From: Blautia coccoides
GTDB lineage: Bacteria > Bacillota > Clostridia > Lachnospirales > Lachnospiraceae
Length of the DNA: 64,000 bases
NCBI RefSeq assembly: GCF_034355335.1
Contig: NZ_CP136422.1
Span: 809,001-873,000, forward strand
Reading direction: 5' to 3'
The notes beneath the pieces are model-generated. The model was not told the DNA's origin and made no database searches. It saw only the letters and a list, made by a program, of their open reading frames with translations. This document shows positions 1 to 64,000 of the stretch, piece by piece. Each line of letters starts with the position of its first letter. Position 1 is the stretch's first letter. The position numbers and the translations under genes are program-made.

Positions 1-1
1 A

Positions 2-91
2 TCCGTATGTGGAGTTGAGGAGGCTTGGCTGCAGCAAGCAGAACAAACCGAACTAGCATGGAATAAAAGAAGAGAGGAATGTATACGATGA
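2..91 (+). CDS. 3' end of an unidentified gene (partial)
   Basis: An open frame runs in from the window edge and stops with TGA at 89-91. The visible tail reads ...EEAWLQQAEQTELAWNKRREECIR. It is charged and helical-looking. It overlaps the next gene through an ATGA junction at 88-91, the usual sign of translational coupling, which is why this frame was chosen over the two others. Function cannot be inferred. Confidence 0.5.
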   Translation, partial: SVCGVEEAWLQQAEQTELAWNKRREECIR

Positions 92-675
92 AGATGAAAG
101 AAAAGTGGAACAAAGGAAAGGATGTTTTTAAAAGTCTTAACTTAAAGGAGAGAGTAATCCTGATTTTTCTAGGGTTAGTTGTTTTAATCTGCCTGGTAGT
201 AGCATATAAATCGACTTTAGGATTAATTAGGGAAATCAAAGAAACAGAAATGTATGTCCATATATGTATTATCCTTTTAGTCGCTTATATTTTTCCGATT
301 CTGTATCCGTTGGTAAACGAGACCATCGATAAAAACCGTAATCTAAAGAAAGTACTGGTTAATAAGAATAAAGAGGAACTGGAGAATTTTGGGTTTATCT
401 CCGTATTCTATTATATATCTCAGATATTGAAAAGTTTGGCTTCTGTAATCATAGTCTTATTTATCAACCAGATTCTTTTGCAAATACCAGAATTGGTTGA
501 AGCGAATGTTCTTGCAAAATCCCAGGTGTATTGGTACTTTTTCAAGGCCGTATTCTGGTTTTCAATAAGTATCGTGCCGCTTGGGCTGGTGACTTCAAAG
601 GCAGTGATTTTGGCTAATGTGCAGTTTGTAAAGAAATACAAATTAAAAAGCTTATATAAAAAATATTCCATTTGA
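88..675 (+). CDS. Four-helix membrane protein, unknown function
   Basis: A 195-residue protein with a short basic N-terminus (MKMKEKWNKGK) and about four hydrophobic stretches: near residues 25-45, 55-78, 110-140 and 155-180. The ATG at 88 is preferred over the ATG at 79 because AGAGAGG lies 8-9 bases before it, and the 79 start would sit on top of that site. It overlaps the upstream partial gene by ATGA and is followed 32 bp later by an HNH-type gene, so the three probably form one operon. I do not recognise a family. A membrane protein paired with a nuclease-like protein would fit a defence or toxin role, but that is only suggestion. Confidence 0.6.
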   Translation: MKMKEKWNKGKDVFKSLNLKERVILIFLGLVVLICLVVAYKSTLGLIREIKETEMYVHICIILLVAYIFPILYPLVNETIDKNRNLKKVLVNKNKEELENFGFISVFYYISQILKSLASVIIVLFINQILLQIPELVEANVLAKSQVYWYFFKAVFWFSISIVPLGLVTSKAVILANVQFVKKYKLKSLYKKYSI

Positions 676-707
676 TTATTTTACAGAAGAAAGGAGATAA
701 GAGATTT

Positions 708-1643
708 ATGAGAAAATGTATATTTTGTGGACTTACAGAAGAGGGCTTTAAGGATGGTAACTGTTGGACAGAAGAGCATATTATTCCAGAAGCACTCGGA
801 AACAAGACCTTAAAAATATTTGATGTCTGCAAAGATTGCAACAGTGGGTTAGGTACATATGTTGATAGTTACTTTGTAGACAATATCCTTCTGAAAATGA
901 AAAGACAAGAACTTGGGTTGAAAGCAAAGAATGGTGAAGTTCCGAACGCATTCAGGGAAGGAAGGGGTGAAGATGGACGACCAATTAGAGTGGATAAGAA
1001 ATTTCAACCAATGACCGTCCCGGATATTAAACAAGATGATTCTAATATCAGAATCATAGCTCCAACAAAAGAGGAAGCTAAAAAAATGTTACAAAAGAGA
1101 CTCTCCAGATTGAAAATGCCAGAAAAATTGATACAAGATGCCTTGAGCAAGGTTGAACAAGTAGAAAGTCAGGTTTATCAGCCAGTTATTCAGTATGATT
1201 TTATAATTGAAATTAAGCGTTTCTTTATGGAGGCAGTAAAGATTGCGTTTGAGTATGCAGTACATAAACTTGGAAATAATTATTTAAAAGATCCTCGTGC
1301 TATGCAAATTCAGCAATATCTAAAAAGTGCAATTGATGGAAAAATGAAAGACGAATGCACGGAATTTCCAGGGGTTGGTTTTATTCATAAAGAGATAAGT
1401 GATTTTTTGAAAGCTGTGAAAACGTTAAATAGAGATGAAAATCATCACCTGCTTATAATACATCCTGATCCTGATAATCAGTTAATTGCAGAGGTGATTT
1501 TATTTATGGAGCCTGCTCTCTCTTTCGGGGTGCTTCTTTCAGAAGATGCAGGGCATTATCGTATCCCTGAGATGACATTATCAGAATTAGTAGAAGTAAA
1601 AACAAATCCGAATCTGTCACCATTTTCTGGCAGTAATATTTGA
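708..1643 (+). CDS. HNH endonuclease-like protein
   Basis: A 311-residue protein. The N-terminus carries CIFCG (Cys4, Cys7), then TEEHIIPEALGN and CKDCN, which is the zinc-binding Cys pair, His-containing centre and second Cys pair of HNH nucleases (HNH_5-like). The rest, with stretches such as PVIQYDFIIEIKRFFMEAVK, is unassigned. The ATG at 708 was chosen over an upstream in-frame start because AAGGAG lies at 691-696 and the HNH motif begins at once. It lies 32 bp after the membrane protein gene. HNH domains of this kind occur in restriction, homing and other defence proteins. The target is unknown. Confidence 0.7.
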   Translation: MRKCIFCGLTEEGFKDGNCWTEEHIIPEALGNKTLKIFDVCKDCNSGLGTYVDSYFVDNILLKMKRQELGLKAKNGEVPNAFREGRGEDGRPIRVDKKFQPMTVPDIKQDDSNIRIIAPTKEEAKKMLQKRLSRLKMPEKLIQDALSKVEQVESQVYQPVIQYDFIIEIKRFFMEAVKIAFEYAVHKLGNNYLKDPRAMQIQQYLKSAIDGKMKDECTEFPGVGFIHKEISDFLKAVKTLNRDENHHLLIIHPDPDNQLIAEVILFMEPALSFGVLLSEDAGHYRIPEMTLSELVEVKTNPNLSPFSGSNI

Positions 1644-1680
1644 GCGGTCTAGAAAAGCCTCATTCAATTTAATTACCAGT

Positions 1681-1755
1681 GTTAGACGGAACAAAATACA
1701 TGTAATTGTAGATTCCTATGGCAATCCGATATACCTAATGTTTAGTGAAGAATAG
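1681..1755 (+). pseudogene. Remnant of an IS5-type transposase
   Basis: The frame starting at 1681 translates as KIHVIVDSYGNPIYLMFSEE before a stop. This closely resembles the conserved core of IS5/IS427-type DDE transposases (TKIHAVVD..GNPL), including the first catalytic Asp. No neighbouring transposase sequence remains, so it is a scar of an old insertion at the edge of the ICE segment. The match is recognised by eye only. Confidence 0.4.
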
Positions 1756-1763
1756 CGCGATTT

Positions 1764-1800
1764 ATACAGCACACACTGGAACAATGGTGTGCTGTATTTA
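1764..1800. terminator. Bidirectional terminator hairpin
   Basis: ATACAGCACAC (1764-1774) pairs perfectly with GTGTGCTGTAT (1787-1797), an 11-bp stem with a 12-base loop, flanked by T/A-rich sequence on both sides. It lies between two convergent transcription units (HNH gene and S1-like gene) and can end both. Confidence 0.75.
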
Positions 1801-1812
1801 ATTAAAAAATCA

Positions 1813-2745
1813 TTATAGATTCTGGCGTATTATTCTTGTGATGATTCCGACTGCGACATTACGTTCCTGGTCAATATGGGTAACCACAAAAGATACATCA
1901 TCCTTTTTGCCGACAGTGCGGTTATCATAGCAGGAATGTGCAATGGCGTTTACACCGATTGAGAGCCGGACAAAAACAGTACCTTTATGGATGTCTTCTA
2001 CAGTACCGGCATATTTCCCCTGCACTTTGCATTTTTTCATGTTTTCCATACTGGTGTTGCCTTCTACGCTTTTTACATCAGCTCTTACATTAATATGTTC
2101 CGGATCTTCAGCCTGGACATCCAGGATTCGGACAAGAATCTGTTTTCCTACACAGAACTGTTCACGGGCATCGCCCAACCAGTCGAAAGACAAGTCCCTG
2201 GCAGGAATGGAGGTTTCTACTCCAAAAATTTCTGTGCGGACCACTTTTTCTGCAACAGCTATAATTCGAGCCTGGACAATCCGGTCAGGGTATATCTTGG
2301 GTAATCCGGATGAGTCTTTATCTAAATAAAAAATCTGGCGTTTCTTCAGCATGGCATCTTTTCGGCTGGCAACGATACTGCGGGTTGAGGCATCCAGACC
2401 TTTTACAAGGAAATCTATCTGACAGCCAAGCATATTATTCAATACCTTATTTTGCCTCAAAGCTATCTCTCCATAATTATGTGTATCGTCCTGAACCAGA
2501 TTTAGCATCATTTCCGACACGGGTATGACTGTCCGGAAGTCTTTATAGTATACGACAGCAATGAGGCTGCCGTTTTCCATTTTTTCAATTCCACCGAGCA
2601 TGCCCGTGAGAATTTTTTTTGTGCGATAGGCATTTTGAATCTCATGCCAGACAAAATCTGCCTTGCTTTGCTGCGTTTCGATGACGGAATCTGAGTCAAG
2701 GGTCAAAATATTTGCGTTGCTTAAAAGAGTTTGTTCTGTTGACAT
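1813..2745 (-). CDS. S1-domain RNA-binding-like protein of a conjugative element
   Basis: A 310-residue soluble protein. The region near residues 44-80 (TGMLGGIEKMENGSLIAVVYY) and the C-terminal part near residues 240-305 (KVQGKYAGTVEDIHKGTVFVRL) have the G-x-V...G-x-x-V pattern of S1/OB-fold RNA-binding domains, with a third more divergent copy in between. The start has a good AAAGGAG site. It follows the VirD4 gene by 18 bp on the same strand, so it is co-transcribed. S1-like proteins beside VirD4 are common in Clostridia conjugative elements; their exact role is not known to me. The operon ends at the terminator at 1764-1800. Confidence 0.7.
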   Translation of the reverse strand: MSTEQTLLSNANILTLDSDSVIETQQSKADFVWHEIQNAYRTKKILTGMLGGIEKMENGSLIAVVYYKDFRTVIPVSEMMLNLVQDDTHNYGEIALRQNKVLNNMLGCQIDFLVKGLDASTRSIVASRKDAMLKKRQIFYLDKDSSGLPKIYPDRIVQARIIAVAEKVVRTEIFGVETSIPARDLSFDWLGDAREQFCVGKQILVRILDVQAEDPEHINVRADVKSVEGNTSMENMKKCKVQGKYAGTVEDIHKGTVFVRLSIGVNAIAHSCYDNRTVGKKDDVSFVVTHIDQERNVAVGIITRIIRQNL

Positions 2746-2763
2746 AAATAATCTCCTTTCAGA

Positions 2764-4725
2764 TTATGACATAATGGAATCTTTGTCGAGTGGAACTATA
2801 CCGGATTCATCCAACAAAATATTTTCTTGAAGAGGTGTGTCTTCTTTTTGAACGGATGCGGTCTGGTTTGTGGATAGTTGGTTTCCTTTTGTTTCAGTGT
2901 GTGTAAAAGAAGATGCCTTTTTGTATCGCCTGTTGGAAGGCGGAGGGCTGGGCTTATAATCATTTTCGGATATCTCACCATTTTCTCGCCATTTTGGGAT
3001 ATGATCACTTGCCTTCCTGGAAAATAATTTTTTGGCATCTGGGTGCAGGGTATAGTCATACTTTTCTACTTTAAGAACCTTTTGACCACGAAGGATAACC
3101 AAAGCCGTATCCAGGGGGAGACGGAGAATTTCATCAGGGGTGAGTAAGCGCCTCTTTCCAATGGATTTTGTCTGACGGTATTCGGGGGTGTAATCCGATA
3201 CCCTCCAACTATTAAGCTGCTTGGCTTCGCTGCTGACACCAACCGTGACATCACCTGTGCGGGAACTGATGAACTCTGCTGTTACCTCATCCGTGCATCC
3301 TAAAAATAGCTGCGTATCACAGTTCCCGATAATTTCCTGCCATTGGTTTAACGGATAACGGTTTTGCATCTGGGGCAGATTCTGAAAAATGCATGAAATG
3401 CTTAGATTTCTGGAACGTATGACGGAAATCTTTTTGTTTAGCGATAAAATAGCTCCGGTATTTGCCAATTCGTCGGCTAATATATGCACCGGAACCGGCA
3501 GTTGACCATCATCTCCATATTTATCAGCATAACGGACCAATTTTATGAAAACAAAGGTCATGAAGAGGGAGGAGAGGAAATCAAATGTACTGTCCTGGTC
3601 ACTTGTGATACAAAAATATGCACATTTTTCTTTTCCTGGAAGCGTCAGGTCTATCTCGTCATGAGAAGTAATTTGACGGATTGATTTATTTTGGAATACC
3701 TGAAGGCGGGAACCAAGACCTATGATGACTCCGGTGCGTACAGTATCGGAAGCCTGTTTGTATATGCAGTATGGTACTTTGGCAGGATGTGAAACAGGCA
3801 GTAAATCAAACAGGCTGTTTAACTCCCGCTCTGAGCTCATAGTCAGGAGCTTATAAACCTGACCAATATTTTTCGATTCATTGGGAAAACCCTGTTCAAC
3901 ATATAAAATCAGGGCTTTTAGCAGGTTCATTTCTGCATTGTCCCAGAAATGGTCGCCCTTACCCGAACCCGTATTCTGAATGATGACATCTGCAAAAATT
4001 TGTGTCATGGTTTCCTGTCCGTCAATTTCCATCAGGCAGTTCCAACTGTCGGAGTTTTCCGGATTAACCAGATTAAAGCATCGAACTGTATAACCTTCTT
4101 TCTCCAAGTAACCGGACATGCTCTCAAACAGTTCGGATTTCGGATCCGTGATGATAAGGGATTCTCCACGCACAACACACTGGAAAATCATATTACGAGC
4201 AAAAGCCCGGCTTTTCATGCTTCCGGATGCACCATATACAGCAATGTTTCGATTCATCCTTGTTTTAATGGGAAGGCAGACAGCTTTGCCGTTTAATTTT
4301 CCCAGGATTGTTCCTCTGTTTTTTTTGACATCGTTAGTTAGCTCAAGAACCCGGTACATTTCTTCTGGAGTCATAAAGCCAGATGTTCCATAAGTTCCCT
4401 TTTGAGAATAGTTAAGATTGCGCTCTTTGTCGTGAATCTCACTGTTTCGGTCAAAACCCATCCGCATCAAAAGAAATATAAGTAAGCCAAAAGCCAGAAT
4501 GGTGATACAGATCCCATATATATTGTAAGGAAACAGGGTTAGTGCCTGGAAACAGGATTCCAGGGATATGGATGGTAGAGTAGGGCTTGTTCCATCACCA
4601 GCCATATGTCCGGCATTTGTCCATAGTGTATAATTACATATAAATTGGGAGAGGTAACCACCAGCATACGAAACACAAATAATAATTGGTAACAGAAAGA
4701 TTAGTTTCCATTTTTTCTGTTTAAT
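2764..4725 (-). CDS. VirD4/TraG-type conjugation coupling protein
   Basis: This ATPase brings the relaxase-DNA complex to the type IV secretion channel at the membrane. The first ATG (4605) gives 613 residues with Walker A GASGSMKS, Walker B HILADELAN and the C-terminal TraG/VirD4 fold. An in-frame extension of 40 codons upstream encodes KQKKWKLIFLLPIIICVSYA and then a linker to MAGDGTSP. That is the first membrane helix expected of this family; the second is YGICITILAFGLLIFLLM. A strong AGGGAGG site lies before an ATT codon at 4725-4723, with no ATG or GTG nearby. The gene therefore either uses a rare ATT (or ATC) start, or has lost its normal start. An IS110 element sits directly upstream. 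No VirB4, VirB6 or relaxase gene is in the window. Confidence 0.85.
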   Translation of the reverse strand: MKQKKWKLIFLLPIIICVSYAGGYLSQFICNYTLWTNAGHMAGDGTSPTLPSISLESCFQALTLFPYNIYGICITILAFGLLIFLLMRMGFDRNSEIHDKERNLNYSQKGTYGTSGFMTPEEMYRVLELTNDVKKNRGTILGKLNGKAVCLPIKTRMNRNIAVYGASGSMKSRAFARNMIFQCVVRGESLIITDPKSELFESMSGYLEKEGYTVRCFNLVNPENSDSWNCLMEIDGQETMTQIFADVIIQNTGSGKGDHFWDNAEMNLLKALILYVEQGFPNESKNIGQVYKLLTMSSERELNSLFDLLPVSHPAKVPYCIYKQASDTVRTGVIIGLGSRLQVFQNKSIRQITSHDEIDLTLPGKEKCAYFCITSDQDSTFDFLSSLFMTFVFIKLVRYADKYGDDGQLPVPVHILADELANTGAILSLNKKISVIRSRNLSISCIFQNLPQMQNRYPLNQWQEIIGNCDTQLFLGCTDEVTAEFISSRTGDVTVGVSSEAKQLNSWRVSDYTPEYRQTKSIGKRRLLTPDEILRLPLDTALVILRGQKVLKVEKYDYTLHPDAKKLFSRKASDHIPKWRENGEISENDYKPSPPPSNRRYKKASSFTHTETKGNQLSTNQTASVQKEDTPLQENILLDESGIVPLDKDSIMS

Positions 4726-4909
4726 GATAAAAACCTCCCTATATAGTCAAGTGTTTTTTCCTTATTTTTCAAGGAATTTTTAGTTACATATCTCAGATGA
4801 ATGAGCCGTGAAGATGGGTATTTCTGTGTATCTGGTACGAAAATAGCTGATTTTGGGCATACAAAATAAAACGTCTCATTATTCCGCTTTATATGGCCTT
4901 GTGTATGCC

Positions 4910-5245
4910 CCTCCATCTATGGCAGCTTACCTCCCGTGTCTACCAGGATCATCCCACCTGTCGGTGTGAGTCCTAACTTCCTTCGTTCTGCCTGCCCATA
5001 TCCAGGGTGTCAGCTTAGCTCCTTTGCAGGGTCTTGCCCTATGGTATTTATTTCTGCCGACTACTGGCTCATTCTTTATTTTAAGTCTTACTGACCTGTT
5101 AATATCCTTCCTGTACCGGCACCTTTCGGTGGACGTTTTTCCGGTCCATCCCTGATATTTCCAGCTTTTCTGTCATAGCTGGATTCAGCTTTCAATCCTC
5201 TTTGAAAGTTCAATCCAACCATGACAGAGCAGTGCTTTTAGTACT
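4910..5245 (-). ncRNA. Candidate bridge/seek RNA of the IS110 element
   Basis: The region after the transposase stop can fold into strong hairpins read on the transposase strand. Hairpin A: 5227-5212 pairs with 5185-5170 over 16 bp (CTGTCATGGTTGGATT with AATCCAGCTATGACAG), with an inner 7-bp stem CTTTCAA/TTGAAAG. Two pairs are G.U on the minus strand and would be A-C mismatches on the plus strand, so the RNA sense is minus. Hairpin B: ACCGG/CCGGT plus CACC-GAAA-GGTG (5145-5115), with a one-sided 9-base internal loop. Such internal loops are where bridge RNAs of this family bind donor and target DNA. Extent and function are inferred. Confidence 0.45.
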
Positions 5246-5262
5246 TGGATCGTTTGGTTTCG

Positions 5263-6549
5263 TTATGCTGTCTGCATCTGCGGATGCTTGATATCACCCA
5301 GCAGCCTTGCAGCGTCATAATCGACTCCTTTTGTCAGGATCGTATAAAACACCCTGATCACCTTACATGCCACTGCCACTACTGACTGCATCTTTTTCAG
5401 CGGATTCTCTTTTCTCGTCCGATAGTATTCATGGATCTCTCGAAATTCCGCATTCTTTCCGACTAGTGATATCGCCGCTTCATACAGTACATATCTCAGT
5501 CGTTTTCTTCCTCGGTAGCTGATACGGCTCTCTCCATTATGCTTGCCTGAATCGTTCGCCACGATCGCATAGCCTGCAAGCTTTTGCAGCTGTTTGGGGT
5601 TGTCAAAACGTCTAATGTCGCCCACCTCTGCAATAAATCCACTTACTGTCACCATACCGATCCCTTTGATCTCCAGCAGCTTATCTATATATGGTATTTC
5701 TTTCAGCTTACCTTCTATCTTTTGCACCAGTTCTTCCAGTCTTGATGTATATACATCCATGTCGTCCAGCAGATTTTTCAGTTCCATTCTCGCTGCCTCC
5801 GGTGCTTCCTTACTGCCTACGCTGTGCTCTGCAGCTGATACCAGGGTCTTTGCCCTCTTCATTCCAGCCCCTCTCAGCTTTGCGTCTCTCCAGATTTGGT
5901 TTACACCTTCCACGCCCAACTTCCCGATGTCCTCCGGCAGCGGCGCTGCCTTCAGTATCATCCGCCCGCTGACTGCCTTTAAATCCCTATAAACGTCTTT
6001 GTATTCAGGAAAGTAAATGGCAAACCATCTGGCAATGCGGTTCTTGATCCGGGTAACTTCCTCCTGTGTCTGGAAGCGTAGATTGGATAAGCTTCTCATC
6101 TCTGCATAAATCCCGGTTGGTATATAAGGGTAGGAAAAACGTCCCTCATTCACCAGTGCGGCAATCGTCTTTGGATCTTTGCGGTCATTTTTATTAGGAT
6201 TGTTATCATCCAGTTCCTTGGATTTCTTGACATGATGGGGATTTACATGCACAGGTTTCATTCCGTTGTCCTGCAGGAACTTTCCTAAAGCGAACCAATA
6301 GTGTCCTGTTGGCTCCATTCCGGGAATTACAGCGGTTTTACCATTCTTTTCTTGTATTTCCTCGATCCATGCCTTAAATGTAAGGAACCCTGCTTGTGTA
6401 TTGCTGAAAATCAAAGGTTTTCTGGTAAACTCGAAATTTCTCCAGTCAAATGCTCTCGCATAGTGCGTTTCGCTTCCGACATCAATACCAACGATCAAAG
6501 TTTTTTCAGTTATGGATGCAATTTTTGTGTTCTGTGTGTTACAATTCAT
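5263..6549 (-). CDS. IS110-family transposase (DEDD recombinase)
   Basis: A 428-residue protein. The N-terminal RuvC-like domain shows VGIDVGSETHYA (first Asp), GMEPTGHYWF (Glu) and NDRKDPKTIA (paired Asp), the DEDD set. The C-terminal Transposase_20 domain shows LLEIKGIGMVTVSGFIAEVG and a Ser-containing NDSGKHNGES, in the part that carries the catalytic Ser in IS110 enzymes. Length is normal and no frameshift is seen, so it looks intact. Its ribosome site GAGAGG is 8-9 bases before ATG but lies in the arm of a hairpin (see 6555-6623). Confidence 0.92.
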   Translation of the reverse strand: MNCNTQNTKIASITEKTLIVGIDVGSETHYARAFDWRNFEFTRKPLIFSNTQAGFLTFKAWIEEIQEKNGKTAVIPGMEPTGHYWFALGKFLQDNGMKPVHVNPHHVKKSKELDDNNPNKNDRKDPKTIAALVNEGRFSYPYIPTGIYAEMRSLSNLRFQTQEEVTRIKNRIARWFAIYFPEYKDVYRDLKAVSGRMILKAAPLPEDIGKLGVEGVNQIWRDAKLRGAGMKRAKTLVSAAEHSVGSKEAPEAARMELKNLLDDMDVYTSRLEELVQKIEGKLKEIPYIDKLLEIKGIGMVTVSGFIAEVGDIRRFDNPKQLQKLAGYAIVANDSGKHNGESRISYRGRKRLRYVLYEAAISLVGKNAEFREIHEYYRTRKENPLKKMQSVVAVACKVIRVFYTILTKGVDYDAARLLGDIKHPQMQTA

Positions 6550-6554
6550 TTTAG

Positions 6555-6623
6555 ATACCTCTCTGTTTAATAAGATTTTATACTAACCGCCAAAGTCAGT
6601 AATCTTATTTTACACTGAGGTAT
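6555..6623 (-). promoter_or_regulatory. Hairpin that hides the transposase ribosome site
   Basis: On the minus strand ATACCTC (6623-6617) pairs with GAGGTAT (6561-6555), and inside it AATAAGATT (6609-6601) pairs with AATCTTATT (6577-6569). Both arms are perfect and are separated by symmetric 7-base internal loops. The 3' outer arm contains the GAGG of the transposase ribosome site. Transcripts entering from the neighbouring gene would fold and block translation, while a start inside the loop would not. This is a known way for insertion sequences to limit read-through expression. It may also mark the element's left end. Confidence 0.55.
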
Positions 6624-6630
6624 TTTTTTC

Positions 6631-7758
6631 TCAACCTTCTTTCTTGGAATTCCCTATATTTGAATTATACAGGAAGCTCCTTTTAAATTTATGGAGGTCA
6701 ATGCAGGATATCTGTATGTCTGCAGTTATATATTTTTTTAGGCAGGGAAGCTGAAAATCGAAACAGATGATTATGCCTGGTTTTCTATAGGCATGTAACC
6801 CTGCATTGAACCGGGTGATTCGCTGCATGTCAAAATCGTAAGCAAGCAATACCGGTTTACCCTCTGCTGAGAGTGCGTCATGCTCAATAGGTAAATCCTC
6901 CTTTGCCGGGAGCATGTCTGACAATAATAAACGGTTTAGCTGCAGCATTTGATCTGGTGCTGTCAGCAGTTTTAATAACAGTTCTCCTTCAGGAGCATTA
7001 GGCAGGTAATGAAAATGCTCGAAAGAAGTATCCAGCATAAACAGACTTTTTTTATATCCGCCAGTGCTGGTCATTAGATGAAAAGCAGTTTCCATATCAG
7101 TCCCGGTAAGGATAGCACGAATATTAGGACGTCCAGTATACGGACGTCCTTGCAGGTGATGCTGCATCAAAGCGTTTAGCCGTACTTCTGTCTTATACTC
7201 CCATTTCATTAGGGCGGAACCGGTGTTATAGAGTGCATACACGCAAGCCGGTCCAAGCAGGATTCCCATACTTCGGGAATTACGGATTTTTGTGGTATCA
7301 TATGGCAGTGTTTTAATCTCCCGTGAAGAATAAAATATAGGTAGATCCTGCAGAGCAACAGGAGAGGATTCACCATGGAAGATGCCTGGCTTCTCATCCG
7401 GAAAGACAGGAATCCCTGAGTTTTGTAACGTCAAATAGGTTTCTGCTTTCTGGTGAAGGCGCATCCTGCGTGGCGGATCACTTCTTATACGGTTTGTTTC
7501 TGTATTACCGCTCAAATAGAAATCAAATCGTTTGGGGTTGTTTTCCATAAGGATATCTTTTGCACGCTTTGTTAATCGGTAGCCTCGAAGTTTATCCCGG
7601 TAATGTAGGCGTATAAATCCGTCTGCTTTTAGCTGTGTAATCATTTTTTCAGCATATGATGGACTGGAAAACAGTCTGCCGATTTGGGAAGATGGAAACT
7701 CGCCGCTGATTGCAATCATCTCCAGGAAGCGATATTTCATAGAGTTAGGTTGAATCAA
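6631..7758 (-). CDS. Winged-helix ICE protein (replication-relaxation-like)
   Basis: A 375-residue protein. Residues 1-75 (FLEMIAISGEFPSSQIGRLF, AEKMITQLKADGFIRLHYRD, GYRLTKRAKDIL) look like a winged-helix DNA-binding domain. The rest resembles proteins found next to coupling proteins in Clostridia conjugative elements and called replication-relaxation or MobC-like. It would precede VirD4 in the operon if the IS110 element were absent. The last residues (NSNIGNSKKEG) lie against the insertion and may be altered by it. Function is inferred from context. Confidence 0.55.
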   Translation of the reverse strand: MIQPNSMKYRFLEMIAISGEFPSSQIGRLFSSPSYAEKMITQLKADGFIRLHYRDKLRGYRLTKRAKDILMENNPKRFDFYLSGNTETNRIRSDPPRRMRLHQKAETYLTLQNSGIPVFPDEKPGIFHGESSPVALQDLPIFYSSREIKTLPYDTTKIRNSRSMGILLGPACVYALYNTGSALMKWEYKTEVRLNALMQHHLQGRPYTGRPNIRAILTGTDMETAFHLMTSTGGYKKSLFMLDTSFEHFHYLPNAPEGELLLKLLTAPDQMLQLNRLLLSDMLPAKEDLPIEHDALSAEGKPVLLAYDFDMQRITRFNAGLHAYRKPGIIICFDFQLPCLKKYITADIQISCIDLHKFKRSFLYNSNIGNSKKEG

Positions 7759-7894
7759 TAAGGGTCACCTCAGTTCAGTTTTGTACCCATGAGACTCCAT
7801 ACTTGGGTAAATCTGCCTGATATATTGGGGCGGATCACCTTATTTTATAAGGAGTCCTGTATTTTTATCTGGGTAGGAATTTCTCCATGAAAAT

Positions 7895-8560
7895 TCATGA
7901 AATTTCCGATATGTTCTGCAACTCATCTTTCCTGGATTTTAACCATTCGGGAAACGTGTTTTTTTCCATTACATAGATTATGGTGCAATCCTTTTCTCCA
8001 AGCTGCGTTGTGTGAAACATATCGCAGAACAGACCGGTATCATCACGTAGTACATAGGTGGCAATCGTATCCAGAATTTGTTTGAACTCTAGGTTATCAT
8101 AGTCCCGGATTCTCTGAAGAGGGAGCTGTCGGTCATAAATTTGACTGAAGCATACAACACAGTTTTCAAAGAGGGGGATACTGTGTATCCTTACGTAATC
8201 CTGCATGGCATAGTTTAATGGTTCGCTCAAGAAGGCTGTGTTAATATGAACTTTTCTTTTTGTAAGCAGCCCAGGCAGTCGAATCGTCATCAGTGGTCCA
8301 TCTTTTTGAATACTGATTTCGTGTGCCAATGCAGCCTGTTTCATGTAGTTTTCCTTAGATTTTGAATTTGACACATATACTAAACTACGAAGCTGGCAAG
8401 CGATGCGCTCTGCCCGAAGAGCTGCGTTTGTACTTAATTCTTCATAGTTATCCCGATATTCTTCAAAATCAGTAGACTGAAGGGCAAATATAGAATTTTG
8501 CAACCGTTTTATTTCATCCGATATGCATTCAAACCGTTGGAATAATGTTTTGCTGTTCAT
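7895..8560 (-). CDS. Hypothetical ICE protein
   Basis: A 221-residue soluble protein with no membrane segment and no motif I recognise. The N-terminus (FQRFECISDEIKRLQNSIFA) is coiled-coil-like; the centre and C-terminus are mixed alpha/beta. It lies 6 bp after the preceding gene and 136 bp before the winged-helix gene, on the same strand, so it belongs to the same ICE operon. Confidence 0.6.
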   Translation of the reverse strand: MNSKTLFQRFECISDEIKRLQNSIFALQSTDFEEYRDNYEELSTNAALRAERIACQLRSLVYVSNSKSKENYMKQAALAHEISIQKDGPLMTIRLPGLLTKRKVHINTAFLSEPLNYAMQDYVRIHSIPLFENCVVCFSQIYDRQLPLQRIRDYDNLEFKQILDTIATYVLRDDTGLFCDMFHTTQLGEKDCTIIYVMEKNTFPEWLKSRKDELQNISEIS

Positions 8561-8566
8561 AATACC

Positions 8567-9094
8567 TCACTTTTTCTGATAATAACTGACCGTTCCATCC
8601 GTCGAAACCAAACAGTAAGCAGAGACTTTGGGGATTTGTAGTGTTTGTGCCTGACTTTGGTTTTCTAATATTACAAGCCGTATAGCATCGCTTTCTGGAG
8701 TTATAGATAAGGTATGATTAAGCAATGCTTCCTGACCGGTGGCAGCATAAATGATTTCATACGCTTCATCTTGGGCAAAAAAATGAAGTTTTACTGGAAA
8801 ATTCCCACTTGTATGATATAGAATTGCATGTTTAAAATCCAGTAACACCCAAAATGCTGCAATTAAGCCATAGTCCACATGAAGGGCTGAATCCTCACAG
8901 TCACAGAGGACGTTCTGTTGCCTGTCATAAAAAATCCTGCCTTGTTTGATCAGACTATTGATGAAGGTTTTCAGGGACTCTTTATTTCTCGGAAAAAGCA
9001 GCAGAACTTGCTCATAGAGTAGGGCGTGGTAAGTTGTGATCATCCGTATTAACCGTTCCCCTTCCCTATTGTAAATTTCGTTCCTGGTTTTCAT
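8567..9094 (-). CDS. Hypothetical ICE protein (DUF5697-like)
   Basis: A 175-residue protein. The ATG at 9094 (MKTRNEIYNREGERLIRMI) was chosen over an earlier in-frame start at 9238 because AGAAAGGAG lies directly before it and the extra 48 residues do not look like protein. The first half, with ITTYHALLYEQVLLLFPRNK, may be a winged helix. Similar small proteins (annotated DUF5697 as far as I recall) sit at the head of conjugation operons in Clostridia. It is the first gene of the leftward operon 9094-1813. Confidence 0.55.
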   Translation of the reverse strand: MKTRNEIYNREGERLIRMITTYHALLYEQVLLLFPRNKESLKTFINSLIKQGRIFYDRQQNVLCDCEDSALHVDYGLIAAFWVLLDFKHAILYHTSGNFPVKLHFFAQDEAYEIIYAATGQEALLNHTLSITPESDAIRLVILENQSQAQTLQIPKVSAYCLVSTDGTVSYYQKK

Positions 9095-9121
9095 TTTGGT
9101 TCTCCTTTCTGATAATATCTG

Positions 9122-9183
9122 TACGTAATTAATACGTAATGCTCTTAGTGATGAAGAAGTATTTTGTGCGTATAGAATACGTA
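9122..9183. promoter_or_regulatory. Possible paired operator upstream of the ICE operon
   Basis: Two dyads lie in the 5' region of the leftward operon: TACGTA-ATTAA-TACGTA (9122-9138, perfect arms) and TGCGTAT-AGA-ATACGTA (9167-9183, one mismatch). They share the ACGTAT half-site and are about 45 bp apart. This looks like a repressor site for the ICE operon; the repressor is not identified. Confidence 0.35.
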
Positions 9184-9222
9184 CAAGAACCATTGTCAGA
9201 TGGTGGTCATATTGTTTTGAGC

Positions 9223-9246
9223 AATAAAAAAGCACCATACGGGTGC
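9223..9246 (-). terminator. Leftward terminator insulating the ICE operon
   Basis: AGCACC and GGTGCT form a 6-bp stem with a 5-base loop; on the minus strand it is followed by six T residues. Leftward transcripts leaving the invertible segment would stop here, before the ICE operon starting at 9094. It also marks the left limit of the switch locus. Confidence 0.65.
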
Positions 9247-9350
9247 TGAAAAAATGTGAAAACTATAAGCGTGTTTATTGTAGCATGGGTAAATTTGCGT
9301 TTCAATCGCATAGCCGTGCCAATATTGTGCCAGAAAAATTCTTTAGTTTA

Positions 9351-9379
9351 TTGATATAGAAGAGTAGATGCTCTATAAT
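9351..9379 (+). promoter_or_regulatory. Sigma-A promoter facing the invertible segment
   Basis: TTGATA (9351-9356), a 17-bp spacer and TATAAT (9374-9379) make a near-perfect vegetative promoter pointing right. It lies 26 bp outside the left inverted repeat, so it stays in place when the segment flips and drives whichever gene is at the left end. At present that is the P-loop/TPR gene at 9450. Confidence 0.8.
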
Positions 9380-9405
9380 AGAAAGAAAACTATATTAAAG
9401 TACAA

Positions 9406-9431
9406 TGAACCGAGGATAATATATGATTATC
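9406..9431 (+). repeat. Left 26-bp inverted repeat of the invertible segment
   Basis: The sequence begins TGAACCGAGGATAAT and ends ATATGATTATC. It is the exact reverse complement of 12712-12737. Within it GATAAT and ATTATC form a short dyad around ATATG, as expected of a tyrosine recombinase crossover site with two arms and a central spacer. Confidence 0.9.
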
Positions 9432-9449
9432 TTTTATTGAGGTGACAAG

Positions 9450-11723
9450 ATGAGTTATGCAAATAGAACCGCTGAATTTGAGCAAATGAAGTATCATATA
9501 AATTCAGAAGATACACCTGTAATCATTATTAAAGCATACCCTGCCTGTGGAATATCATCGTTTATTAATGAAAGAATCAAAGGCGAACTTATTGCACCTG
9601 AACTTTTTTTGTATTTGCCAATTCCACGTGAAAATTCTCTTAAAGATGTTATTTTTTCACAACTTGTAAAACCCCCTTTTGATAGTATATTCCAAAAATT
9701 TCTTGATAAAACATTTGGATCGCATAATACTTCAGTAATTTCATCGATCGCTCAGGGAGTGCCATATATTGGTTCGTTTTTAGGTAGGATAGCTGAAAGT
9801 AAATCAGCACCGCCAATTTATACCGGAGATTATCCATCTGCTGTTGAGCAATTACTGTTGCCTTTCTTTTCAATGCTAAAGGAGAAAGCTGGGGGAACTC
9901 CTTTCACAATAGTTCTTGATCCAATAGGGCGATTAAGCGAAGATTCGTTTTCATTATTACACAATCTTATAGATAGTGGAGTGCTTCAATGTATCATTAT
10001 TCAAATACAAGGTCATGAGGAACAATTCCTTAAATTTAGAAATAGTCTACGGCTTCATTCAATTAATTTTAAAGAAGTTGAGTTTGATCGACCTCATACC
10101 AAACTCATTAAGGAGTTAGCCGCACTTTATAATCTCCACATTGAAGACAGGGATGCGGATATGATTGCGAATAATTCTAACCAAAACATTCATAAAATAA
10201 TTGATGCGATATTAGATTACGGAAATCATAGCATCAAACCTGATGAGCCTTTATCAGAATGTGAAAAAACTGTGATATCTATTCTTCATATTTTTAGTAT
10301 TCCTATGGATGAAAAAGAACTAATTAACGTTGTTGCATCCGGTAATGACTTTGCTATGAATATTATGCAAACATGCCATAAGGCTTTTCAATCACTTGTC
10401 AGTAGAGGTTTGATTACCTGGAAAGAGGGCAAGTTGGAATTGTGTACGACCTCGCATCCGGTGGTACAAAAAATTCTCGATTCATATGCGGATCAGCTTG
10501 TTTATAAAAATATTGTGTATAGTTATCTTTGTGTTTCTAACAATAATTCAAGGTTACGCTACTTATTATCTCAACAATTGGGTTGTACTTCGAGGAAAGA
10601 TGCACTGCCATTTTTACAAAGTTTAATTAAGGTAGGAGAAATAGCATCCCCTGAATTACTATCAGCTGCGGAACTCAAACGAGGGAATCGAGAAGATTGC
10701 CTTTTGGCATGCATAAATTATTGCCGAATGAGAAGATATAAGGATGCCTTGCAGTGGATAAGTTCCATTATATATGATGAAACAGACGAAGGATTAAATG
10801 CCTTAAGAGCTACGTTACTAAATCGTACTAGAAATACAGCACTTGCTGAAAAAGAACTGATAAGATGTTTAAGAAAACAGGGAGAACCATCTCGTCAGAA
10901 TTTATTGGGTTCCTTCCTCATTTCAAATTATATTCATGCTGAAAACATGCCTATGGCTCAAAAAGTTTTTGTAGAGCTCATCAAGCACTATCCAAATTCG
11001 CCGATGCAAGGTTATTTATACCGTAATGTAGCATCTGCTTATAACGGCAATAGAGACGAATGGTATGAAAAAGCATTAGAAGCATTTACAAGAGATAATG
11101 ATGACTTTGGCTTATATACGACATTATGCAATTGGGGATATGCGCAATGTCTTGAGAAAAAATACGAAGAGGCTCTCCAAAAACTCCAAAAAGCGCAAGA
11201 TGGATTAATGCCCTTCTCAAAGACTCATCTACATATTGTTTATAATAATTTAGGAATTTGCTATTTAATGCTAGAAAAATATCAAGAGGCATCCCAGAAT
11301 CTTCTTCTAGCAAAAACATTAGGAGAAAATAGCATGCCAAAAATATTTACGTCAATCAATATGGCATGCCTTAATGCTGTTTCTGGAAATACCTCAAAAG
11401 CTGTAAACTTACTACGTGACCTAGAGGCGGAAATTGAGGAACACCCACTAGATCGTGTAAGACAAAAATATTATATTAATCGCTTGCTAGTTGAATGCTT
11501 GTCAGGCAATAAGAATATAGACGGTTTAATTGCACAGACCGAAAAATATTTGGACCGTTACCATCCCGAGCAGACAGAAGAAGCACTTCAAGTCTACCAA
11601 AGCTTTTCAAAGTCTCCATATCTTTTCGACAAACAACTTTGGCGTAAATTGTATTCACCATGTGGACTGGCGTATTGGTATATGGATCCCCTAAAGCTCC
11701 TTCCCAAAGGTACTGTCAAGTAA
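9450..11723 (+). CDS. P-loop NTPase-like protein with TPR repeats
   Basis: A 757-residue cytosolic protein. The N-terminus has a STAND/AAA-like layout: IIIKAYPACGISSF at the Walker A position, FTIVLDPIGRL at the Walker B position, then a helical and winged-helix-like part near residues 270-340. From about residue 430 the protein is a solenoid of TPR-like helices (for example YNNLGICYLMLEKYQEASQN). The Walker A Lys is missing (G-I-S-S instead of G-K-S/T), so ATP binding may be weak or lost. The start has GAGGTG 6-7 bases before ATG. It is presently expressed from the promoter at 9351. STAND proteins with TPR sensors often act in signalling or phage defence; the role here is unknown. Confidence 0.75.
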   Translation: MSYANRTAEFEQMKYHINSEDTPVIIIKAYPACGISSFINERIKGELIAPELFLYLPIPRENSLKDVIFSQLVKPPFDSIFQKFLDKTFGSHNTSVISSIAQGVPYIGSFLGRIAESKSAPPIYTGDYPSAVEQLLLPFFSMLKEKAGGTPFTIVLDPIGRLSEDSFSLLHNLIDSGVLQCIIIQIQGHEEQFLKFRNSLRLHSINFKEVEFDRPHTKLIKELAALYNLHIEDRDADMIANNSNQNIHKIIDAILDYGNHSIKPDEPLSECEKTVISILHIFSIPMDEKELINVVASGNDFAMNIMQTCHKAFQSLVSRGLITWKEGKLELCTTSHPVVQKILDSYADQLVYKNIVYSYLCVSNNNSRLRYLLSQQLGCTSRKDALPFLQSLIKVGEIASPELLSAAELKRGNREDCLLACINYCRMRRYKDALQWISSIIYDETDEGLNALRATLLNRTRNTALAEKELIRCLRKQGEPSRQNLLGSFLISNYIHAENMPMAQKVFVELIKHYPNSPMQGYLYRNVASAYNGNRDEWYEKALEAFTRDNDDFGLYTTLCNWGYAQCLEKKYEEALQKLQKAQDGLMPFSKTHLHIVYNNLGICYLMLEKYQEASQNLLLAKTLGENSMPKIFTSINMACLNAVSGNTSKAVNLLRDLEAEIEEHPLDRVRQKYYINRLLVECLSGNKNIDGLIAQTEKYLDRYHPEQTEEALQVYQSFSKSPYLFDKQLWRKLYSPCGLAYWYMDPLKLLPKGTVK

Positions 11724-12692
11724 TCCATTACGATATAAACTGGAATACGTAATGTTAGCAATAAGCGCATCATAAGTTATGTCGTTAGCAGCCGCAGCTT
11801 GACTGATTGTTGAATGTTCTCCCAAATTACAGCATACGTTAAATTCTAAGAAATAAGGGATTCCAGATTCTCGTTCAACAATATAATCAAATCTTGTATA
11901 ATCGAGCGGTTGAATCAAGGAGTACATATGTTTTGAATACTCTTGTATTTGTTTTTGGAGTTCATTATCTGTCAAAACTTTTCTGGAAAGGCCTGGGGCT
12001 ATTTTACGTTTTTGCTGATACGTAACGACTCCATCTTTTAATGTAGAATATTGAGCAATACATGGCAGATACTTATGTAAGCCAAAATTATTAAGTACAG
12101 GACAAGTGTGATATATTCCTTTGATTTGTGCCTCAAGGATTACATCTACTCCTAAACTATGTAATGCAAAAACTTTATTTTTGGCAGCTTCCCATGTGCT
12201 ACAGATCGAACTTTCATCAATTCCATTTGATGCTGCCCCGAATCTAGGCTTAATAAAGTATGGTGGTTCAAATTTCGGTTTGCGTATTTCATCACCGATA
12301 TTATAAATAGTCCATTCCGGTGTGGGAACCTTCGCATATACTGCCAACATTTTTGCTAAATGTTTGTCTTCAGCAAGTGCGCGGATATTAGGTCTTGCAC
12401 CTAAGTAGGGAAGGTTATGATATTCAGCTACGGATGAAACAAATACTTCTGAATTACGGAAAGGCATTCTATTGTATAAAGAAAAGATAAAATCTGCCTC
12501 AATATTGTCCTGTAACATAACACTGGGGTCGCATGAAGAGAGGAGTTTAGGAAAAAAAGATTTCAGGACTTTATATACTTTGTGATGATATTGTGCATAG
12601 ACAAAATCTTTGATTCCTACGGGAATACTTGTAAAATCGTTCTGTGGTGCATAGTGTGCAAGAAATAATATCGTAATATCCTGTGGATTCAT
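11691..12692 (-). CDS. ATP-grasp ligase (D-Ala-D-Ala ligase-like)
   Basis: A 333-residue protein with an ATP-grasp fold: PPYFIKPRFGAASNGID (ATP-binding Lys and loop), VILEAQIKG, then DYTRFDYIVE and PYFLEFNVCCNLGEHS, which correspond to the metal-binding Asp and E-x-N of D-Ala-D-Ala ligases. The N-terminal part differs from true Ddl, so the substrates may be other amino acids or peptides. The ribosome site is GGAGAAGGAG. Its last 33 bases overlap the last bases of the facing P-loop/TPR gene. In the present orientation no good promoter precedes it except read-through from the recombinase gene. After inversion it would follow the promoter at 9351. Confidence 0.75.
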   Translation of the reverse strand: MNPQDITILFLAHYAPQNDFTSIPVGIKDFVYAQYHHKVYKVLKSFFPKLLSSCDPSVMLQDNIEADFIFSLYNRMPFRNSEVFVSSVAEYHNLPYLGARPNIRALAEDKHLAKMLAVYAKVPTPEWTIYNIGDEIRKPKFEPPYFIKPRFGAASNGIDESSICSTWEAAKNKVFALHSLGVDVILEAQIKGIYHTCPVLNNFGLHKYLPCIAQYSTLKDGVVTYQQKRKIAPGLSRKVLTDNELQKQIQEYSKHMYSLIQPLDYTRFDYIVERESGIPYFLEFNVCCNLGEHSTISQAAAANDITYDALIANITYSSLYRNGLLDSTFGKEL

Positions 12693-12711
12693 AGTTCACT
12701 CCTTCTCCATG

Positions 12712-12737
12712 GATAATCATATATTATCCTCGGTTCA
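12712..12737 (-). repeat. Right 26-bp inverted repeat of the invertible segment
   Basis: Exact reverse complement of 9406-9431. It lies between the ATP-grasp ribosome site and the 3' end of the recombinase gene. Sequence identity stops sharply on both sides, so the repeat is a defined site and not part of a larger duplication. Confidence 0.9.
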
Positions 12738-12757
12738 GAAGAACAGAAATAAGGAGT

Positions 12758-13684
12758 CTATTGCTTCTTAAGATCCATAAAATTTCTCGGATGCTTTGTC
12801 GTTAAAATATCGTTCTGCTTTGTCATAGATACATTTGTGTATATTTCTGTAGTTTTAATTGAACTATGTCCGAGCATTTTTTGTATGTACCGAATATCAA
12901 CATCGGCTTCCAAGAGAAGTGTGGCAAATGAATGACGGAACATATGAGGGGTTATATGTAAGTCAATCAATGCTTTGTTCAGATATTTTACAATCATGTC
13001 ACGGGCCGATTGCTCAGAAAATCTCTGGTGGAGCCTGTTTACAAAAAACCACCCGGAGGATTCTATGTCCGATTTGAAAGTATTATAGTATTCCAGTAAA
13101 GCTTTGCGAACATCTGTATTTCCGACTTGGATCATCCGCTCCTTTGCCCCCTTACCCCAAATCAATATTTTGTAAGATGATAAATCTACTTGCTGAGTGG
13201 TTAAGGTACATAGCTCTGAAATCCTGACACCAGTAGCAAATAAAAGTTCCACTACGGCAATGTCACGAAGGATAGTGTTACTTTGGTATGTGGTTGATGC
13301 AGCTAGTTTTTCCGTATACATGGTGGAGATGAATTTCGCAATGATCTCTTCTGGTATAATCCGTGGCAGTGTTATAGGTTCGCGAAACTTTACATTGATT
13401 TTGCTAAATGGATTAAAGGCAATTGTCTCTTCATAAATCAGGTATTGAAAAAATGCTTTTATAACTGCAATCTTTCGTTTGGCTGTCTTTGGTTGAAATT
13501 TTTGGTGAAGAGATGATATGTATTCATTCAGTGTCGTTTTGTCAATACAAGATGGATATTCTAAAGTGAAACTGCTAAACTGAGTCAGGTCAATACGGTA
13601 TGCTTTAATTGTTTTGGAATCTAATTGTTTGATTTCCTTACAGTATTTCAAATAGTTTGCAATTAGTATTTCTAAATTTCTCAT
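12758..13684 (-). CDS. Tyrosine recombinase, likely the invertase of the switch
   Basis: A 308-residue XerC/D-type recombinase. It has an N-terminal SAM-like core-binding domain (residues 1-90) and a catalytic domain with ATGVRISELC (Arg), WGKGAKERM (Lys), TPHMFRHSFA (His-x-x-Arg), LGHSSIKTTEIYTNV (Gly-His and the nucleophile Tyr). All catalytic residues are present. Its stop is 20 bp from the right inverted repeat, so it is the natural candidate to invert the segment. Read-through from it would enter the gene at the right end. The ribosome site AAGGAG and ATG sit in a hairpin arm (13683-13733). It could alternatively be an ICE integrase, but it is not next to an element end. Confidence 0.85.
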   Translation of the reverse strand: MRNLEILIANYLKYCKEIKQLDSKTIKAYRIDLTQFSSFTLEYPSCIDKTTLNEYISSLHQKFQPKTAKRKIAVIKAFFQYLIYEETIAFNPFSKINVKFREPITLPRIIPEEIIAKFISTMYTEKLAASTTYQSNTILRDIAVVELLFATGVRISELCTLTTQQVDLSSYKILIWGKGAKERMIQVGNTDVRKALLEYYNTFKSDIESSGWFFVNRLHQRFSEQSARDMIVKYLNKALIDLHITPHMFRHSFATLLLEADVDIRYIQKMLGHSSIKTTEIYTNVSMTKQNDILTTKHPRNFMDLKKQ

Positions 13685-13733
13685 AAATAGGCACTCCTTA
13701 GTGTTTTTATGTTCATTATGAGTGCCTATTTAT
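13683..13733 (-). promoter_or_regulatory. Hairpin over the recombinase start site
   Basis: On the minus strand ATAAATAGGCACTC (13733-13720) pairs perfectly with GAGTGCCTATTTAT (13696-13683), 14 bp with a 23-base loop. The 3' arm contains half of the AAGGAG ribosome site and reaches the start codon. Folding would hide both and keep recombinase levels low. It could alternatively be a DNA dyad bound by a regulator. Confidence 0.55.
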
Positions 13734-13746
13734 AAAATGTCTAACG

Positions 13747-14277
13747 CTATTCAGGGAAAAATCGGTTTAAAATATTAAGAGTTTCCTTAGTTGTAAATCC
13801 CCAAAGAACTGTGCTTAAAGCTTCAATCGCAGCTCTACGCTTCCGGTAGTAGGTGCGATAAGAGATATTGCTTATGTGTGCTTCCAACTTTTCGATGATT
13901 TTGTCTGTGTTTTTTAATTCTTGAGGGCACAAATACGAGTAATAAAGAATCCAGTAAAATTGTTCACCATATTTGTGATTGGTACGTAGTAAATCTACTG
14001 CAGAATCCAGAAGTTTTAACATTTTATTGCTTCGCTCAATACTTTTTGCACGTTCTTCTATACCCGTTCCATTTAACTCAGCGCCAGCGACATAGATGGA
14101 GTCCAGAAATTCATCTATGCTATTTCCAAATTCAATCTGGAACTGCATTTCCAACTGATGTACCACAACCTTCAGGCTGTAAGTAGCATCCCGATAATGC
14201 CGCAGAAATTGATAAGTGTCGTGAAAACGAGGATCCTCTTCTGGGGTAGGAAAGTTTCTTTCTTTTTTCATTGCCAT
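13747..14277 (-). CDS. Small helical DNA-binding-like protein of the ICE
   Basis: A 176-residue, largely helical protein. The C-terminal part NISYRTYYRKRRAAIEALST resembles the helix-turn-helix of phage ArpU/RinA-type and sigma-region-4-like regulators. The ATG at 14277 has GGAAGGGAG before it; the earlier in-frame start lies inside the upstream gene. It follows the winged-helix gene with a 1-bp gap and precedes the recombinase by 62 bp, so it may be part of the recombinase operon and help control it. Confidence 0.55.
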   Translation of the reverse strand: MAMKKERNFPTPEEDPRFHDTYQFLRHYRDATYSLKVVVHQLEMQFQIEFGNSIDEFLDSIYVAGAELNGTGIEERAKSIERSNKMLKLLDSAVDLLRTNHKYGEQFYWILYYSYLCPQELKNTDKIIEKLEAHISNISYRTYYRKRRAAIEALSTVLWGFTTKETLNILNRFFPE

Positions 14278-14278
14278 C

Positions 14279-15445
14279 TTATATTCTCCCTTCCTGTTTG
14301 ATACATTCCTGTTGGGGTTGCAATGCGAATTGGACATCCGGTGATTTTGAGGTTAATGTCAATTCAAACTGGTATTTCATATTCCCGAAAGGGCAGATAA
14401 TACTTAGAGCATATTGAATTACTGTACTCTTGCAGTCTGATAAAGGAGATAATATATACTCCGTCTTCTCACAGTGGCAGCATGGAATCCCTTGAGAATC
14501 CAGTAGTTCGACTACTTTTTGGATGATATATTTCATATGCGGTTTCGGAACGCATAAATTATTTTCTGAAACTGTTAACTGGTCATCTGTCACACATTTT
14601 GAAACGCATTTGGATGGTTCCTCGCTGTCCGGGATATGGATTGGTAATTGCATAGTCATAGCAACCTCCTCTTTGTCAATCATGACATCACTTACATTAA
14701 ACATGACAGATAAATAGTTGTTGAGATAAATGACACTGCCATGCCTCCCCTTAAAATTAATCAGAGTAATGTACTCCTTTTCTTCTAATTTTTTCAGCAT
14801 ACGAGATACAGATGCTTTTGATATACCCCACCTCTCACCAAGGCTCTGATAATTGACTAAAGGATTATGGGTATTGTTACGATAATATACAACGGGACCT
14901 GGTTGAGAGCCTTGTACCGAAGGGTCGTTATAAATAGCGTGGATCCATAAATCTAAAATTATATCCATTTCAGAGCATTTCCCTATACTGATTAACTCAT
15001 GGACCTTGGCTATTGTAAAAAAGAAGAAGCCGGCATTTTTTTTACAAGGATAATTATATTCCAGTACAGTATTGTCTTTCTGCCAGTCACTGATTTTAAA
15101 CTTAATTATTTTGTTTTTTCCCAATATAGAATAGGTGATGTAATGCTGCTCCTCAAAATACTGAAGTATAGATAATACCTGGTGCTGAAAGCGGCAGCGA
15201 AACCAAACCTGTAATTCTGAGATATGACACACCCACTCACCGGGACTGACGGTATATACGATGCCGTCTATCCGATTGTAGGATGTTCTGTAGTTTGCGT
15301 AAGAGCACAGAACGATATAGTAAAAAAGATAAGAGCATCCGTTTGTCCGGATGCTCTTGTCGGCAATCAAGGTACGTATAAATTCCCGGTACATTCTGCA
15401 ACGTGGAAAATCTACAATTTGTTTTAGCTCTAATTCATAATCCAT
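14279..15445 (-). CDS. Winged-helix (MarR-like) ICE protein
   Basis: A 388-residue protein. The centre (SLGERWGISKASVSRMLKKL, then EEKEYITLINFKGRHGSVIY) is a clear winged-helix DNA-binding domain. The C-terminal part has several Cys and His (IPCCHCEKTEYILSP, SKCVSKCV) that may bind metal. The ATG at 15445 has AAAGGAGAAAG before it. Proteins of this type are common at the regulatory end of Clostridia ICEs and may be regulators or replication initiators. It heads the operon that leads through the small HTH-like gene to the recombinase. Confidence 0.6.
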   Translation of the reverse strand: MDYELELKQIVDFPRCRMYREFIRTLIADKSIRTNGCSYLFYYIVLCSYANYRTSYNRIDGIVYTVSPGEWVCHISELQVWFRCRFQHQVLSILQYFEEQHYITYSILGKNKIIKFKISDWQKDNTVLEYNYPCKKNAGFFFFTIAKVHELISIGKCSEMDIILDLWIHAIYNDPSVQGSQPGPVVYYRNNTHNPLVNYQSLGERWGISKASVSRMLKKLEEKEYITLINFKGRHGSVIYLNNYLSVMFNVSDVMIDKEEVAMTMQLPIHIPDSEEPSKCVSKCVTDDQLTVSENNLCVPKPHMKYIIQKVVELLDSQGIPCCHCEKTEYILSPLSDCKSTVIQYALSIICPFGNMKYQFELTLTSKSPDVQFALQPQQECIKQEGRI

Positions 15446-15740
15446 AAATCTTTCTCCTTTGATAAAGAAAAGCAGACGAAATTAATCGCCTGCTTAATCA
15501 GTAGTGGTGTTATATTAACGGCTACCTTGTTGTTTCCTGTATAGAAACATCCTGTGAAATGTCCCTTATCGTCCCTAAAACGTATTTTTTGCCTTGCAAA
15601 ACGAGAAAATCTGCTTTATACTGATTTTAGTGTATTTTTAATCAGTGCTGCAGAGAAAAGTCCTTATTTTATGGGCTTTTCAGTGGGTTCTAAGTACCAT
15701 TTTGATACCGATAGTTCCGGGAAGTTCCATTGGTATTCAT
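15446..15740. other. Leader and intergenic region, right end of the ICE
   Basis: About 300 bp without a gene. It holds the leader of the winged-helix gene, with a minus-strand hairpin at 15495-15470 (AAGCAGGCGA with TCGTCTGCTT, one G.U pair) followed by TTCTTT just before the ribosome site. That looks like an attenuator or a leaky terminator. A second small stem ACTGATT/AATCAGT lies near 15618-15645. No other feature was recognised. Confidence 0.35.
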
Positions 15741-15797
15741 GGACTTAAAATCCCGTGGGTAGTGATACCCGTACCGGTTCGATTCCGGTCTGCGGCA
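15741..15797 (+). pseudogene. 3' fragment of tRNA-Leu(UAA), attachment-site copy
   Basis: GGACTTAAAATCC is an anticodon stem-loop with anticodon TAA. It is followed by a class II variable arm (GTGGGTAGTGATACCC), a T arm (ACCGGTTCGATTCCGGT) and the acceptor end CTGCGGCA. The 5' half (acceptor, D arm) is absent upstream, so this is not a working tRNA. Such 3' tRNA fragments are left where elements integrate into tRNA genes. It is longer than the 23-bp repeat shared with 19900-19922, which suggests it came with the larger element on its left. Confidence 0.75.
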
Positions 15798-15810
15798 GTA
15801 GGTAAAAGTG

Positions 15811-15848
15811 AGAGAAACGTTGAATTTACAGCGTTTCTCTTCTTTTTT
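15811..15848 (+). terminator. Terminator next to the left attachment site
   Basis: AGAGAAACG (15811-15819) pairs with CGTTTCTCT (15832-15840), followed by TCTTTTTTT. It follows the tRNA-Leu fragment by 13 bp and faces the 3' end of the integrase gene. Confidence 0.7.
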
Positions 15849-15860
15849 TGCTTCAAAAAG

Positions 15861-15880
15861 TTTGAACACCTTTGAACACT
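15861..15880. repeat. Paired TTTGAACAC motifs, left end of element
   Basis: TTTGAACACC and TTTGAACACT lie back to back at 15861-15870 and 15871-15880, just before the integrase stop. The same motif pair occurs at the other end. They are candidate arm-type binding sites of the integrase. Confidence 0.5.
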
Positions 15881-17137
15881 TTATGAGGAAATCCCCAGTT
15901 TTTGAAAAGCAAAGCGGTCATTCTTCCTCTTGTTGACGTTCCGTAAATAGTGAAGCGTGGTTGCCGTTTCGCTATGCCCCATTAAATAACTCAAGGTTGT
16001 GAGATTGTTTCCGTCAAAGGCAGTTGAGGCATTGTAGAAACGGATTTTATGACTGGAATGGTAAGGAACACCAGCTTCTTTGCAATACTTCTTTAAACGG
16101 CGGTTGAAGCTGTCTGTTGTCATGATTTCTCCATTGGGTTCAAAGACATACACTCCATGCGGATTTAATTCTCTGGCTTTCTGAAGAATCTTGATTGCTT
16201 CATCAGTCAAGAACTGTTTGCGGAAACCATGAGAGGTATTTCCTTTCATCTGGTTGACTACCTTTACTTCTCTTTTGGAAAAGGTTAAATCATCGTTTAG
16301 TGTCCGTTCACAGGTAGCCTGTCGGTGCAGATAGACCATTCTGTTTTCATAGTCAATATCTTCCCAGCGGATTGCTTTTGTTTCCCCGATACGGATAAAC
16401 AGATAAAAGGATAGTTGTATCGCAAGGGAATAAGGCTCTGTGATACAGCTAAGATAATGCAGTAGCTTATGTGTATCGTCACGGGAAAATACGTTGTCAC
16501 TTTGTACTTCCACAGGCTTGTAGGTGAACTGCTTGAAATTCACATCAGAGACAGGATTGTGGGAGATGATTTCTTCCTCAATGGCATAACTCATGATTCC
16601 ATTTAAGACAGAACGGGCGTTGCTGATTCTCTTGTGGGTATGCTGACGTTCTTTTGTGGCTTCTCTGAAAAAGCGGATAAGGGTAATCGGTCTGATTTCT
16701 CCTATCTTCATTTTGGAAAGAGCCGTGTCTTTGAAAAATCTGTTCCATTCAGAAACATACTCTTGAATCGTCTTTGCCTTTACAGAAGTGTAATCTCTTT
16801 TGTATAAGAGCCATTCTGTATATAACTCTTCCAGTGTGATATTCTCACGGTTTTCGATTTTTTGCTTCTCAATATAAAATCTGATGATTTCTTTTTCAAG
16901 GTTCTCTTTACTCTTCCGCTTGATCGGACGGCGGTTGTTGGGTTTGGTGTCATCTGGTAAATAGGTACGCCAGCTTTTTTCAGATTCCGAGTAATAAATT
17001 TCATATTTGTGATTCTCCAAGATTTTCTTATTTGCCATAATTTCAAAATCTTTGAAGACTTCATCTGGAGTCATATTAGCACAAGCGGCTAATGTGTTCA
17101 ATAACGTAATATCGGAAGATGTAACAGGGTTATTCAT
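15881..17137 (-). CDS. int: Tn916-like tyrosine integrase
   Basis: A 418-residue integrase with an N-terminal arm-binding part, a SAM-like core-binding domain near residues 100-190, and a catalytic domain with FIRIGETKAIRW (Arg), SSHKIRFYNAS (His-x-x-Arg) and LMGHSETATTLHYL (Gly-His and Tyr). It inserts and excises the 4.1-kb element at the tRNA-Leu 3' end. It overlaps the upstream Rep gene by 8 bp (ATGAATAA), so the two are translated together. It sits next to the left attachment site, as is usual. Confidence 0.9.
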   Translation of the reverse strand: MNNPVTSSDITLLNTLAACANMTPDEVFKDFEIMANKKILENHKYEIYYSESEKSWRTYLPDDTKPNNRRPIKRKSKENLEKEIIRFYIEKQKIENRENITLEELYTEWLLYKRDYTSVKAKTIQEYVSEWNRFFKDTALSKMKIGEIRPITLIRFFREATKERQHTHKRISNARSVLNGIMSYAIEEEIISHNPVSDVNFKQFTYKPVEVQSDNVFSRDDTHKLLHYLSCITEPYSLAIQLSFYLFIRIGETKAIRWEDIDYENRMVYLHRQATCERTLNDDLTFSKREVKVVNQMKGNTSHGFRKQFLTDEAIKILQKARELNPHGVYVFEPNGEIMTTDSFNRRLKKYCKEAGVPYHSSHKIRFYNASTAFDGNNLTTLSYLMGHSETATTLHYLRNVNKRKNDRFAFQKLGISS

Positions 17138-18035
17138 CAGAATCCCCCCTTACACCCATAGTTTCTTTTTTGATTTTGATGTAGGTAACACTGCTGTCCT
17201 TTAAATAAGAACCAGTAGCTAAAAAGGATTTTGTATCATATATCTGCCGTGTGTACTCTTTTTGAAAAATGATAGTTTCATTCTGTAATTCGAGAATCAT
17301 ATCATCAGTCAGCATGAGTCTTGTTTCTTTCGGCATTTTCAGGTTTTGTGATTTGAAAAACGCCTTTTTCTTATGCTCCTTTACATCAAGGTCTTTCCCA
17401 AAATATTTGCTGAGATAGCGACCACGGTTCTCCTTGCTGTCTACATCAATACGGTTTATCTTAATAAAACCATGCGACCATAAATCTTGTAATTTTTCTT
17501 TTGCTATGTATGGAAAATCAAAGAAAATAACATGGTAGTGGATTGCACCACGTTTTTGTTTCTCCCACGTTGCAATATACTTTAATAATTGTCTTTTGGT
17601 TTGATACAGGTAATAATTTAATCGCTGGATAAAATACTTAAATTCTCGGTTCGTTATGGTAATGTCTTGAATATTATCTCTGAATGTCAGCGTTACAAAT
17701 TTGGTTCTGTTATTGAAATTACAGTCCACGATACGGGCAATCTCCCAACGTGTCTGTTCATAATGTTTTTGTTTGCGTTTCAGGCTGTCATATTGCTTAT
17801 GAGCTGACATCTCATCAAAGGTTTTACGTTTGCTTGTTTTCTCTAAATCTGCATTTTCTGTTGAATGACTGAAAATAGGATTCTTATAGATATATACTTC
17901 TTTGGTGGTAGGAGTTTCAATGATTTTCGTATTGTATGCAAAACATTCCTTTGCTTTGCTCACGAAATCCACCTCGTATCCTATTTTGTAATGTGTTTTC
18001 TTCCTGTTTTCGGAAGATGTTGTTTTATATATCAA
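17130..18035 (-). CDS. Rolling-circle replication initiator (HUH Rep)
   Basis: A 301-residue protein with the three HUH motifs: FVTLTF (motif 1), GAIHYHVIFFDFP (motif 2, His-x-His) and GRYLSKYFGKD (motif 3, Tyr with Lys). It would nick one strand of the excised circle to replicate or mobilise the element. It lies between the DUF961-like gene and the integrase in one leftward operon. Proteins of this type are usual in small integrated elements of Firmicutes. Confidence 0.8.
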   Translation of the reverse strand: MIYKTTSSENRKKTHYKIGYEVDFVSKAKECFAYNTKIIETPTTKEVYIYKNPIFSHSTENADLEKTSKRKTFDEMSAHKQYDSLKRKQKHYEQTRWEIARIVDCNFNNRTKFVTLTFRDNIQDITITNREFKYFIQRLNYYLYQTKRQLLKYIATWEKQKRGAIHYHVIFFDFPYIAKEKLQDLWSHGFIKINRIDVDSKENRGRYLSKYFGKDLDVKEHKKKAFFKSQNLKMPKETRLMLTDDMILELQNETIIFQKEYTRQIYDTKSFLATGSYLKDSSVTYIKIKKETMGVRGDSDE

Positions 18036-18067
18036 GTCTAGTCAGAAGAAATATCTGCCCTTTCCAA

Positions 18068-18114
18068 GTCAGACAGCCAGCACCTAAGACGCTGTCCGGC
18101 ACTGTCTGTCTGAC
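18068..18114. other. Hairpin before the Rep gene, possible nick site
   Basis: GTCAGACAG (18068-18076) pairs perfectly with CTGTCTGAC (18106-18114); the loop contains further GC-rich sequence. It sits between the DUF961-like stop and the Rep start. A hairpin next to an HUH Rep gene is a natural place for its nick site, but no conserved nick sequence was recognised, and it could be an intergenic terminator without a T run. Confidence 0.35.
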
Positions 18115-18124
18115 AGGAGAGAGA

Positions 18125-18445
18125 CTATTTCATTCCGGCTATCTTGATGTTATTTGCTTCTGCTTTGACAGAAAGCCGTCCGTTATAGAGACTCGCCCAT
18201 GTATGTAATCCCTCAAACATGACAGGGACTTGCCCTTTCTGTTCCAGTTCTTCATTGGAAATCAGCGGACTGGACGTTTTTACACCTACTTTGACTTTTT
18301 CAAATTTCAGCTTTGGAAAGAGAACAGTATAGTAGAAGCCGAGCTTTTCTTTTGTAGAAAAATCTACCCAGTCGGAAACTTCTACAAGCTGGAACTGTTC
18401 TTCCAGTTTGTTTGGATTTAAAATAAAGTCGCTTCCTCGAATCAT
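18125..18445 (-). CDS. DUF961-like small element protein
   Basis: A 106-residue protein (MIRGSDFILNPNKLEEQFQL ... LYNGRLSVKAEANNIKIAGM) of the kind found as the first gene of Tn916-type elements (YdcP/DUF961 group). Its function is not established. The start follows an AAAGGAGGTG site. It is transcribed leftward from the divergent promoter region shared with the repressor gene. Confidence 0.6.
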   Translation of the reverse strand: MIRGSDFILNPNKLEEQFQLVEVSDWVDFSTKEKLGFYYTVLFPKLKFEKVKVGVKTSSPLISNEELEQKGQVPVMFEGLHTWASLYNGRLSVKAEANNIKIAGMK

Positions 18446-18463
18446 GGTATCACCTCCTTTTGA

Positions 18464-18549
18464 AATATCTAAAAATCAGATATTAAGATAATCATATGAT
18501 AAACCAAACTAAATGAAATGTCAATAGAAAATATCTGAATATCCGATAA
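18464..18549. promoter_or_regulatory. Divergent promoter with repressor operators
   Basis: Two dyads, AATATCT...AGATATT (18464-18484) and AATATCTGAATATCCGATAA (18530-18549), flank the leftward promoter, whose -35 TTGACA (18524-18519) and -10 TATCAT (18501-18496) are 17 bp apart. The likely ligand is the XRE repressor encoded next door. Its binding would close the Rep-integrase operon. Confidence 0.6.
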
Positions 18550-18554
18550 AAAGA

Positions 18555-18583
18555 TTGACAAGGGAAAATTGATGAAATATAAT
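18555..18583 (+). promoter_or_regulatory. Consensus sigma-A promoter of the repressor gene
   Basis: TTGACA (18555-18560), 17-bp spacer, TATAAT (18578-18583). It is perfect consensus and 25 bp before the repressor ATG at 18609, next to the operator at 18530-18549. Confidence 0.85.
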
Positions 18584-18608
18584 GTGCTTAGAAAGGAGGA
18601 CGTTCAAC

Positions 18609-19025
18609 ATGAACAAAATTAAAGAATTACGGAAAGAAAAGAATATCACGGTTGCAGAACTAGCAAAAGAACTGGGAATCTCACAGAGTATGCTGACAAA
18701 CTACGAAAACGGAAATGGAACGCCAAGAGATGAATCTATCTGGGAAAAACTGTCACAGATATTTGGAGTGAGTAAAAGCCATGTTATGGGGCTAACTACG
18801 GATATTGAAACGGCAAATAAGAAAAAGCCGTTGAAAGTGGTGGTGGATATGTCACAGCCTGTTTCTATCCAGCCGAAGAACCAGACCGACCTTGACGTGC
18901 TGATGAAACTGGATTTAATAGACAGTGATGATATGGAAGAAGTGTCGGAGTTCCTCGACAAACTCTTAGAAAAAGAGAGATATGAGGGGCGGAGAGAATC
19001 AAACATGAAGTATGTTGCAGGATAG
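18609..19025 (+). CDS. XRE-family repressor of the integrated element
   Basis: A 138-residue protein with an N-terminal cI-type helix-turn-helix (MNKIKELRKEKNITVAELA, then GISQSMLTNYENGNGTPRD) and a charged C-terminus. The ATG at 18609 has AAAGGAGG before it; the longer frame from 18582 overlaps the -10 box and cannot be the start. It is divergent from the Rep-integrase operon with operator-like dyads between them, so it is probably the element's master repressor. Confidence 0.85.
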   Translation: MNKIKELRKEKNITVAELAKELGISQSMLTNYENGNGTPRDESIWEKLSQIFGVSKSHVMGLTTDIETANKKKPLKVVVDMSQPVSIQPKNQTDLDVLMKLDLIDSDDMEEVSEFLDKLLEKERYEGRRESNMKYVAG

Positions 19026-19048
19026 GAATGCTTTCTAAGCCGTCCGCT

Positions 19049-19093
19049 TGCCCAGCCGACCCGCCGCCCTGTTAGGAACCGTCGCTCTGGGCA
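19049..19093. other. GC-rich hairpin region, possible origin or oriT
   Basis: TGCCCAG (19049-19055) pairs with CTGGGCA (19087-19093), with CGAC/GTCG just inside. The surrounding 19026-19180 is far more GC-rich than the rest of the element and holds no gene. In small rolling-circle elements such structures serve as single-strand origins or transfer origins. No known origin sequence was matched. Confidence 0.35.
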
Positions 19094-19180
19094 CCCTGCG
19101 GGACACTGGTTAGCAGAAAAGCACGAACAAGGGAATATGGACGGCAGACTATGCTTAAAGTCGGTACAGTGCGGAAAAGG

Positions 19181-19215
19181 GTATGTAGAGATGTCAGAGT
19201 CTTACATACTTTTTT
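19181..19215 (+). terminator. Rho-independent terminator
   Basis: GTATGTA (19181-19187) pairs with TACATAC (19203-19209), followed by six T residues. It lies between the repressor and GrpB genes. Confidence 0.7.
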
Positions 19216-19287
19216 CTTGTGCGCTTCATATATTTAGATTATACTGAATAGTAGTTAAGTAAATTGGAATGGTGGAGGTTAAAACAG

Positions 19288-19788
19288 TTGATATTGAATG
19301 AAAAAGTACATATAGAAAATCATAATCTTCATTGGCGCTATGATTTTAATGATGAAATAAAAATGTTAAAAAATAAACCGCACTTAAAAACACTGACTTT
19401 TGAACATATTGGTAGCACTTCAATTCCAAACATAAAAGCAAAACCGATTATAGATATTATTATAGGGGTGAGGAGCTTCCCGCCAGAAAAGATAGTAATA
19501 CAAGAAATAGAAGCAAGCGGCTATACATATATGCGGGAAATGAGTGTATCTGACAGATTATATTTTATAAAAAGAGATATAAAGAATTTTAACTTACATA
19601 TCGTCGAATACAAAGGGGATGTATGGAAAAAGGATATATTGTTTCGTGACTATATGATAAAGTATCCGGAAAAAGCACAGGCATACTCGGACTTAAAAGA
19701 ACAAATTTTAGCCGGTGGAATTGATACCTTATTGGAATATTCTGAAAAGAAAGCAGAGTTTATTTCGGAAGTTCTACGAGATATATAG
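19288..19788 (+). CDS. GrpB-family protein (nucleotidyltransferase fold)
   Basis: About 166 residues. FEHIGSTSIPNIKAKPIIDI is the GrpB/UPF0157 signature (G-S-T-S...K-P-I-I-D), a nucleotidyltransferase-like fold; substrates are unknown. The start is probably TTG at 19288, 10 bases after GGTGGAGG; a TTG at 19264 is also in frame but has no ribosome site. It lies just inside the right attachment site and has its own terminator upstream, so it is likely accessory cargo of the element. Confidence 0.75.
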   Translation: MILNEKVHIENHNLHWRYDFNDEIKMLKNKPHLKTLTFEHIGSTSIPNIKAKPIIDIIIGVRSFPPEKIVIQEIEASGYTYMREMSVSDRLYFIKRDIKNFNLHIVEYKGDVWKKDILFRDYMIKYPEKAQAYSDLKEQILAGGIDTLLEYSEKKAEFISEVLRDI

Positions 19789-19821
19789 CGTTTGCAAATT
19801 CCAGTTTGAGAGAGACAAGCG

Positions 19822-19842
19822 TTTGAACACTTTTTGAACACC
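19822..19842. repeat. Paired TTTGAACAC motifs, right end of element
   Basis: TTTGAACACT (19822-19831) and TTTGAACACC (19833-19842) repeat the motif pair at 15861-15880, in the same orientation. They are candidate integrase arm sites. Confidence 0.5.
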
Positions 19843-19899
19843 GCAGACGTGATGAAGTCTCCAAAGCCCCTTTCTTTCGGTATTTTTGATTACTTAAAA

Positions 19900-19922
19900 C
19901 GGTTCGATTCCGGTCTGCGGCA
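19900..19922 (+). repeat. Right attachment site (tRNA-Leu 3' end)
   Basis: A 23-bp copy of the tRNA-Leu T-arm and acceptor end, identical to 15775-15797. No tRNA body precedes it. It is followed at once by a good terminator (19929-19967), which fits the chromosomal end of the original tRNA gene. Confidence 0.75.
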
Positions 19923-19928
19923 TGGATT

Positions 19929-19967
19929 ATAAGACTGATTCTTATGAGAGTTAGTCTTATTTTTTTG
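19929..19967 (+). terminator. Terminator, probably that of the original tRNA-Leu gene
   Basis: ATAAGACT (19929-19936) pairs with AGTCTTAT (19953-19960), followed by seven T residues. It lies 7 bp after the tRNA 3' end repeat. Confidence 0.75.
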
Positions 19968-20393
19968 TCGTAATTTATTTTAATAAAAGATTGAGTAAAG
20001 CGTTCCATATTCACAGATGGGCGCTTTTTTATTATTTACAATACCTCCATTATAACATGGGCGGAAGGAAGAGCGGCGGCACTGCAGCACGCGAGCACGA
20101 TTGGCGGATGAAGCGGTTGTGTGTCGAACGGTATGGCCGGTAGTGTGAGAGGTTGGAAAGTATAATTTAAGTTTATGATATAATTAATTCAGAAAAATAT
20201 TATATTCAGAAACAGAAGAAAAAAGAGCAGCTTATAGGAAAGATAAGACTGCTCTAAGTGTGATTGATTTTCAAAATGCTTCCGTACATTGTCTGCGGAA
20301 GAAGATTTTAGGGAAAACACACTTTGGCGGCTTGGTTACGATCATAATAATTCTGTAGTATGAAAGAAAAAGTGAATAGAAAAAGGAGAAGAC
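19968..20393. other. Intergenic region before the giant surface protein
   Basis: About 425 bp with no convincing gene. It holds a GC-rich patch (20055-20150), a minus-strand terminator (20216-20255), a small stem CTTCCG/CGGAAG (20280-20302) and a weak promoter candidate TTGGTT...TAGTAT (about 20333-20362). The giant gene's ribosome site AAAAAGGAG is at its end. Confidence 0.35.
20216..20255 (-). terminator. Leftward terminator
   Basis: AGAGCAGCTTAT (20224-20235) pairs with ATAAG-A-CTGCTCT (20243-20255, one bulge). On the minus strand it is followed by a T run. No leftward gene ends here now, so it may be left over from a lost gene. Confidence 0.5.
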
Positions 20394-23300
20394 ATGAGAG
20401 GAAAAAAGAAAATGCGTTATCTGGCTATGTTTATGGCAGTGGTGATGGGGGTCACTTCACTGTCTGATTCGGTTCTTGCTGCTTTTAATAGTACCGCAGA
20501 GGAGGCTAATGCAAAAGATACCCTGAAGAAGCTGGAGGAAGGCCAGGAAATAGAGGCTCAGGAGGCGAAATACATTCTGGAGAGCCTGGGCATTTTTAAT
20601 GAAGACGGCTCTATGAATACGTCAAAAATCATTATGGATCAAAGAGAGTATTCTCTGGAAGAGATAAAGGAATATCTGCAGGGAGGAACAGCTGATCTTG
20701 ATAAGAAGGTATCTGTGGATGGAACAGAGCTGACTCTCGGAAATGTGCAGACCATGCTTCAGATCGAGGAGGAACTGTCCAATTATCAGACCACTTATTT
20801 CCCTGAAAACACAGGGGAATATACACCGGAAATGGAGGCAACCATATCTTCCCTCCTTATGCAGCTCAATGAGGGTAAGCTGACCATAAAGGCTAAAAAT
20901 GCGGCAAATGTGATCAACAGAGATGTAACCCTTTCGGTGGATGAATTGGCAGAAGCTCCGGCAGGTGAGGAGATTACAGTAAATCTTACCATCTCGGAGG
21001 CGGTCACTCATACTATTTTTGTAGAGTACAGGACAATGGACGGGGTTGCCAAGGACGGTACGGATTATGAAGGGAAAAAAGGTGTTTTGCGCATCCCGGC
21101 AGGGGAGACAACAGCTTCTGTTACCATTCCTACAAAAAACAGTATTGATGAGAACGATGAAAGTACCTGGTGGAACGGAAATAAGTTATTTTATGTTGAG
21201 TTTACGAATGTAACAGGCGCTGTCTTTACAGACGGTGGAAGCTTCCAGTATTCCAAGGCCGGAATCCAAGGAAATCTGGCAGATTTAGATGGCAGTCCGT
21301 GGACGGCAACGTCAGGAAGCCTTCCCAATCCTGCCTATGATCCCACAACGACCACCGAACCTGAGAATTTTTATTTTTATAGTTTTTCCGTGCCACAGAG
21401 TTATGTAAAAGTCATTGACTTTTTGACTGCGAATCTTGACAGTGACGATGGCAATGGTGTGGGCGTCTTTTATGATTTGCGCACCTTGAGTGAGGACGGA
21501 CAATCTCTTTCCGATAAATGGGGAAGCATAGGGGCCTATCCGGAGTATCAGAGCGGAAATCTGGTTTATAATATAGATTTAAGTGAAAACAGTACAGGAT
21601 TTCCAGCATTCGTGAAGAATGGGGGCTACAAAAAGACTATAGCGGCATTACCCACGACAAGATATTCCGCACTGTATTCACTAAAACCTATGTGTAAACC
21701 AGTAACGGGAACAACGGTAACTTTAAAACCGGCAGAAACGGACCAGATCTATTATGAAGATGCTATGATTCCCTGTGTTTTACAGACCAATGGAAATGTA
21801 TCCTTGGGGGGACCTGTGAGTATATTTGAGGACGGTGTTTTGTCTACGGATGATGGAAGAAGATTTGGCGATACTTTTTCCTGTCTGTTGACAAAGGATC
21901 AGTATGAAGCCGTAAAGTTAATGTGCAGTGAAAATGAAAGTACCTATCCGAACTTTAACAGAGCAGACTACAGTTGGAGCCAGGAACCCAATATGGGTGC
22001 CATGGATATGGGGAAGGGAACGGTTCAGTTTGAGGGATTCGATACTGCCAATAATAAGTTCATTACAGACGGTCCTAAATATGTGCAGGAATACATTAAA
22101 GGAATTACGGTGGACAAGCAGTCCTATGACCCGGGTACCGAAGGGGACCAGACTGTTACGGTTACAGTAACTTATGATAACCAGACTCCTAATGATGACT
22201 GGCTCTGGAATGATTATGCCAATGATTACAACAAAGAAGGAAAAGAGTCTGTGGACCGTCTGAAAGTAAGCTTGGACGGAGGGGCAACTCTGTATCAGCT
22301 CTCCCCGGAGCTGGACGAAAAGGGAGACCCTAAAAAGAATGGTAAACTGACGGCACAGATTCCCCTGCCCTATAATACCCAGACGGAGGAACAGACCTAC
22401 AGAGCAGAACTGTTTCTTATGCCGGCGGCTGCCGATGTGACGGTTCCCCAGGTAACCGGTGTGAAATCGGATTATGCCTGCCTTGTGGGAGCAAACCATA
22501 TGGCAGAATTTAAGGTAAAACCAGTGAATCTGATTCAGGAGGGGGAATTGGAGCTTCAGAACCTTCCGGATGGAAATATTCTGTATATGGTGCAGGAGGA
22601 AGCGTGCACACTCGGATGCAGTATAACCACAGAGAATCCTACATTCCCCGGAATCGAATGGACCAGCAGCAATGAAGATGTGGCCCTGATCAACCGTATG
22701 ACCGGCGTGATCACACCTAAGGCCGAAGGTGAAGTACAATTTACGGCAACAGCTAATAACAGGAAAGCTGCGCCGGCAGTGTCAGTCCAGACGCCTGTGA
22801 TCACAGTGGTAAATGATGGGCCTCCGGCCATTGCCGTTCCAAAAGGGATGGATATAGTCCATGCCAGAAAAAAGGGAAAAGCATCTGTTTACTGGATGAG
22901 TAATCTTAACGGTAAGGGAAATGATCAGGTTTATACTGTAGATCTGTATGAGGGAGATTATACAGATAAAGAGAAAGAACTTCCGGCAGAAGACAAGATC
23001 ATCAAAACATATGAATTTACGGAAACCGTAACCGGAGAAATCGAAGAAAATGTTTTGACAAAAGTGTCAAAAGACGGATTACCGGTATATACCTTTGCAG
23101 TACATACACCCAACCCGGATAACCCTCAGATGGAATTGTCCGCAAGAGGAGGAATCATAGTCAGTCCGGTTCCTGCCTCTGTGCGTCTGACCACACCGGA
23201 GAAGCTTTACATGGTGGATAGTGAGACAGACAGTTTTCCGGTTTCCTGGTCTTTATCGGATACGGAAGAAGATTATGAGTTCCAGCTTTCTGTGAAAAAG

Positions 23301-26300
23301 AACGGGGATGAGATTTACAGTACCACAGAGGGGACATCTGCAGCATTTTCAGTTGACAAAGTTGACGAGGGAACGCTTAAGGATGTTTATACTGTTACGG
23401 CAAAGGTACGAAATAAAGGTACAGAAGATAAGCTGTGGTCCACGGATTCTTATCTGGTGCAGGTATACCGTGAGGGGGCTTTTGCTTTTAATGTGGACGG
23501 GGAGAGAGAAGAAAATGGCGCAAGTATTGCCATTGCCAATGAGGAAAGGATTCCTACTTTAAAAAATTATAACGGCAGTTGGTCCGACGAGGATAGTCAG
23601 GCAATCGTGGATATGAACCGACAAATCTCTCTGGATAAATCCGTTAAGATTTTTGATAGCAGTAGCTGGAATATGGCTGCAGACAGATTTGCCTGGTCAT
23701 CGGATGACAGTTCCGTGATGCCTCTCTACAGAAAAGACAGTACCGGATATACAAATATTGAGAAACTTGCCAGTCCTTATCAGGCACCGGACCAGGTATT
23801 CATGATGTCCGGCAAAAAGGATGGAACAGCTACCGTGAAAGCAGTGCACAGCCGTACGGGCAAAGAGATGAGTCTGACGACAGAGATCAGTACCCTGAAA
23901 GACAAGCTGTATTTATTCCAGTTTACTCCCATGCAGGAAACTACCATTACGTACGAGAGAAGAGACGGAAAAGAGGTAAGTATTCGTACCAACGAACAGG
24001 GACAGGCGGCCATCTATGACCCGGACGGTATAGAGAATGCTGTTCAGGCCCGTTCCGGTTCTGAGGATACCACCCTTTATCTGGGGACTGTTCAGCCGGA
24101 TGTTTTAGTTTCCTCTGAGAAGGACAAGGGAAGAGATGAGCTGTATCCTGTGAACTACATTACATTGGATGAAGCGGCTCATGTAAAATTATATCTGAAA
24201 GATGAAAAAGGAGATCCCTATAAGGGGAAGGTCACCTATACTGGAGGTGCTTATAAAAATCAGAAATACTGTCCCCTGGTGCAGAAAGGGAGCATGGACA
24301 ATCGTCTGGAGACGACTTTGGGACAGGACGGAGAATTGGAATTCTATTATGATGTTACCAGATTATACAGTGAAGACGAGGATGCCCATACACAGCTGCA
24401 TGCAGGTGACTATCTGGAATTTGTGTACGATATCCGAACACCGGATGATGCATATTATCCCAGACTGATAACAGTGGACAGTTATTCCCAAGAGAGAGGG
24501 GCAAGCTTTACAGACAGTATCGTAAATCTGGAAAAAAATACGGATACGGAAAAGAAAGTCTATATCTCTGCACAGAAGGTAGAGTATCCCAATAAGGGAG
24601 ACTTAGATATTTTGGGCAGAAAGGAACCCATAGGATGCACAAACCAGTATCCCAAAATCTCTCTGAAGACAGAAATGTTGTGCTGGGGACTGGATACAGA
24701 TTCTGATTTCCAGTGTTTCCTTACAGATGAAGAACAGAAGAAACTGGGGCGGCAGGAATTTAAAGTGAAAAAGTATCCCTTTACAGACCTGATGACAGCA
24801 TCTAATGAGGTGCCTGTAGATGAGAATACGGGGATAGACATGGGAAGCTCCAGACGCTTTACATCCCAGTTATATGAGAACGGTGAAATGGTCAGGTCTA
24901 TACCGCTGCCGTTCCCTGTAACAAATATGATAGGGATTGAGGTGACCGAAGAAAAGCAGTTCAAGCCTTTTACCGTGGATGTAAACTTAAAACAGACAAC
25001 CGCAGGTGATGCCGCTTCCCAAGGCGGTGAGGTAGGGAGCAGGGGGCTTCAGAAGTTTAATACAGGAGTAGACACACCCTTCTTTAAGGTAACCGTTACG
25101 CCTACGGTGGATCCCTTTGTATTCCATGCATTTGCGGGATATGATATAGATCTTCTGGGGATGGATACAGATATGGTCATGAATCCCATAGACTGTGACA
25201 CTACCGGTGCCAATGCATCCGCTTTTGTAGCGGCTGTTACGGGTAAAGAGAAGAATTTATCAGGGCGGTTTCAAGGGAAAATGAATAAAACGCTGAAGAA
25301 ACCGGGAGATACAGATTTCGGAGGCAGGGCAGCCGGTTATATGGCCGGAGATATTATATTTAATATAGAGACAGGAGCCTTTGAATTCGTGATCACAGAC
25401 AGCGGATTTACACTGGGTGGGAAATTCGGATATCATTGGACCTTTAACTCTGTGGTGGGAATTGTCCCCATCACGGCAGAATTTGCACTGGGTGCTGCTA
25501 TGGAGCTGGATTATAAGGCCATGGCCGCTTACTCGCAGGAGACCAATAAGTTTGGTTCAGATATTCTCACCACGCTGCGGGTAAATGCCTATATGCGTGC
25601 ATTTGCGGGATTTGGTTTTGATGTGGCGATTCTGGCACTGAAAATAGGTATGTTCGGACAGATCAATTTGGAGCATTACAGTCAATTCTTGAGCCGGACC
25701 TATCAGAAGAGTGACAAGCAGATCCAGGGACACAGGACAGAACTGTCAGGTGTGATCGGTATTGAATTTATGCTGAAGGTATTTTTCTTCAAGTACAGGA
25801 AGGTGCTGGCGTCCACCAATATGCCTACGCTTACCTTCTATAACGGAAACTGGGATGCTATCCAGCAATGGATCGCCCAGGCAGATCTTCCGGACTGGGG
25901 AGGAAATGTATCGCCCAATGCTATGCTGTTGTCTGAAAACGGCGGACTCGCCGAGGTGGATAATGCTATTCTTGCAGAAGACAGAAGCTATCTGCAGCGT
26001 GCAGCCGTGTTTTCACTGGAAGACGACCATACGGCTCTTGATACCCTGTTGGCTCCGGCTTATCCTTACGGATATCCCCAGGTGACCAGGGACGGAGGAA
26101 TTACAGTGGCGTTGAGTGACCAGAATTCTGCGGATCTGAATCAAACAAGGGTTTACTGGAGCCAGGGCAGCAATGCGCCCTCCCAGGCAATTCCCGTAGA
26201 CTGGACAGGTGAGGAGACGCCGGATTCCAATGTTTCACTGGCAGGTACCGGAAGCTTTGCCGTGGCCGCATGGGAGAAGCTGAGAAGCCCTGTATCCATG

Positions 26301-29300
26301 GATCAGCAGGGGGAATATTCTAATGCTGAGGCATCTGTGGGTATGTCTCAGATGATGAACGATTCGGAGGTGGTGGCTTCCGTTTATGAGGGAGGTTCCT
26401 GGAATTCTGTTCGGCTGACAGATAATAATAATGCGGATATGGCACCCCAGGCCGCATCAAACGGTGAAGATGCAGTGGTTATTTACCGGAGCATGGCAGG
26501 TTCCAATTTGGATGATCCCCTGGATAATGATGTTATGGATGAGCTGTGGTACAGCCGTTACAGTAAAGGAAAGTGGTCAGAACCCACACCCATCTACCGG
26601 GAAACCAACGGTTCGATCAGCGCTCTTGAGGCAGTTATGGATGAAAATGGCCATACAGGAATCGCGTTTACTGTAAAAAGAGAAGATGCATCCTCTGAGG
26701 AGGAGATAAGCGATACCTTCTTTATGGCACTGAGAGCGGACGATACGGTTACAGATTCCATCAGACTTACACTGGGTGAAGGTACAAACGAAAATGCCAA
26801 GATCACTGCTGCAAATGTGGATGGCAGAAGCCAGTTTATAACAGCCTGGTATCAGAATCAGTATGACGCAGATTTGGATTCTACGGTAGGTGACATCTGT
26901 TTTAAGATTCTGGACAGCGATGGTGTGGTCAAGACGGATTTCCCGGACAGCTTAAGCGAAATGAACACCAACAGCAGCGCAGCTCTTGGCAGCAGATTTG
27001 AATTTGTAAAATCAGCAGGGGAATCTCTGGAACATACAGGAATCGCCTGGACAGCATCTGATATGACACCGAAGGAGGATTCCTCACAGGAAACGGAAAA
27101 AGACCTTCTGTATGTATCTATGTTTAAAGATACGGATAAAGGGATTGTCATGACACCTGGAACCGTTGCAGCGGATCCGGGAGATTATACATCCATAGAC
27201 AGCTTCAGTGTATGGAGCCAGGATGAAAAGACGCTGAACAGCATGCTTTTGGGAACCTATTATGATTCATCCAATGCATCTCTGGCCACGATCTATGAAG
27301 GACAGCCAGTTAATATTGCGGAAGATACATCAATCCTAATGAGCGGAAGTGCGTCACTGAACAACAAAATGGAAGTGGACCATGTAAGCTATGAAAATGA
27401 AGCTCTTCAAAAAGGAGGACTGCTTCCTCTATCATTCTATGTGGTGAACCAGGGATATGAGACAGTAAACAGGATTAAGATCACCTCAGGGGATACAGTT
27501 CTGGCAGATGAAGCGGTATCTCTGCTTCCGGGCCGGGATATGATGGTCAGTGGAAATTATCCTATACCCAATGAGGAAGATAAAAATATTGCCAACGTTG
27601 AGTATACCGTCAGCGCATCCTTTGAGAGTGGTGAGGAAAATACAGAGGGAACCATAGTATTGGATACACCGGATGCGGGGATCAGTTTAAAAGAAGTAAA
27701 TATTTTAAAAGAACAGGATGAAATAAGAGAGTTCCAGATGCAGTTCTATAATGACAGCGCAAATGATCTGTCAAAGACGGGATATAAAGTAAAACTTGGA
27801 TTTTATAAGAGCAGCGGCGGAGAAGTAGCAGCAGATGTGAAACTTCTCTCCGATACCCGAAAAACCCAGGAACCAATAGGAACAGGTGTGTACCAATTGT
27901 CACAGGAACAGGTACAGATGCTTGACAAGGATAGTCTGAGCATGAATTTTGCTTATGAACTTACAGACGCGGACACACTCCCTATGAATTTATATGCCAA
28001 ATTATGGATAGAAGATGAGGATGGCAACAAGGTCATGGATTCTAATGTCCTGAACAATGACAAAATGATCAGATTCCAGGATCTGATGGCAAAGAACAAC
28101 GGGAAACAGTTTCTCACAGAGAACCAGGTATCTGTAAAGAGTAATTCCACAGAAGCCACTGTCACGGTAAAGAATCTGTCCAGGACAACAGCAGAGAATG
28201 TAAATGTTCTGGTGGGGCTGTACAGCGCTTCAGGAAAACTTTTAGATACCAAATATCTGGCAGTTAATCAAGATGAACTGATGAACCTTGGAGCAGAGGG
28301 AACAGAATCCAGACAGTTGACATTTGATCAGCCGGGTAATTATGTGCGCTCAACAGTGCTGATGCAGAATTTTGACCGGGCAGATGCTTCATTAAAGAGC
28401 CTAGGCGCAGAACAAGTAAAATTTACGGCAGATTTTGATCCGGATACACTGGATTATGAAGGAGATGGTGAGAATCTTTCGGGAACTGTCATCACAGCAG
28501 CCAGCAGCCATCCGGAAGCGGCTGTGACCATCAACGGAGAGACTACTGTGAACGGAACCCTCCAGGTACCTCTTTCCTACGGGGAAAATGTGATCACCAT
28601 TGAAGTGCGATCCGCAGAAGAGGGAATGGAGACAAGAACCTATACATTGAAGATCAATAATAAAGAGGTAAAGGAGAACAATTATCTGACTCTGGTACGG
28701 GCAGATCAGGAAACGGAAAGTGACTGGTACGGCACACCTGTGAGCTATAGGATCAATTTGCCAGAAAATGTAAAGGATGCAGGATTTGCCTCTTTCAGAT
28801 TCACCACGGACAATGGCACCACCTGGAGCGAAGAGAACGTATGGGAGCAGGGGAAAGAAAACCTGGTCGAGATTGCCCAAGAAGGTATCTATGACAATGG
28901 AATTGCGGTCCGTCTGTTTAGAGAGGACGGAAGTTATTTGGAGAGTAATCCCATATCTGTAAATATTGATATGACACCGCCTGTTATTACGGGGATCACT
29001 TATGAAAAATTAGATGAAGAAGGTAATGTAATACCGGGCGAAGAAGCAGACGGCAACTGGAAAGGAAACTTAAGGATTCTGGTACATACAACGGATGCTC
29101 TTTCAGGAATCGGAAAAGTAAATGCTGTCATGGAATCAGAGCCGGGGACAGGGTATACGGCCGAGGCGGGAGAGGAAGGAATCTATACTTTTGAAGTATC
29201 ACCATCCTACAGAGGCAACATCCTGATCACATCCGAAGACAAGGTGGGCAAGTCTGTACGAAATTCCATTCGTGTCAATGTGGATGATAAAGTACCGGCA

Positions 29301-30329
29301 GGCATGCTTTTTGAAACACAGGTAAGTAAGACAGATCCTACGGCAGAACCGGTTACTGTTTCTATAAAGACCATTCATCCGGATATGGTATCTGACAGTA
29401 TCGAATATTCTGTAGGAGATGAAGAACACTGGCAGCAATACAGTGAGCCATTTGCCGTGGAAGAAAACACGATAATCTACTACAGGGCACAGGATACCTC
29501 AGGAAATATGACAGAGGTTCAGACGCTGACAATTTCCAATATTGATAAGAATCCACCAATACTGAAGCTGAACCTCACAGGAGATGCAGAGGGGTGGAAT
29601 GCAGGAGATGTAGGCGTGACAGTGGCCAATGAAGGTAAAATACTGGGCGAACCGGCATTCTATTACTGTGAAAAAGGGAAAGAGGATCAGGAGAGCAAAT
29701 GGAGAAAGATAGATGCAGATGAGGATGGAAAATACGGGGTTGTCTTTACCGAAGAAGGTGAGCACACCTGGATTTTCAAGGCTGTTTCCCCTGCAGGAAC
29801 AGAAAGCAAGTATGTGGAGTCCGTGATCAGGATTGACCGTACGCTGCCCACAGGAAGTCTGAAGATTGGCACGGAAAGCTGGGACAGCCTTCAGAGCAGG
29901 AGTAGTAAGACCATAAAGAGAGGAAGCGATCCCTCCATGAGAATCACCTCTGATGATGAACCCTCAGGTGTCAGAAGTGTGGAATATGCTGTAAGCACAC
30001 AGAGGATCACAGAAATCTCAAAAATGGGAGAAGAGGAATTAACCTGGAAAACATACCGTTCTGCTGTAAAAGTACCGTTGAATAAAAAGGGTGTAACTAT
30101 CGTATATGCAAGAATAACAGATATGGCAGGAAATACAACGTATCTGTCCTCCGATGATTATAAATATGAGGAGTCCAAAACGATTATTTCCAAAATAAAG
30201 GATATGCTTACCGGAAGTGTGGCAACCGGAGATAATACACCTATTATGCTGTTTGTTATTTTGCTGTTGGCAGCCGCAGCAGTTCTCCTGACTTTGTCTG
30301 TGAAACGGCAAAAGAGAGGAAAAAAGTAG
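20394..30329 (+). CDS. Giant cell-surface protein, 3311 residues
   Basis: A secreted, wall- or membrane-anchored protein. Residues 1-30 are a signal peptide (KKKMRYLAMFMAVVMGVTSL...VLA). A Calx-beta-like domain follows near 185-290 (FVEYRTMDGVAKDGTDYEG), a Big_2 Ig-like domain near 735-800 (WTSSNEDVALINRMTGVI), then long unassigned stretches. A region near 2000-2260 with repeated Trp/Tyr blades (ELWYSRYSKGKWSEPTPIY) may be a propeller. CARDB-like segments follow near 2340-2650, a cadherin-like beta sandwich near 2679-2755 (FDPDTLDYEG), and Ig-like domains to 3250. The C-terminus has TGDNTPI, a hydrophobic helix and RQKRGKK, as in sortase-type or membrane anchors, but there is no LPXTG. It stands alone, with good AAGGAG and no operon partner. 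Function is probably adhesion or surface binding. Confidence 0.85.
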   Translation: MRGKKKMRYLAMFMAVVMGVTSLSDSVLAAFNSTAEEANAKDTLKKLEEGQEIEAQEAKYILESLGIFNEDGSMNTSKIIMDQREYSLEEIKEYLQGGTADLDKKVSVDGTELTLGNVQTMLQIEEELSNYQTTYFPENTGEYTPEMEATISSLLMQLNEGKLTIKAKNAANVINRDVTLSVDELAEAPAGEEITVNLTISEAVTHTIFVEYRTMDGVAKDGTDYEGKKGVLRIPAGETTASVTIPTKNSIDENDESTWWNGNKLFYVEFTNVTGAVFTDGGSFQYSKAGIQGNLADLDGSPWTATSGSLPNPAYDPTTTTEPENFYFYSFSVPQSYVKVIDFLTANLDSDDGNGVGVFYDLRTLSEDGQSLSDKWGSIGAYPEYQSGNLVYNIDLSENSTGFPAFVKNGGYKKTIAALPTTRYSALYSLKPMCKPVTGTTVTLKPAETDQIYYEDAMIPCVLQTNGNVSLGGPVSIFEDGVLSTDDGRRFGDTFSCLLTKDQYEAVKLMCSENESTYPNFNRADYSWSQEPNMGAMDMGKGTVQFEGFDTANNKFITDGPKYVQEYIKGITVDKQSYDPGTEGDQTVTVTVTYDNQTPNDDWLWNDYANDYNKEGKESVDRLKVSLDGGATLYQLSPELDEKGDPKKNGKLTAQIPLPYNTQTEEQTYRAELFLMPAAADVTVPQVTGVKSDYACLVGANHMAEFKVKPVNLIQEGELELQNLPDGNILYMVQEEACTLGCSITTENPTFPGIEWTSSNEDVALINRMTGVITPKAEGEVQFTATANNRKAAPAVSVQTPVITVVNDGPPAIAVPKGMDIVHARKKGKASVYWMSNLNGKGNDQVYTVDLYEGDYTDKEKELPAEDKIIKTYEFTETVTGEIEENVLTKVSKDGLPVYTFAVHTPNPDNPQMELSARGGIIVSPVPASVRLTTPEKLYMVDSETDSFPVSWSLSDTEEDYEFQLSVKKNGDEIYSTTEGTSAAFSVDKVDEGTLKDVYTVTAKVRNKGTEDKLWSTDSYLVQVYREGAFAFNVDGEREENGASIAIANEERIPTLKNYNGSWSDEDSQAIVDMNRQISLDKSVKIFDSSSWNMAADRFAWSSDDSSVMPLYRKDSTGYTNIEKLASPYQAPDQVFMMSGKKDGTATVKAVHSRTGKEMSLTTEISTLKDKLYLFQFTPMQETTITYERRDGKEVSIRTNEQGQAAIYDPDGIENAVQARSGSEDTTLYLGTVQPDVLVSSEKDKGRDELYPVNYITLDEAAHVKLYLKDEKGDPYKGKVTYTGGAYKNQKYCPLVQKGSMDNRLETTLGQDGELEFYYDVTRLYSEDEDAHTQLHAGDYLEFVYDIRTPDDAYYPRLITVDSYSQERGASFTDSIVNLEKNTDTEKKVYISAQKVEYPNKGDLDILGRKEPIGCTNQYPKISLKTEMLCWGLDTDSDFQCFLTDEEQKKLGRQEFKVKKYPFTDLMTASNEVPVDENTGIDMGSSRRFTSQLYENGEMVRSIPLPFPVTNMIGIEVTEEKQFKPFTVDVNLKQTTAGDAASQGGEVGSRGLQKFNTGVDTPFFKVTVTPTVDPFVFHAFAGYDIDLLGMDTDMVMNPIDCDTTGANASAFVAAVTGKEKNLSGRFQGKMNKTLKKPGDTDFGGRAAGYMAGDIIFNIETGAFEFVITDSGFTLGGKFGYHWTFNSVVGIVPITAEFALGAAMELDYKAMAAYSQETNKFGSDILTTLRVNAYMRAFAGFGFDVAILALKIGMFGQINLEHYSQFLSRTYQKSDKQIQGHRTELSGVIGIEFMLKVFFFKYRKVLASTNMPTLTFYNGNWDAIQQWIAQADLPDWGGNVSPNAMLLSENGGLAEVDNAILAEDRSYLQRAAVFSLEDDHTALDTLLAPAYPYGYPQVTRDGGITVALSDQNSADLNQTRVYWSQGSNAPSQAIPVDWTGEETPDSNVSLAGTGSFAVAAWEKLRSPVSMDQQGEYSNAEASVGMSQMMNDSEVVASVYEGGSWNSVRLTDNNNADMAPQAASNGEDAVVIYRSMAGSNLDDPLDNDVMDELWYSRYSKGKWSEPTPIYRETNGSISALEAVMDENGHTGIAFTVKREDASSEEEISDTFFMALRADDTVTDSIRLTLGEGTNENAKITAANVDGRSQFITAWYQNQYDADLDSTVGDICFKILDSDGVVKTDFPDSLSEMNTNSSAALGSRFEFVKSAGESLEHTGIAWTASDMTPKEDSSQETEKDLLYVSMFKDTDKGIVMTPGTVAADPGDYTSIDSFSVWSQDEKTLNSMLLGTYYDSSNASLATIYEGQPVNIAEDTSILMSGSASLNNKMEVDHVSYENEALQKGGLLPLSFYVVNQGYETVNRIKITSGDTVLADEAVSLLPGRDMMVSGNYPIPNEEDKNIANVEYTVSASFESGEENTEGTIVLDTPDAGISLKEVNILKEQDEIREFQMQFYNDSANDLSKTGYKVKLGFYKSSGGEVAADVKLLSDTRKTQEPIGTGVYQLSQEQVQMLDKDSLSMNFAYELTDADTLPMNLYAKLWIEDEDGNKVMDSNVLNNDKMIRFQDLMAKNNGKQFLTENQVSVKSNSTEATVTVKNLSRTTAENVNVLVGLYSASGKLLDTKYLAVNQDELMNLGAEGTESRQLTFDQPGNYVRSTVLMQNFDRADASLKSLGAEQVKFTADFDPDTLDYEGDGENLSGTVITAASSHPEAAVTINGETTVNGTLQVPLSYGENVITIEVRSAEEGMETRTYTLKINNKEVKENNYLTLVRADQETESDWYGTPVSYRINLPENVKDAGFASFRFTTDNGTTWSEENVWEQGKENLVEIAQEGIYDNGIAVRLFREDGSYLESNPISVNIDMTPPVITGITYEKLDEEGNVIPGEEADGNWKGNLRILVHTTDALSGIGKVNAVMESEPGTGYTAEAGEEGIYTFEVSPSYRGNILITSEDKVGKSVRNSIRVNVDDKVPAGMLFETQVSKTDPTAEPVTVSIKTIHPDMVSDSIEYSVGDEEHWQQYSEPFAVEENTIIYYRAQDTSGNMTEVQTLTISNIDKNPPILKLNLTGDAEGWNAGDVGVTVANEGKILGEPAFYYCEKGKEDQESKWRKIDADEDGKYGVVFTEEGEHTWIFKAVSPAGTESKYVESVIRIDRTLPTGSLKIGTESWDSLQSRSSKTIKRGSDPSMRITSDDEPSGVRSVEYAVSTQRITEISKMGEEELTWKTYRSAVKVPLNKKGVTIVYARITDMAGNTTYLSSDDYKYEESKTIISKIKDMLTGSVATGDNTPIMLFVILLLAAAAVLLTLSVKRQKRGKK

Positions 30330-30366
30330 AATAGCAGTATCAGAATTATAATTGAAATTTTCAAAA

Positions 30367-30408
30367 ACAGGAGGAGCGCCGGGAGTGTGCTCCTTCTGTT
30401 AAGGTTTT
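30367..30408 (+). terminator. Terminator of the giant surface protein gene
   Basis: ACAGGAGGAGC (30367-30377) pairs with GCTCCTTCTGT (30389-30399, one G.U), followed by AAGGTTTTT. Confidence 0.65.
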
Positions 30409-30454
30409 TCATTATATTGCAGCAGTATCAATAGAAAACCATACATACTAGAAT

Positions 30455-30485
30455 ACACCCTGTCATATTAATGGCAGGGTGTTTA
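30455..30485. terminator. Second hairpin between convergent genes
   Basis: ACACCCTGTCAT pairs with ATGGCAGGGTGT (30471-30482) with a 4-base loop ATTA and short T run. It lies between the surface protein and the leftward AIPR gene and can back up the first terminator. Confidence 0.5.
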
Positions 30486-30527
30486 AAAATATCTGATATT
30501 TTTATGTATAGGCTGGATTATATATTG

Positions 30528-31694
30528 TTAGTTAATATTTTCAGAAGCAGCTAGCATTTGACGGAACATTTCATTTTCAACTTTATCGTAATTGTTTGAC
30601 CATATCGAGCTGTTTTTTCCAGCGTCTTGAGGATTGTTTCGTGAGCTATCAAATGTATTTTTAACTAAATCAGCACCAATTTTATCCCATAGACTAAAAG
30701 GAGAGATCCTCCATGAGAGTGTCTCTTTGTTAATTAATACGCGGAAGGCACCGAATACAGGAAGTATATACCCGGAAGCTACTTTATAGTCTGTGTCCTT
30801 TTCAAGAAAGAGAGTTTTAAAAGGCTCTTTTCCATCTTTCTTTTTTTCAATGCCACGAACTGCTCCAAACTTTCCAGATGGATTATATTCTAAATATTTG
30901 TTTCTGAAATCTAGCTCAATTCGATCATATAAACGAACCAGCTCTGGTAATAACTTGGCTAAATTGTGATAATACCCGGTACCATTGTCTAAGTCTGCTT
31001 TAATATCCTTGAAGACATATGCCTTTCCAGAGTATGCTTGGGTTGGAGAATCTTTAGAATCTGAAAATCTATATATATTGTAGGTAAAAAGTAATTTTAG
31101 TAATTCGACTATTTGCAATCTTTCCTTTGAATTATCTTTGATGGCAATGTCATTAGCATATGGCTCGTCTTTTACGGCCTCTTTAACAAAATCAAATTTA
31201 TTGTCAAGTTCATATAAGGCTATATCTGAAACAGATGCAGAGGTATTTCTGGCATCAGCAATACGTGAAACTGTAAGATTATCACCTACAATGATTTCTA
31301 ATTTGACAAATTTATCAATGTCTTCGGAAAGATCATCTCGATTTTCTATAATTGCAGTATATGTATGTCCGCCATCAAGGATACCATAGTTTTCAGGATC
31401 ATTGTCCAGATCAAGAGTTATCGCATTATTAGTAGTGTTAAAGTTAAAACTTTTCGCAACTATCACAATACCTCTATTATTGATATCAAAGTCTGTATCA
31501 GGAGATTTTACTGCGTTAATTAAAGCCTTTGCGACAGCAGTATTCATTTTAGGCTTGCGAGGGTTTACTTCAAGAGGGATATCACTTGGAAGTTCTTTGA
31601 AGTTGACATATGCAAAATAAGTAGTGACCCCTTTTTGGGAGGGTGAATTAATTGTGCGAACAGAATACGCTTTAAAATGTACTTTGGAAGTCAT
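30528..31694 (-). CDS. AIPR-family protein (abortive infection/phage resistance)
   Basis: A 388-residue soluble protein. The features YGILDGGHTYTAIIENRDDL, LEIIVGDNLTVSRIADARNT and DFDINNRGIVIVA match the AIPR family (phage-resistance proteins first found in abortive infection systems), where the D-G-G-H-T and A-R-N core is conserved. The biochemical activity is not settled. It stands alone on the minus strand with an AGGAGG site, and faces a small HTH gene across 123 bp. That pairing suggests a regulated defence unit. Its codon use is AT-rich compared with the surface protein next door, which fits acquisition. Confidence 0.75.
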   Translation of the reverse strand: MTSKVHFKAYSVRTINSPSQKGVTTYFAYVNFKELPSDIPLEVNPRKPKMNTAVAKALINAVKSPDTDFDINNRGIVIVAKSFNFNTTNNAITLDLDNDPENYGILDGGHTYTAIIENRDDLSEDIDKFVKLEIIVGDNLTVSRIADARNTSASVSDIALYELDNKFDFVKEAVKDEPYANDIAIKDNSKERLQIVELLKLLFTYNIYRFSDSKDSPTQAYSGKAYVFKDIKADLDNGTGYYHNLAKLLPELVRLYDRIELDFRNKYLEYNPSGKFGAVRGIEKKKDGKEPFKTLFLEKDTDYKVASGYILPVFGAFRVLINKETLSWRISPFSLWDKIGADLVKNTFDSSRNNPQDAGKNSSIWSNNYDKVENEMFRQMLAASENIN

Positions 31695-31817
31695 ATTGAC
31701 GTCCTCCTTTGTATTTTTTATTTGGCTTGATGGATTACCATAAGCTATGATTAAAATATAACATAATCAAATTAAATTTGTAAGGAACCTTGGTTCCAAA
31801 TGTGATATAATAACGAC

Positions 31818-32093
31818 ATGACTAGACGTAAAAAAAATAATCAAAATATTGAAGTGGGAAATTTAATATATGAATATCGTAAAAAATTAACAGATATACC
31901 TAAGTCGAGACAAGGTTTTATTGATGATAGGAGCGCAAAATTTTTTAACAATGAAGAATGGATTAGTGAGAAGACTTTGGGTAATTATGAGACAGGGCAA
32001 AATATACCGTCGTTGGAGAATTTAAAGAAATTATCAGTTGCCTTAGAAGTTGATACACTGGAACTCATAGCAGAGATCTTAAAACTAATATAA
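31818..32093 (+). CDS. Small HTH protein, likely regulator of the AIPR gene
   Basis: A 91-residue protein with an XRE-like helix-turn-helix: VGNLIYEYRKKLTDIPKSRQ, EEWISEKTLGNYETGQNIPS, LENLKKLSVALEVD. It has a 20-residue insertion in the first half compared with standard XRE domains (GFIDDRSAKFFNNE). It is divergent from the AIPR gene and probably autoregulates and represses it. The ribosome site is weak. Confidence 0.7.
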   Translation: MTRRKKNNQNIEVGNLIYEYRKKLTDIPKSRQGFIDDRSAKFFNNEEWISEKTLGNYETGQNIPSLENLKKLSVALEVDTLELIAEILKLI

Positions 32094-32541
32094 ATAGTGC
32101 GATTGTAATATTGTTTAAATAAAAGAAGTTCAATAAAATTTATAAGGATATTACTGTCTGGCTTATTTTTTTTATTCTCATGCTGCGGGAGAAACCCATA
32201 TGATCACCAGCATAGAGCCATCATAATTGGGGTATGTCATTCAGAAGCGGGTATAACTCTGGGAGCGGGAGAGTGTTTATCCCACATTTACATTGCCGCC
32301 ATGTCATGCCCCTGTCTATGGGGAAATGGGCAAAGACTATATGCTGTATTACTTGGAAGGCAATGCCTCTATGATAACGATGGAAGCTGTGAAAACTTTT
32401 CGTATAATCCTGTGTGATTTTCATCTACTATTAAAATCCCTTTCGATTTTCTCATATAATTAAAAAATAGTGTTACCGGTATGCTGCGTCCCGGCATTCC
32501 TCTACAAAGCCATGCTAATTATTACAAAAATATTAAAAAAT
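32094..32541. other. Intergenic region, nothing firm
   Basis: About 450 bp. Some stretches (32220-32420) look like decayed coding sequence but no frame stays open long enough to identify. No RNA or repeat was recognised. The end of the region leads into the promoter of the NlpC/P60 gene. Confidence 0.3.
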
Positions 32542-32542
32542 C

Positions 32543-32596
32543 TTGACAAATACATTCTACTACAATAGAATAATAATATATTCTATTGCAATAGAA
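32543..32596 (+). promoter_or_regulatory. Promoter with two BlaI-type operators
   Basis: TTGACA (32543-32548), 17-bp spacer and TAGAAT (32566-32571) form the promoter of the NlpC/P60-blaI-blaR operon. TTCTATTGCAATAGAA (32581-32596) is a perfect 16-bp palindrome. TTCTACTACAATAGAA (32555-32570) matches it at 14 of 16 bases and overlaps the spacer and -10. The two centres are 26 bp apart. BlaI/MecI repressors bind such paired dyads, and a BlaI homologue is encoded two genes on, so autoregulation is likely. Confidence 0.75.
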
Positions 32597-32626
32597 CAAA
32601 TGAAAAAGGAAAGGGACATTTAGATA

Positions 32627-34060
32627 ATGAAAAAAAGAATTGTCTGCATTTTATTGGCTTTGGCATTATGTCATTACGGGGAGCTGCCTGTATCAGCAGC
32701 CAGGGAAGAAGAGCTTCAGGCGGAAAAAGAAGAAAATACCAGGAAACTTACCGATATAAATGAAAAGGTCAATGATTTGGAGTATCAGAAACAACAAATG
32801 CTGTCTGACATTGATACGCTGGACCAGAAACTTGTAAGCGTCCTGGCACAGATTGAGTTGCTGGATGAGCAGATAACAGGTAAAAAGAATGAGATCACAG
32901 AGACAGACGCCAAGCTGGGTGAAGCGGAAACGGCGAAAGAAAAACAGTATGAGGCTATGAAGAAGAGGATTCAATACATATATGAGAACGGAGGCTCAGC
33001 AGTATGGGCACTGTCTCTTCTGGAAGCAGAGGATCTGTCTGACTTTCTGAACAAGGCAGAATATACAGAGAAGCTATATGATTATGACAGAAAAAGTCTG
33101 GAAGAATATGCAGAGACCATCAGTCAGGTCCGGGAATTATCAGAAAATCTCACAGCAGAAAAGGCAGAGCTGGAAGAGATGAAGAATGAACAGGAACTGC
33201 AGAGGGCATCCATGGAGGCTTCTATGGAAGAGAAAAAGGAAGCCGCATATGATTATGAAAAACAGATTGAAGAAGTACAGGCACAGGCGGCTCAGTATAA
33301 AGCGCTGATAGAGGAGCAGAATCAGGAGCTGAAAGAGCTTGAGGAGGCAAGGAAAAAAGAAGAGGAAAAGCAGGCAAAAGAGGCAGCAAAGAAGCAGAAT
33401 GAGAAAAATTCGGAAGATGAGACCCGAAATGACCAGAGTAAGGATAACTCTGACAGAAAGACGGAGGATTCCTCCGCAGCAAGCGGCAGCAGTACAGGCG
33501 GTACGGATGACGGTACGGAGGCTGATGGGGATTCAACAGGCAATGAAGATAACGCAGGCAGGATTGACACAGGGATGTCCGATTCCAGCACTACCCCTGA
33601 TACAGATGATTCTTCTGAGACCGATGATTCTTCTGAGACCGAAGGAAGTACACAGGCCGGAGGAAATACACAAGTCGGAGGAAGCACACAGAACGGAGGT
33701 GTCAGCGGGCAGGATGTGGTCAACTACGCGCTGCAGTTTGTCGGCAACAAATACGTATGGGGTGGAGAGAGCCTCACCAATGGGGTGGACTGTTCTGGCT
33801 TTACCATGAAGGTTTATGAGCATTTCGGATTCAGCCTGCCACACTATACGGGGGATCAGGAACAGTGCGGAAGAGGTGTATCTTATTCTGAAGCCCAGCC
33901 AGGGGATCTGATCCTCTACTCAGGGCATGTGGCTATTTATATGGGAGGCGGCCAGATTGTACACGCTGCCAACAGCTCGCCTTATCCAAAAGGAGGAATC
34001 AAGGTAAGTGATAATGCTGCTTATATGCCGATAGTTGCAGTTAGACGCCTGATAGGTTAA
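32627..34060 (+). CDS. Secreted NlpC/P60 peptidoglycan hydrolase with coiled coil
   Basis: A 477-residue protein. Residues 1-25 are a signal peptide. Residues 25-265 form a long coiled coil (PcsB/CwlO-like). Residues 265-360 are low-complexity Ser/Thr/Asp/Gly. Residues 365-477 are an NlpC/P60 domain with the catalytic Cys in GVDCSGFTMKVYEHFG, His in SGHVAIYMGGG and second polar position in IVHAANSSPY. It cleaves cell-wall stem peptides outside the cell; the coiled coil probably keeps it under control of a partner such as FtsEX. It is the first gene of the operon with blaI and the M56 sensor, under the dyads at 32555-32596. Confidence 0.88.
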   Translation: MKKRIVCILLALALCHYGELPVSAAREEELQAEKEENTRKLTDINEKVNDLEYQKQQMLSDIDTLDQKLVSVLAQIELLDEQITGKKNEITETDAKLGEAETAKEKQYEAMKKRIQYIYENGGSAVWALSLLEAEDLSDFLNKAEYTEKLYDYDRKSLEEYAETISQVRELSENLTAEKAELEEMKNEQELQRASMEASMEEKKEAAYDYEKQIEEVQAQAAQYKALIEEQNQELKELEEARKKEEEKQAKEAAKKQNEKNSEDETRNDQSKDNSDRKTEDSSAASGSSTGGTDDGTEADGDSTGNEDNAGRIDTGMSDSSTTPDTDDSSETDDSSETEGSTQAGGNTQVGGSTQNGGVSGQDVVNYALQFVGNKYVWGGESLTNGVDCSGFTMKVYEHFGFSLPHYTGDQEQCGRGVSYSEAQPGDLILYSGHVAIYMGGGQIVHAANSSPYPKGGIKVSDNAAYMPIVAVRRLIG

Positions 34061-34095
34061 AATAATATTAAACATATCAGGAAAGGTGTTTTGCC

Positions 34096-34455
34096 ATGAC
34101 AGTAAAGTTATTTGATTCGGAGCTAAAGGTAATGGATTTGCTATGGAAGAAGGGCGATATCAGCGCGAAAGAAATTGCGGCGGAACTGAAAGAACAGATT
34201 GGATGGAGCAAGACCACAACTTATACAGTGATAAAGAAATGTATAGATAAGGGAGCCATAGAAAGAATAGAGCCTAACTTTCTCTGCCATCCCCTGGTGA
34301 CTATTGAGGAGACCAGAGAGTTTGAGACGAATGAGCTGATAGATAAAATGTATGACGGTTCCCCGGATTTGCTGGTTGCTTCTATTTTAGGCAATAAAAA
34401 GCTGAAACATGAAGAAATCGTCCGGCTGAAAAAGTTGGTAGAAGACTTGAAGTGA
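34096..34455 (+). CDS. blaI: BlaI/MecI-family repressor
   Basis: A 119-residue winged-helix repressor: LFDSELKVMDLLWKKGDISA, EIAAELKEQIGWSKTTTYTV and IKKCIDKGAIERIEPNFLCH are the DNA-binding part; the C-terminus is the dimer helix. BlaI proteins are released from DNA when their membrane sensor triggers proteolysis. It lies 35 bp after the NlpC/P60 gene and overlaps the sensor gene region. The operators at 32555-32596 are the likely targets. Confidence 0.88.
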   Translation: MTVKLFDSELKVMDLLWKKGDISAKEIAAELKEQIGWSKTTTYTVIKKCIDKGAIERIEPNFLCHPLVTIEETREFETNELIDKMYDGSPDLLVASILGNKKLKHEEIVRLKKLVEDLK

Positions 34456-34463
34456 GGTGTGTG

Positions 34464-35843
34464 ATGCGTATTTGGATAATGGGTACACAGGCATCCCTTC
34501 TGATATTGACGGCAGTTTTTTTCAGAATGTTTCTACTTTACCGCCTACCGAAACGTACCTTTGTGTTTTTATGGTGGGCTGCAGCCTTCAGGCTTCTTAT
34601 TCCCTATTCAGTGGAGACCAGATGGAATTTGTATACGGTTCTGGAAAAAAGCAGCCGATCTTTCGAGATAAGCAGTGCCATTACGGCGCAGGGACTTCAG
34701 GAGACAGGAAAAGGTGGGATAGGACGGATCACACGTGCAGCACCGGCAGTTACAAAAGCAGGTGCGGAGGGGATACAGATTCCAATATGCCTTTGGCTGG
34801 CAGGAATCCTGGTTATCGGCTGTGTTTTTCTAGCCATACATATCCGTTTCCTGCTCCATGCCAGAACTTCCCTGCCGGCAGAAAATATAGGCGTAAAGCA
34901 CTGGCAGGCAAAGCACAGATGTATCAGGAATGTTCGGATAAGGACTTTAGATACCATATCCTCCCCAATGACGTATGGTATCCTGAGGCCTGTGATCCTT
35001 TTGCCATCCTGCATGGATATGTCCGATCTGGAAGCGCTGACTTATGTACTGGAGCATGAGTGGATACACATCAAAAGAATGGATGTGGGGCTGAAGTATC
35101 TGCTGGCAGCCGCGCTTTGTATACATTGGTTAAATCCTGTTGTGTGGATACTTTTTTTTCTGGCACAGCGTGATATAGAGTTGGCTTGTGATGAGAAGGT
35201 GGTAAAAACACTTCACCCCCAAAGCAGGGAGCAGTATGCCATGACTCTTATCAGAATGGAAGAAAACCGGGGGATGGGGAGTGCTTCAAATGTATGCTTT
35301 TCAGAAAAACAGTTAGCAGGCAGGCTTAAGGCGATCATGAAAATGAAAAGCTGGACACGCAGTAATGTATTAGGTGCGCTGATGCTTGTGATACTGCCAA
35401 CGGTACTGTTTTTTACGAGTCCGGGGGTCAAGGGAGAGAGTCTGGTCTTACCTTCCGAAATGGAAAGAGGAGATACACTGGGAGAGCAGATCGCGCTTCT
35501 TTCCAGGACACTTGTGGGAAAACCTTATATATACAGTGGAAAAAATCTTTTGGGCGGAACCGACAGTGCGGGATTCGTGAGGGCAGTTTATCAGGAGGCT
35601 GGGATACTGCTTCCTGAAGATATGGCTGAGGTGGCAGAAAAAGGCCGGGATATTCCTCCAGAGGAGGCAGTGCCGGGCAGTATTGTTTTTTACGCAAGGG
35701 ATCATGTGCCCGATCATGTGGCCATTAGCCTGGGCGATGGAAATGTAATACATGCCAGCAATAGCAGGGATGGCGTAAAGATTTCTGCAATAAGTTATAG
35801 AGAAATCTGGAAAGTGGTAGACATTCCGGACGATAGGAAATAG
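34464..35843 (+). CDS. M56/BlaR1-like sensor with inactive NlpC/P60 domain
   Basis: A 459-residue membrane protein. There are four N-terminal membrane helices with the M56 zinc-protease motif LEHEWIHIKRMD (H-E-x-x-H) on the cytosolic loop, as in BlaR1/MecR1, then a fifth helix (NVLGALMLVILPTVLFF). The extracellular C-terminus is not a penicillin-binding domain. It is an NlpC/P60 fold: GKPYIYSGKNLLGGTDSAGF, HVPDHVAISLGDGNVIHASN. The catalytic Cys is Ser (codon at 35565), while the His residues remain. It aligns with the neighbouring active hydrolase. The ATG at 34464 follows GTGAGG. It probably senses wall fragments and frees BlaI. Confidence 0.82.
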   Translation: MRIWIMGTQASLLILTAVFFRMFLLYRLPKRTFVFLWWAAAFRLLIPYSVETRWNLYTVLEKSSRSFEISSAITAQGLQETGKGGIGRITRAAPAVTKAGAEGIQIPICLWLAGILVIGCVFLAIHIRFLLHARTSLPAENIGVKHWQAKHRCIRNVRIRTLDTISSPMTYGILRPVILLPSCMDMSDLEALTYVLEHEWIHIKRMDVGLKYLLAAALCIHWLNPVVWILFFLAQRDIELACDEKVVKTLHPQSREQYAMTLIRMEENRGMGSASNVCFSEKQLAGRLKAIMKMKSWTRSNVLGALMLVILPTVLFFTSPGVKGESLVLPSEMERGDTLGEQIALLSRTLVGKPYIYSGKNLLGGTDSAGFVRAVYQEAGILLPEDMAEVAEKGRDIPPEEAVPGSIVFYARDHVPDHVAISLGDGNVIHASNSRDGVKISAISYREIWKVVDIPDDRK

Positions 35844-35934
35844 ATAGATCATGCATATGGAAATGCCCACCGGTTCGGCTTGTAAAAAGGTCAAATATGC
35901 TTTATACTGATAGAAATATGAATCTATGAGACAG

Positions 35935-35967
35935 TAGGGGAAGTACCACAGGTGCTTCTCCTATTTT
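35935..35967 (+). terminator. Terminator of the NlpC/P60-blaI-sensor operon
   Basis: TAGGGGAAGTACC (35935-35947) pairs with GGTGCTTCTCCTA (35951-35963); the two non-Watson-Crick positions are G.U pairs. The loop is ACA and TTTT follows. Confidence 0.65.
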
Positions 35968-36021
35968 AGCTAGTAGTCCATAAAGTTTGAAACCTTCATA
36001 ATGACTGGCCTGCTAGAGCAT

Positions 36022-36085
36022 TGTAAGAAATCTGTAAGGAATCTGTCAGTTGTTTTGTAAGACAGAGGGGGTATTATAAATACAA
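36022..36085 (+). promoter_or_regulatory. 11-bp direct repeats and promoter of the two-component operon
   Basis: TGTAAGAAATC (36022), TGTAAGGAATC (36033) and TGTCAGTTGTT (36044), with another TGTAAG at 36056, repeat with an 11-bp period, as OmpR/PhoB regulators bind. They overlap the likely -35 TTGTTT (36050-36055); a -10 TATTAT follows near 36072-36077. The regulator encoded at 36105 is the likely binder. Confidence 0.5.
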
Positions 36086-36104
36086 GCTTTAAGGAGGAGG
36101 AAAC

Positions 36105-36803
36105 ATGAGCGAATGTATTCTTGTGGCAGATGATGACAGAGAGATAGTCAAGGCCATAGCTATTTTACTGGAGAGAGAGGGCTACAAAGTCCTGCGGGCC
36201 TATGACGGATTGGAGGCGTTGGATCTTCTGGCGCAGAACCAGGTTCAGTTGATATTGATGGATGTCATGATGCCCCGTATGGACGGCCTGTCCGCTATTA
36301 TGAAGATCAGGGAGAGAAGAAATATACCCATCATTGTTCTCAGCGCAAAAAGCGAGGACACAGACAAGGTGTTGGGACTTTCCATGGGAGCGGACGATTA
36401 TGTGACGAAGCCTTACAATTCACAGGAATTGGTTGCCAGGGTAAAAAGTCATCTCAGACGATATACCAGATTAGGGGATATTAATGCGGCAAGTGCCGCC
36501 AAGGAGTTTAAGAGCGGCCGTCTCTGTTATCACGCTGAGGAGCGTGTGCTGTATGCTGATGGGGAGTCCGTGCGGCTCACTGCCACAGAGACAAAAATTG
36601 TGGATCTGTTTATGCGCAATTTAGGCCGTGTATTTTCAGCGGAGGAAATCTACCGCCGTGTCTGGGAAGAAGATGCATTTGCCCCGGAAAATACGGTCAT
36701 GGTGCATATCAGGCGCATTCGCGAAAAAATTGAACTGAATCCAAAGGAGCCAGAATACTTAAAGGTGGTGTGGGGAATTGGATATAAAATCGAAAAAATG
36801 TAA
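36105..36803 (+). CDS. OmpR/PhoB-family response regulator
   Basis: A 232-residue protein. The receiver domain (1-120) has the acidic pocket ADDD (9-11), phospho-acceptor Asp53 in LMDVMMPRMDG and Lys in VTKPYN. The C-terminal winged helix has LTATETKIVDLFMRNLGRVF and ENTVMVHIRRIREKIE. A strong AAGGAGGAGG site precedes it. It overlaps the kinase gene by 26 bp. Target genes are not shown, except the repeats at 36022 before its own gene. Confidence 0.92.
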   Translation: MSECILVADDDREIVKAIAILLEREGYKVLRAYDGLEALDLLAQNQVQLILMDVMMPRMDGLSAIMKIRERRNIPIIVLSAKSEDTDKVLGLSMGADDYVTKPYNSQELVARVKSHLRRYTRLGDINAASAAKEFKSGRLCYHAEERVLYADGESVRLTATETKIVDLFMRNLGRVFSAEEIYRRVWEEDAFAPENTVMVHIRRIREKIELNPKEPEYLKVVWGIGYKIEKM

Positions 36804-39048
36804 AGTGATAACAGCCTGGGCGGCTTTTTTCCTGAGTATCTGCCTGCTTATGGAGAGCGGATTGACTGGCCTGAACCTGCTGGCAGGGAATAACTTACGG
36901 GGAGTGAGTGTTAAGGATGCGTTTACCTCAGATTTTGAAGAGACAGAGGAGTTTCGCAGCTTTGTGTCAGATTATCTGGATATCTTTCTTTCCATGGCCG
37001 CAGGAGGCCCGGTGAATTGGTATGGCAGATATGGGGATGTAGTCACCGGAGATTCTGAGGACATCTTTTGGGGGAGTGGCACAACGGAAAGTACCATGGC
37101 CAGTGTGGCTGAGGAAAGTGCGGAAGCCATCTGGGACGGGAATGATATCTCGGATGAGTGGGACTATAAAACATCGGCTAAGCAGGTACATGAGACCATA
37201 AAAAATGATAAGAACCTGCTCTACGATATCCGGTATAACGGCAAGTCTGTATATACAAATGATGCGGATGGGGTTTTGAAGGACGGAGAAAAAAATCTGC
37301 CTTCTGATTACAATTTTTACTTGTCCTTTGCAGAGGGAAAGGCTTCCGTATTCAAAGACAAAAAAGCTGTGGACGTATATGGAAACGGGGAATACCGTGA
37401 CGACAGCAAATGGCGTATTCCGGGGTATAAGAATTATACTGTGGATGACAAATCAAAAAAAGCTGAAGTGCGTATGGCGGTGAGAAAATCCCCGGTAAAT
37501 TATGTGCAGGAGAATTATTCCGGCAGTTCAGGAAGCTATTATGGAACAAGCAGCCTGTACGACACGGTCCGAAATCTGAAACGTGCTAAGGACAGCTATA
37601 TTGCTAAAATCGCAGAGTTTATTGCGGGCCTTGTGCTTCTGGGTATTTATCTGGTACTGAGAAAGTACAAAAAAGACGGTGACAGATTCCTTGCTGTTTA
37701 TACAGGAAAAGTCTGGATGGAGTGTAAAATAGGTCTGGCAGTTCTTGTGATCGCAGGAGGGATCGTAGGGATCAACAACTATATGGATGTCTATTATGGA
37801 TGGGACTATTATGAGTATGTATCGGAGATTTTCTATCCAATGATGTACACATTATTCGGAAATCCCATATTGCTGCTGGTATTTTTCTGGATCTTGTATA
37901 TCCTCATCAATGACTACAGGTATAACAGAAAAAAGCCCAGAAAGACATTGGTCAGGGATATACAGAAACTATTTCAGACAAGAAATATGGAGTACCCCTT
38001 TCAAAAACAAATGATCCGTAAATTTTCACCGGTGATGATATCAGGTATCGTGTTGTCAGTCATTGCGGCTTTGGCATGTTTTGTGTCAGCGTTTTATCTG
38101 TATGATGATGGAGGCAGTTTTGCAGCGGTATTGCTGCTTGTGGCCATTGTGGTATTTTTGATCGTACTACTGGTGGGTATGATGAAACAATATGCATCAG
38201 ATAATCAAAAGTTTGCAAATGAGATTGGCGATTTGATCCGTCAGATAAAGAAAGTCCATGACGGAAATATGACAGATAAGCTGATAGTGCCGGAAGATTC
38301 AGATCTGTATGAAGCCGTACAGCAGTTAAATGATATTCAGAACGGAATGGATACAGCGTTGTCAGAGCGAATGAAGAGTGAGCGCATGAAAGTGGAGCTG
38401 GTATCAAATGTATCCCATGACATCAAGACGCCCCTGACCTCCATTATCAGTTACGTGGAGCTTATGAAGCAGGAGGAGAATCTCCCGGAGGATGTGAAAG
38501 ATTATGTCCGTATTCTGGATACAAAATCCCAGCGCCTGAAATCCATGGTACAGGATGTCTTTGAAATCAGTAAAGCGGCGTCTAAGCAGCTTCCTGTAAA
38601 TTTAGAAGATCTGGATCTTGGCAAACTGCTCCGTCAGACTCTGGCAGATATGGAGGAACAGATTGAAGAGAGTTCTGTGACAGTTAAGGCACAGATCCCG
38701 GCAGATGCCGTGATGATCCATGCGGACGGCAGCCGTCTTTACAGAGTATTTCAGAACCTTCTGCAGAATGCCCTCAAATATTCACTGGATGGATCCCGTG
38801 TTTTCATAACATTGAAGGCAGACAGCAGAACAGCCAGGACCACAGTAAAAAATATCTCCCAGGAGGAGATTCCGTCAGACATTGACTTTACGGAGAGATT
38901 TGTCCGCGGAGATGAGAGCCGTACTGACGGAGGAAGCGGATTGGGACTTTCCATTGCCAGGAGCTTTACGGAGGCATGCGGAGGTGTGTTTGGGATAGAA
39001 GTGGATGCGGATCTGTTTGTGGTGACGGTGGAATTTCCGATTCTTTAA
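36778..39048 (+). CDS. Membrane sensor histidine kinase
   Basis: A 756-residue kinase. There is one N-terminal helix, a long extracellular domain (about 35-275) rich in Asp/Lys/Tyr with no known family, then five more helices near 280-460, a HAMP-like linker, the HisKA box VSNVSHDIKTPLTSIISYVE with His547, and the HATPase N-box QNLLQNALKYS and G-box GGSGLGLSIARSF. The start is a TTG at 36778 inside the regulator gene, 3-9 bases after GGTGGTGTGGGG. The extracellular ligand is unknown. Its position next to the cell-wall operon suggests an envelope signal. Confidence 0.88.
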   Translation: MDIKSKKCKVITAWAAFFLSICLLMESGLTGLNLLAGNNLRGVSVKDAFTSDFEETEEFRSFVSDYLDIFLSMAAGGPVNWYGRYGDVVTGDSEDIFWGSGTTESTMASVAEESAEAIWDGNDISDEWDYKTSAKQVHETIKNDKNLLYDIRYNGKSVYTNDADGVLKDGEKNLPSDYNFYLSFAEGKASVFKDKKAVDVYGNGEYRDDSKWRIPGYKNYTVDDKSKKAEVRMAVRKSPVNYVQENYSGSSGSYYGTSSLYDTVRNLKRAKDSYIAKIAEFIAGLVLLGIYLVLRKYKKDGDRFLAVYTGKVWMECKIGLAVLVIAGGIVGINNYMDVYYGWDYYEYVSEIFYPMMYTLFGNPILLLVFFWILYILINDYRYNRKKPRKTLVRDIQKLFQTRNMEYPFQKQMIRKFSPVMISGIVLSVIAALACFVSAFYLYDDGGSFAAVLLLVAIVVFLIVLLVGMMKQYASDNQKFANEIGDLIRQIKKVHDGNMTDKLIVPEDSDLYEAVQQLNDIQNGMDTALSERMKSERMKVELVSNVSHDIKTPLTSIISYVELMKQEENLPEDVKDYVRILDTKSQRLKSMVQDVFEISKAASKQLPVNLEDLDLGKLLRQTLADMEEQIEESSVTVKAQIPADAVMIHADGSRLYRVFQNLLQNALKYSLDGSRVFITLKADSRTARTTVKNISQEEIPSDIDFTERFVRGDESRTDGGSGLGLSIARSFTEACGGVFGIEVDADLFVVTVEFPIL

Positions 39049-39135
39049 TACCTGAACATAAAAGTTTGTCTGTGACAAAAATATGGGAGCTTAAAGAATA
39101 AAAAAGATATTTGACTAACATGTCTGATATAATAA

Positions 39136-39188
39136 AAAGACTGCCTTGCGGGCTTATAAATGATAAGCCAACCGGGGCAGTCTTTTTT
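39136..39188 (+). terminator. Strong terminator after the kinase gene
   Basis: AAGACTGCC pairs with GGCAGTCTT around an inner stem GGCTTAT/ATAAGCC, followed by TTTTT. It separates the two-component operon from the fumarate operon. Confidence 0.8.
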
Positions 39189-39482
39189 GTGAACACAGTG
39201 TGCATTTGTATGCACGCTTTAAAAAAATGTGAAAAATACAGAAAATGATAGATTATGTTTTTTGTATACACACATAAAATATCTACTAAATCCCAAGAAA
39301 AAAATTGAAAAAATAATGGATAAAAATAGTCAAAAAACACATTGCACGCGCAAAAATACAAGAAAATAAAGCATTTTCTGTTCTTTCAACGCACGCAGAA
39401 AAAATAGAATGATTGAAAGTGTACTTTTCTACACTAACGTAGTAGATGAGGCAAAAAAGTACAAAAAATCGTTAAAAAGTTG
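39189..39482. other. AT-rich intergenic stretch before the fumarate operon
   Basis: About 290 bp, very AT-rich, without a gene. It contains a small dyad AGTGTA-CTTTTC-TACACT (39418-39435). It leads into the promoter at 39483. Its length suggests room for further regulators, but none was identified. Confidence 0.3.
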
Positions 39483-39511
39483 TTGTTAATTTCTTGTCAA
39501 TATGGTATTCT
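39483..39511 (+). promoter_or_regulatory. Promoter of the Mdh-Hdr-Flx-Frd-Fum operon with a Rex-like site
   Basis: TTGTTA (39483-39488), 17-bp spacer, TATTCT (39506-39511). The -35 is covered by TTGTTAATTTCTTGTCAA (39483-39500), which matches the Rex box of Clostridia (TTGTTAA-4-TTAACAA) in the whole left half and 5 of 7 bases of the right half. Rex leaves DNA when NADH is high, which fits genes that use NADH to reduce fumarate. A leader hairpin AGCCCTG/CAGGG...CT follows near 39546-39567. Confidence 0.55.
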
Positions 39512-39693
39512 TAATCCGTAGCGCGAAATCAGATTCTTCTAAAAAGCCCTGTAAACCAGGGGGGCTGAATAAATATGTTTTAACAGAAAAACATACTTAT
39601 GGAGATGGAATTTGTGATTTCACATTTTTTTGAATATTGATTGTTAAAAAAAAGACAATAAGGACCACCCAAAGGAAGGGGAAAGGAGCAAGC

Positions 39694-40641
39694 ATGAGTA
39701 GTAAAATTACTGTCATCGGAGCCGGAAGCGTTGGCTCAACAATTGCTTACACATTATCTAACGGAGATATCGCATCAGAGATCGTATTGATCGATATCAA
39801 CAAAGAAAAGGTTGCCGGAGAAGTTATGGATATCGCACAGGGTACCTGTTTCCGCGATCCAATCAACATTGTAGCCGGAGAATACGAGGATGCAAAGGAT
39901 TCCGATATCGTGATCATCACATCAGGTATTGCCCGCAAACCCGGTCAGACAAGAATTGAGCTGACACAGACTAACGTGAATATTTTAAAGAGTATCACAC
40001 CGGAAATCGTAAAAGCTGCGCCCAATGCGCTTTACATCATCGTAAGCAATCCTGTTGATATTATGACTTATGTATTTACAAAGATTTCAGGACTGCCTGA
40101 GAATCAGATCATTGGTTCCGGTACAATTCTGGATACTGCACGTCTCCGCTGCGGACTGTCTGAACACTTTAAAGTTGCTCAGAAAAATATCCACGCTTAT
40201 GTATTCGGTGAGCACGGTGACACTTCCTTCATTCCCTGGACAGGTGCCTATATATCAGGTGTCAGTGTAGATGAGTATTATGAACTGGCTAAGAACCTTG
40301 GCAAAGAGGTAGATGTGCTGGATAAAGACGAAATGCTGACCTATGTTCAGAAGTCTGGCGGCAAGGTGATCGCAAATAAAGGTGCTACCTTCTACGCGGT
40401 ATCTGCAGCGGTATGTAAGCTCTGCGGAATCCTGCTGGCATCATCTGATTCCATCGCAACCGTTTCCTCTATGATGCATGGGGAATACGGCATTGAGGAT
40501 GTCTGCGTGAGCACCCTGACTCTGGTCGGCCCCAATGGTATCCAGGGCAAAGTGCCAATGCGTATGAATAAAGAGGAAATCGCTAAACTTCAGGCAAGTG
40601 CCAACGCACTGAAAGAAGTTATCAAACAGATAGAACTGTAG
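39694..40641 (+). CDS. Malate/lactate dehydrogenase family, likely malate dehydrogenase
   Basis: A 315-residue NAD-dependent dehydrogenase. GAGSVGSTIAY is the Rossmann loop, VLIDINKEK the NAD-binding Asp, GEHGDTSF the catalytic His, and SGTILDTARLR carries the substrate Arg. The specificity loop reads GIARKPGQTR. The residue before K-P-G is Arg, as in malate dehydrogenases, and not the Gln of lactate dehydrogenases. The ATG at 39694 has AAAGGAG; an earlier in-frame ATG at 39637 does not. It begins the operon that leads to fumarase and fumarate reductase, so oxaloacetate-to-malate is the sensible reaction. Close relatives are often annotated as lactate dehydrogenase. Confidence 0.72.
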   Translation: MSSKITVIGAGSVGSTIAYTLSNGDIASEIVLIDINKEKVAGEVMDIAQGTCFRDPINIVAGEYEDAKDSDIVIITSGIARKPGQTRIELTQTNVNILKSITPEIVKAAPNALYIIVSNPVDIMTYVFTKISGLPENQIIGSGTILDTARLRCGLSEHFKVAQKNIHAYVFGEHGDTSFIPWTGAYISGVSVDEYYELAKNLGKEVDVLDKDEMLTYVQKSGGKVIANKGATFYAVSAAVCKLCGILLASSDSIATVSSMMHGEYGIEDVCVSTLTLVGPNGIQGKVPMRMNKEEIAKLQASANALKEVIKQIEL

Positions 40642-40653
40642 AAACAGGATGAC

Positions 40654-40703
40654 TGTTCCGTATCCTTTGGTCCGCCAAGCGGGGACTATGAGGATACCGG
40701 ACA
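40654..40703 (+). promoter_or_regulatory. Intercistronic hairpin between mdh and hdrB
   Basis: TGTTCCGTATCCT (40654-40666) pairs with AGGATACCGGACA (40691-40703) with one G.U and one mismatch; a smaller CCGC/GCGG stem lies in the loop. There is no T run, so it is more likely an RNA processing or stability element than a full terminator. It could set different levels for Mdh and the rest. Confidence 0.45.
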
Positions 40704-40728
40704 GTTTCCGGGATTATTAGGAGGAACT

Positions 40729-41529
40729 ATGAAGTACAGTTATTATCCGGGGTGTACCCTGAAGACAAAAGCAGTGGAACTGGACGCTTATGCCAGAGCT
40801 TCTGCAAGGGCACTGGGATTTGAACTGGAAGAAATTGAAAACTGGCAGTGCTGCGGCGGCGTTTATCCGCTGGGGTCTGACGAGATCGCCACAAAACTTT
40901 CTTCCGTCCGTGCTCTCAATGAGGCCAAAGAAAAAGGCCAGGATCTGGTAACACTCTGTTCGGCCTGTCATCATGTGATCAAACGTGTCAATGATGATAT
41001 GAAGAATGTAGATGACATTCGTACCAGAGCAAATAATTATATGCAGTTAGAAGAACCCTATGCGGGTGAGACAACAGTGCTCCATTTTCTGGAGGTGCTC
41101 CGTGACCGCATAGGTTTCGATACGTTAAAGGAGAAAGTGACAGCTCCGCTCACAGGAAAGAAGATAGGCGCTTATTACGGATGCCTGCTTCTTCGTCCAA
41201 GTGGACTTCTGGAATTTGATGATCCGGAGAATCCGGCTATCATTGAGGATTTTATTCGGGCCATCGGAGCAGAGCCTGTTATTTACCCATACAGGAATGA
41301 GTGCTGCGGCGGTTACATATCCCTGAAAGAAAAAGAGATGTCAAAATCTATGTCTGACAAGATCATGGACAGCGCATCCGGCTTTGGAGCTGATATGCTG
41401 ATCACAGCATGTCCGTTATGCCTGTATAACCTGAATAAGAGCACCAGCGGCAGCAAGCTTCCTGTATTTTACTTTACAGAGCTTCTGGCAGAGGCTCTCG
41501 GCGTGAAAGAGGAGGCAGCAAAAGCATGA
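40729..41529 (+). CDS. hdrB: HdrB-type subunit (two CCG domains)
   Basis: A 266-residue protein with two Cys-rich CCG domains: YYPGCTLKTKAVELD with WQCCGGVYPL and LCSACHHV, then YYGCLLLRPS with NECCGGYISL and TACPLCLYNL. In methanogens these bind two noncubane [4Fe-4S] clusters that reduce the CoM-CoB disulfide. This bacterium has no such coenzymes, so the electron acceptor must differ. It overlaps hdrC by ATGA. It is cytosolic, part of a soluble HdrABC complex. Confidence 0.87.
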   Translation: MKYSYYPGCTLKTKAVELDAYARASARALGFELEEIENWQCCGGVYPLGSDEIATKLSSVRALNEAKEKGQDLVTLCSACHHVIKRVNDDMKNVDDIRTRANNYMQLEEPYAGETTVLHFLEVLRDRIGFDTLKEKVTAPLTGKKIGAYYGCLLLRPSGLLEFDDPENPAIIEDFIRAIGAEPVIYPYRNECCGGYISLKEKEMSKSMSDKIMDSASGFGADMLITACPLCLYNLNKSTSGSKLPVFYFTELLAEALGVKEEAAKA

Positions 41530-41915
41530 ATACCCCAAAGAAACAGGCTGAAATGATAAAGGAAATCAGCGGCGTCAATCCGCTGAAATGTATGAAGTGC
41601 GGCAAATGTTCTGCGTCATGTCCATCCTACAATGAAATGGACATCAAACCTCATCAGTTTGTATCCTATGTGCAGAATGAAGATATTGAGTCCCTGGTAA
41701 ATTCAAAATCCCTTTGGAAATGTCTCTCCTGCTTTGCATGTGTGGAGCGCTGTCCAAGGGATGTGAAACCGGGAAAACTCATTGACGCGGCAAGACAGCT
41801 GGTTGTCCGTGAAAAGGGCGGGGATTACCTGACAGCCGATGAAATCCCTGAGCTTTTGGACCCGGAACTTCCACAGCAGCTTTTAGTCAGTGCATTTAGA
41901 AGATACAGGAGGTGA
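41526..41915 (+). CDS. hdrC: HdrC-type iron-sulfur subunit
   Basis: A 129-residue protein with two [4Fe-4S] motifs: CMKCGKCSASCPSYNEM and CLSCFACVERCPRDVKPG. It carries electrons between HdrA and HdrB. It begins inside the hdrB stop (ATGA) and is followed 6 bp later by hdrA. No membrane segment. Confidence 0.88.
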   Translation: MNTPKKQAEMIKEISGVNPLKCMKCGKCSASCPSYNEMDIKPHQFVSYVQNEDIESLVNSKSLWKCLSCFACVERCPRDVKPGKLIDAARQLVVREKGGDYLTADEIPELLDPELPQQLLVSAFRRYRR

Positions 41916-41921
41916 GGTTAA

Positions 41922-43910
41922 GTGCAGAGAATAGGTGTATTTGTCTGTCATTGCGGCAGCAACATCGCCGCTACGGTAGATGTTAAGAAAGTAGTGGAAA
42001 TGGCTAAAATGGAGCCGGGCGTTGTCCATGCGGAGGATTATCAGTATATGTGTTCCGAGGCTGGACAGTCCAAGATCGCAGAGGCCATCAAAAATGAAAA
42101 ACTGACAGGACTTGTGGTATGTTCCTGTTCACCGCGTATGCACGAGACCACTTTCCGCAAGGCAGCGGAGAGAGCCGGCCTAAACCCATACATGGTGGAG
42201 GTTGCCAACATCCGTGAACATTGTTCCTGGATCCACAAGGATATGGAGGAAGCCACCAAGAAGGCTGTTATCCTTGCCAGAGCGGCAATCGCGAAAGTAA
42301 ATCTGAACGCATCCCTGAAGCCAGGCGAAAGTCTCGTCACAAAACGAGCTTTGGTCATCGGCGGCGGTATTGCAGGTATCCAGACTGCACTTGACATTGC
42401 AGAGGCCGGATACGAAGTGGATATTGTGGAGAAGACTCCGAGTATTGGAGGAAGAATGTCACAGCTTGACAAGACCTTCCCCACCCTTGACTGCTCTGCC
42501 TGTATCCTGACACCGAAAATGGTGGAAGCGTCTGCCCATGAGAAGATCAACATTTATACATACAGTGAAGTGGAAAAGGTTTCCGGCTTCGTGGGTGACT
42601 TTACTGTGGATATCCGCAAGAAAGCCAGAAGTGTGGATATGGACAAGTGTACAGGCTGCGGCGTATGCCAGGAAAAATGCCCGTCCAAGAAGAATTCCAA
42701 TGAGTTCAACAGGGGCCTGAACACAAGAAGCGCCATCTATACACCGTTTGCCCAGGCAATCCCCAATGTTCCCGTTATTGACAGAGAGAACTGTATCAAG
42801 TTCAAGACAGGAAAATGTGGTGTCTGCGCAAAAGTATGTCAGGCAGGTGCCATTGATTATGAGCAGAAGGATGAGATCCTCACAGAGAAGTATGGTGCCA
42901 TTGTAGTTGCCACCGGTTTTGACACCATCAAGCTGGACAATTACGATGAGTACGCGTACAACCAGAGCAAGGATGTTATCACATCCCTGGAACTGGAACG
43001 TATCATGAATGCGGCAGGACCCACAAAGGGCCATCTGGAGCGTATGTCTGACGGAAAAGCTCCGAAGAATATGGTATTTATCCAGTGTGTAGGCAGCCGC
43101 TGTGCAGATAAGAGAGGTAAGAGCTACTGCTCTAAGATCTGCTGTATGTATACTGCAAAACATGCCATGTTGATCCGCGATAAATATCCGGATGTGAACG
43201 TGACTGTATTTTACATTGATGTCCGTACCCCGGGCAAAAACTTTGATGAGTTCTACAGAAGAGCCGTGGAGGAATACGGTGTGAACTATATCAAGGGCCA
43301 GGTGGGTAAAGTCGCTCCCCAGCCAAACGGACAGTTACTAGTACAGGGCGTTGACCTCATTGATAACAAGCAGATCCTCATGGAAGCAGATATGGTAGTT
43401 CTTGCTACCGCTATTGAGCCGGATCCTTCTGTCAGAAAGATTGCCACCATGCTCACAGCCAGCATTGACACTAACAACTTCCTTACAGAAGCACACCCCA
43501 AGCTTCGCCCGGTGGAATCCCCCACAGCAGGTATTTTCCTGTCAGGCGTATGCCAGGGACCAAAGGATATCCCGGAGACAGTTTCTCAGGCAGGGGCTGC
43601 AGCAGTGAAAGCCATTGGACTCCTTGCAAAGGATAAACTGATGACTAACCCATGTACAGCCAAGTCCGACGAACTTCTCTGTAACGGATGCTCTACCTGT
43701 GCAAATGTGTGCCCGTATGGTGCCATCACTTACGAGGACAAAGAGGTGAATGACCACGGAATCCGTGAGACACGCCGCATTGCAGTGGTGAACAACGCAC
43801 TTTGTCAGGGATGCGGTGCATGTACCGTTGCCTGCCCGTCAGGAGCCATGGACTTACAGGGATTCTCCAACAGACAGATCATAGCGGAGGTGGATGCAAT
43901 ATGTCGATAG
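41922..43910 (+). CDS. hdrA: HdrA-type flavoprotein, likely electron bifurcating
   Basis: A 662-residue protein. The N-terminal segment RIGVFVCHCGSNIAATVDV, FAD-binding ALVIGGGIAGIQTALDIAEA and the Cys-rich TLDCSACILTPKMVEA are typical of HdrA. An internal ferredoxin part has CTGCGVCQEKCPSKK and KCGVCAKVCQAGA. The C-terminal ferredoxin domain has CNGCSTCANVCPYGA and CQGCGACTVACPSGA. HdrA bifurcates electrons from its FAD to ferredoxin and to HdrB. The start is GTG at 41922 after GGAGGTGAGG. The stop overlaps flxD. Confidence 0.9.
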   Translation: MQRIGVFVCHCGSNIAATVDVKKVVEMAKMEPGVVHAEDYQYMCSEAGQSKIAEAIKNEKLTGLVVCSCSPRMHETTFRKAAERAGLNPYMVEVANIREHCSWIHKDMEEATKKAVILARAAIAKVNLNASLKPGESLVTKRALVIGGGIAGIQTALDIAEAGYEVDIVEKTPSIGGRMSQLDKTFPTLDCSACILTPKMVEASAHEKINIYTYSEVEKVSGFVGDFTVDIRKKARSVDMDKCTGCGVCQEKCPSKKNSNEFNRGLNTRSAIYTPFAQAIPNVPVIDRENCIKFKTGKCGVCAKVCQAGAIDYEQKDEILTEKYGAIVVATGFDTIKLDNYDEYAYNQSKDVITSLELERIMNAAGPTKGHLERMSDGKAPKNMVFIQCVGSRCADKRGKSYCSKICCMYTAKHAMLIRDKYPDVNVTVFYIDVRTPGKNFDEFYRRAVEEYGVNYIKGQVGKVAPQPNGQLLVQGVDLIDNKQILMEADMVVLATAIEPDPSVRKIATMLTASIDTNNFLTEAHPKLRPVESPTAGIFLSGVCQGPKDIPETVSQAGAAAVKAIGLLAKDKLMTNPCTAKSDELLCNGCSTCANVCPYGAITYEDKEVNDHGIRETRRIAVVNNALCQGCGACTVACPSGAMDLQGFSNRQIIAEVDAICR

Positions 43911-44344
43911 AAGCAAAAGAAGAATTCAGACCTAAAATTGTGGCATTCTGCTGTAACTGGTGCAGCTATGCAGGCGCGGATCTGGCCGGAAGCAGTCGTC
44001 TTTCCTACCCTGCAGACGTTAAGATCATCCGTGTGCCCTGTTCCTGCCGTGTAAATCCTATGTTCATTTTACGGGCATTTGAAAAAGGCGCTGACGGCGT
44101 GATCCTCTGCGGATGTCATCCGGGAGACTGCCACTACAGCACAGGAAATTACTATGCCAGAAGGCGTATGACACTGTTATTCTCCATGCTTGACTATATC
44201 GGTGTGGAAAACGGACGTACCCGTGTGGAATGGGTGTCCGCAGCGGAGGGCGTTAAATTCTCCACGACCATGAATGAGTTTGTGGAAAAAGTCCGCTCTC
44301 TGGGCAAGAACGTAAGATTGGAGGATTTGAGATGCAGGAAGTAG
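43901..44344 (+). CDS. flxD: MvhD/FlxD-type iron-sulfur linker subunit
   Basis: A 147-residue protein with FCCNWCSYAGADLAG, RVPCSCRVNP and CGCHPGDCHYSTGN, the MvhD signature that binds [2Fe-2S]. It links HdrA to the NADH- or H2-oxidising module. The ATG at 43901 (MSIEAKEEF) has GCGGAGG before it and overlaps the hdrA stop by 10 bp; a longer frame inside hdrA is not real. With no hydrogenase here and NADH-oxidising subunits next, it is closer to FlxD. Confidence 0.85.
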   Translation: MSIEAKEEFRPKIVAFCCNWCSYAGADLAGSSRLSYPADVKIIRVPCSCRVNPMFILRAFEKGADGVILCGCHPGDCHYSTGNYYARRRMTLLFSMLDYIGVENGRTRVEWVSAAEGVKFSTTMNEFVEKVRSLGKNVRLEDLRCRK

Positions 44345-45306
44345 TGAGCCGTGCAAAAGAGCTGTTAGCGGACGGTACCGTAGCCCGTGTCCTCGGCTGG
44401 AAAGCGGGAGACCTGCCTTACAATCCGGAACCGGCGTATTTTGAAAAAGAAGAAGACTTTGAAAACTTTGTATATAACGGGTTCTGCGGAGCCAATTTGA
44501 GCAAATATATGATCGAGGCCTCCAAGCTGGAGGGAAAAACCCTGGTATGTCTGAAGCCCTGTGATACTTACAGCTTTAACCAGCTCATCAAGGAACACAG
44601 AGTTGACAGAGACAAAGCCTATATTATCGGTGTCGGCTGCAAAGGCAAGCTGGATATTGAGAAGATCAAGAGCATGGGGATCAAGGGAATCCAGAACATT
44701 TCCGGTGCGGAGATCACAGACGAAGCAGATATCCTTACCATCCAGACTCTCTATGGAGAGAAAACATGTTCTTACGCGGATGCCATGCTGGAGAGATGCC
44801 ATGTGTGCAAGGGAAAAGAGCATAAGATCTACGATGAAATAATAGGGGAATCCAAAGAGACAAAGGACGCGGAACGTTTTGACGGTGTGGCTGCCATTGA
44901 AGCCATGAGCCCGGAAGAGAAATTTGCATTTTTCCAAAAGGAACTGAGCAAATGTATCCGATGCAATGCCTGTAGAAATGTATGTCCTGCATGCAGCTGC
45001 AGAAAATGTGTATTTGACAGTAATAAATTCGACAGTTCCCAGAAGGCCAATGTGGATTCCTTTGAAGAGAAAATGTTCCACATCATCCGGGCCTTCCACG
45101 TGGCGGGACGCTGTACAGACTGCGGTGAGTGCAGCCGTGTATGTCCCCAGGGAATTCCGCTTCATCTGTTCAACCGGAAATTCATCAAGGACATTGATGA
45201 GTTCTACGGGGAATATCAGGCCGGTGAAGACACAGATTCAAAAGGACCGCTGACAGACTTTACATTTGAGGATGTAGAGCCGGGTATTGTGGCAGAAAGG
45301 GGATAA
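44332..45306 (+). CDS. flxB: FlxB-like iron-sulfur protein (FrhB/FdhB-type)
   Basis: A 324-residue protein. The N-terminal part (LVCLKPCDTYSFNQLIKEHR) resembles the FrhB/FdhB C-terminal domain. Then come CIRCNACRNVCPACSCRKCV and CTDCGECSRVCPQGIP, two [4Fe-4S] sets. It overlaps flxD by 13 bp and is 3 bp before flxC. It probably passes electrons within the NADH module. Naming follows gene order in Hdr-Flx clusters and is inference. Confidence 0.72.
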   Translation: MQEVVSRAKELLADGTVARVLGWKAGDLPYNPEPAYFEKEEDFENFVYNGFCGANLSKYMIEASKLEGKTLVCLKPCDTYSFNQLIKEHRVDRDKAYIIGVGCKGKLDIEKIKSMGIKGIQNISGAEITDEADILTIQTLYGEKTCSYADAMLERCHVCKGKEHKIYDEIIGESKETKDAERFDGVAAIEAMSPEEKFAFFQKELSKCIRCNACRNVCPACSCRKCVFDSNKFDSSQKANVDSFEEKMFHIIRAFHVAGRCTDCGECSRVCPQGIPLHLFNRKFIKDIDEFYGEYQAGEDTDSKGPLTDFTFEDVEPGIVAERG

Positions 45307-45309
45307 TGT

Positions 45310-46350
45310 ATGTATAAGACAGCAAAAGAAAATCTGGCGGCATTATTCCAGTTAATTGCCGGCACTCAGGAATTATATCTGCCTGTAAAAGTGAGCGGAC
45401 AGGTGAACTTCAGAGCCTGGAGCGAGGATGCAGAGGTGGCCCTTGATACACTGAAGACAGTGAAATCCCCCAAAGACGCATTTTTCCCTCAGAGTGAAGA
45501 TCTGTATACCTGTAAAAAGGATGGAAAAAAACTGACGGTTGAGCCGGAAGCACTGAAAGAACAGGATTTTGTGGTATTTGGAATGAGAGCCTGTGATGTA
45601 AAAGGTGTGGAGGTTTTAGATAAAGTATTTTTAGCTGACCCGGTGGATTCTTTCTATGCCGCAAGACGTGAGCACGGAACCATTGTGGCCATGGCGTGTC
45701 ATGAGCCGGAGGAAACCTGCTTTTGTAAGGTGTTCGGTGTGGACTGTGCAGAGCCTGTGGCAGATGTGGCTGTATGGATGGCGGGAGATGAGCTTTACTG
45801 GAAACCTCTCACTGAGAAGGGGGAAACCCTCACAAAATCTGTGGAGAGCCTTCTGACCAAAGCAGAAGCAGCAGACGAGAAGACATTGGAGGAAGAGAAA
45901 GCTTCCATCCGCGCCATTGTTGAGAAACTTCCGTATTCAAACCTTTCCCTGGAAGGATGGAATGGGGAGGCATTAGATGAAAAATTTAACTCTGAGCTTT
46001 GGGAAGAGCTGTACAAACCTTGTCTGGCCTGTGGTACATGTACCTTTGTATGTCCTACCTGCCAGTGCTATGACATCAAGGATTACGACACAGGACATGG
46101 AATCAAGAGATACCGCTGCTGGGATTCCTGCATGTACTCTGATTTCACCATGATGGCACACGGAAATAACCGTACAAGTCAGATGCAGCGTTTCCGTCAG
46201 AGATTCATGCATAAGCTGGTATACTTCCCGGCAAACAACGATGGGATGTATTCCTGTGTAGGCTGCGGTAGATGTGTAGAAAAATGCCCGGCTTCCTTAA
46301 ATATTGTGAAAGTTATCAAATCCTTTCAGAAACAGGGAGGTGACAAATAA
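45310..46350 (+). CDS. flxC: FlxC-like iron-sulfur protein (AsrA/HydB-type)
   Basis: A 346-residue protein with GMRACDVKGVEVLDKVFLAD, CHEPEETCFCKVFGVDC, and two [4Fe-4S] motifs CLACGTCTFVCPTCQCYD and CVGCGRCVEKCPASLN. It is the same family as AsrA at 59939-60952 in this window. It precedes and overlaps the FAD/NAD-binding flxA by one base, just as asrA overlaps asrB, so the pair is an NADH dehydrogenase module. Confidence 0.78.
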   Translation: MYKTAKENLAALFQLIAGTQELYLPVKVSGQVNFRAWSEDAEVALDTLKTVKSPKDAFFPQSEDLYTCKKDGKKLTVEPEALKEQDFVVFGMRACDVKGVEVLDKVFLADPVDSFYAARREHGTIVAMACHEPEETCFCKVFGVDCAEPVADVAVWMAGDELYWKPLTEKGETLTKSVESLLTKAEAADEKTLEEEKASIRAIVEKLPYSNLSLEGWNGEALDEKFNSELWEELYKPCLACGTCTFVCPTCQCYDIKDYDTGHGIKRYRCWDSCMYSDFTMMAHGNNRTSQMQRFRQRFMHKLVYFPANNDGMYSCVGCGRCVEKCPASLNIVKVIKSFQKQGGDK

Positions 46351-47204
46351 TGAGCGAATGTACCTGTCATAAAAATTATACGCTGGATACCCTGATCCCC
46401 CAGGTGGGAGTTATCACAGATATCCGCCAGGAGACACCGGATGTAAAGACCTTCCGCGTGAACGCGCCGGAGGGCGGCAAACTTTTTGAGCATATGCCGG
46501 GACAGTGTGCCATGGTGTGTGCACCGGGCATCAGTGAAGGTATGTTTTCCATTACTTCCTCACCGACCAATAAAGAATTCCAGGAATTCAGCATCAAGAA
46601 GTGTGGTATCCTTACCGATTATCTCCACAGCCTTGAGGTTGGAGATGAGATCACAGTGAGAGGACCTTACGGAAACCATTTCCCGGTAGAGACAGAATTA
46701 AAAGGGAAAAACCTGCTGTTTATCGCGGGCGGTATCGGCCTTGCGCCTCTGCGTTCGGTGATCAACTATGTACTTGACAACAGAGAGAACTACGGCACTG
46801 TGGATATCCTTTACGGTTCCCGTTCCGCAGACGACCTGGTTCAGTTAAAAGAGATCCAGGAAGTATGGATGAAGACAGAGGGTGTGAACGTATATCTGAC
46901 GATTGACCGGGAACAGGAAGGCTGGGACGGTCATGTGGGATTTGTACCTAACTACTTAAAAGAGGTGGGATTTACCACTGACAAGACAGCCCTTGTCTGC
47001 GGGCCGCCGATCATGATCAAATTCGTGCTGGCAGCTCTGCAGGAGATGGGATTTTCCAAAGAGCAGGTGTACACAACACTGGAACTGCGTATGAAATGCG
47101 GTGTCGGAAAATGCGGCCGCTGCAACATCGGTTCTAAATATGTATGTAAAGACGGACCTGTTTTCCGCTGTGACGAGATAGATGAGTTACCGAACGAGTA
47201 TTGA
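46350..47204 (+). CDS. flxA: FlxA-like FAD/NAD(P)-binding subunit (AsrB/HydG-type)
   Basis: A 284-residue protein of the ferredoxin-NADP reductase family: FSITSSPTNKEFQEFSIKK (FAD), LLFIAGGIGLAPLRSVINYV (NAD), CGPPIMIKF, and C-terminal MKCGVGKCGRCNIGSKYVCK for a [2Fe-2S]. It oxidises NADH and feeds FlxC and HdrA. It begins with TAATG, sharing a base with the flxC stop. It is paralogous to AsrB at 59148-59942. Confidence 0.82.
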   Translation: MSECTCHKNYTLDTLIPQVGVITDIRQETPDVKTFRVNAPEGGKLFEHMPGQCAMVCAPGISEGMFSITSSPTNKEFQEFSIKKCGILTDYLHSLEVGDEITVRGPYGNHFPVETELKGKNLLFIAGGIGLAPLRSVINYVLDNRENYGTVDILYGSRSADDLVQLKEIQEVWMKTEGVNVYLTIDREQEGWDGHVGFVPNYLKEVGFTTDKTALVCGPPIMIKFVLAALQEMGFSKEQVYTTLELRMKCGVGKCGRCNIGSKYVCKDGPVFRCDEIDELPNEY

Positions 47205-47329
47205 TTAGCAATGAGCAGTGCGCCGGAGCGTACAAGCTGGCAGCGTTGTGCTTGCACATAAGCGGACGGATTGGACGCTCTGGCATAGGGCGAAGGCCCT
47301 CAACCGAGATGAAAGGATTGGTACCTAAA
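47205..47329. other. Unusual spacer between flxA and frdB
   Basis: A 125-bp GC-rich gap in an otherwise tightly packed operon. It stays open in the frdB frame but the translation (AGAYKLAALCLHISGRIG) does not look like part of a fumarate reductase. It contains a small stem AGGGC/GCCCT (about 47287-47300). It may be a regulatory or repeated insert. Confidence 0.35.
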
Positions 47330-48004
47330 ATGGAAAAAATGGTAAATGTATATTTTTTCGGCAAGAGATACAGTGTGCCTGCGGATCTGACGATCATGAC
47401 AGCCATGGAATACGCCGGATATACTCTGAAAAGAGGCTGCGGCTGCCGTCATGGTTTCTGCGGAGCATGTGCTACAATTTATAGGATCAAAGGAATCAAC
47501 GAGCTGAAGACCTGCCTTGCCTGTCAGACACAGGTGGAGGAAGGTATGTATGTGGCAAGTATTCCTTACTTCCCAACTGACAAGAGAACATATGAAATAG
47601 AAGAGATCAAACCTACACAGCAGATCATGATGGAGTTATATCCGGAGATCTATAGCTGTATCGGATGTAATGCCTGTACAAAAGCCTGTACCCAGGATTT
47701 AAATGTTATGCAGTATATTGCCTATGCCCAGAGAGGTGAATTCGAGAAATGCGCGGAGGAATCCTTTGACTGCATTAGCTGCGGCTGCTGTTCCGTGAGA
47801 TGTCCGGCTGGTATTTCTCATCCGATGGTGGGCCTTCTGGCAAGACGTCTTACAGGAAAATACATTGCGCCTGAGACGCAGCACCTGAAAAAACGTGTGG
47901 AGGAAATCCATGAAGGCGCGTATGATGAGCTGATCGAACAGGTGATGCAGAAGCCGATCACAGAAATGCAGGAACTTTATAACACAAGAGAGATTGAGAA
48001 ATAG
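47330..48004 (+). CDS. frdB: Soluble fumarate reductase iron-sulfur subunit
   Basis: A 224-residue protein. The N-terminal [2Fe-2S] ferredoxin fold has GCGCRHGFCGACATIYRI and CLACQTQVEEG; the C-terminal part has CIGCNACTKACTQDLNV and CISCGCCSVRCPAGIS for two cubane clusters. No membrane anchor genes (frdC/frdD) follow, so the enzyme is cytosolic and its donor is probably the Hdr-Flx complex. The start at 47330 (MEKMVNVYFFGKRY) has a weak AAAGGA; 47309 is an alternative. FrdA follows 11 bp on. Confidence 0.78.
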   Translation: MEKMVNVYFFGKRYSVPADLTIMTAMEYAGYTLKRGCGCRHGFCGACATIYRIKGINELKTCLACQTQVEEGMYVASIPYFPTDKRTYEIEEIKPTQQIMMELYPEIYSCIGCNACTKACTQDLNVMQYIAYAQRGEFEKCAEESFDCISCGCCSVRCPAGISHPMVGLLARRLTGKYIAPETQHLKKRVEEIHEGAYDELIEQVMQKPITEMQELYNTREIEK

Positions 48005-48015
48005 GGAGGGATACC

Positions 48016-49617
48016 ATGTTTACACCAGAAATGCTTGAGTCCATCAAAAAGGTGGAAGCTACCAGAGACGAGCGTATGGGCATGGAACCCAGACGTATGA
48101 CTGCTGATGAAAAAGATGCTCTCTTAAAGGCTTATCATCCTGATTACAGAGAAGACGGTTTTGCGGAGATCAAGATCGGGCCAAACAAAGGCCAGAAGGC
48201 ACCTACAGAGCTGGGCAGCCTGCTTCACTCCAACAGTCGTCTGTTAAATGTAGATATTGATCTGAATAAAGTAGATTATGATGTGGATGTGCTGGTGATC
48301 GGCGGCGGCGGAGCCGGTTCTTCCGCAGCCATCGAGGCTCACGAAGCCGGCGCCAATGTCATGATCGTGACAAAGCTGCGTATCGGTGATGCCAACACGA
48401 TGATGGCAGAGGGCGGTATCCAAGCTGCTGACAAAGAGAACGATTCCCCGGTTCAGCATTATCTTGATGCGTTCGGCGGCGGCCACTTTGCAGCAAGACC
48501 GGAGCTGTTGAAAAGACTGGTCATGGAAGCACCGGACGCCATTAAATGGCTGAATGAACTGGGTGTAATGTTTGATAAAGACGCAGAGGGCAATATGGTG
48601 ACAACCCACGGCGGCGGAACATCCAGAAAGAGAATGCATGCCTGCAAGGATTACTCCGGTGCAGAAATCATGCGTACACTCCGCGATGAGGTGCTGAACC
48701 GACAGATCCCCGTTGTGGAATTTACATCTGCAGTGGAGCTGATCAAAGATGAGAAGGGTCAGGTGGCAGGTGCTGTTCTTCAGAACATGGAGACAGATGA
48801 TTACATGGTGGCAAGAGCCAAAACAGTAGTTATCGCCACAGGCGGAGCAGGCCGTCTCCACTATCAGAATTTCCCGACCTCCAACCACTATGGCGCAACT
48901 GCCGACGGACTGGTTCTGGGATACCGCGCAGGCGCTCCCCTTTTATATCAGGATACAATCCAGTATCACCCCACAGGCGTTGCCTATCCGGCACAGATTT
49001 ACGGTGCGCTTGTTACAGAGAAAGTCCGCTCTCTGGGCGCTATGCTGATCAATGCAGAGGGTGAGGCATTCATGCATCCTCTTGAGACCCGTGATGTTGC
49101 CGCTGCATCCATTATCCGCGAGTGCAGTGACAGGGGAAAAGGCGTTGAGACGCCTCTGGGCAGCGGCGTATGGCTGGATACTCCCATGATCGAGAGGATC
49201 GGCGGAGAAGGAACTATTGAAAAACGTATTCCTGCCATGCTTCGTATGTACATGAATTACGATATTGATATGCGAAAACAGCCTATTCTTGTATATCCAA
49301 CTCTTCATTACCAGAACGGCGGTCTGGAAATCGGCGGAGACGGATTTACAAAAGCGATCAGCAACCTGTTGGTAGCAGGAGAAGCCGTGGGAGGAATCCA
49401 CGGAAGAAACCGTCTGATGGGCAATTCTCTTCTGGATATTATTGTATTCGGCCGTAACGCAGGTAAGGCAGCGGCAGCCAGAGCAAAAGAGACAGAACTT
49501 GGCTCTATGACACTGGAGCATATTGAAAAATATGCAGAGGAACTGAAAAACGCAGGCATTGCTTCCGATGATGTATCTCCATTATTGCTTCCTAAGTATG
49601 CCCGTCATGAAAGATAA
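48016..49617 (+). CDS. frdA: Fumarate reductase flavoprotein subunit
   Basis: A 533-residue flavoprotein: VLVIGGGGAGSSAAIEAHEA (FAD), TMMAEGGIQAA, THGGGTSRKRMHACKDYSG, QYHPTGVAYPAQIYGALVTE and GGIHGRNRLMGNSLLDIIVF. The catalytic Arg/His region is present. At the place where membrane FrdA/SdhA have S-H-T with the covalent-FAD His, this protein has A-N-T, so FAD is probably bound without a covalent link, as in soluble fumarate reductases such as TfrA. It reduces fumarate to succinate with electrons from FrdB. Confidence 0.85.
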   Translation: MFTPEMLESIKKVEATRDERMGMEPRRMTADEKDALLKAYHPDYREDGFAEIKIGPNKGQKAPTELGSLLHSNSRLLNVDIDLNKVDYDVDVLVIGGGGAGSSAAIEAHEAGANVMIVTKLRIGDANTMMAEGGIQAADKENDSPVQHYLDAFGGGHFAARPELLKRLVMEAPDAIKWLNELGVMFDKDAEGNMVTTHGGGTSRKRMHACKDYSGAEIMRTLRDEVLNRQIPVVEFTSAVELIKDEKGQVAGAVLQNMETDDYMVARAKTVVIATGGAGRLHYQNFPTSNHYGATADGLVLGYRAGAPLLYQDTIQYHPTGVAYPAQIYGALVTEKVRSLGAMLINAEGEAFMHPLETRDVAAASIIRECSDRGKGVETPLGSGVWLDTPMIERIGGEGTIEKRIPAMLRMYMNYDIDMRKQPILVYPTLHYQNGGLEIGGDGFTKAISNLLVAGEAVGGIHGRNRLMGNSLLDIIVFGRNAGKAAAARAKETELGSMTLEHIEKYAEELKNAGIASDDVSPLLLPKYARHER

Positions 49618-49643
49618 CAAGTAAGACAGGAGAGTGAACGTAT

Positions 49644-50486
49644 ATGCGTGAAATAATGGCAAGCCAGATAACAGATGTCATTGAAAATCTTTGCATCCAG
49701 GCTAATGAGCATCTGCCTGAGGATGTAAAATGTGCGATCAAAAACTGCAGAGCCTGTGAAGACTGGGAAATCGCGCAGGGTGTGCTGGACAATATTATTG
49801 AGAATTTTGAGATCGCTGACGAACAGAATGTGCCAATTTGCCAGGATACCGGTATGGCATGTGTCTTCCTGGAAATCGGACAGGATGTGCACATCACAGG
49901 CGGTGATCTGAGTGAGGCTGTAAATGAGGGCGTACGCCGGGGATATGACAAGGGATATCTGAGAAAATCCGTAGTAAAAGACCCGGTTCGCAGAGGAAAT
50001 ACAGGTGACAATACACCGGCTATGATCTATACGGAAATTGTCCCGGGAGAGCAGATCAAGATCACCGTAGGTCCAAAAGGTTTTGGAAGTGAGAATATGA
50101 GTGCTATCCGCATGTTCAAACCGTCTGCAGGACTGCAGGGGATCAAGGATTTCATCCTGGAGACTGTTGAGACGGCAGGCCCCAACCCATGTCCGCCTAT
50201 GGTGGTAGGTGTGGGTATTGGCGGTACCTTTGACAAGGCAGCCCTTCTCGCAAAAAAAGCACTGATGCGCCCCATTGATTCTTCCAATGAAGACCCGTAC
50301 TACGCAGACCTGGAAGTGGAAATGCTGGACAAGATCAACAAGCTGGGAATCGGCCCCCAGGGATTCGGCGGTAAGACCACAGCTATTGGCCTGAACATCG
50401 AAACCATGCCTACACATATTGCAGGTATGCCCTGTGCCATTAATATCAACTGCCACGTAACACGCCACAAAACGGAGGTGATCTAA
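49644..50486 (+). CDS. fumA: Class I fumarate hydratase, alpha subunit
   Basis: A 280-residue iron-sulfur hydro-lyase subunit. Cys in NVPICQDTGMACVF, NPCPPMVVGVGIGG and MPCAININCHVTRH are the likely [4Fe-4S] ligands and neighbours. It forms fumarase with the next gene, turning malate into fumarate; tartrate dehydratase has the same layout, but context favours fumarase. The beta gene starts at the very next base after its stop. Confidence 0.85.
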   Translation: MREIMASQITDVIENLCIQANEHLPEDVKCAIKNCRACEDWEIAQGVLDNIIENFEIADEQNVPICQDTGMACVFLEIGQDVHITGGDLSEAVNEGVRRGYDKGYLRKSVVKDPVRRGNTGDNTPAMIYTEIVPGEQIKITVGPKGFGSENMSAIRMFKPSAGLQGIKDFILETVETAGPNPCPPMVVGVGIGGTFDKAALLAKKALMRPIDSSNEDPYYADLEVEMLDKINKLGIGPQGFGGKTTAIGLNIETMPTHIAGMPCAININCHVTRHKTEVI

Positions 50487-51047
50487 ATGGAAAAACATAT
50501 TACACTGCCCCTTACCGAAGAGTTGGCGAAAACTCTTCATGCGGGAGATACCGTATATGTAACAGGAACCATCTATACCTCACGTGACGCAGGCCACAAG
50601 CGTATGTGTGAAGCACTGGCAAAAGGTGAGGAGCTTCCTTTTGACCCCACAGATGCCACCATTTATTATGTAGGGCCTACCCCGGCAAAACCGGGACAGG
50701 TCATCGGTTCCGCAGGCCCCACAACCAGCGGCCGTATGGATGCCTATGCGCCGACCATGATGTCCGTGGGAGCCAGAGGCATGATCGGAAAAGGTGCCCG
50801 TCTTCCGGAAGTCATTGAAGCCATGAAAAAATACAGCGGCGTTTATTTCGGAGCCACCGGCGGAGCAGGTGCGCTGCTTGCAAAATGTATCAAAAAGGCA
50901 GAGCTGATCGCATATGAAGATTTAGGCGCAGAAGCTCTGAGAAAATTATATGTGGAGGATATGCCCCTTTTTGTCATCATCGACAGTGAAGGAAAGAACC
51001 TGTACGAAGAGGGAAGAGCCGCATATCTGGCACAGCATAAAGAGTAA
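50487..51047 (+). CDS. fumB: Class I fumarate hydratase, beta subunit
   Basis: A 186-residue subunit with YYVGPTPAKPGQVIGSAGPT and TSGRMDAYAPTMMSVGARG, then GVYFGATGGAGALLAKCI, as in the C-terminal domain of class I fumarases. It begins directly after the alpha gene (TAAATGG) with GGAGG in the alpha gene's end. Confidence 0.87.
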   Translation: MEKHITLPLTEELAKTLHAGDTVYVTGTIYTSRDAGHKRMCEALAKGEELPFDPTDATIYYVGPTPAKPGQVIGSAGPTTSGRMDAYAPTMMSVGARGMIGKGARLPEVIEAMKKYSGVYFGATGGAGALLAKCIKKAELIAYEDLGAEALRKLYVEDMPLFVIIDSEGKNLYEEGRAAYLAQHKE

Positions 51048-51074
51048 AATGAGAGAGGGAATGGAGAAAATATA

Positions 51075-51389
51075 ATGACAAACTTATTAGAAGCGCTTAT
51101 GATACTCTGCTTCGGCTTATCATGGCCGATCTCAATCCGCAAATCTTGGATTTCCAGAACAGCAAAAGGAAAGAGTCTGTTCTTTGAATTCTTTATCTGG
51201 ATCGGTTACGTATTCGGTATTGCCCGTAAAGTAATCCTGTGGGTGGAAGCAGGAGCGGCAGGAACATCACTTGACTGGCTGTTCTATCTGGGATGGTTCT
51301 TCTACATACTGAATATTGTGGAGATTTCTATTGATATGGCACTTTATTTCAGAAATGTAAAGCTGGATAAGGCGAGAGAAAAAGCCTGA
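51075..51389 (+). CDS. Small three-helix membrane protein (PQ-loop-like)
   Basis: A 104-residue protein with three hydrophobic segments: LLEALMILCFGLSWPISIRK, FFEFFIWIGYVFGIARKVIL and DWLFYLGWFFYILNIVEISI. The FGLSWPISIRKSW stretch resembles the PQ-loop of SemiSWEET-type transporters. It is the last gene of the fumarate operon, 27 bp after fumB. Small transporters of C4 acids are not known in this form; the substrate is unknown. Confidence 0.6.
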   Translation: MTNLLEALMILCFGLSWPISIRKSWISRTAKGKSLFFEFFIWIGYVFGIARKVILWVEAGAAGTSLDWLFYLGWFFYILNIVEISIDMALYFRNVKLDKAREKA

Positions 51390-51484
51390 GTTGCTAGGAA
51401 GCTGAGAGGCTGAATAGTAACGGCCTGAAATGTGCCAGTGAAAAGCAACCAGCGATCAACATACAATAAAAAGGTATGGCGCAG

Positions 51485-51510
51485 AGGCCTGCCGCCCACA
51501 AGGCAGGCCT
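51485..51510 (+). terminator. Hairpin at the end of the fumarate operon
   Basis: AGGCCTGCC (51485-51493) pairs perfectly with GGCAGGCCT (51502-51510). No T run follows (GTATATAG), so termination may be weak or aided. It lies 20 bp before the IS3 end. Confidence 0.5.
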
Positions 51511-51600
51511 GTATATAGAAATAGAAGTAGAAAAACCACCCCGTTTTGATATGCCCCCTGTCAAGTAGACAGGTGAAATATTTAAAACGAGGGGCTGATG

Positions 51601-51627
51601 AACGGCCACATTTTTGTGGCCGTTTTT
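51601..51627 (+). terminator. Terminator at the 3' edge of the IS3 element
   Basis: AACGGCCACA (51601-51610) pairs with TGTGGCCGTT (51615-51624), followed by T residues on the plus strand. It ends right at the OrfB stop. It stops transcripts from the fumarate operon from entering the element in antisense. Confidence 0.7.
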
Positions 51628-52593
51628 CTATGCACACCATTTTTCTTTATATTTTTCGATTCGCTTGTTTTTAGGAATAGGGTATTCTTCTGGATGTTCA
51701 GCAGCGATTGCCTCATTCCTTACTTCTAACGGTGTCTTACAATGATACCTGTCTTGAGGACGTTCTGCGCTATAAAACTTCATATATTCCTTTATTGCAT
51801 GTCTCAATGTCGTTTCATCAGTAATTTCATACATCTGATACATTTCTGATTTTATAATTCCCCAGAAACCTTCTGTGGGGCCATTATCAATACAGTGTCC
51901 TACTCTTGACATGGATTGTTCCATTTCATGTTCCTTTAGTTTCTTCTGAAACACTCTGCTAGTATATTGAAAACCTCTGTCACTATGAAAAATCGGCGTT
52001 GCGTTTGGATTGGAGATCACCGCCTTATCAAATGTTTTAAACACCAGTTGATTATCATTCCGGCTGCTGATTACATAGGAAACAGGGTATCGGTCATATA
52101 AATCAATGATTGCACTTAGATACAGCTTCTTTTTTTCGCCCGGTATTTTAAACTCAGTTACATCTGTAGACCATTTCTGGTTTGGTGCAGACGCATAAAA
52201 ATCCCTGCATAGCTTGTTTTCTGCGGTTGTTTCCGGGGGAGAAGATGTGTATTTTTTCTTTTTCTTTCTGATTACAGATTGTATACCCAGTTTCTTCATA
52301 ATCCGATGTACCCGCTTTTTTCCATAAGCAGTATGGTTAAAGCGATTGATCCATGAAGTCATTCTTCGATAGCCTAAGATATGGCCAAAGCGTTGATCGT
52401 ATTCTTTAATCAGTTTTGCCAGCTTAAGATTTTCCGATTCCTGTTTCGGAATCTCCCGGTCCAGCCATTTATAATAAGCTGCCCTTGAGATTTCAAGCTG
52501 TTTGCACATCCATGCAATGCTCCATTGCTCTGTTTCATGGAAATGTCTGATTGCTAAATATTTTGATTCGTAACGCAGCTTTCCAAGCTTCAC
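51628..52593 (-). CDS. IS3-family transposase OrfB (DDE integrase)
   Basis: A 321-residue rve-type integrase with the catalytic triad in WSTDVTEFKI (Asp), FHSDRGFQYTS (Asp) and NGPTEGFWGIIKSEMY (Glu). The N-terminal part is the IS3 HTH_21 domain. It overlaps OrfA by 4 bp; a full transposase would be made by a frameshift between the two. Intact. Confidence 0.9.
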   Translation of the reverse strand: MKLGKLRYESKYLAIRHFHETEQWSIAWMCKQLEISRAAYYKWLDREIPKQESENLKLAKLIKEYDQRFGHILGYRRMTSWINRFNHTAYGKKRVHRIMKKLGIQSVIRKKKKKYTSSPPETTAENKLCRDFYASAPNQKWSTDVTEFKIPGEKKKLYLSAIIDLYDRYPVSYVISSRNDNQLVFKTFDKAVISNPNATPIFHSDRGFQYTSRVFQKKLKEHEMEQSMSRVGHCIDNGPTEGFWGIIKSEMYQMYEITDETTLRHAIKEYMKFYSAERPQDRYHCKTPLEVRNEAIAAEHPEEYPIPKNKRIEKYKEKWCA

Positions 52594-53267
52594 ATCCTTT
52601 CGAATTCTTTCACTTTTTTTAGTAGTTCAACAGCCTTATCCTTTTCTTCCAGCTGGCGTTTCAACCTGAGATTTTCCCGCCGTAAACGCTCCAGTTCATC
52701 CACTTCATCATCTGCTCTGTGATGGCCGCGTTTATCTGTTAAACCGTCTTCTCCATTCACATCATACTTTTTTACCCAGGAATAAACCTGGCTGTATGAA
52801 ACGTTATAAATGAATGCAGTCCCTTTATAATCATGGTTATGTTTAATACAATACTCAACGATTTCTTTGCGTTCAGTAACGGTTGTTTTTCTTCTGGCCT
52901 CTGTCATATAGACCTCCCTTTTCGGAACATAATCCTTAAGTTCCCTATTGGCATTATAACTCACAACCCATTGGCTGAGTACCCTTCTTGAAGAAATGTT
53001 ATATTTAGCAGCGATATCATCTACGCTTCCATCACCAGATAAAACCGCTTCGACACACATGGTTTTAAAATCGGATGAGTAAGAAGCATTCCCCGTTTTA
53101 CGGATAAATGCTCCGATTCCATGAATTCTGTATTTAGCAACCCACTCTTTTAATGTTTTACACCCGATATTATATTTAGTGGCTAAATAATTATAGGAAC
53201 CCGATCCATCAAGGTATTCCTGTGACACCTTTGCACGGAATTCCGAAGTATGAGGGGATTTGGACAT
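52590..53267 (-). CDS. IS3-family OrfA (helix-turn-helix)
   Basis: A 225-residue protein with three HTH segments (YLATKYNIGCKTLKEW; DIAAKYNISSRRVLSQW; FIYNVSYSQVYSWVKKYD) and a C-terminal leucine zipper (LERLRRENLRLKRQLEEKDK). It binds the element ends and pairs with OrfB. It is longer than the usual OrfA of about 100 residues, as in IS150-group members. Start preceded by TTAGGAGG. Confidence 0.88.
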   Translation of the reverse strand: MSKSPHTSEFRAKVSQEYLDGSGSYNYLATKYNIGCKTLKEWVAKYRIHGIGAFIRKTGNASYSSDFKTMCVEAVLSGDGSVDDIAAKYNISSRRVLSQWVVSYNANRELKDYVPKREVYMTEARRKTTVTERKEIVEYCIKHNHDYKGTAFIYNVSYSQVYSWVKKYDVNGEDGLTDKRGHHRADDEVDELERLRRENLRLKRQLEEKDKAVELLKKVKEFERM

Positions 53268-53422
53268 AAAAATACCTCCTAAGTAGATTTTGGTTATTTA
53301 TCTTGTCTACTTAAGAGGTATCATATCATTTCTGGTCAAACGTAGGGGTGGTTTTTTACCGCCTGGTTCTAAGATTCAGACTGGTCACATAAACTGATAC
53401 AGAATGTGACCGGGGGCCGGAC

Positions 53423-54658
53423 ATGAACAGACAGAAATGGAAAAAATATGGTTTTATGGCAGAGGTCATTGTGCTGACCCTGACAGCAGCGCTTTGCTGG
53501 AGAGATGTCTCACAAGGCGCATTTGCCGCCGGACGTGGCACAGCCCAGGCAGAAAATAATTCTGCATCAGAAAGTGCAGAGGATTCGGGAACGGACAATG
53601 GAGGGGATTCGGGAACGGATAATGCAGAGGATTCCGGAATGGACAATGGAGGGAATTCCGGAACGGATAGTGCAGAGAAGGACTACATAAAGTGGGTGGA
53701 CTTCCATGTGACAAGTGAAGCCATGCGGCAAGCCTGTGCCTATGATGTGGACACCTATGGGCAGGAAGGCCATGTTAACTGGGTGGATCTGCTGGCTTAT
53801 CTGGGAGCCAGATACGGCGGTGATTTCAAGCAGTATAAGGCAAAAGACATGGATGAGATTGCCGAAAGGCTCCAAAAAGGCGAGACTACAGTGGAAAAAC
53901 TGTCCGCTGAGATCAATTCTTTTGACTACTACCGGGAAGCCTACGGCGCAGTTCTGGATGGGTTGGTTGGAGAATATCAGATAGAGGCAGAGGACCGGGG
54001 AAAGGTAAGCTGGACAAAAAAGTACGGCCTGAAGGGTTTCAGTCCTATAGCAAAAAGTTTTCCCTATAACGATTATGATGATTTTGGTGTGGCGAGAAGC
54101 TATGGGTATAAGAGAGAGCACCTGGGACATGACATGATGGGGCAGACTGGAACACCGATCATAGCTGTGGAATCCGGATATGTATCAGCTATGGGATGGA
54201 ACCAGTACGGAGGATGGCGTCTGGGTATCAGCAGCTTTGACGGCAGACGATATTATTATTACGCCCACCTGCGTCAGAACTTTCCGTACTGCAAATCCTT
54301 GGAAGTGGGCAGTGTTGTTCAGGCCGGGGATGTTGTGGGCTATATGGGACGAACAGGATACAGCGCAAAGGAAAATGTGAATAATATTGACACGACCCAT
54401 CTGCATTTTGGACTACAGCTTATCTTTGACGAGTCCCAGAGGGAAGGGAATCATGAAATCTGGGTGGATGTCTATGAATTGGTAAAATTTTTGTATAAGA
54501 ACCAGTCAGAGGTGGTCAGGGATGATGCCACAAAGGAGTGGTCAAGAATGCTCCAGATGAAGGACCCGGAGGCTTTGGAGTATTTGAAGACTGCAAAGGA
54601 GCAGCCGGCAGCAGGCACGGATTCGGAGAAGCCGCGAGCTGAGCTTCCAGGATTGTGA
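53423..54658 (+). CDS. M23-family metallopeptidase (LytM-like), secreted
   Basis: A 411-residue protein. It has an N-terminal signal/membrane segment (AEVIVLTLTAALCW), a degenerate 12-residue repeat rich in SGTDNGG (about 50-90), a middle domain without a known family, and the M23 domain with HLGHDMMG (His-x3-Asp) and DTTHLHFGL (His-x-His) as zinc ligands. It cleaves peptidoglycan cross-links, or is an activator if inactive; the zinc set looks complete. The ribosome site is poor and the IS3 element ends 67 bp upstream, so the native promoter may have been moved away. Confidence 0.82.
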   Translation: MNRQKWKKYGFMAEVIVLTLTAALCWRDVSQGAFAAGRGTAQAENNSASESAEDSGTDNGGDSGTDNAEDSGMDNGGNSGTDSAEKDYIKWVDFHVTSEAMRQACAYDVDTYGQEGHVNWVDLLAYLGARYGGDFKQYKAKDMDEIAERLQKGETTVEKLSAEINSFDYYREAYGAVLDGLVGEYQIEAEDRGKVSWTKKYGLKGFSPIAKSFPYNDYDDFGVARSYGYKREHLGHDMMGQTGTPIIAVESGYVSAMGWNQYGGWRLGISSFDGRRYYYYAHLRQNFPYCKSLEVGSVVQAGDVVGYMGRTGYSAKENVNNIDTTHLHFGLQLIFDESQREGNHEIWVDVYELVKFLYKNQSEVVRDDATKEWSRMLQMKDPEALEYLKTAKEQPAAGTDSEKPRAELPGL

Positions 54659-54662
54659 AAAG

Positions 54663-54721
54663 AAGAGACCTTATCAAAGGCAGCAGTGATATTATACTGT
54701 CTTTTGGATAAGGTCTCTTTT
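54663..54721. terminator. Terminator of the M23 gene
   Basis: AAGAGACCTTATC (54663-54675) pairs with GATAAGGTCTCTT (54707-54719), then TT. The long loop (31 bases) has its own weak structure. It lies between convergent genes. Confidence 0.65.
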
Positions 54722-54766
54722 GCTCATGATATAATTTTTTCGGTCAGACCGAGAGTCAGTCCGGTG

Positions 54767-55630
54767 TCAGGCCAAAAGTCGGGCCAGTAGTACAAGCACG
54801 TATACGTGCAGCGGGTAATACATATAGAAAAAGTATTTCATTTTCTTTCCCCGCTGTCCGCTGTAAAGCAGGATAAAAGGTAGGGAGAGGACCATAAACC
54901 ACTGGTCATTCAGGATGAACAGATTCTCATAGGTCATTCCTTCGCCGGCTGCGGTAAAGAAGAAGAATCCCGACATAAGTACATAGAAGACAGAGAGACC
55001 GATTTTCTTATTTCTGAGAAAATAAAAGCCGGTTCCAAGGAACACCCAGTAAACAGAGCCTTCCACAAAAATCGGTGATGGCACCAAAGTATACAGGGCC
55101 TGGAATACAATCCTTCCGATGGGTGAAACTGATGCGGTATTTCCCATGTACAGAGTGACCCCAATACCTGAACCTATGGGAATGAGCACCATAGCCAGTG
55201 CAATCCCTATGTTTTTCCAATTTTTCTTTTTTATATTTCCCAATAACAATTCGATGGCCCAGATATAAAGGCCCACAATAAATAAGGTGGCAAACATGCC
55301 GTTAATGACCATGGCACCATTTGGGTGCGGAAGAAAGGAATTGACCAGGTCATTGCCCACTGACATGAGTACAGATGCAAGATACAGCCTCTTGAGATAT
55401 GCCATCCTGTCATGTGTGTGTGAAAAACCCTCTGCCATGGCAAACAGAAACAGCGGTGCGGAAATCCGGCCAAGCAGGGTGAAGATATGTGGGATCGGAA
55501 GGATTCCGCTTCCCAAATAATAATAAATATGGTCAAGTGTCATCAGCAGAAGCGCCAGAACTTTCAGGGAGTAGGACGTAAATCCCCATTTGGCGGCGCC
55601 TGTCTTATTTATAACTGCAGCTTCGTTCAT
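54767..55630 (-). CDS. TraX-family membrane protein
   Basis: A 287-residue protein with about eight hydrophobic helices, starting KVLALLLMTLDHIYYYLGSG and with LGRISAPLFLFAMAEGF. This is the TraX family (acyltransferase-3-like), named for F-plasmid pilin acetylation, but in Firmicutes it is a common chromosomal protein whose substrate is unknown. The D-H in TLDHIYYY and R in GRISAP are the conserved catalytic-like residues. It has GGAGG before ATG and stands alone. Confidence 0.8.
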   Translation of the reverse strand: MNEAAVINKTGAAKWGFTSYSLKVLALLLMTLDHIYYYLGSGILPIPHIFTLLGRISAPLFLFAMAEGFSHTHDRMAYLKRLYLASVLMSVGNDLVNSFLPHPNGAMVINGMFATLFIVGLYIWAIELLLGNIKKKNWKNIGIALAMVLIPIGSGIGVTLYMGNTASVSPIGRIVFQALYTLVPSPIFVEGSVYWVFLGTGFYFLRNKKIGLSVFYVLMSGFFFFTAAGEGMTYENLFILNDQWFMVLSLPFILLYSGQRGKKMKYFFYMYYPLHVYVLVLLARLLA

Positions 55631-55934
55631 TTCAAATCCTCCGTAATATGTGTTTTACAGTGATGATTATAGAGCATGGCAGAGATGTCTGCCATCGATT
55701 TACCTTACAAATTCAAAGAATATCTTACAGTTTTGTCATATTAGGATATGTAAAGGACATCTATGCACAGACCGGCTGTCGTCACAGGATTTAACTTTAA
55801 AATATACGAAAACACGACATGAAAGATTTCAAGGTGTCGCAGATATCTCTAATAACCTTCCCGCAAAATGGTATAATAAGGACAAATAAGAAACAGCACA
55901 AACGCTGGAATTCATGGTTGGGAGGACAACAATT
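55631..55934. promoter_or_regulatory. Divergent promoter region of traX and adh-akr
   Basis: About 300 bp. An extended -10 promoter TGGTATAAT lies at 55869-55877, facing right, with no good -35. A dyad CGACA...TGTCG (55815-55839) with TGAAAGATTTCA in its centre lies just before it and may be an operator. Nothing else was recognised. Confidence 0.45.
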
Positions 55935-57017
55935 ATGGCAGTAAAAATGCTTCCGAAAAAGATGGCAGGCGCAATACTTCCGGGCAACAGCTCTGTGGAA
56001 ATGAAGGAGTTCGATGTTCCGAAACCGGGTCACGGACAGGTATTGATCCAGACAAAGGCAACTACGATCTGCGGCAGTGATATCCGCTGCATTTACAGGG
56101 AACACGTGGGAAAAGGGCCGGAGGGATATATTCCGGGCATGGTGGCAGGCCATGAGCCCTGCGGTGTTATCGTGGAGGAGGGCGAAGGCCTCCGCAGATT
56201 CAAAAAGGGTGACAGGGTGATCGTATATCACATTTCCGGATGCGGTGTGTGTAATGACTGCCGCAGAGGATATTACATTTCCTGTAAGAGCAAATTTCGT
56301 CAGGCGTACGGCTGGCAGAGAAACGGCGGAATGGCCCCGTACATACTGGCAGAAGAAAAAGACCTGATCGCCCTGCCGGATGAACTGACATACAAAGACG
56401 GTGCACAGGTAGCCTGCGGATTCGGTACGGTTTATGAGGCGATTGAAAAGATCGGTATCAGCGGAAATGACGCGGTTTTGGTGACAGGACTTGGCCCTGT
56501 AGGCCTGGCAGCACTCATGCTTGCCAAAGCACTGGGAGCGAATCAATTGATCGGCGTGGAAATGAATGATTACCGCATTGACCTGGCTAAGAAACTGGGA
56601 CTTGTGGACCATGTATTCAAACCGGGCGAGAATACCCTGGACGAGATTTTGGAAGTGACCAAAGGACACGGTGTAGAACGTGCCATTGATGCCAGTGCCA
56701 ATGATGCTGGCCGTCAGCTTGCTATCCGTGCCACAAGAGAGTGGGGCAAAATTGCATTCGTTGGAGAGGGCGGAACCTGTACCTTCAATCCAAGCCCGGA
56801 TATTATTCACGGACAGAAGACCATTTATGGTTCTTGGGTGACAAGTCTGTGGAGAATGGAAGAGCTGGTTGAGCGTCTGGTGCGCTGGAATATCCATCCG
56901 GAAGATTTGATCACAGATGAATTCTCCATTGAGAGAGCAGGTGAGGCCTATAAGCTGATGGCGGGCGGACAGTGCGGCAAGGTTGCGGTTGTATTCGGCA
57001 GCCAGGATGAAAGGTAG
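55935..57017 (+). CDS. Zinc-dependent medium-chain alcohol/polyol dehydrogenase
   Basis: A 360-residue enzyme. Catalytic zinc ligands lie in TTICGSDIRCIY (Cys) and GHEPCGVI (His, Glu). Structural zinc is bound by the four Cys of SGCGVCNDCRRGYYISC. GLGPVGLAALMLAKAL is the NAD-binding loop and GVEMNDYRIDLAKK carries the Glu that favours NAD. The ATG at 55935 has GGGAGG before it. It is 6 bp before an aldo/keto reductase, suggesting a sugar-alcohol or ketose route; the substrate is unknown. Confidence 0.85.
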   Translation: MAVKMLPKKMAGAILPGNSSVEMKEFDVPKPGHGQVLIQTKATTICGSDIRCIYREHVGKGPEGYIPGMVAGHEPCGVIVEEGEGLRRFKKGDRVIVYHISGCGVCNDCRRGYYISCKSKFRQAYGWQRNGGMAPYILAEEKDLIALPDELTYKDGAQVACGFGTVYEAIEKIGISGNDAVLVTGLGPVGLAALMLAKALGANQLIGVEMNDYRIDLAKKLGLVDHVFKPGENTLDEILEVTKGHGVERAIDASANDAGRQLAIRATREWGKIAFVGEGGTCTFNPSPDIIHGQKTIYGSWVTSLWRMEELVERLVRWNIHPEDLITDEFSIERAGEAYKLMAGGQCGKVAVVFGSQDER

Positions 57018-57023
57018 GTTTTT

Positions 57024-58037
57024 ATGGGGAAAGGAGTAGATCCGGCAAAAGTGCCTTACAGAACCTTATATACGGGCGTCAGAATGCCGGCAATCGGTAT
57101 GGGGACATTTGGCTCTGACAAGTATTCTGCAGAACAGGTGTCAAATGCAGTGTATGGTGCTGTGGAAAACGGATACCGTCTCATTGACTGCGCATCTGTC
57201 TACCAGAATGAGAAGGAAATCGGAGAAGTGCTCAGAAGACTCTTTGACAATGGAGTTGTGGAGCGGAAAGATTTGTTCATCACTGGAAAGGTGTGGAATG
57301 ACATGCACGGGGAAGGAGAAGTAACAGCATCCTGTAAACAGAGCCTTTTAGATTTGGGCCTGGATTACCTGGATCTGTACTTTGTACACTGGCCATTTCC
57401 CAATTACCATGCACCCGGCTGTGACGGAGATTCCAGAAACCCGGATTCCAGGCCGTTTTCCACAGAGGAGTTTATGAGTGTGTGGAGACAGTGTGAACAG
57501 CTTTTGGAAGAAGGCCTCGTGCGCCATATCGGTATGTCTAATATGACCATACCGAAACTAGAAGCAGTGCTTCCCCTGTGCAGAGTACAGCCGGCTGCCA
57601 TTGAGATGGAGCTGCATCCGGGCTTTCAGCAGCCGGAATTGTTTGCGTACGCACAGGAGCACAATATTGTGCCTATCGGTTATTGTCCCATTGGCTCGCC
57701 CTCACGCCCGGAGCGCGACAGAACCTCTGAGGATATTGCGGATACCCAGATGCCGGAAATCTTGGAAATTGCCCAGGCACATCAGGTACATCCGGCGGTG
57801 GTGTGTTTAAAATGGGCGGTACAGCGCGGGCAGGTGCCGATTCCCTTCTCCGTGAAGGAGCCACAGTATATCAGCAATCTGAAATGCACCACTGAGGACC
57901 CGCTCACTGAGGAGGAGATGGAGAAGATCCGCCTTGCCGACAAGAACTGCCGTCTGGTAAAAGGACAGGTATTCCTTTGGGCCGGGGCAAAAGGCTGGGA
58001 AGATCTGTGGGATCTGGACGGGACGATCACAAAATAA
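57024..58037 (+). CDS. Aldo/keto reductase
   Basis: A 337-residue AKR. The catalytic tetrad is Asp in RLIDCASVYQNEKEIG with its Tyr, Lys in LFITGKVWNDMH and His in LYFVHWPFPN. C-terminal IPFSVKEPQYISNLKC resembles the cofactor-binding I-P-x-S loop. It reduces an aldehyde or ketone with NAD(P)H. It is co-transcribed with the dehydrogenase upstream, and ends before the large hairpin at 58113. Confidence 0.85.
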   Translation: MGKGVDPAKVPYRTLYTGVRMPAIGMGTFGSDKYSAEQVSNAVYGAVENGYRLIDCASVYQNEKEIGEVLRRLFDNGVVERKDLFITGKVWNDMHGEGEVTASCKQSLLDLGLDYLDLYFVHWPFPNYHAPGCDGDSRNPDSRPFSTEEFMSVWRQCEQLLEEGLVRHIGMSNMTIPKLEAVLPLCRVQPAAIEMELHPGFQQPELFAYAQEHNIVPIGYCPIGSPSRPERDRTSEDIADTQMPEILEIAQAHQVHPAVVCLKWAVQRGQVPIPFSVKEPQYISNLKCTTEDPLTEEEMEKIRLADKNCRLVKGQVFLWAGAKGWEDLWDLDGTITK

Positions 58038-58112
58038 TGGAAAGCCCAGCGGGAGGAACAATTTCATTTCGGATAATAAAATTTTTTGAAGATTCGGTCA
58101 TGATACAGTGAA

Positions 58113-58149
58113 GGGGGATGCTGCACGAGTGTTTCGTGCAGCATCCCCC
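58113..58149. terminator. Long perfect hairpin between convergent genes
   Basis: GGGGGATGCTGCACGA (58113-58128) pairs with TCGTGCAGCATCCCCC (58134-58149), a perfect 16-bp stem with a 5-base loop. It has no T run on either strand. It lies between akr and asrC and probably acts as a shared 3' stabiliser or terminator. Confidence 0.6.
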
Positions 58150-58166
58150 CTGTTCATGTCAGAGCG

Positions 58167-59135
58167 TTATTTTGTATAGTGGACTCCCTTCCAATACATA
58201 GGAGTGGTGACCTCTGCGATTTCAGGAAGCTGCACGCCGTCAAGGGCCCATTTCTTAAATTCCTCAAATCCGGTCCGGTCCACAATATATCCGATGTGTT
58301 CCTTGCCGCCGGGAGCGGAGCGGTCGATATAGTGCTCCACATATTTGTAGGTATTCAGTATGATCTTAATGATACTGTCCTCATCCACCCATTTGATGAA
58401 ATCCTCACCCAGACGCGGATTCCTTTTTCCGGTACGTCCCAGAAGTGTAAGGCGGTAATACTTCTTTTCATCCCTGGTCCAGGCGGAAGCAGGGCAGTTC
58501 AGAACGCATTCTCCGCAGCCGATGCACTTTTCTTCGTTTCTCTTTGGACGGTAATTTACTGTTTCCAGTGCCTCCACGGATTTGCGGCGGCAGTATTTGA
58601 CGCAGGCACCGCAGTTTACGCAGCGTTCAGGATCCAGGCGCGGGAGGGTCATGCCCATGATGCCGAAATCATGCATACGCACTTTTGCACAGTCATTTGG
58701 ACATCCGGTGAGAGCAATCTTGAAATGCAGATCATTGGGGAAGATTGCCTTTTCAATTCGCTTTGCAAATGCCGTGGTGTCATAACAGGCATAAGGACAT
58801 ACCCGGTTTCCAATACAGGCGCTCACATTTCTGGTTCCTGAGGCCGGATAGCCGGTGCCGGGGTCGGTCTGGTTGATGTCCAGTCCCTCGATAATGGGCT
58901 GGAGCATTTCATTCACTTTGGGCATATCAGCGTAGTCTATGCCGGGGATTTCAAAGCCCTGGCGGTTGGTGATGTGTACGGTTCCGTTTCCATACTTCTC
59001 TGCAATATCCTGTATCATGGATAGATAGCAGGCATCCATATGACCACCCGGTACACGGACACGGGAGGCTGTTTTGCCGCGCTCTTTTGTGACGCGGAAC
59101 GCGTTTTTCTTTAAAGCCTTTGTATTGACATCCAT
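58167..59135 (-). CDS. asrC: Anaerobic sulfite reductase subunit C
   Basis: A 322-residue siroheme enzyme: TNRQGFEIPGIDYADM, then ACIGNRVCPYACYDTT and IALTGCPNDCAKVRMHD, the four Cys that bind siroheme and its [4Fe-4S]. A ferredoxin domain follows (CVNCGACVKYCRRKSV, CIGCGECVLNCPASAW). It reduces sulfite to sulfide. The ATG at 59135 has GGAGG 8 bases before it; an in-frame GTG at 59144 overlaps that site. It ends the asrABC operon. Confidence 0.93.
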   Translation of the reverse strand: MDVNTKALKKNAFRVTKERGKTASRVRVPGGHMDACYLSMIQDIAEKYGNGTVHITNRQGFEIPGIDYADMPKVNEMLQPIIEGLDINQTDPGTGYPASGTRNVSACIGNRVCPYACYDTTAFAKRIEKAIFPNDLHFKIALTGCPNDCAKVRMHDFGIMGMTLPRLDPERCVNCGACVKYCRRKSVEALETVNYRPKRNEEKCIGCGECVLNCPASAWTRDEKKYYRLTLLGRTGKRNPRLGEDFIKWVDEDSIIKIILNTYKYVEHYIDRSAPGGKEHIGYIVDRTGFEEFKKWALDGVQLPEIAEVTTPMYWKGVHYTK

Positions 59136-59147
59136 TCCCTGCACCTC

Positions 59148-59942
59148 CTAATCCAGCAGCTGTCGGCCTTTAGTAAAGTTAAAAACAGGGCCGTCCAGAC
59201 ATACATAGACATCATTGATTTTACAGTGGCCGCATTTTCCAAGACCGCAGCACATTTTGCGTTCCTGGGAGATCCAAATCTGCTCTTCTTTTAAGCCTCG
59301 GTCCATAAGGGCCATGGTGGAGAAGCGCATCATGGCAGGAGGGCCTACGACAATGGCGCAGGCGTCTTCCATGTGCTCAAATTCCAGACCGGGGATATAG
59401 GCGGTTACAAGGCCTTCTTTATAAGAAGGATTGCCTTCACAGCTGTCGACTGTGAGGATCAGGCTGAGGTTCTCCTCCCAGAGCTTTAAATCACGGCGGA
59501 ACAGGATATCATTGGGTGTTTTAAAGCCTGCAATGACAGTGACGCTCTTTGCGGCCTCGGGGTTGCGGGCAAAATAGTCGATCACGCCCCGGACAGGGGA
59601 GACACCGGTGCCGCCTGCTACTATGACAAGCTCTTTATCTTTATAATCTTCCAGGTCGAATCCGTTTCCGTAAGGTCCGCGTAGCAGCAGGGTGTCCCCT
59701 TCATACTGTTCAAATACCTCATTTGTGACTTTACCTACACGGCGGATGGTCAGATCCACAAAGTCGTCCCCAACGCCGCTGACAGAAATAGGGGCTTCGC
59801 CGAATTTGGGGATGGATACCTCAAAGAACTGTCCGGGTTTTACATCACCTGTGTATTCCATGCGGAAGGTATACTCTATATCTGTGTGGCGTATGACATC
59901 TTTTATTTCAGAGCGGAAAGGAATATATTCATTTTTTGTCAT
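59148..59942 (-). CDS. asrB: Anaerobic sulfite reductase subunit B
   Basis: A 264-residue FAD/NAD-binding protein: LTIRRVGKVTNEVFEQYEGD, LVIVAGGTGVSPVRGVIDYF, VGPPAMMRFS and the [2Fe-2S] motif KMCCGLGKCGHCKINDVYVC. It takes electrons from NADH. It overlaps asrA by ATGA and is 12 bp before asrC's ATG. It is paralogous to FlxA at 46350. Confidence 0.93.
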   Translation of the reverse strand: MTKNEYIPFRSEIKDVIRHTDIEYTFRMEYTGDVKPGQFFEVSIPKFGEAPISVSGVGDDFVDLTIRRVGKVTNEVFEQYEGDTLLLRGPYGNGFDLEDYKDKELVIVAGGTGVSPVRGVIDYFARNPEAAKSVTVIAGFKTPNDILFRRDLKLWEENLSLILTVDSCEGNPSYKEGLVTAYIPGLEFEHMEDACAIVVGPPAMMRFSTMALMDRGLKEEQIWISQERKMCCGLGKCGHCKINDVYVCLDGPVFNFTKGRQLLD

Positions 59943-60952
59943 AAGTCTTCCACCTCCTTCATGGCATCGGACAGTCGGTTCAGGCAGTGGGAGAAGGAGA
60001 TGTACTCCGGACAGACGTCATCGCAGCGCCCGCAGCCCACACACATCTGATAGCCTGCTCTTTGTTTGAAATCCAGTGCCTTATGCATGACTTTAAAGCG
60101 CATACGTTCCCCGTTGGTTTTACGGTAACTTCCTCCGCCTGCTACGTCCGTGTAGCCGTCCACCATACAGGAGGCCCACACTCTGCGGCGCTCGCCAACC
60201 TTGCCGTTGTCTGTATAGAACAGATCCTGCATGGTGAAGCAGGTACAGGTAGGACATGAGAAATTACAGCGTCCGCAGTTGATGCAGCGGCTGTCGTATT
60301 CTTTCCAGATGGAGCTTTTGGCGGCTTTGGCAGTGAGGCTTTCGGGAATATGTACACGGGTTTTTGTCTCTGTCACAAACGAGGGGGTGACAGATTCCTC
60401 TGAAACGGAATACTTTTGGAAAAGCGCTTCCTGTTCCGGCCATTTGACGTCTGTTTTCCAGGTATCTCCTGTAAGATCCAGACTGAAATCATAATCAAGA
60501 TTTTTGTTTGTCCCCATATCCACGCAGAAACAGGAGTCAAAACAGGAGGGACAGCCAAGAAGGGCAAATTTTACATGGTCCCGGAGCTGTCTGTAGTAGG
60601 AATCCTCAGGGCCGTTTTCCAGATATATATGATCCAGGCGGCGCACTGCGTGAAGGTCACAGCTTCTAAGGAAGATGACCGCGTCCTTTTTGGGGGGATT
60701 CGGTTCTGTCACTTTGTCCTCTGTGAAATAGAATAAGGTCTGGGAAATGGGAAGCAGCACTTCTTTGGGAGAGAAGCGGGATTTCCTGTCTAATACGATT
60801 TCCTCAGGGGAAGTGATCCTGCCATAGCGGACCAGATCCGTGTCGGAAAAGGCTCCCTTTTTCAGAAAAAGTTTGGGAGCGTAAAGGTCATAAGTTTCTG
60901 TAAGAGCAGAAAAGACTTGCTGTAGATCCTGCGTCTTGTAACAATAACCCAT
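59939..60952 (-). CDS. asrA: Anaerobic sulfite reductase subunit A
   Basis: A 337-residue iron-sulfur protein with FLRSCDLHAVRRLDHIYLEN, CPSCFDSCFCVDMG, and CINCGRCNFSCPTCTCFTM and CVGCGRCDDVCPEYISF. It passes electrons from AsrB to AsrC. The ATG at 60952 (MGYCYKTQDL) has GAAAGAGGTG before it. The longer frame to 61030 runs into the leader hairpin and is not used. First gene of the operon. Confidence 0.93.
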   Translation of the reverse strand: MGYCYKTQDLQQVFSALTETYDLYAPKLFLKKGAFSDTDLVRYGRITSPEEIVLDRKSRFSPKEVLLPISQTLFYFTEDKVTEPNPPKKDAVIFLRSCDLHAVRRLDHIYLENGPEDSYYRQLRDHVKFALLGCPSCFDSCFCVDMGTNKNLDYDFSLDLTGDTWKTDVKWPEQEALFQKYSVSEESVTPSFVTETKTRVHIPESLTAKAAKSSIWKEYDSRCINCGRCNFSCPTCTCFTMQDLFYTDNGKVGERRRVWASCMVDGYTDVAGGGSYRKTNGERMRFKVMHKALDFKQRAGYQMCVGCGRCDDVCPEYISFSHCLNRLSDAMKEVEDL

Positions 60953-60976
60953 AATTTCACCTCTTTCATAAATGGT

Positions 60977-61002
60977 GTGAGGGCGCAAAACTGCGGCCTC
61001 AC
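60977..61002 (-). promoter_or_regulatory. Leader hairpin of asrABC
   Basis: GTGAGGCCGC (61002-60993) pairs with GCGCCCTCAC (60986-60977, one mismatch) on the minus strand, 10 bases before the ribosome site region. It may affect translation of asrA. No T run. Confidence 0.35.
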
Positions 61003-61200
61003 TCGTTCTGTGACAATGGAAAGATAACACGCAGCGATCCAGTATTCCTATAGGTACCGGAAGGTTTCCATTGCTTATGCAGATAAGTATAGCCGCAGCA
61101 TTTTGGCAATGCCGTGATGAACCTCACGTTTTTATGAAATATTTTGTAGATTGATCAATTTCCTGCCGTATCCTGTTGTCATGAAGGCCGGATGTCTGTT

Positions 61201-62946
61201 CTACTGCCTTCTGAAACGGTTAAAACAGGCATAGATCTCCTGGGGTCTGGGCATGGCAAGGCCGCATGGGGTGTAGGAGGTTCCGCAGACAGAGGAGAGG
61301 CCCTTCGTCTCAAGCTGATGCAGAAGCAGCTTCACCACCTGATCCAGGGTTTTTCTACCGTCGATCAGGTTTTCACATGCGTAGCGCAGGATGGAGGCAA
61401 GGGCAGCCGTCTGTTCAAAGTCAGTGAGCTGTTCCACATACCGCAGGTCCACGGATTCTTTGCCGATGGAGAAGGTGTAGCGGTCATGTGTCTTAGTCTT
61501 TAACCCTCGGTTTTCTCTTGGTCCGTGTCCGTTTCCTTCTGCCCCGCGGCCGCCTCTGCGTCCCTGAGGCTCCCGGAAATCAGGGGTGCTCATAACTCGG
61601 CGGCTCTGCGGAAGGATAAACGCAGGGGTATCTGCCGGGGGCAGCGGAAAGTCTTTACACAGTTCTTTTACAGAATCTGTTATGTCCACAGGGCGGTAGC
61701 AGTCCATCTGGATAATAGTATCAGCAATGTGGAAGAAGGCACCGCTGCTGCCCGCCACCAGGATGGTGGAGATTCCTGCCTTTTCATATAAATCCCCGGC
61801 GCGCTCCAAAAACGGGGTGATAGGTTCTTTGTGTCGGCTGATCACATGCTGCATGAAAGTGTCACGCACCATGAAGTTCGTGGCAGAGGTATCTTCATCA
61901 ATGAAAAACAGACGGGAACCTGCCTCCATGCTCTCCACAATAGCCGCGGCCTGGGAGGTGCTGCCGCTTGCGTCAGGGGTAGAAAAGCAGTGGGTATCTT
62001 TCTTGTTGGGAAGGTCATTAATGAACATGGAGATATCCACATCCTTAACAAAACGTCCATCCTCAGAGCGCAGCTTCACTGCTGTTTGGTCCGCAATGAC
62101 ATATTCTCTTCCGTCACCGGCGATGTGGTTGTACACCCCGGATTCCAGGGCGTTCAGCAGGGTGGATTTTCCGTGGTAGCCGCCGCCTACGATCAGGGTG
62201 ATGCCCACTGGAATGCCCATGCCTGTGATCTTTCCTTTGTGCGGAAGATTTAGTTCAATGCGCATAGAGTACGGGGAAGAGAAGGGGACGCAGTCAGCAA
62301 GCGGCTTGTCCGATACACCGCTCTGTCTTGGCAGGATGGCGCCGTCAGCCACGAAAGCGGCCAGATTCCGGCTCTCCAGTTCTTCCCGGATGTATTGCTG
62401 GTCCTCTGCGAGAAAGAAGACGCTCTCCACGGTCTTTGCGTTCTGGTTTTTGTACAGAAAGGACTTCCGCACGCATACCGGCAGAAATTCAAACAGGATC
62501 TTTTCCAGTTCCGGCGCATTGATAGTTCTGCCATTTGCAGGAAAACCTACGGTAAAGCGGGCCGTCAGATCCGATGCGGTGATCTCACAGGCGGTTCTGT
62601 CCAGGATCTCCTGGCCGCAGCGGCTGACAGAGATGAGTCCGCTCTTGCCGGAGCCTTTGGCCTTAAAGCTGAAATGGTACACCTGCTGTTCAAATTGTCT
62701 ATTCAGATAGTCCTGAAGGGCAATTCGGGTATGCTTTTCCCTATAGTAATGGGAGGGGAAACCAGCCGTTTTGAGGGGAATCTTTATGCTCAGGCTGGAG
62801 GGGGCTGCAAAGGGGTCACCCTGTACATGGTCGATGGATAATGTATAATCGCCGAAGGAATAGATACCCCGTAAGTCCTTGTAGGCGGGATAACTTTTCC
62901 GGTGAATGGAGGCCAGCATGGTCTTCAGGTCTGATGATGATTTCAT
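61201..62946 (-). CDS. Predicted ABC-class ATPase (PF09818 type)
   Basis: A 581-residue cytosolic protein. Walker A lies in LIVGGGYHGKSTLLNALESG (G-x4-G-K-S/T) near residue 250; the signature-like TPDASGSTSQAAAIVESMEA and Walker B RLFFIDEDTSATNFMVRD follow. A flexible Arg/Gly-rich segment (GRRGGRGAEGNGHGPREN) lies near 470-490. It matches the family called predicted ATPase of the ABC class, of unknown function; its relatives may be linked to nucleic acids. It is single-copy and alone on its strand. Confidence 0.8.
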   Translation of the reverse strand: MKSSSDLKTMLASIHRKSYPAYKDLRGIYSFGDYTLSIDHVQGDPFAAPSSLSIKIPLKTAGFPSHYYREKHTRIALQDYLNRQFEQQVYHFSFKAKGSGKSGLISVSRCGQEILDRTACEITASDLTARFTVGFPANGRTINAPELEKILFEFLPVCVRKSFLYKNQNAKTVESVFFLAEDQQYIREELESRNLAAFVADGAILPRQSGVSDKPLADCVPFSSPYSMRIELNLPHKGKITGMGIPVGITLIVGGGYHGKSTLLNALESGVYNHIAGDGREYVIADQTAVKLRSEDGRFVKDVDISMFINDLPNKKDTHCFSTPDASGSTSQAAAIVESMEAGSRLFFIDEDTSATNFMVRDTFMQHVISRHKEPITPFLERAGDLYEKAGISTILVAGSSGAFFHIADTIIQMDCYRPVDITDSVKELCKDFPLPPADTPAFILPQSRRVMSTPDFREPQGRRGGRGAEGNGHGPRENRGLKTKTHDRYTFSIGKESVDLRYVEQLTDFEQTAALASILRYACENLIDGRKTLDQVVKLLLHQLETKGLSSVCGTSYTPCGLAMPRPQEIYACFNRFRRQ

Positions 62947-63222
62947 AAGATGATCTCTCCTTTATAAATATGTAGATTGCGCTTACCTTCTAATATAAAC
63001 AATCCGCTGAAAAATGGCAAGCCACTATTCACAGCCACTGGCCCGCAAGGTGTTTTTATGCGCCTGCGCATGAAAATCCCGAGGCGGCCAGCGCGATATG
63101 GGGCAGAATGCTCCGTATCTGTGCATCGCGAAGCGCGTTGCTGTTCACAGAACTGCGTTTTTTGCAGAGCTGTGAGTAGTAAAATGGCAAGCAAAGAGGA
63201 ATAAAAAAAATTCAAAAACCTA
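62947..63222. other. Intergenic region with possible dispersed repeat
   Basis: About 275 bp. AAAATGGCAAGC occurs near 63013 and again at 63181, and CTATTCACAGCC (63028 region) resembles GCTGTTCACAG (63140 region). The part between is GC-rich (GCGCCTGCGCATG, CGAGGCGGCCAGCGCG). The layout suggests a small non-coding repeat unit of the kind scattered in such genomes. No gene was found. Confidence 0.35.
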
Positions 63223-63251
63223 TTGACATTTTTCGCACCATAAGATATAAT
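63223..63251 (+). promoter_or_regulatory. Consensus promoter of tRNA-Arg
   Basis: TTGACA (63223-63228), 17-bp spacer, TATAAT (63246-63251); perfect consensus, 54 bp before the tRNA. Confidence 0.9.
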
Positions 63252-63305
63252 AAATTTCGTTGCTAAGGCAATAACAAATAAATACCTATCCAATCAATAT
63301 TGGAT

Positions 63306-63379
63306 GTGCGCGTAGCTCAGCTGGATAGAGCGTCTGGCTACGGACCAGAAGGTCGGGGGTTCGAATCCTCTCGCGCACG
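63306..63379 (+). tRNA. tRNA-Arg(ACG)
   Basis: 74 bases fold as a cloverleaf: acceptor GTGCGCG/CGCGCAC, D arm GCTC-AGCTGGATA-GAGC, anticodon arm TCTGG-CTACGGA-CCAGA (anticodon ACG), variable AGGTC, T arm with GGTTCGAATCC. CCA is not encoded. It is intact and has its own promoter and terminator; no element is inserted in it here. Confidence 0.95.
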
Positions 63380-63382
63380 TCA

Positions 63383-63422
63383 AAACCCTTGTAAAATGAA
63401 GATTTTACAAGGGTTTCTTTTT
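63383..63422 (+). terminator. Terminator of tRNA-Arg
   Basis: AAACCCTTGTAAAAT (63383-63397) pairs perfectly with ATTTTACAAGGGTTT (63402-63416), then CTTTTTG. Confidence 0.85.
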
Positions 63423-63424
63423 GT

Positions 63425-64000
63425 TCAGATATAAAATCGGATAAAGGACAGATCAGGTTCAGGGATCCTGCCGGCTTCGGGGAGTCCGCAGTCTTTCATG
63501 AAATCACGGACAAAGGTCAGTAGATAGCAGTAGCAGGCACTCAGTTGTTTGGCGAAGGCAGCCCGGTCATTTTCACGAAGATACTTAAAAGCCTGCAGTC
63601 CCATCTGATTTATAGTATTTGACATCTGGCTGCCCTCTGCGTAGAAAGAAAAATAGTATCCCCAGTGCAGCAGCTTTCTCACCTCTTTCAAAATGACTCT
63701 GAAGGGGTAAAGGGGCATCTGTTGGGTGATACAGTCCATGATCAGATCAAGGGGAATGGCATTGGGTTTCCTGAATTTTTCTTCCAGTGAATGTATGGCA
63801 TCCTCTGTTATCCGGTCAAAAGTCAGTCTGACGGCAGGGGGGACGGCAAGAGCCATGAACTGGAGACCGCTAAGATACAGCAGCGTATCCTTTTTGTAAT
63901 TTTTGTCCTTCATGCAGGATAACGTGGCATCATCATTAAAAAGAGTCACCTGCGTTCCCTTTACATTATAGGTTTTGCAGAAGCCCAGCCGGTTCAGGAC
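63425..64000 (-). CDS. Unknown protein, 5' part beyond the window
   Basis: At least 192 codons remain open to the window edge without a start that must be chosen; the frame continues past a GTG at 63949 as VLNRLGFCKTYNVKGTQ. The visible part is helical (ALAVPPAVRLTFDRITEDAI, LLTFVRDFMKDCGLPE). No motif was recognised. Its stop lies directly after the tRNA terminator. Confidence 0.6.
   Translation of the reverse strand, partial: VLNRLGFCKTYNVKGTQVTLFNDDATLSCMKDKNYKKDTLLYLSGLQFMALAVPPAVRLTFDRITEDAIHSLEEKFRKPNAIPLDLIMDCITQQMPLYPFRVILKEVRKLLHWGYYFSFYAEGSQMSNTINQMGLQAFKYLRENDRAAFAKQLSACYCYLLTFVRDFMKDCGLPEAGRIPEPDLSFIRFYI

Follow-up and report, generated by a model that had tools for sequence, protein, structure and literature searches.

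Convergent ATP-grasp and STAND-like/TPR genes of Blautia coccoides in a probable site-specific inversion switch of a wider class of recombinase-linked cassettes

Most known cases of programmed DNA inversion concern surface antigens, phage tails or restriction specificity. In the G segment of phage Mu and the C segment of phage P1, which are flipped by the serine invertases Gin and Cin, a coding segment turns beside a fixed outside promoter and alternative gene sets are expressed. The locus described here has a similar layout; however, the phage segments encode the same tail-fibre proteins in alternative forms, whereas a tyrosine recombinase accompanies two unrelated proteins here. The pilin inversion of Moraxella (Piv; tfpQ/tfpI) likewise joins two coding regions alternately to a fixed upstream region, although these give alternative forms of one protein and the recombinase belongs to another family than that of our locus. 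Tyrosine-type recombinases beside inverted repeats are also found in Clostridia with gut promoter invertons and hsdS inversions, where the invertons of group 139 are associated with a single recombinase group (PMC11892184). Unlike our locus, the inversions treated in passages of that study are promoter flips and hsdS overlaps, and the words 'ATP-grasp' and 'defense' do not occur in its main text (PMC11892184). No description of an ATP-grasp/TPR pair or of a convergent invertible Thoeris system was found among the matches listed in the open-licence literature searched.

In this work, a stretch of 64,000 nucleotides of B. coccoides DNA (the window) was analysed. Its sole perfect inverted repeat of at least 18 bp (spacing at least 200) is a 26-bp pair with arms that are 100% complementary (Table 1), and base composition leads to an expectation of 6e-7 perfect repeats of at least 26 bp in the 64 kb. 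The pattern GATAAY-N5-RTTATC matches the whole 6.1-Mb genome twice, and both matches are the cassette's own sites. The 3.3-kb segment between the arms encloses exactly two long convergent ORFs, as the initial annotation had claimed, and SD-like sequences were seen by eye where it had placed the ribosome sites, just inside either repeat. The tyrosine recombinase gene that it had described next to the right arm is indeed complete, and its stop codon lies 20 bp outside that arm. Inverted recombination sites bounding a segment and an intact site-specific recombinase beside them, two of the features expected of an inversion switch, are both present, and we infer that the recombinase acts on the two flanking sites.

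Table 1. Coordinates of the features of the cassette and its flanks in the window.
Feature	Position	Strand	Remark
Fixed promoter TTGATA-17-TATAAT, outside left repeat, reads into cassette	9351..9379	+	11/12 consensus
Left inverted repeat / recombination site	9406..9431		core GGATAA-N7-TTATC at 9414-9431
STAND-like NTPase-fold + TPR superhelix protein, 757 aa	9450..11723	+	Walker-A lysine absent
Overlap of the two convergent 3' ends, 33 nt	11691..11723
ATP-grasp ligase, D-Ala-D-Ala-ligase fold, 333 aa	11691..12692	-	Pfam; model pLDDT 91.6; Foldseek Ddl
Right inverted repeat / recombination site	12712..12737		core GGATAA-N7-TTATCC at 12711-12729
Xer-like tyrosine recombinase, 308 aa, presumed invertase	12758..13684	-	complete; R-K-HxxR-H-Y residues by eye
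mRNA hairpin burying recombinase ribosome site and AUG	13679..13737	-	z -7.6
Possible recombinase promoter TAGACA-17-CATAAT	13715..13743	-	10/12 consensus

The inward-pointing promoter reported outside the left repeat was recovered as the best of 21 promoter-like matches in 9200-14400. Shuffled sequence yields 20.9 such matches, i.e., there is no excess, so only the quality and position of this promoter speak for it; its shuffle p is ~0.01 on the left side, compared with 0.84 on the other side. We hypothesize that the Xer-like recombinase would recombine the two GGATAA-N7-TTATC(C) sites and flip the 3.3-kb segment, and that the single fixed outside promoter would then read either the STAND-like/TPR gene, which it would drive in the sequenced orientation, or the ATP-grasp ligase gene. 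No Rfam family reached the gathering threshold in 8400-14400. A stem comparable to that at the recombinase start codon was found in two relatives (L045 and L052). Stems at p<=0.01 occur in only 5 of 47 recombinase upstream regions, and those of L104 and L010 look unrelated to that of the window; a start-codon hairpin was therefore rejected as a general feature of these recombinases. Hexamers and spacing resembling the possible recombinase promoter were recognized by eye in L074, L076, L078 and L081. Transcripts from this promoter would start within the loop of the hairpin, which would then be complete only in read-through RNA.

The ligase scores above the cut-off of Pfam Dala_Dala_lig_C, and its residues K148, D269, E283 and N285, which we take from Ddl to be the ATP-grasp lysine and the Asp/Glu/Asn ligands, are invariant across the 25 rows of the alignment. 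By fold and by these conserved residues it is a member of the ATP-grasp superfamily. It shares the fold and the C-terminal ATP-grasp domain with Ddl and Van ligases, but lies under the curated cut-offs of all 25 NCBIfam families shown and is only 13-20% identical to the 50 best-matching PDB chains; its best score of 80.7 bits, against a curated Ddl cut-off of 243, does not make it a D-alanine--D-alanine ligase. The partner had been called a P-loop/TPR protein. The TPR part of this description held, while the P-loop did not, as the Walker-A lysine is missing in 16 of 16 aligned members. The best Foldseek match of the structure model (pLDDT 86.7) is the STAND-TPR protein of PDB 6mfv, and both have an NTPase-like domain followed by a TPR superhelix, although the TM-score over the full length is low (0.30). 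Despite the STAND-resembling fold, the protein is thus not a STAND NTPase with an intact Walker A. PADLOC returned only a generic TPR match for the window pair.

In the ATP-grasp clade formed by the window and L007-L016, the convergent ATP-grasp/TPR pair lies inside inverted repeats in 11 of 11 loci. Six of six distant ATP-grasp loci (L017-L022, 35-39% identity) have neither a TPR partner nor such repeats, and 10 genes neighbouring four of them (L017, L018, L020, L022) gave no functional clue. Relative to the inward-pointing recombinase, the cassettes of the window, L009, L011 and L012 are oriented opposite to those of L013 and L016. The strong promoter reads towards the TPR gene in L009 as it does in the window, and towards the ATP-grasp gene in L007, L010 and L013. 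The refuting condition set with the initial annotation, that no relatives show the inverted arrangement, did not hold, and homologous cassettes in both orientations, with the pair convergent wherever a repeat pair was found, support its claim that the promoter is fixed and the two-gene coding cassette would flip. At the contig end of L014, the sequence flanking the other repeat on its outer side reappears in reverse, with half of a terminator-like hairpin in it; this is suggestive of an inverted junction, with a repeat of ~100 bp as the alternative. The contig ends of G505 and G140, which share 58 and 38 nt around a site, were discarded as a long repeat explains them equally well as inversion. 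Among the 120 listed of 580 ATP-grasp clusters, 31 have a longest contig of 3250-3499 bp, the cassette length; part of this peak could be due to repeats longer than the word length of the assembler. In a family-level draw, the genome of the window was the only one of 397 with the clade (E<=1e-60), and a draw of the genus Enterococcus contained it in 2 of 22, both already among the known loci; these draws gave no new genomes, so no same-flank strains of opposite orientation were found. None of 29 pattern matches in viral contigs encodes a relative of the clade, and the plasmid and phage records (best 20 of 41 plasmid rows, 1 phage row) hold distant ATP-grasps only, at <30% identity.

The window pair is not unique and has counterparts in a larger class of convergent, apparently invertible cassettes. 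A repeat pair of this site type was present in 19 of 37 loci around related recombinases, and all 19 pairs enclose convergent genes, compared with 10 convergent pairs among 112 background ORF pairs. Of the 18 loci in which this type of pair was missing, six (L077, L082, L087, L097, L099, L109) have the recombinase or a site near a contig end; the counts exclude the recombinase-adjacent repeats of L077 and L091, which differ in sequence from this site type. The cargo includes STAND-like with SHMT/ADH, carbamoyltransferase with AAA, ATP-grasp with pentapeptide, and TIR with radical SAM proteins. Opposite orientations were again found, relative to the inward-pointing recombinase, for the 349/563 pair (L074 vs L102/L108), and also for a TIR/SIR2 pair (L080 vs L111). 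The class appears mostly to combine an enzyme with a protein of STAND-like, TIR, SIR2, AAA, TPR or pentapeptide type on the opposite strand; we take its members for invertible cassettes of an 'enzyme versus sensor/effector' type, which probably serve as conflict systems. In L008a, L080 and L111, a TIR protein and a Thoeris-type (ThsA-type) SIR2-STALD protein are encoded on opposite strands. These TIR proteins match PDC-S66 of PADLOC better than ThsB, and the genes are convergent, whereas the ordinary Thoeris loci L156, L157 and L159 have co-directional ThsA/ThsB genes and no such repeats. The window pair itself has neither a SIR2-STALD nor a TIR domain and is not a Thoeris system. We consider it likely that the locus is a site-specific DNA inversion switch of this class. 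By analogy with the members that have Thoeris-type SIR2-STALD and TIR proteins, its two genes probably encode the halves of a conflict or immune system, which would be phase-varied against each other.

Alternatively, both genes could always be transcribed, one from the outer promoter and the other by transcription running on from the recombinase operon, with inversion shifting only their ratio. No terminator was found between the recombinase and ATP-grasp genes in the window, where the former reads into the latter, so the window copy need not follow a strict either/or pattern; both genes could be transcribed, and read-through could still express the ligase. The claim that the cell makes either the TPR protein or the ligase is therefore doubtful in the window copy. 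In the Enterococcus loci L011 and L012, the cassette has genes on both flanks that read into it, and in 21 of 31 cassettes neither side has a promoter at p<=0.02. Moreover, the two Thoeris proteins are presumably required together, which fits badly with strict either/or expression. On the other hand, 10 of 31 cassettes have a promoter at this threshold on one side and none has it on both, and inward terminator-like hairpins at most 70 nt outside the non-promoter repeat (L007, L013, L074, L076; no shuffled control) would insulate that side in 4 of 9 single-promoter cassettes. Such a shift in dosage is possible, though less likely than not. The strong promoter of L112, on the recombinase side in contrast to the layout in six others, speaks against the switch model itself.

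It is unlikely that flipping by the recombinase has ceased and that one orientation is frozen in the strain. The single-contig genome shows one orientation only, and the recombinase start is buried in the hairpin; however, a hairpin that blocks read-through also fits regulated expression, both repeat arms are still perfect, and the full-length recombinase has its catalytic residues as judged by eye. The repeats could also be the ends of a transposon- or integron-like unit moved whole, with inversion as a side effect, which would suit the unrelated cargo between similar sites beside related recombinases, the occurrence of the ATP-grasp/TPR pair in unrelated flanks, and the site spacers common to L013 and L089 and to L108 and L112. 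This is improbable, as the spacer is equal within a pair but usually different between cassettes, inverted sites on one molecule lead to inversion and not to excision, and the recombinase stays outside the unit. The cassette is a single copy in the genome and no transposase was found between its repeats or among the scanned cassette genes, so the check for transposon ends revealed no transposon unit. Each single site is near-palindromic in itself, and the repeats might be only regulatory palindromes with a coincidental convergent order; the convergence of all 19 pairs, against the background given above, and the same pairs in opposite orientations make this very improbable.

Starting from the inversion switch, we tentatively hypothesize, at slightly less than even confidence, that invertible immune cassettes occur in Clostridia and some other bacteria, with the signal-making enzyme and the sensor/effector half on opposite strands and with one promoter for both. 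The cell would normally make one half, and the complete system would exist only briefly after a flip or via low read-through. If expression is truly exclusive, the question arises why two halves thought to act together are separated. The genes of unrelated enzymes and of STAND/TIR/SIR2-type proteins recur as convergent partners next to recombinases of one family, and the search for GGATAA-N7-TTATCC pairs around convergent genes offers a rule that may lead to unrecognised conflict systems. If the hypothesis is true, these cassettes would include the ATP-grasp/STAND-TPR pair as a member not described before, and immunity would be a recombination-timed, bet-hedged event that limits self-damage.

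The window cassette is best read as a fixed-promoter inversion switch, mainly because of its repeats, the convergence of its genes and their orientation. The repeats, two convergent genes, outer promoter and flanking recombinase described in the initial annotation were each confirmed at their positions. No perfect inverted repeat of 18 bp or more other than this 26-bp pair occurs in the window; the number of 26-bp repeats expected there is 6e-7. The pattern GATAAY-N5-RTTATC has two matches in the 6.1-Mb genome, namely the two arms, and the cassette is present once. The outer promoter ranks first among 21 promoter matches of its region, a number that shuffled sequence also yields. The tyrosine recombinase would flip a pair of unrelated genes before the fixed promoter. 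The Mu G segment is an inversion switch that shares this fixed-promoter mode, whereas the window differs in its tyrosine recombinase and unrelated partner proteins. The neighbourhood resembles an integrative conjugative element; it includes a VirD4-like coupling protein (CD1115 family), DUF6100 and DUF5697 proteins, and a second tyrosine-recombinase-like protein.

Positions of features in the window and, where a locus is named, in other genomes
Feature	Position	Strand	Remark
VirD4-adjacent protein	1813-2745		weak similarity to S1 ribosomal protein
IS110-family transposase	5263-6549		RNA-guided type, near cassette
Outer promoter	9351-9379	+	TTGATA-17-TATAAT
Inverted repeats	9406-9431, 12712-12737
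TPR gene	9450-11723	+	757 aa
P-C-x-L-x-Y-W motif	11658-11678		near TPR-protein C-terminus
ATP-grasp gene	11691-12692	-	333 aa
Recombinase gene	12758-13684	-	Xer-like
Hairpin	13679-13737		z -7.6
Candidate recombinase promoter	13715-13743	-	TAGACA-17-CATAAT
Recombinase-side gene	13747-14337		homologue in L081
Recombinase-side gene	14279-15445		homologues in L076, L081
Second tyrosine-recombinase-like protein	15881-17137
3311-aa ORF	20394-30329		no sequence match in PDB (E≤1e-5)
Tandem TIR/SIR2-STALD and ATP-grasp/TPR cassettes	L008: 4068-6357, 7912-11302		differing site spacers
MFS protein between two distant ATP-grasp relatives	L022: 3626-8139		without such repeats

The 757-aa protein has C-terminal TPR repeats, and its AlphaFold model (pLDDT 86.7) joins an NTPase-like alpha/beta domain to an extended stretch of helical repeats; in PDB it most resembles the STAND-TPR protein 6mfv, with a TM-score of only 0.30. 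Among 16 aligned family members, the Walker-A lysine is replaced in all 16, D157 after the Walker-B-like strand is invariant, and the cysteine of the conserved C-terminal motif is kept in 15, the relatives being 21-51% identical. The ATP-grasp ligase, of 333 aa, has the Ddl fold (pLDDT 91.6) but scores 80.7 bits against the Ddl model (cut-off 243). The positions that in Ddl bind ATP and magnesium are invariant across 25 aligned rows, so the ligase is probably active.

A scan of the ATP-grasp clade with one genome per species gave 16 loci. In the ten at ≥42% identity (L007-L016, from Clostridia, Enterococcus and one Bacteroidales bin), as in the window, a TPR gene converges with the ATP-grasp gene between inverted repeats (11 of 11). 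Ten of the 11 repeats carry a GATAA..TTAT-type core, the exception being CAATAA..TTATTG in L010. The six loci inspected at 35-39% identity had neither a TPR partner nor such repeats. In the window, L009-L013 and L016, one repeat is adjoined by a recombinase related to that of the window. Loci L013-L016 contain a third gene, on the ATP-grasp strand between the TPR gene and the TPR-side repeat; it encodes another ATP-grasp protein in all three scanned, scoring above the RimK cut-off in L013 and L016 and just below it in L014. Its start lies 20 nt (L013) or 31 nt (L014) from the divergent TPR start (that of L016 was picked by eye), so that an internal promoter would hardly fit. Thus, one orientation would read both ligases and the other the TPR gene.

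Opposite orientations occur relative to the recombinase. The TPR gene is distal in the window, L009, L011 and L012, and the ATP-grasp gene in L013 and L016. Among cassettes that share the side and inward direction of the recombinase, a 349-aa gene is distal in L074 and its 561-aa partner in L102 and L108; likewise, TIR is distal in L080 and SIR2 in L111. The flips may be ancient, since these orientations come from different species. In 31 of the best 120 of 580 ATP-grasp clusters, the longest contig measures 3250-3499 bp, every other 250-bp bin below 8 kb holding at most five. This peak matches the lengths of the two-gene loci (3332-3433 bp, n=7), so assemblies tend to stop at the repeats. Such ends fit mixed orientations, and could partly be due to repeats exceeding the assembler's word. 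Contig pairs in three assemblies (G505, C1/C2; G140, C88/C97; G104, C35/C37) share a recombination site located at a contig end or close to it, as if the assembly had broken there.

The class extends beyond this gene pair. A search of 395 relatives with the window recombinase gave 41 matches at E≤1e-75 in 39 genomes. Leaving aside the match of the window itself, 40 remained, and the surroundings of 37 were examined. Inverted repeats of the window's site type were found in 19 of these 37, 15 by a mismatch-tolerant pair rule and four (L080, L081, L088, L089) by a repeat rule. The genes between the arms are convergent in all 19, and their 3' ends overlap in 14 of 20 cassettes, window included; the background is 10 convergent among 112 neighbouring pairs of ORFs of ≥200 aa outside the cassettes of the same loci. 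Of the 18 loci lacking a repeat pair, six have a locus end near the recombinase or site; 12 have no such reason.

Cargo of related cassettes (weak, below the curated Pfam cut-off)
Genes	Loci
TIR + SIR2-STALD	L080, L111, L008
ATP-grasp + ATPase_2/TPR	L105
ATP-grasp + weak AAA	L112
ATP-grasp + protein without named domain	L078
ATP-grasp + pentapeptide	L103
Pentapeptide facing ATP-grasp/radical-SAM genes	L079
SHMT and ADH facing weakly STAND-like protein	L081, L084
SHMT + protein without named domain	L076
Carbamoyltransferase + AAA	L094, L096
TIR + radical SAM	L088
Glycosyltransferase + weak AAA	L093
Pentapeptide + protein without named domain	L113
Recurrent pair, 337-364 aa (weakly ATP-grasp-like in 2/4) + 561-575 aa (weak TPR in L074), 43-53% identity	L074, L089, L102, L108

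Promoters were sought outside each arm of 31 cassettes (21 + 10) by a scored -35/-10 search, strong meaning a mononucleotide-shuffle p≤0.02. One outer side of L015 has no sequence, hence 61 sides were searched, on which about 1.2 strong promoters are expected by chance. Ten cassettes have a strong promoter on exactly one side and 21 have no strong promoter; no cassette has one on both sides. Where the recombinase points in, the promoter lies on the opposite side in six of seven (window, L009, L013, L074, L076, L081; exception L112); in the two cassettes whose recombinase points away (L010, L084), promoter and recombinase share a side. The promoter reads toward the TPR gene in the window and L009, but toward the ATP-grasp gene in L007, L010 and L013. 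On the non-promoter side of L007, L013, L074 and L076, terminator-like hairpins whose T-tracts run inward, scored with no shuffled control, begin at most 70 nt beyond the arm, and L084 has a weaker one 85 nt away; none turned up in the window. Exclusive expression is likely in the insulated loci; it is uncertain in the window, whose ligase gene may be fed by read-through from the recombinase.

The recombinase itself may be guarded. A predicted hairpin in its RNA would bury the ribosome site and start codon, and the start point of a candidate promoter, TAGACA-17-CATAAT, would fall in the hairpin loop. Read-through RNA, carrying the full hairpin, would therefore be silent, and RNA from the recombinase's own promoter free for translation. 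The predicted hairpin may thus block translation of read-through RNA, similar to the comparable safeguard of Tn10/IS10. The feature is not widespread: an upstream stem at p≤0.01 occurs in five of 47 regions, and among these it looks alike in the window, L045 and L052.

The STALD domain occurs in seven of 397 genomes of the family, one being the cassette L080. The six others (L156-L161) have no repeat pair of the cassette site type around the STALD gene, and PADLOC places ThsB co-directionally downstream in L156 (19 nt), L157 (1 nt) and L159 (392 nt). In contrast to these ThsA/ThsB loci, the TIR and SIR2-STALD genes of the cassettes are convergent between repeats. Their SIR2-STALD proteins are ThsA by PADLOC (E 1e-60 in L080, 6e-104 in L008, 1e-103 in L111). 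Because the three TIR proteins match the candidate family PDC-S66 (E 3e-20, 5e-12, 1e-17) above ThsB (2e-12, 3e-6, 2e-9), their sequences make these cassettes Thoeris-type, not certified Thoeris.

For the window pair, PADLOC gave a generic TPR match only, and no account of an ATP-grasp/TPR pair was found in the part of the open-licence literature covered, which lacks two key surveys of gene-altering inversions. Homologues of the window's recombinase-side genes adjoin related recombinases but different cassettes, which suggests a single element slot with exchangeable cargo. From the occurrence of TIR, SIR2 and STAND-like partners, we infer that the cassettes would act as conflict systems.
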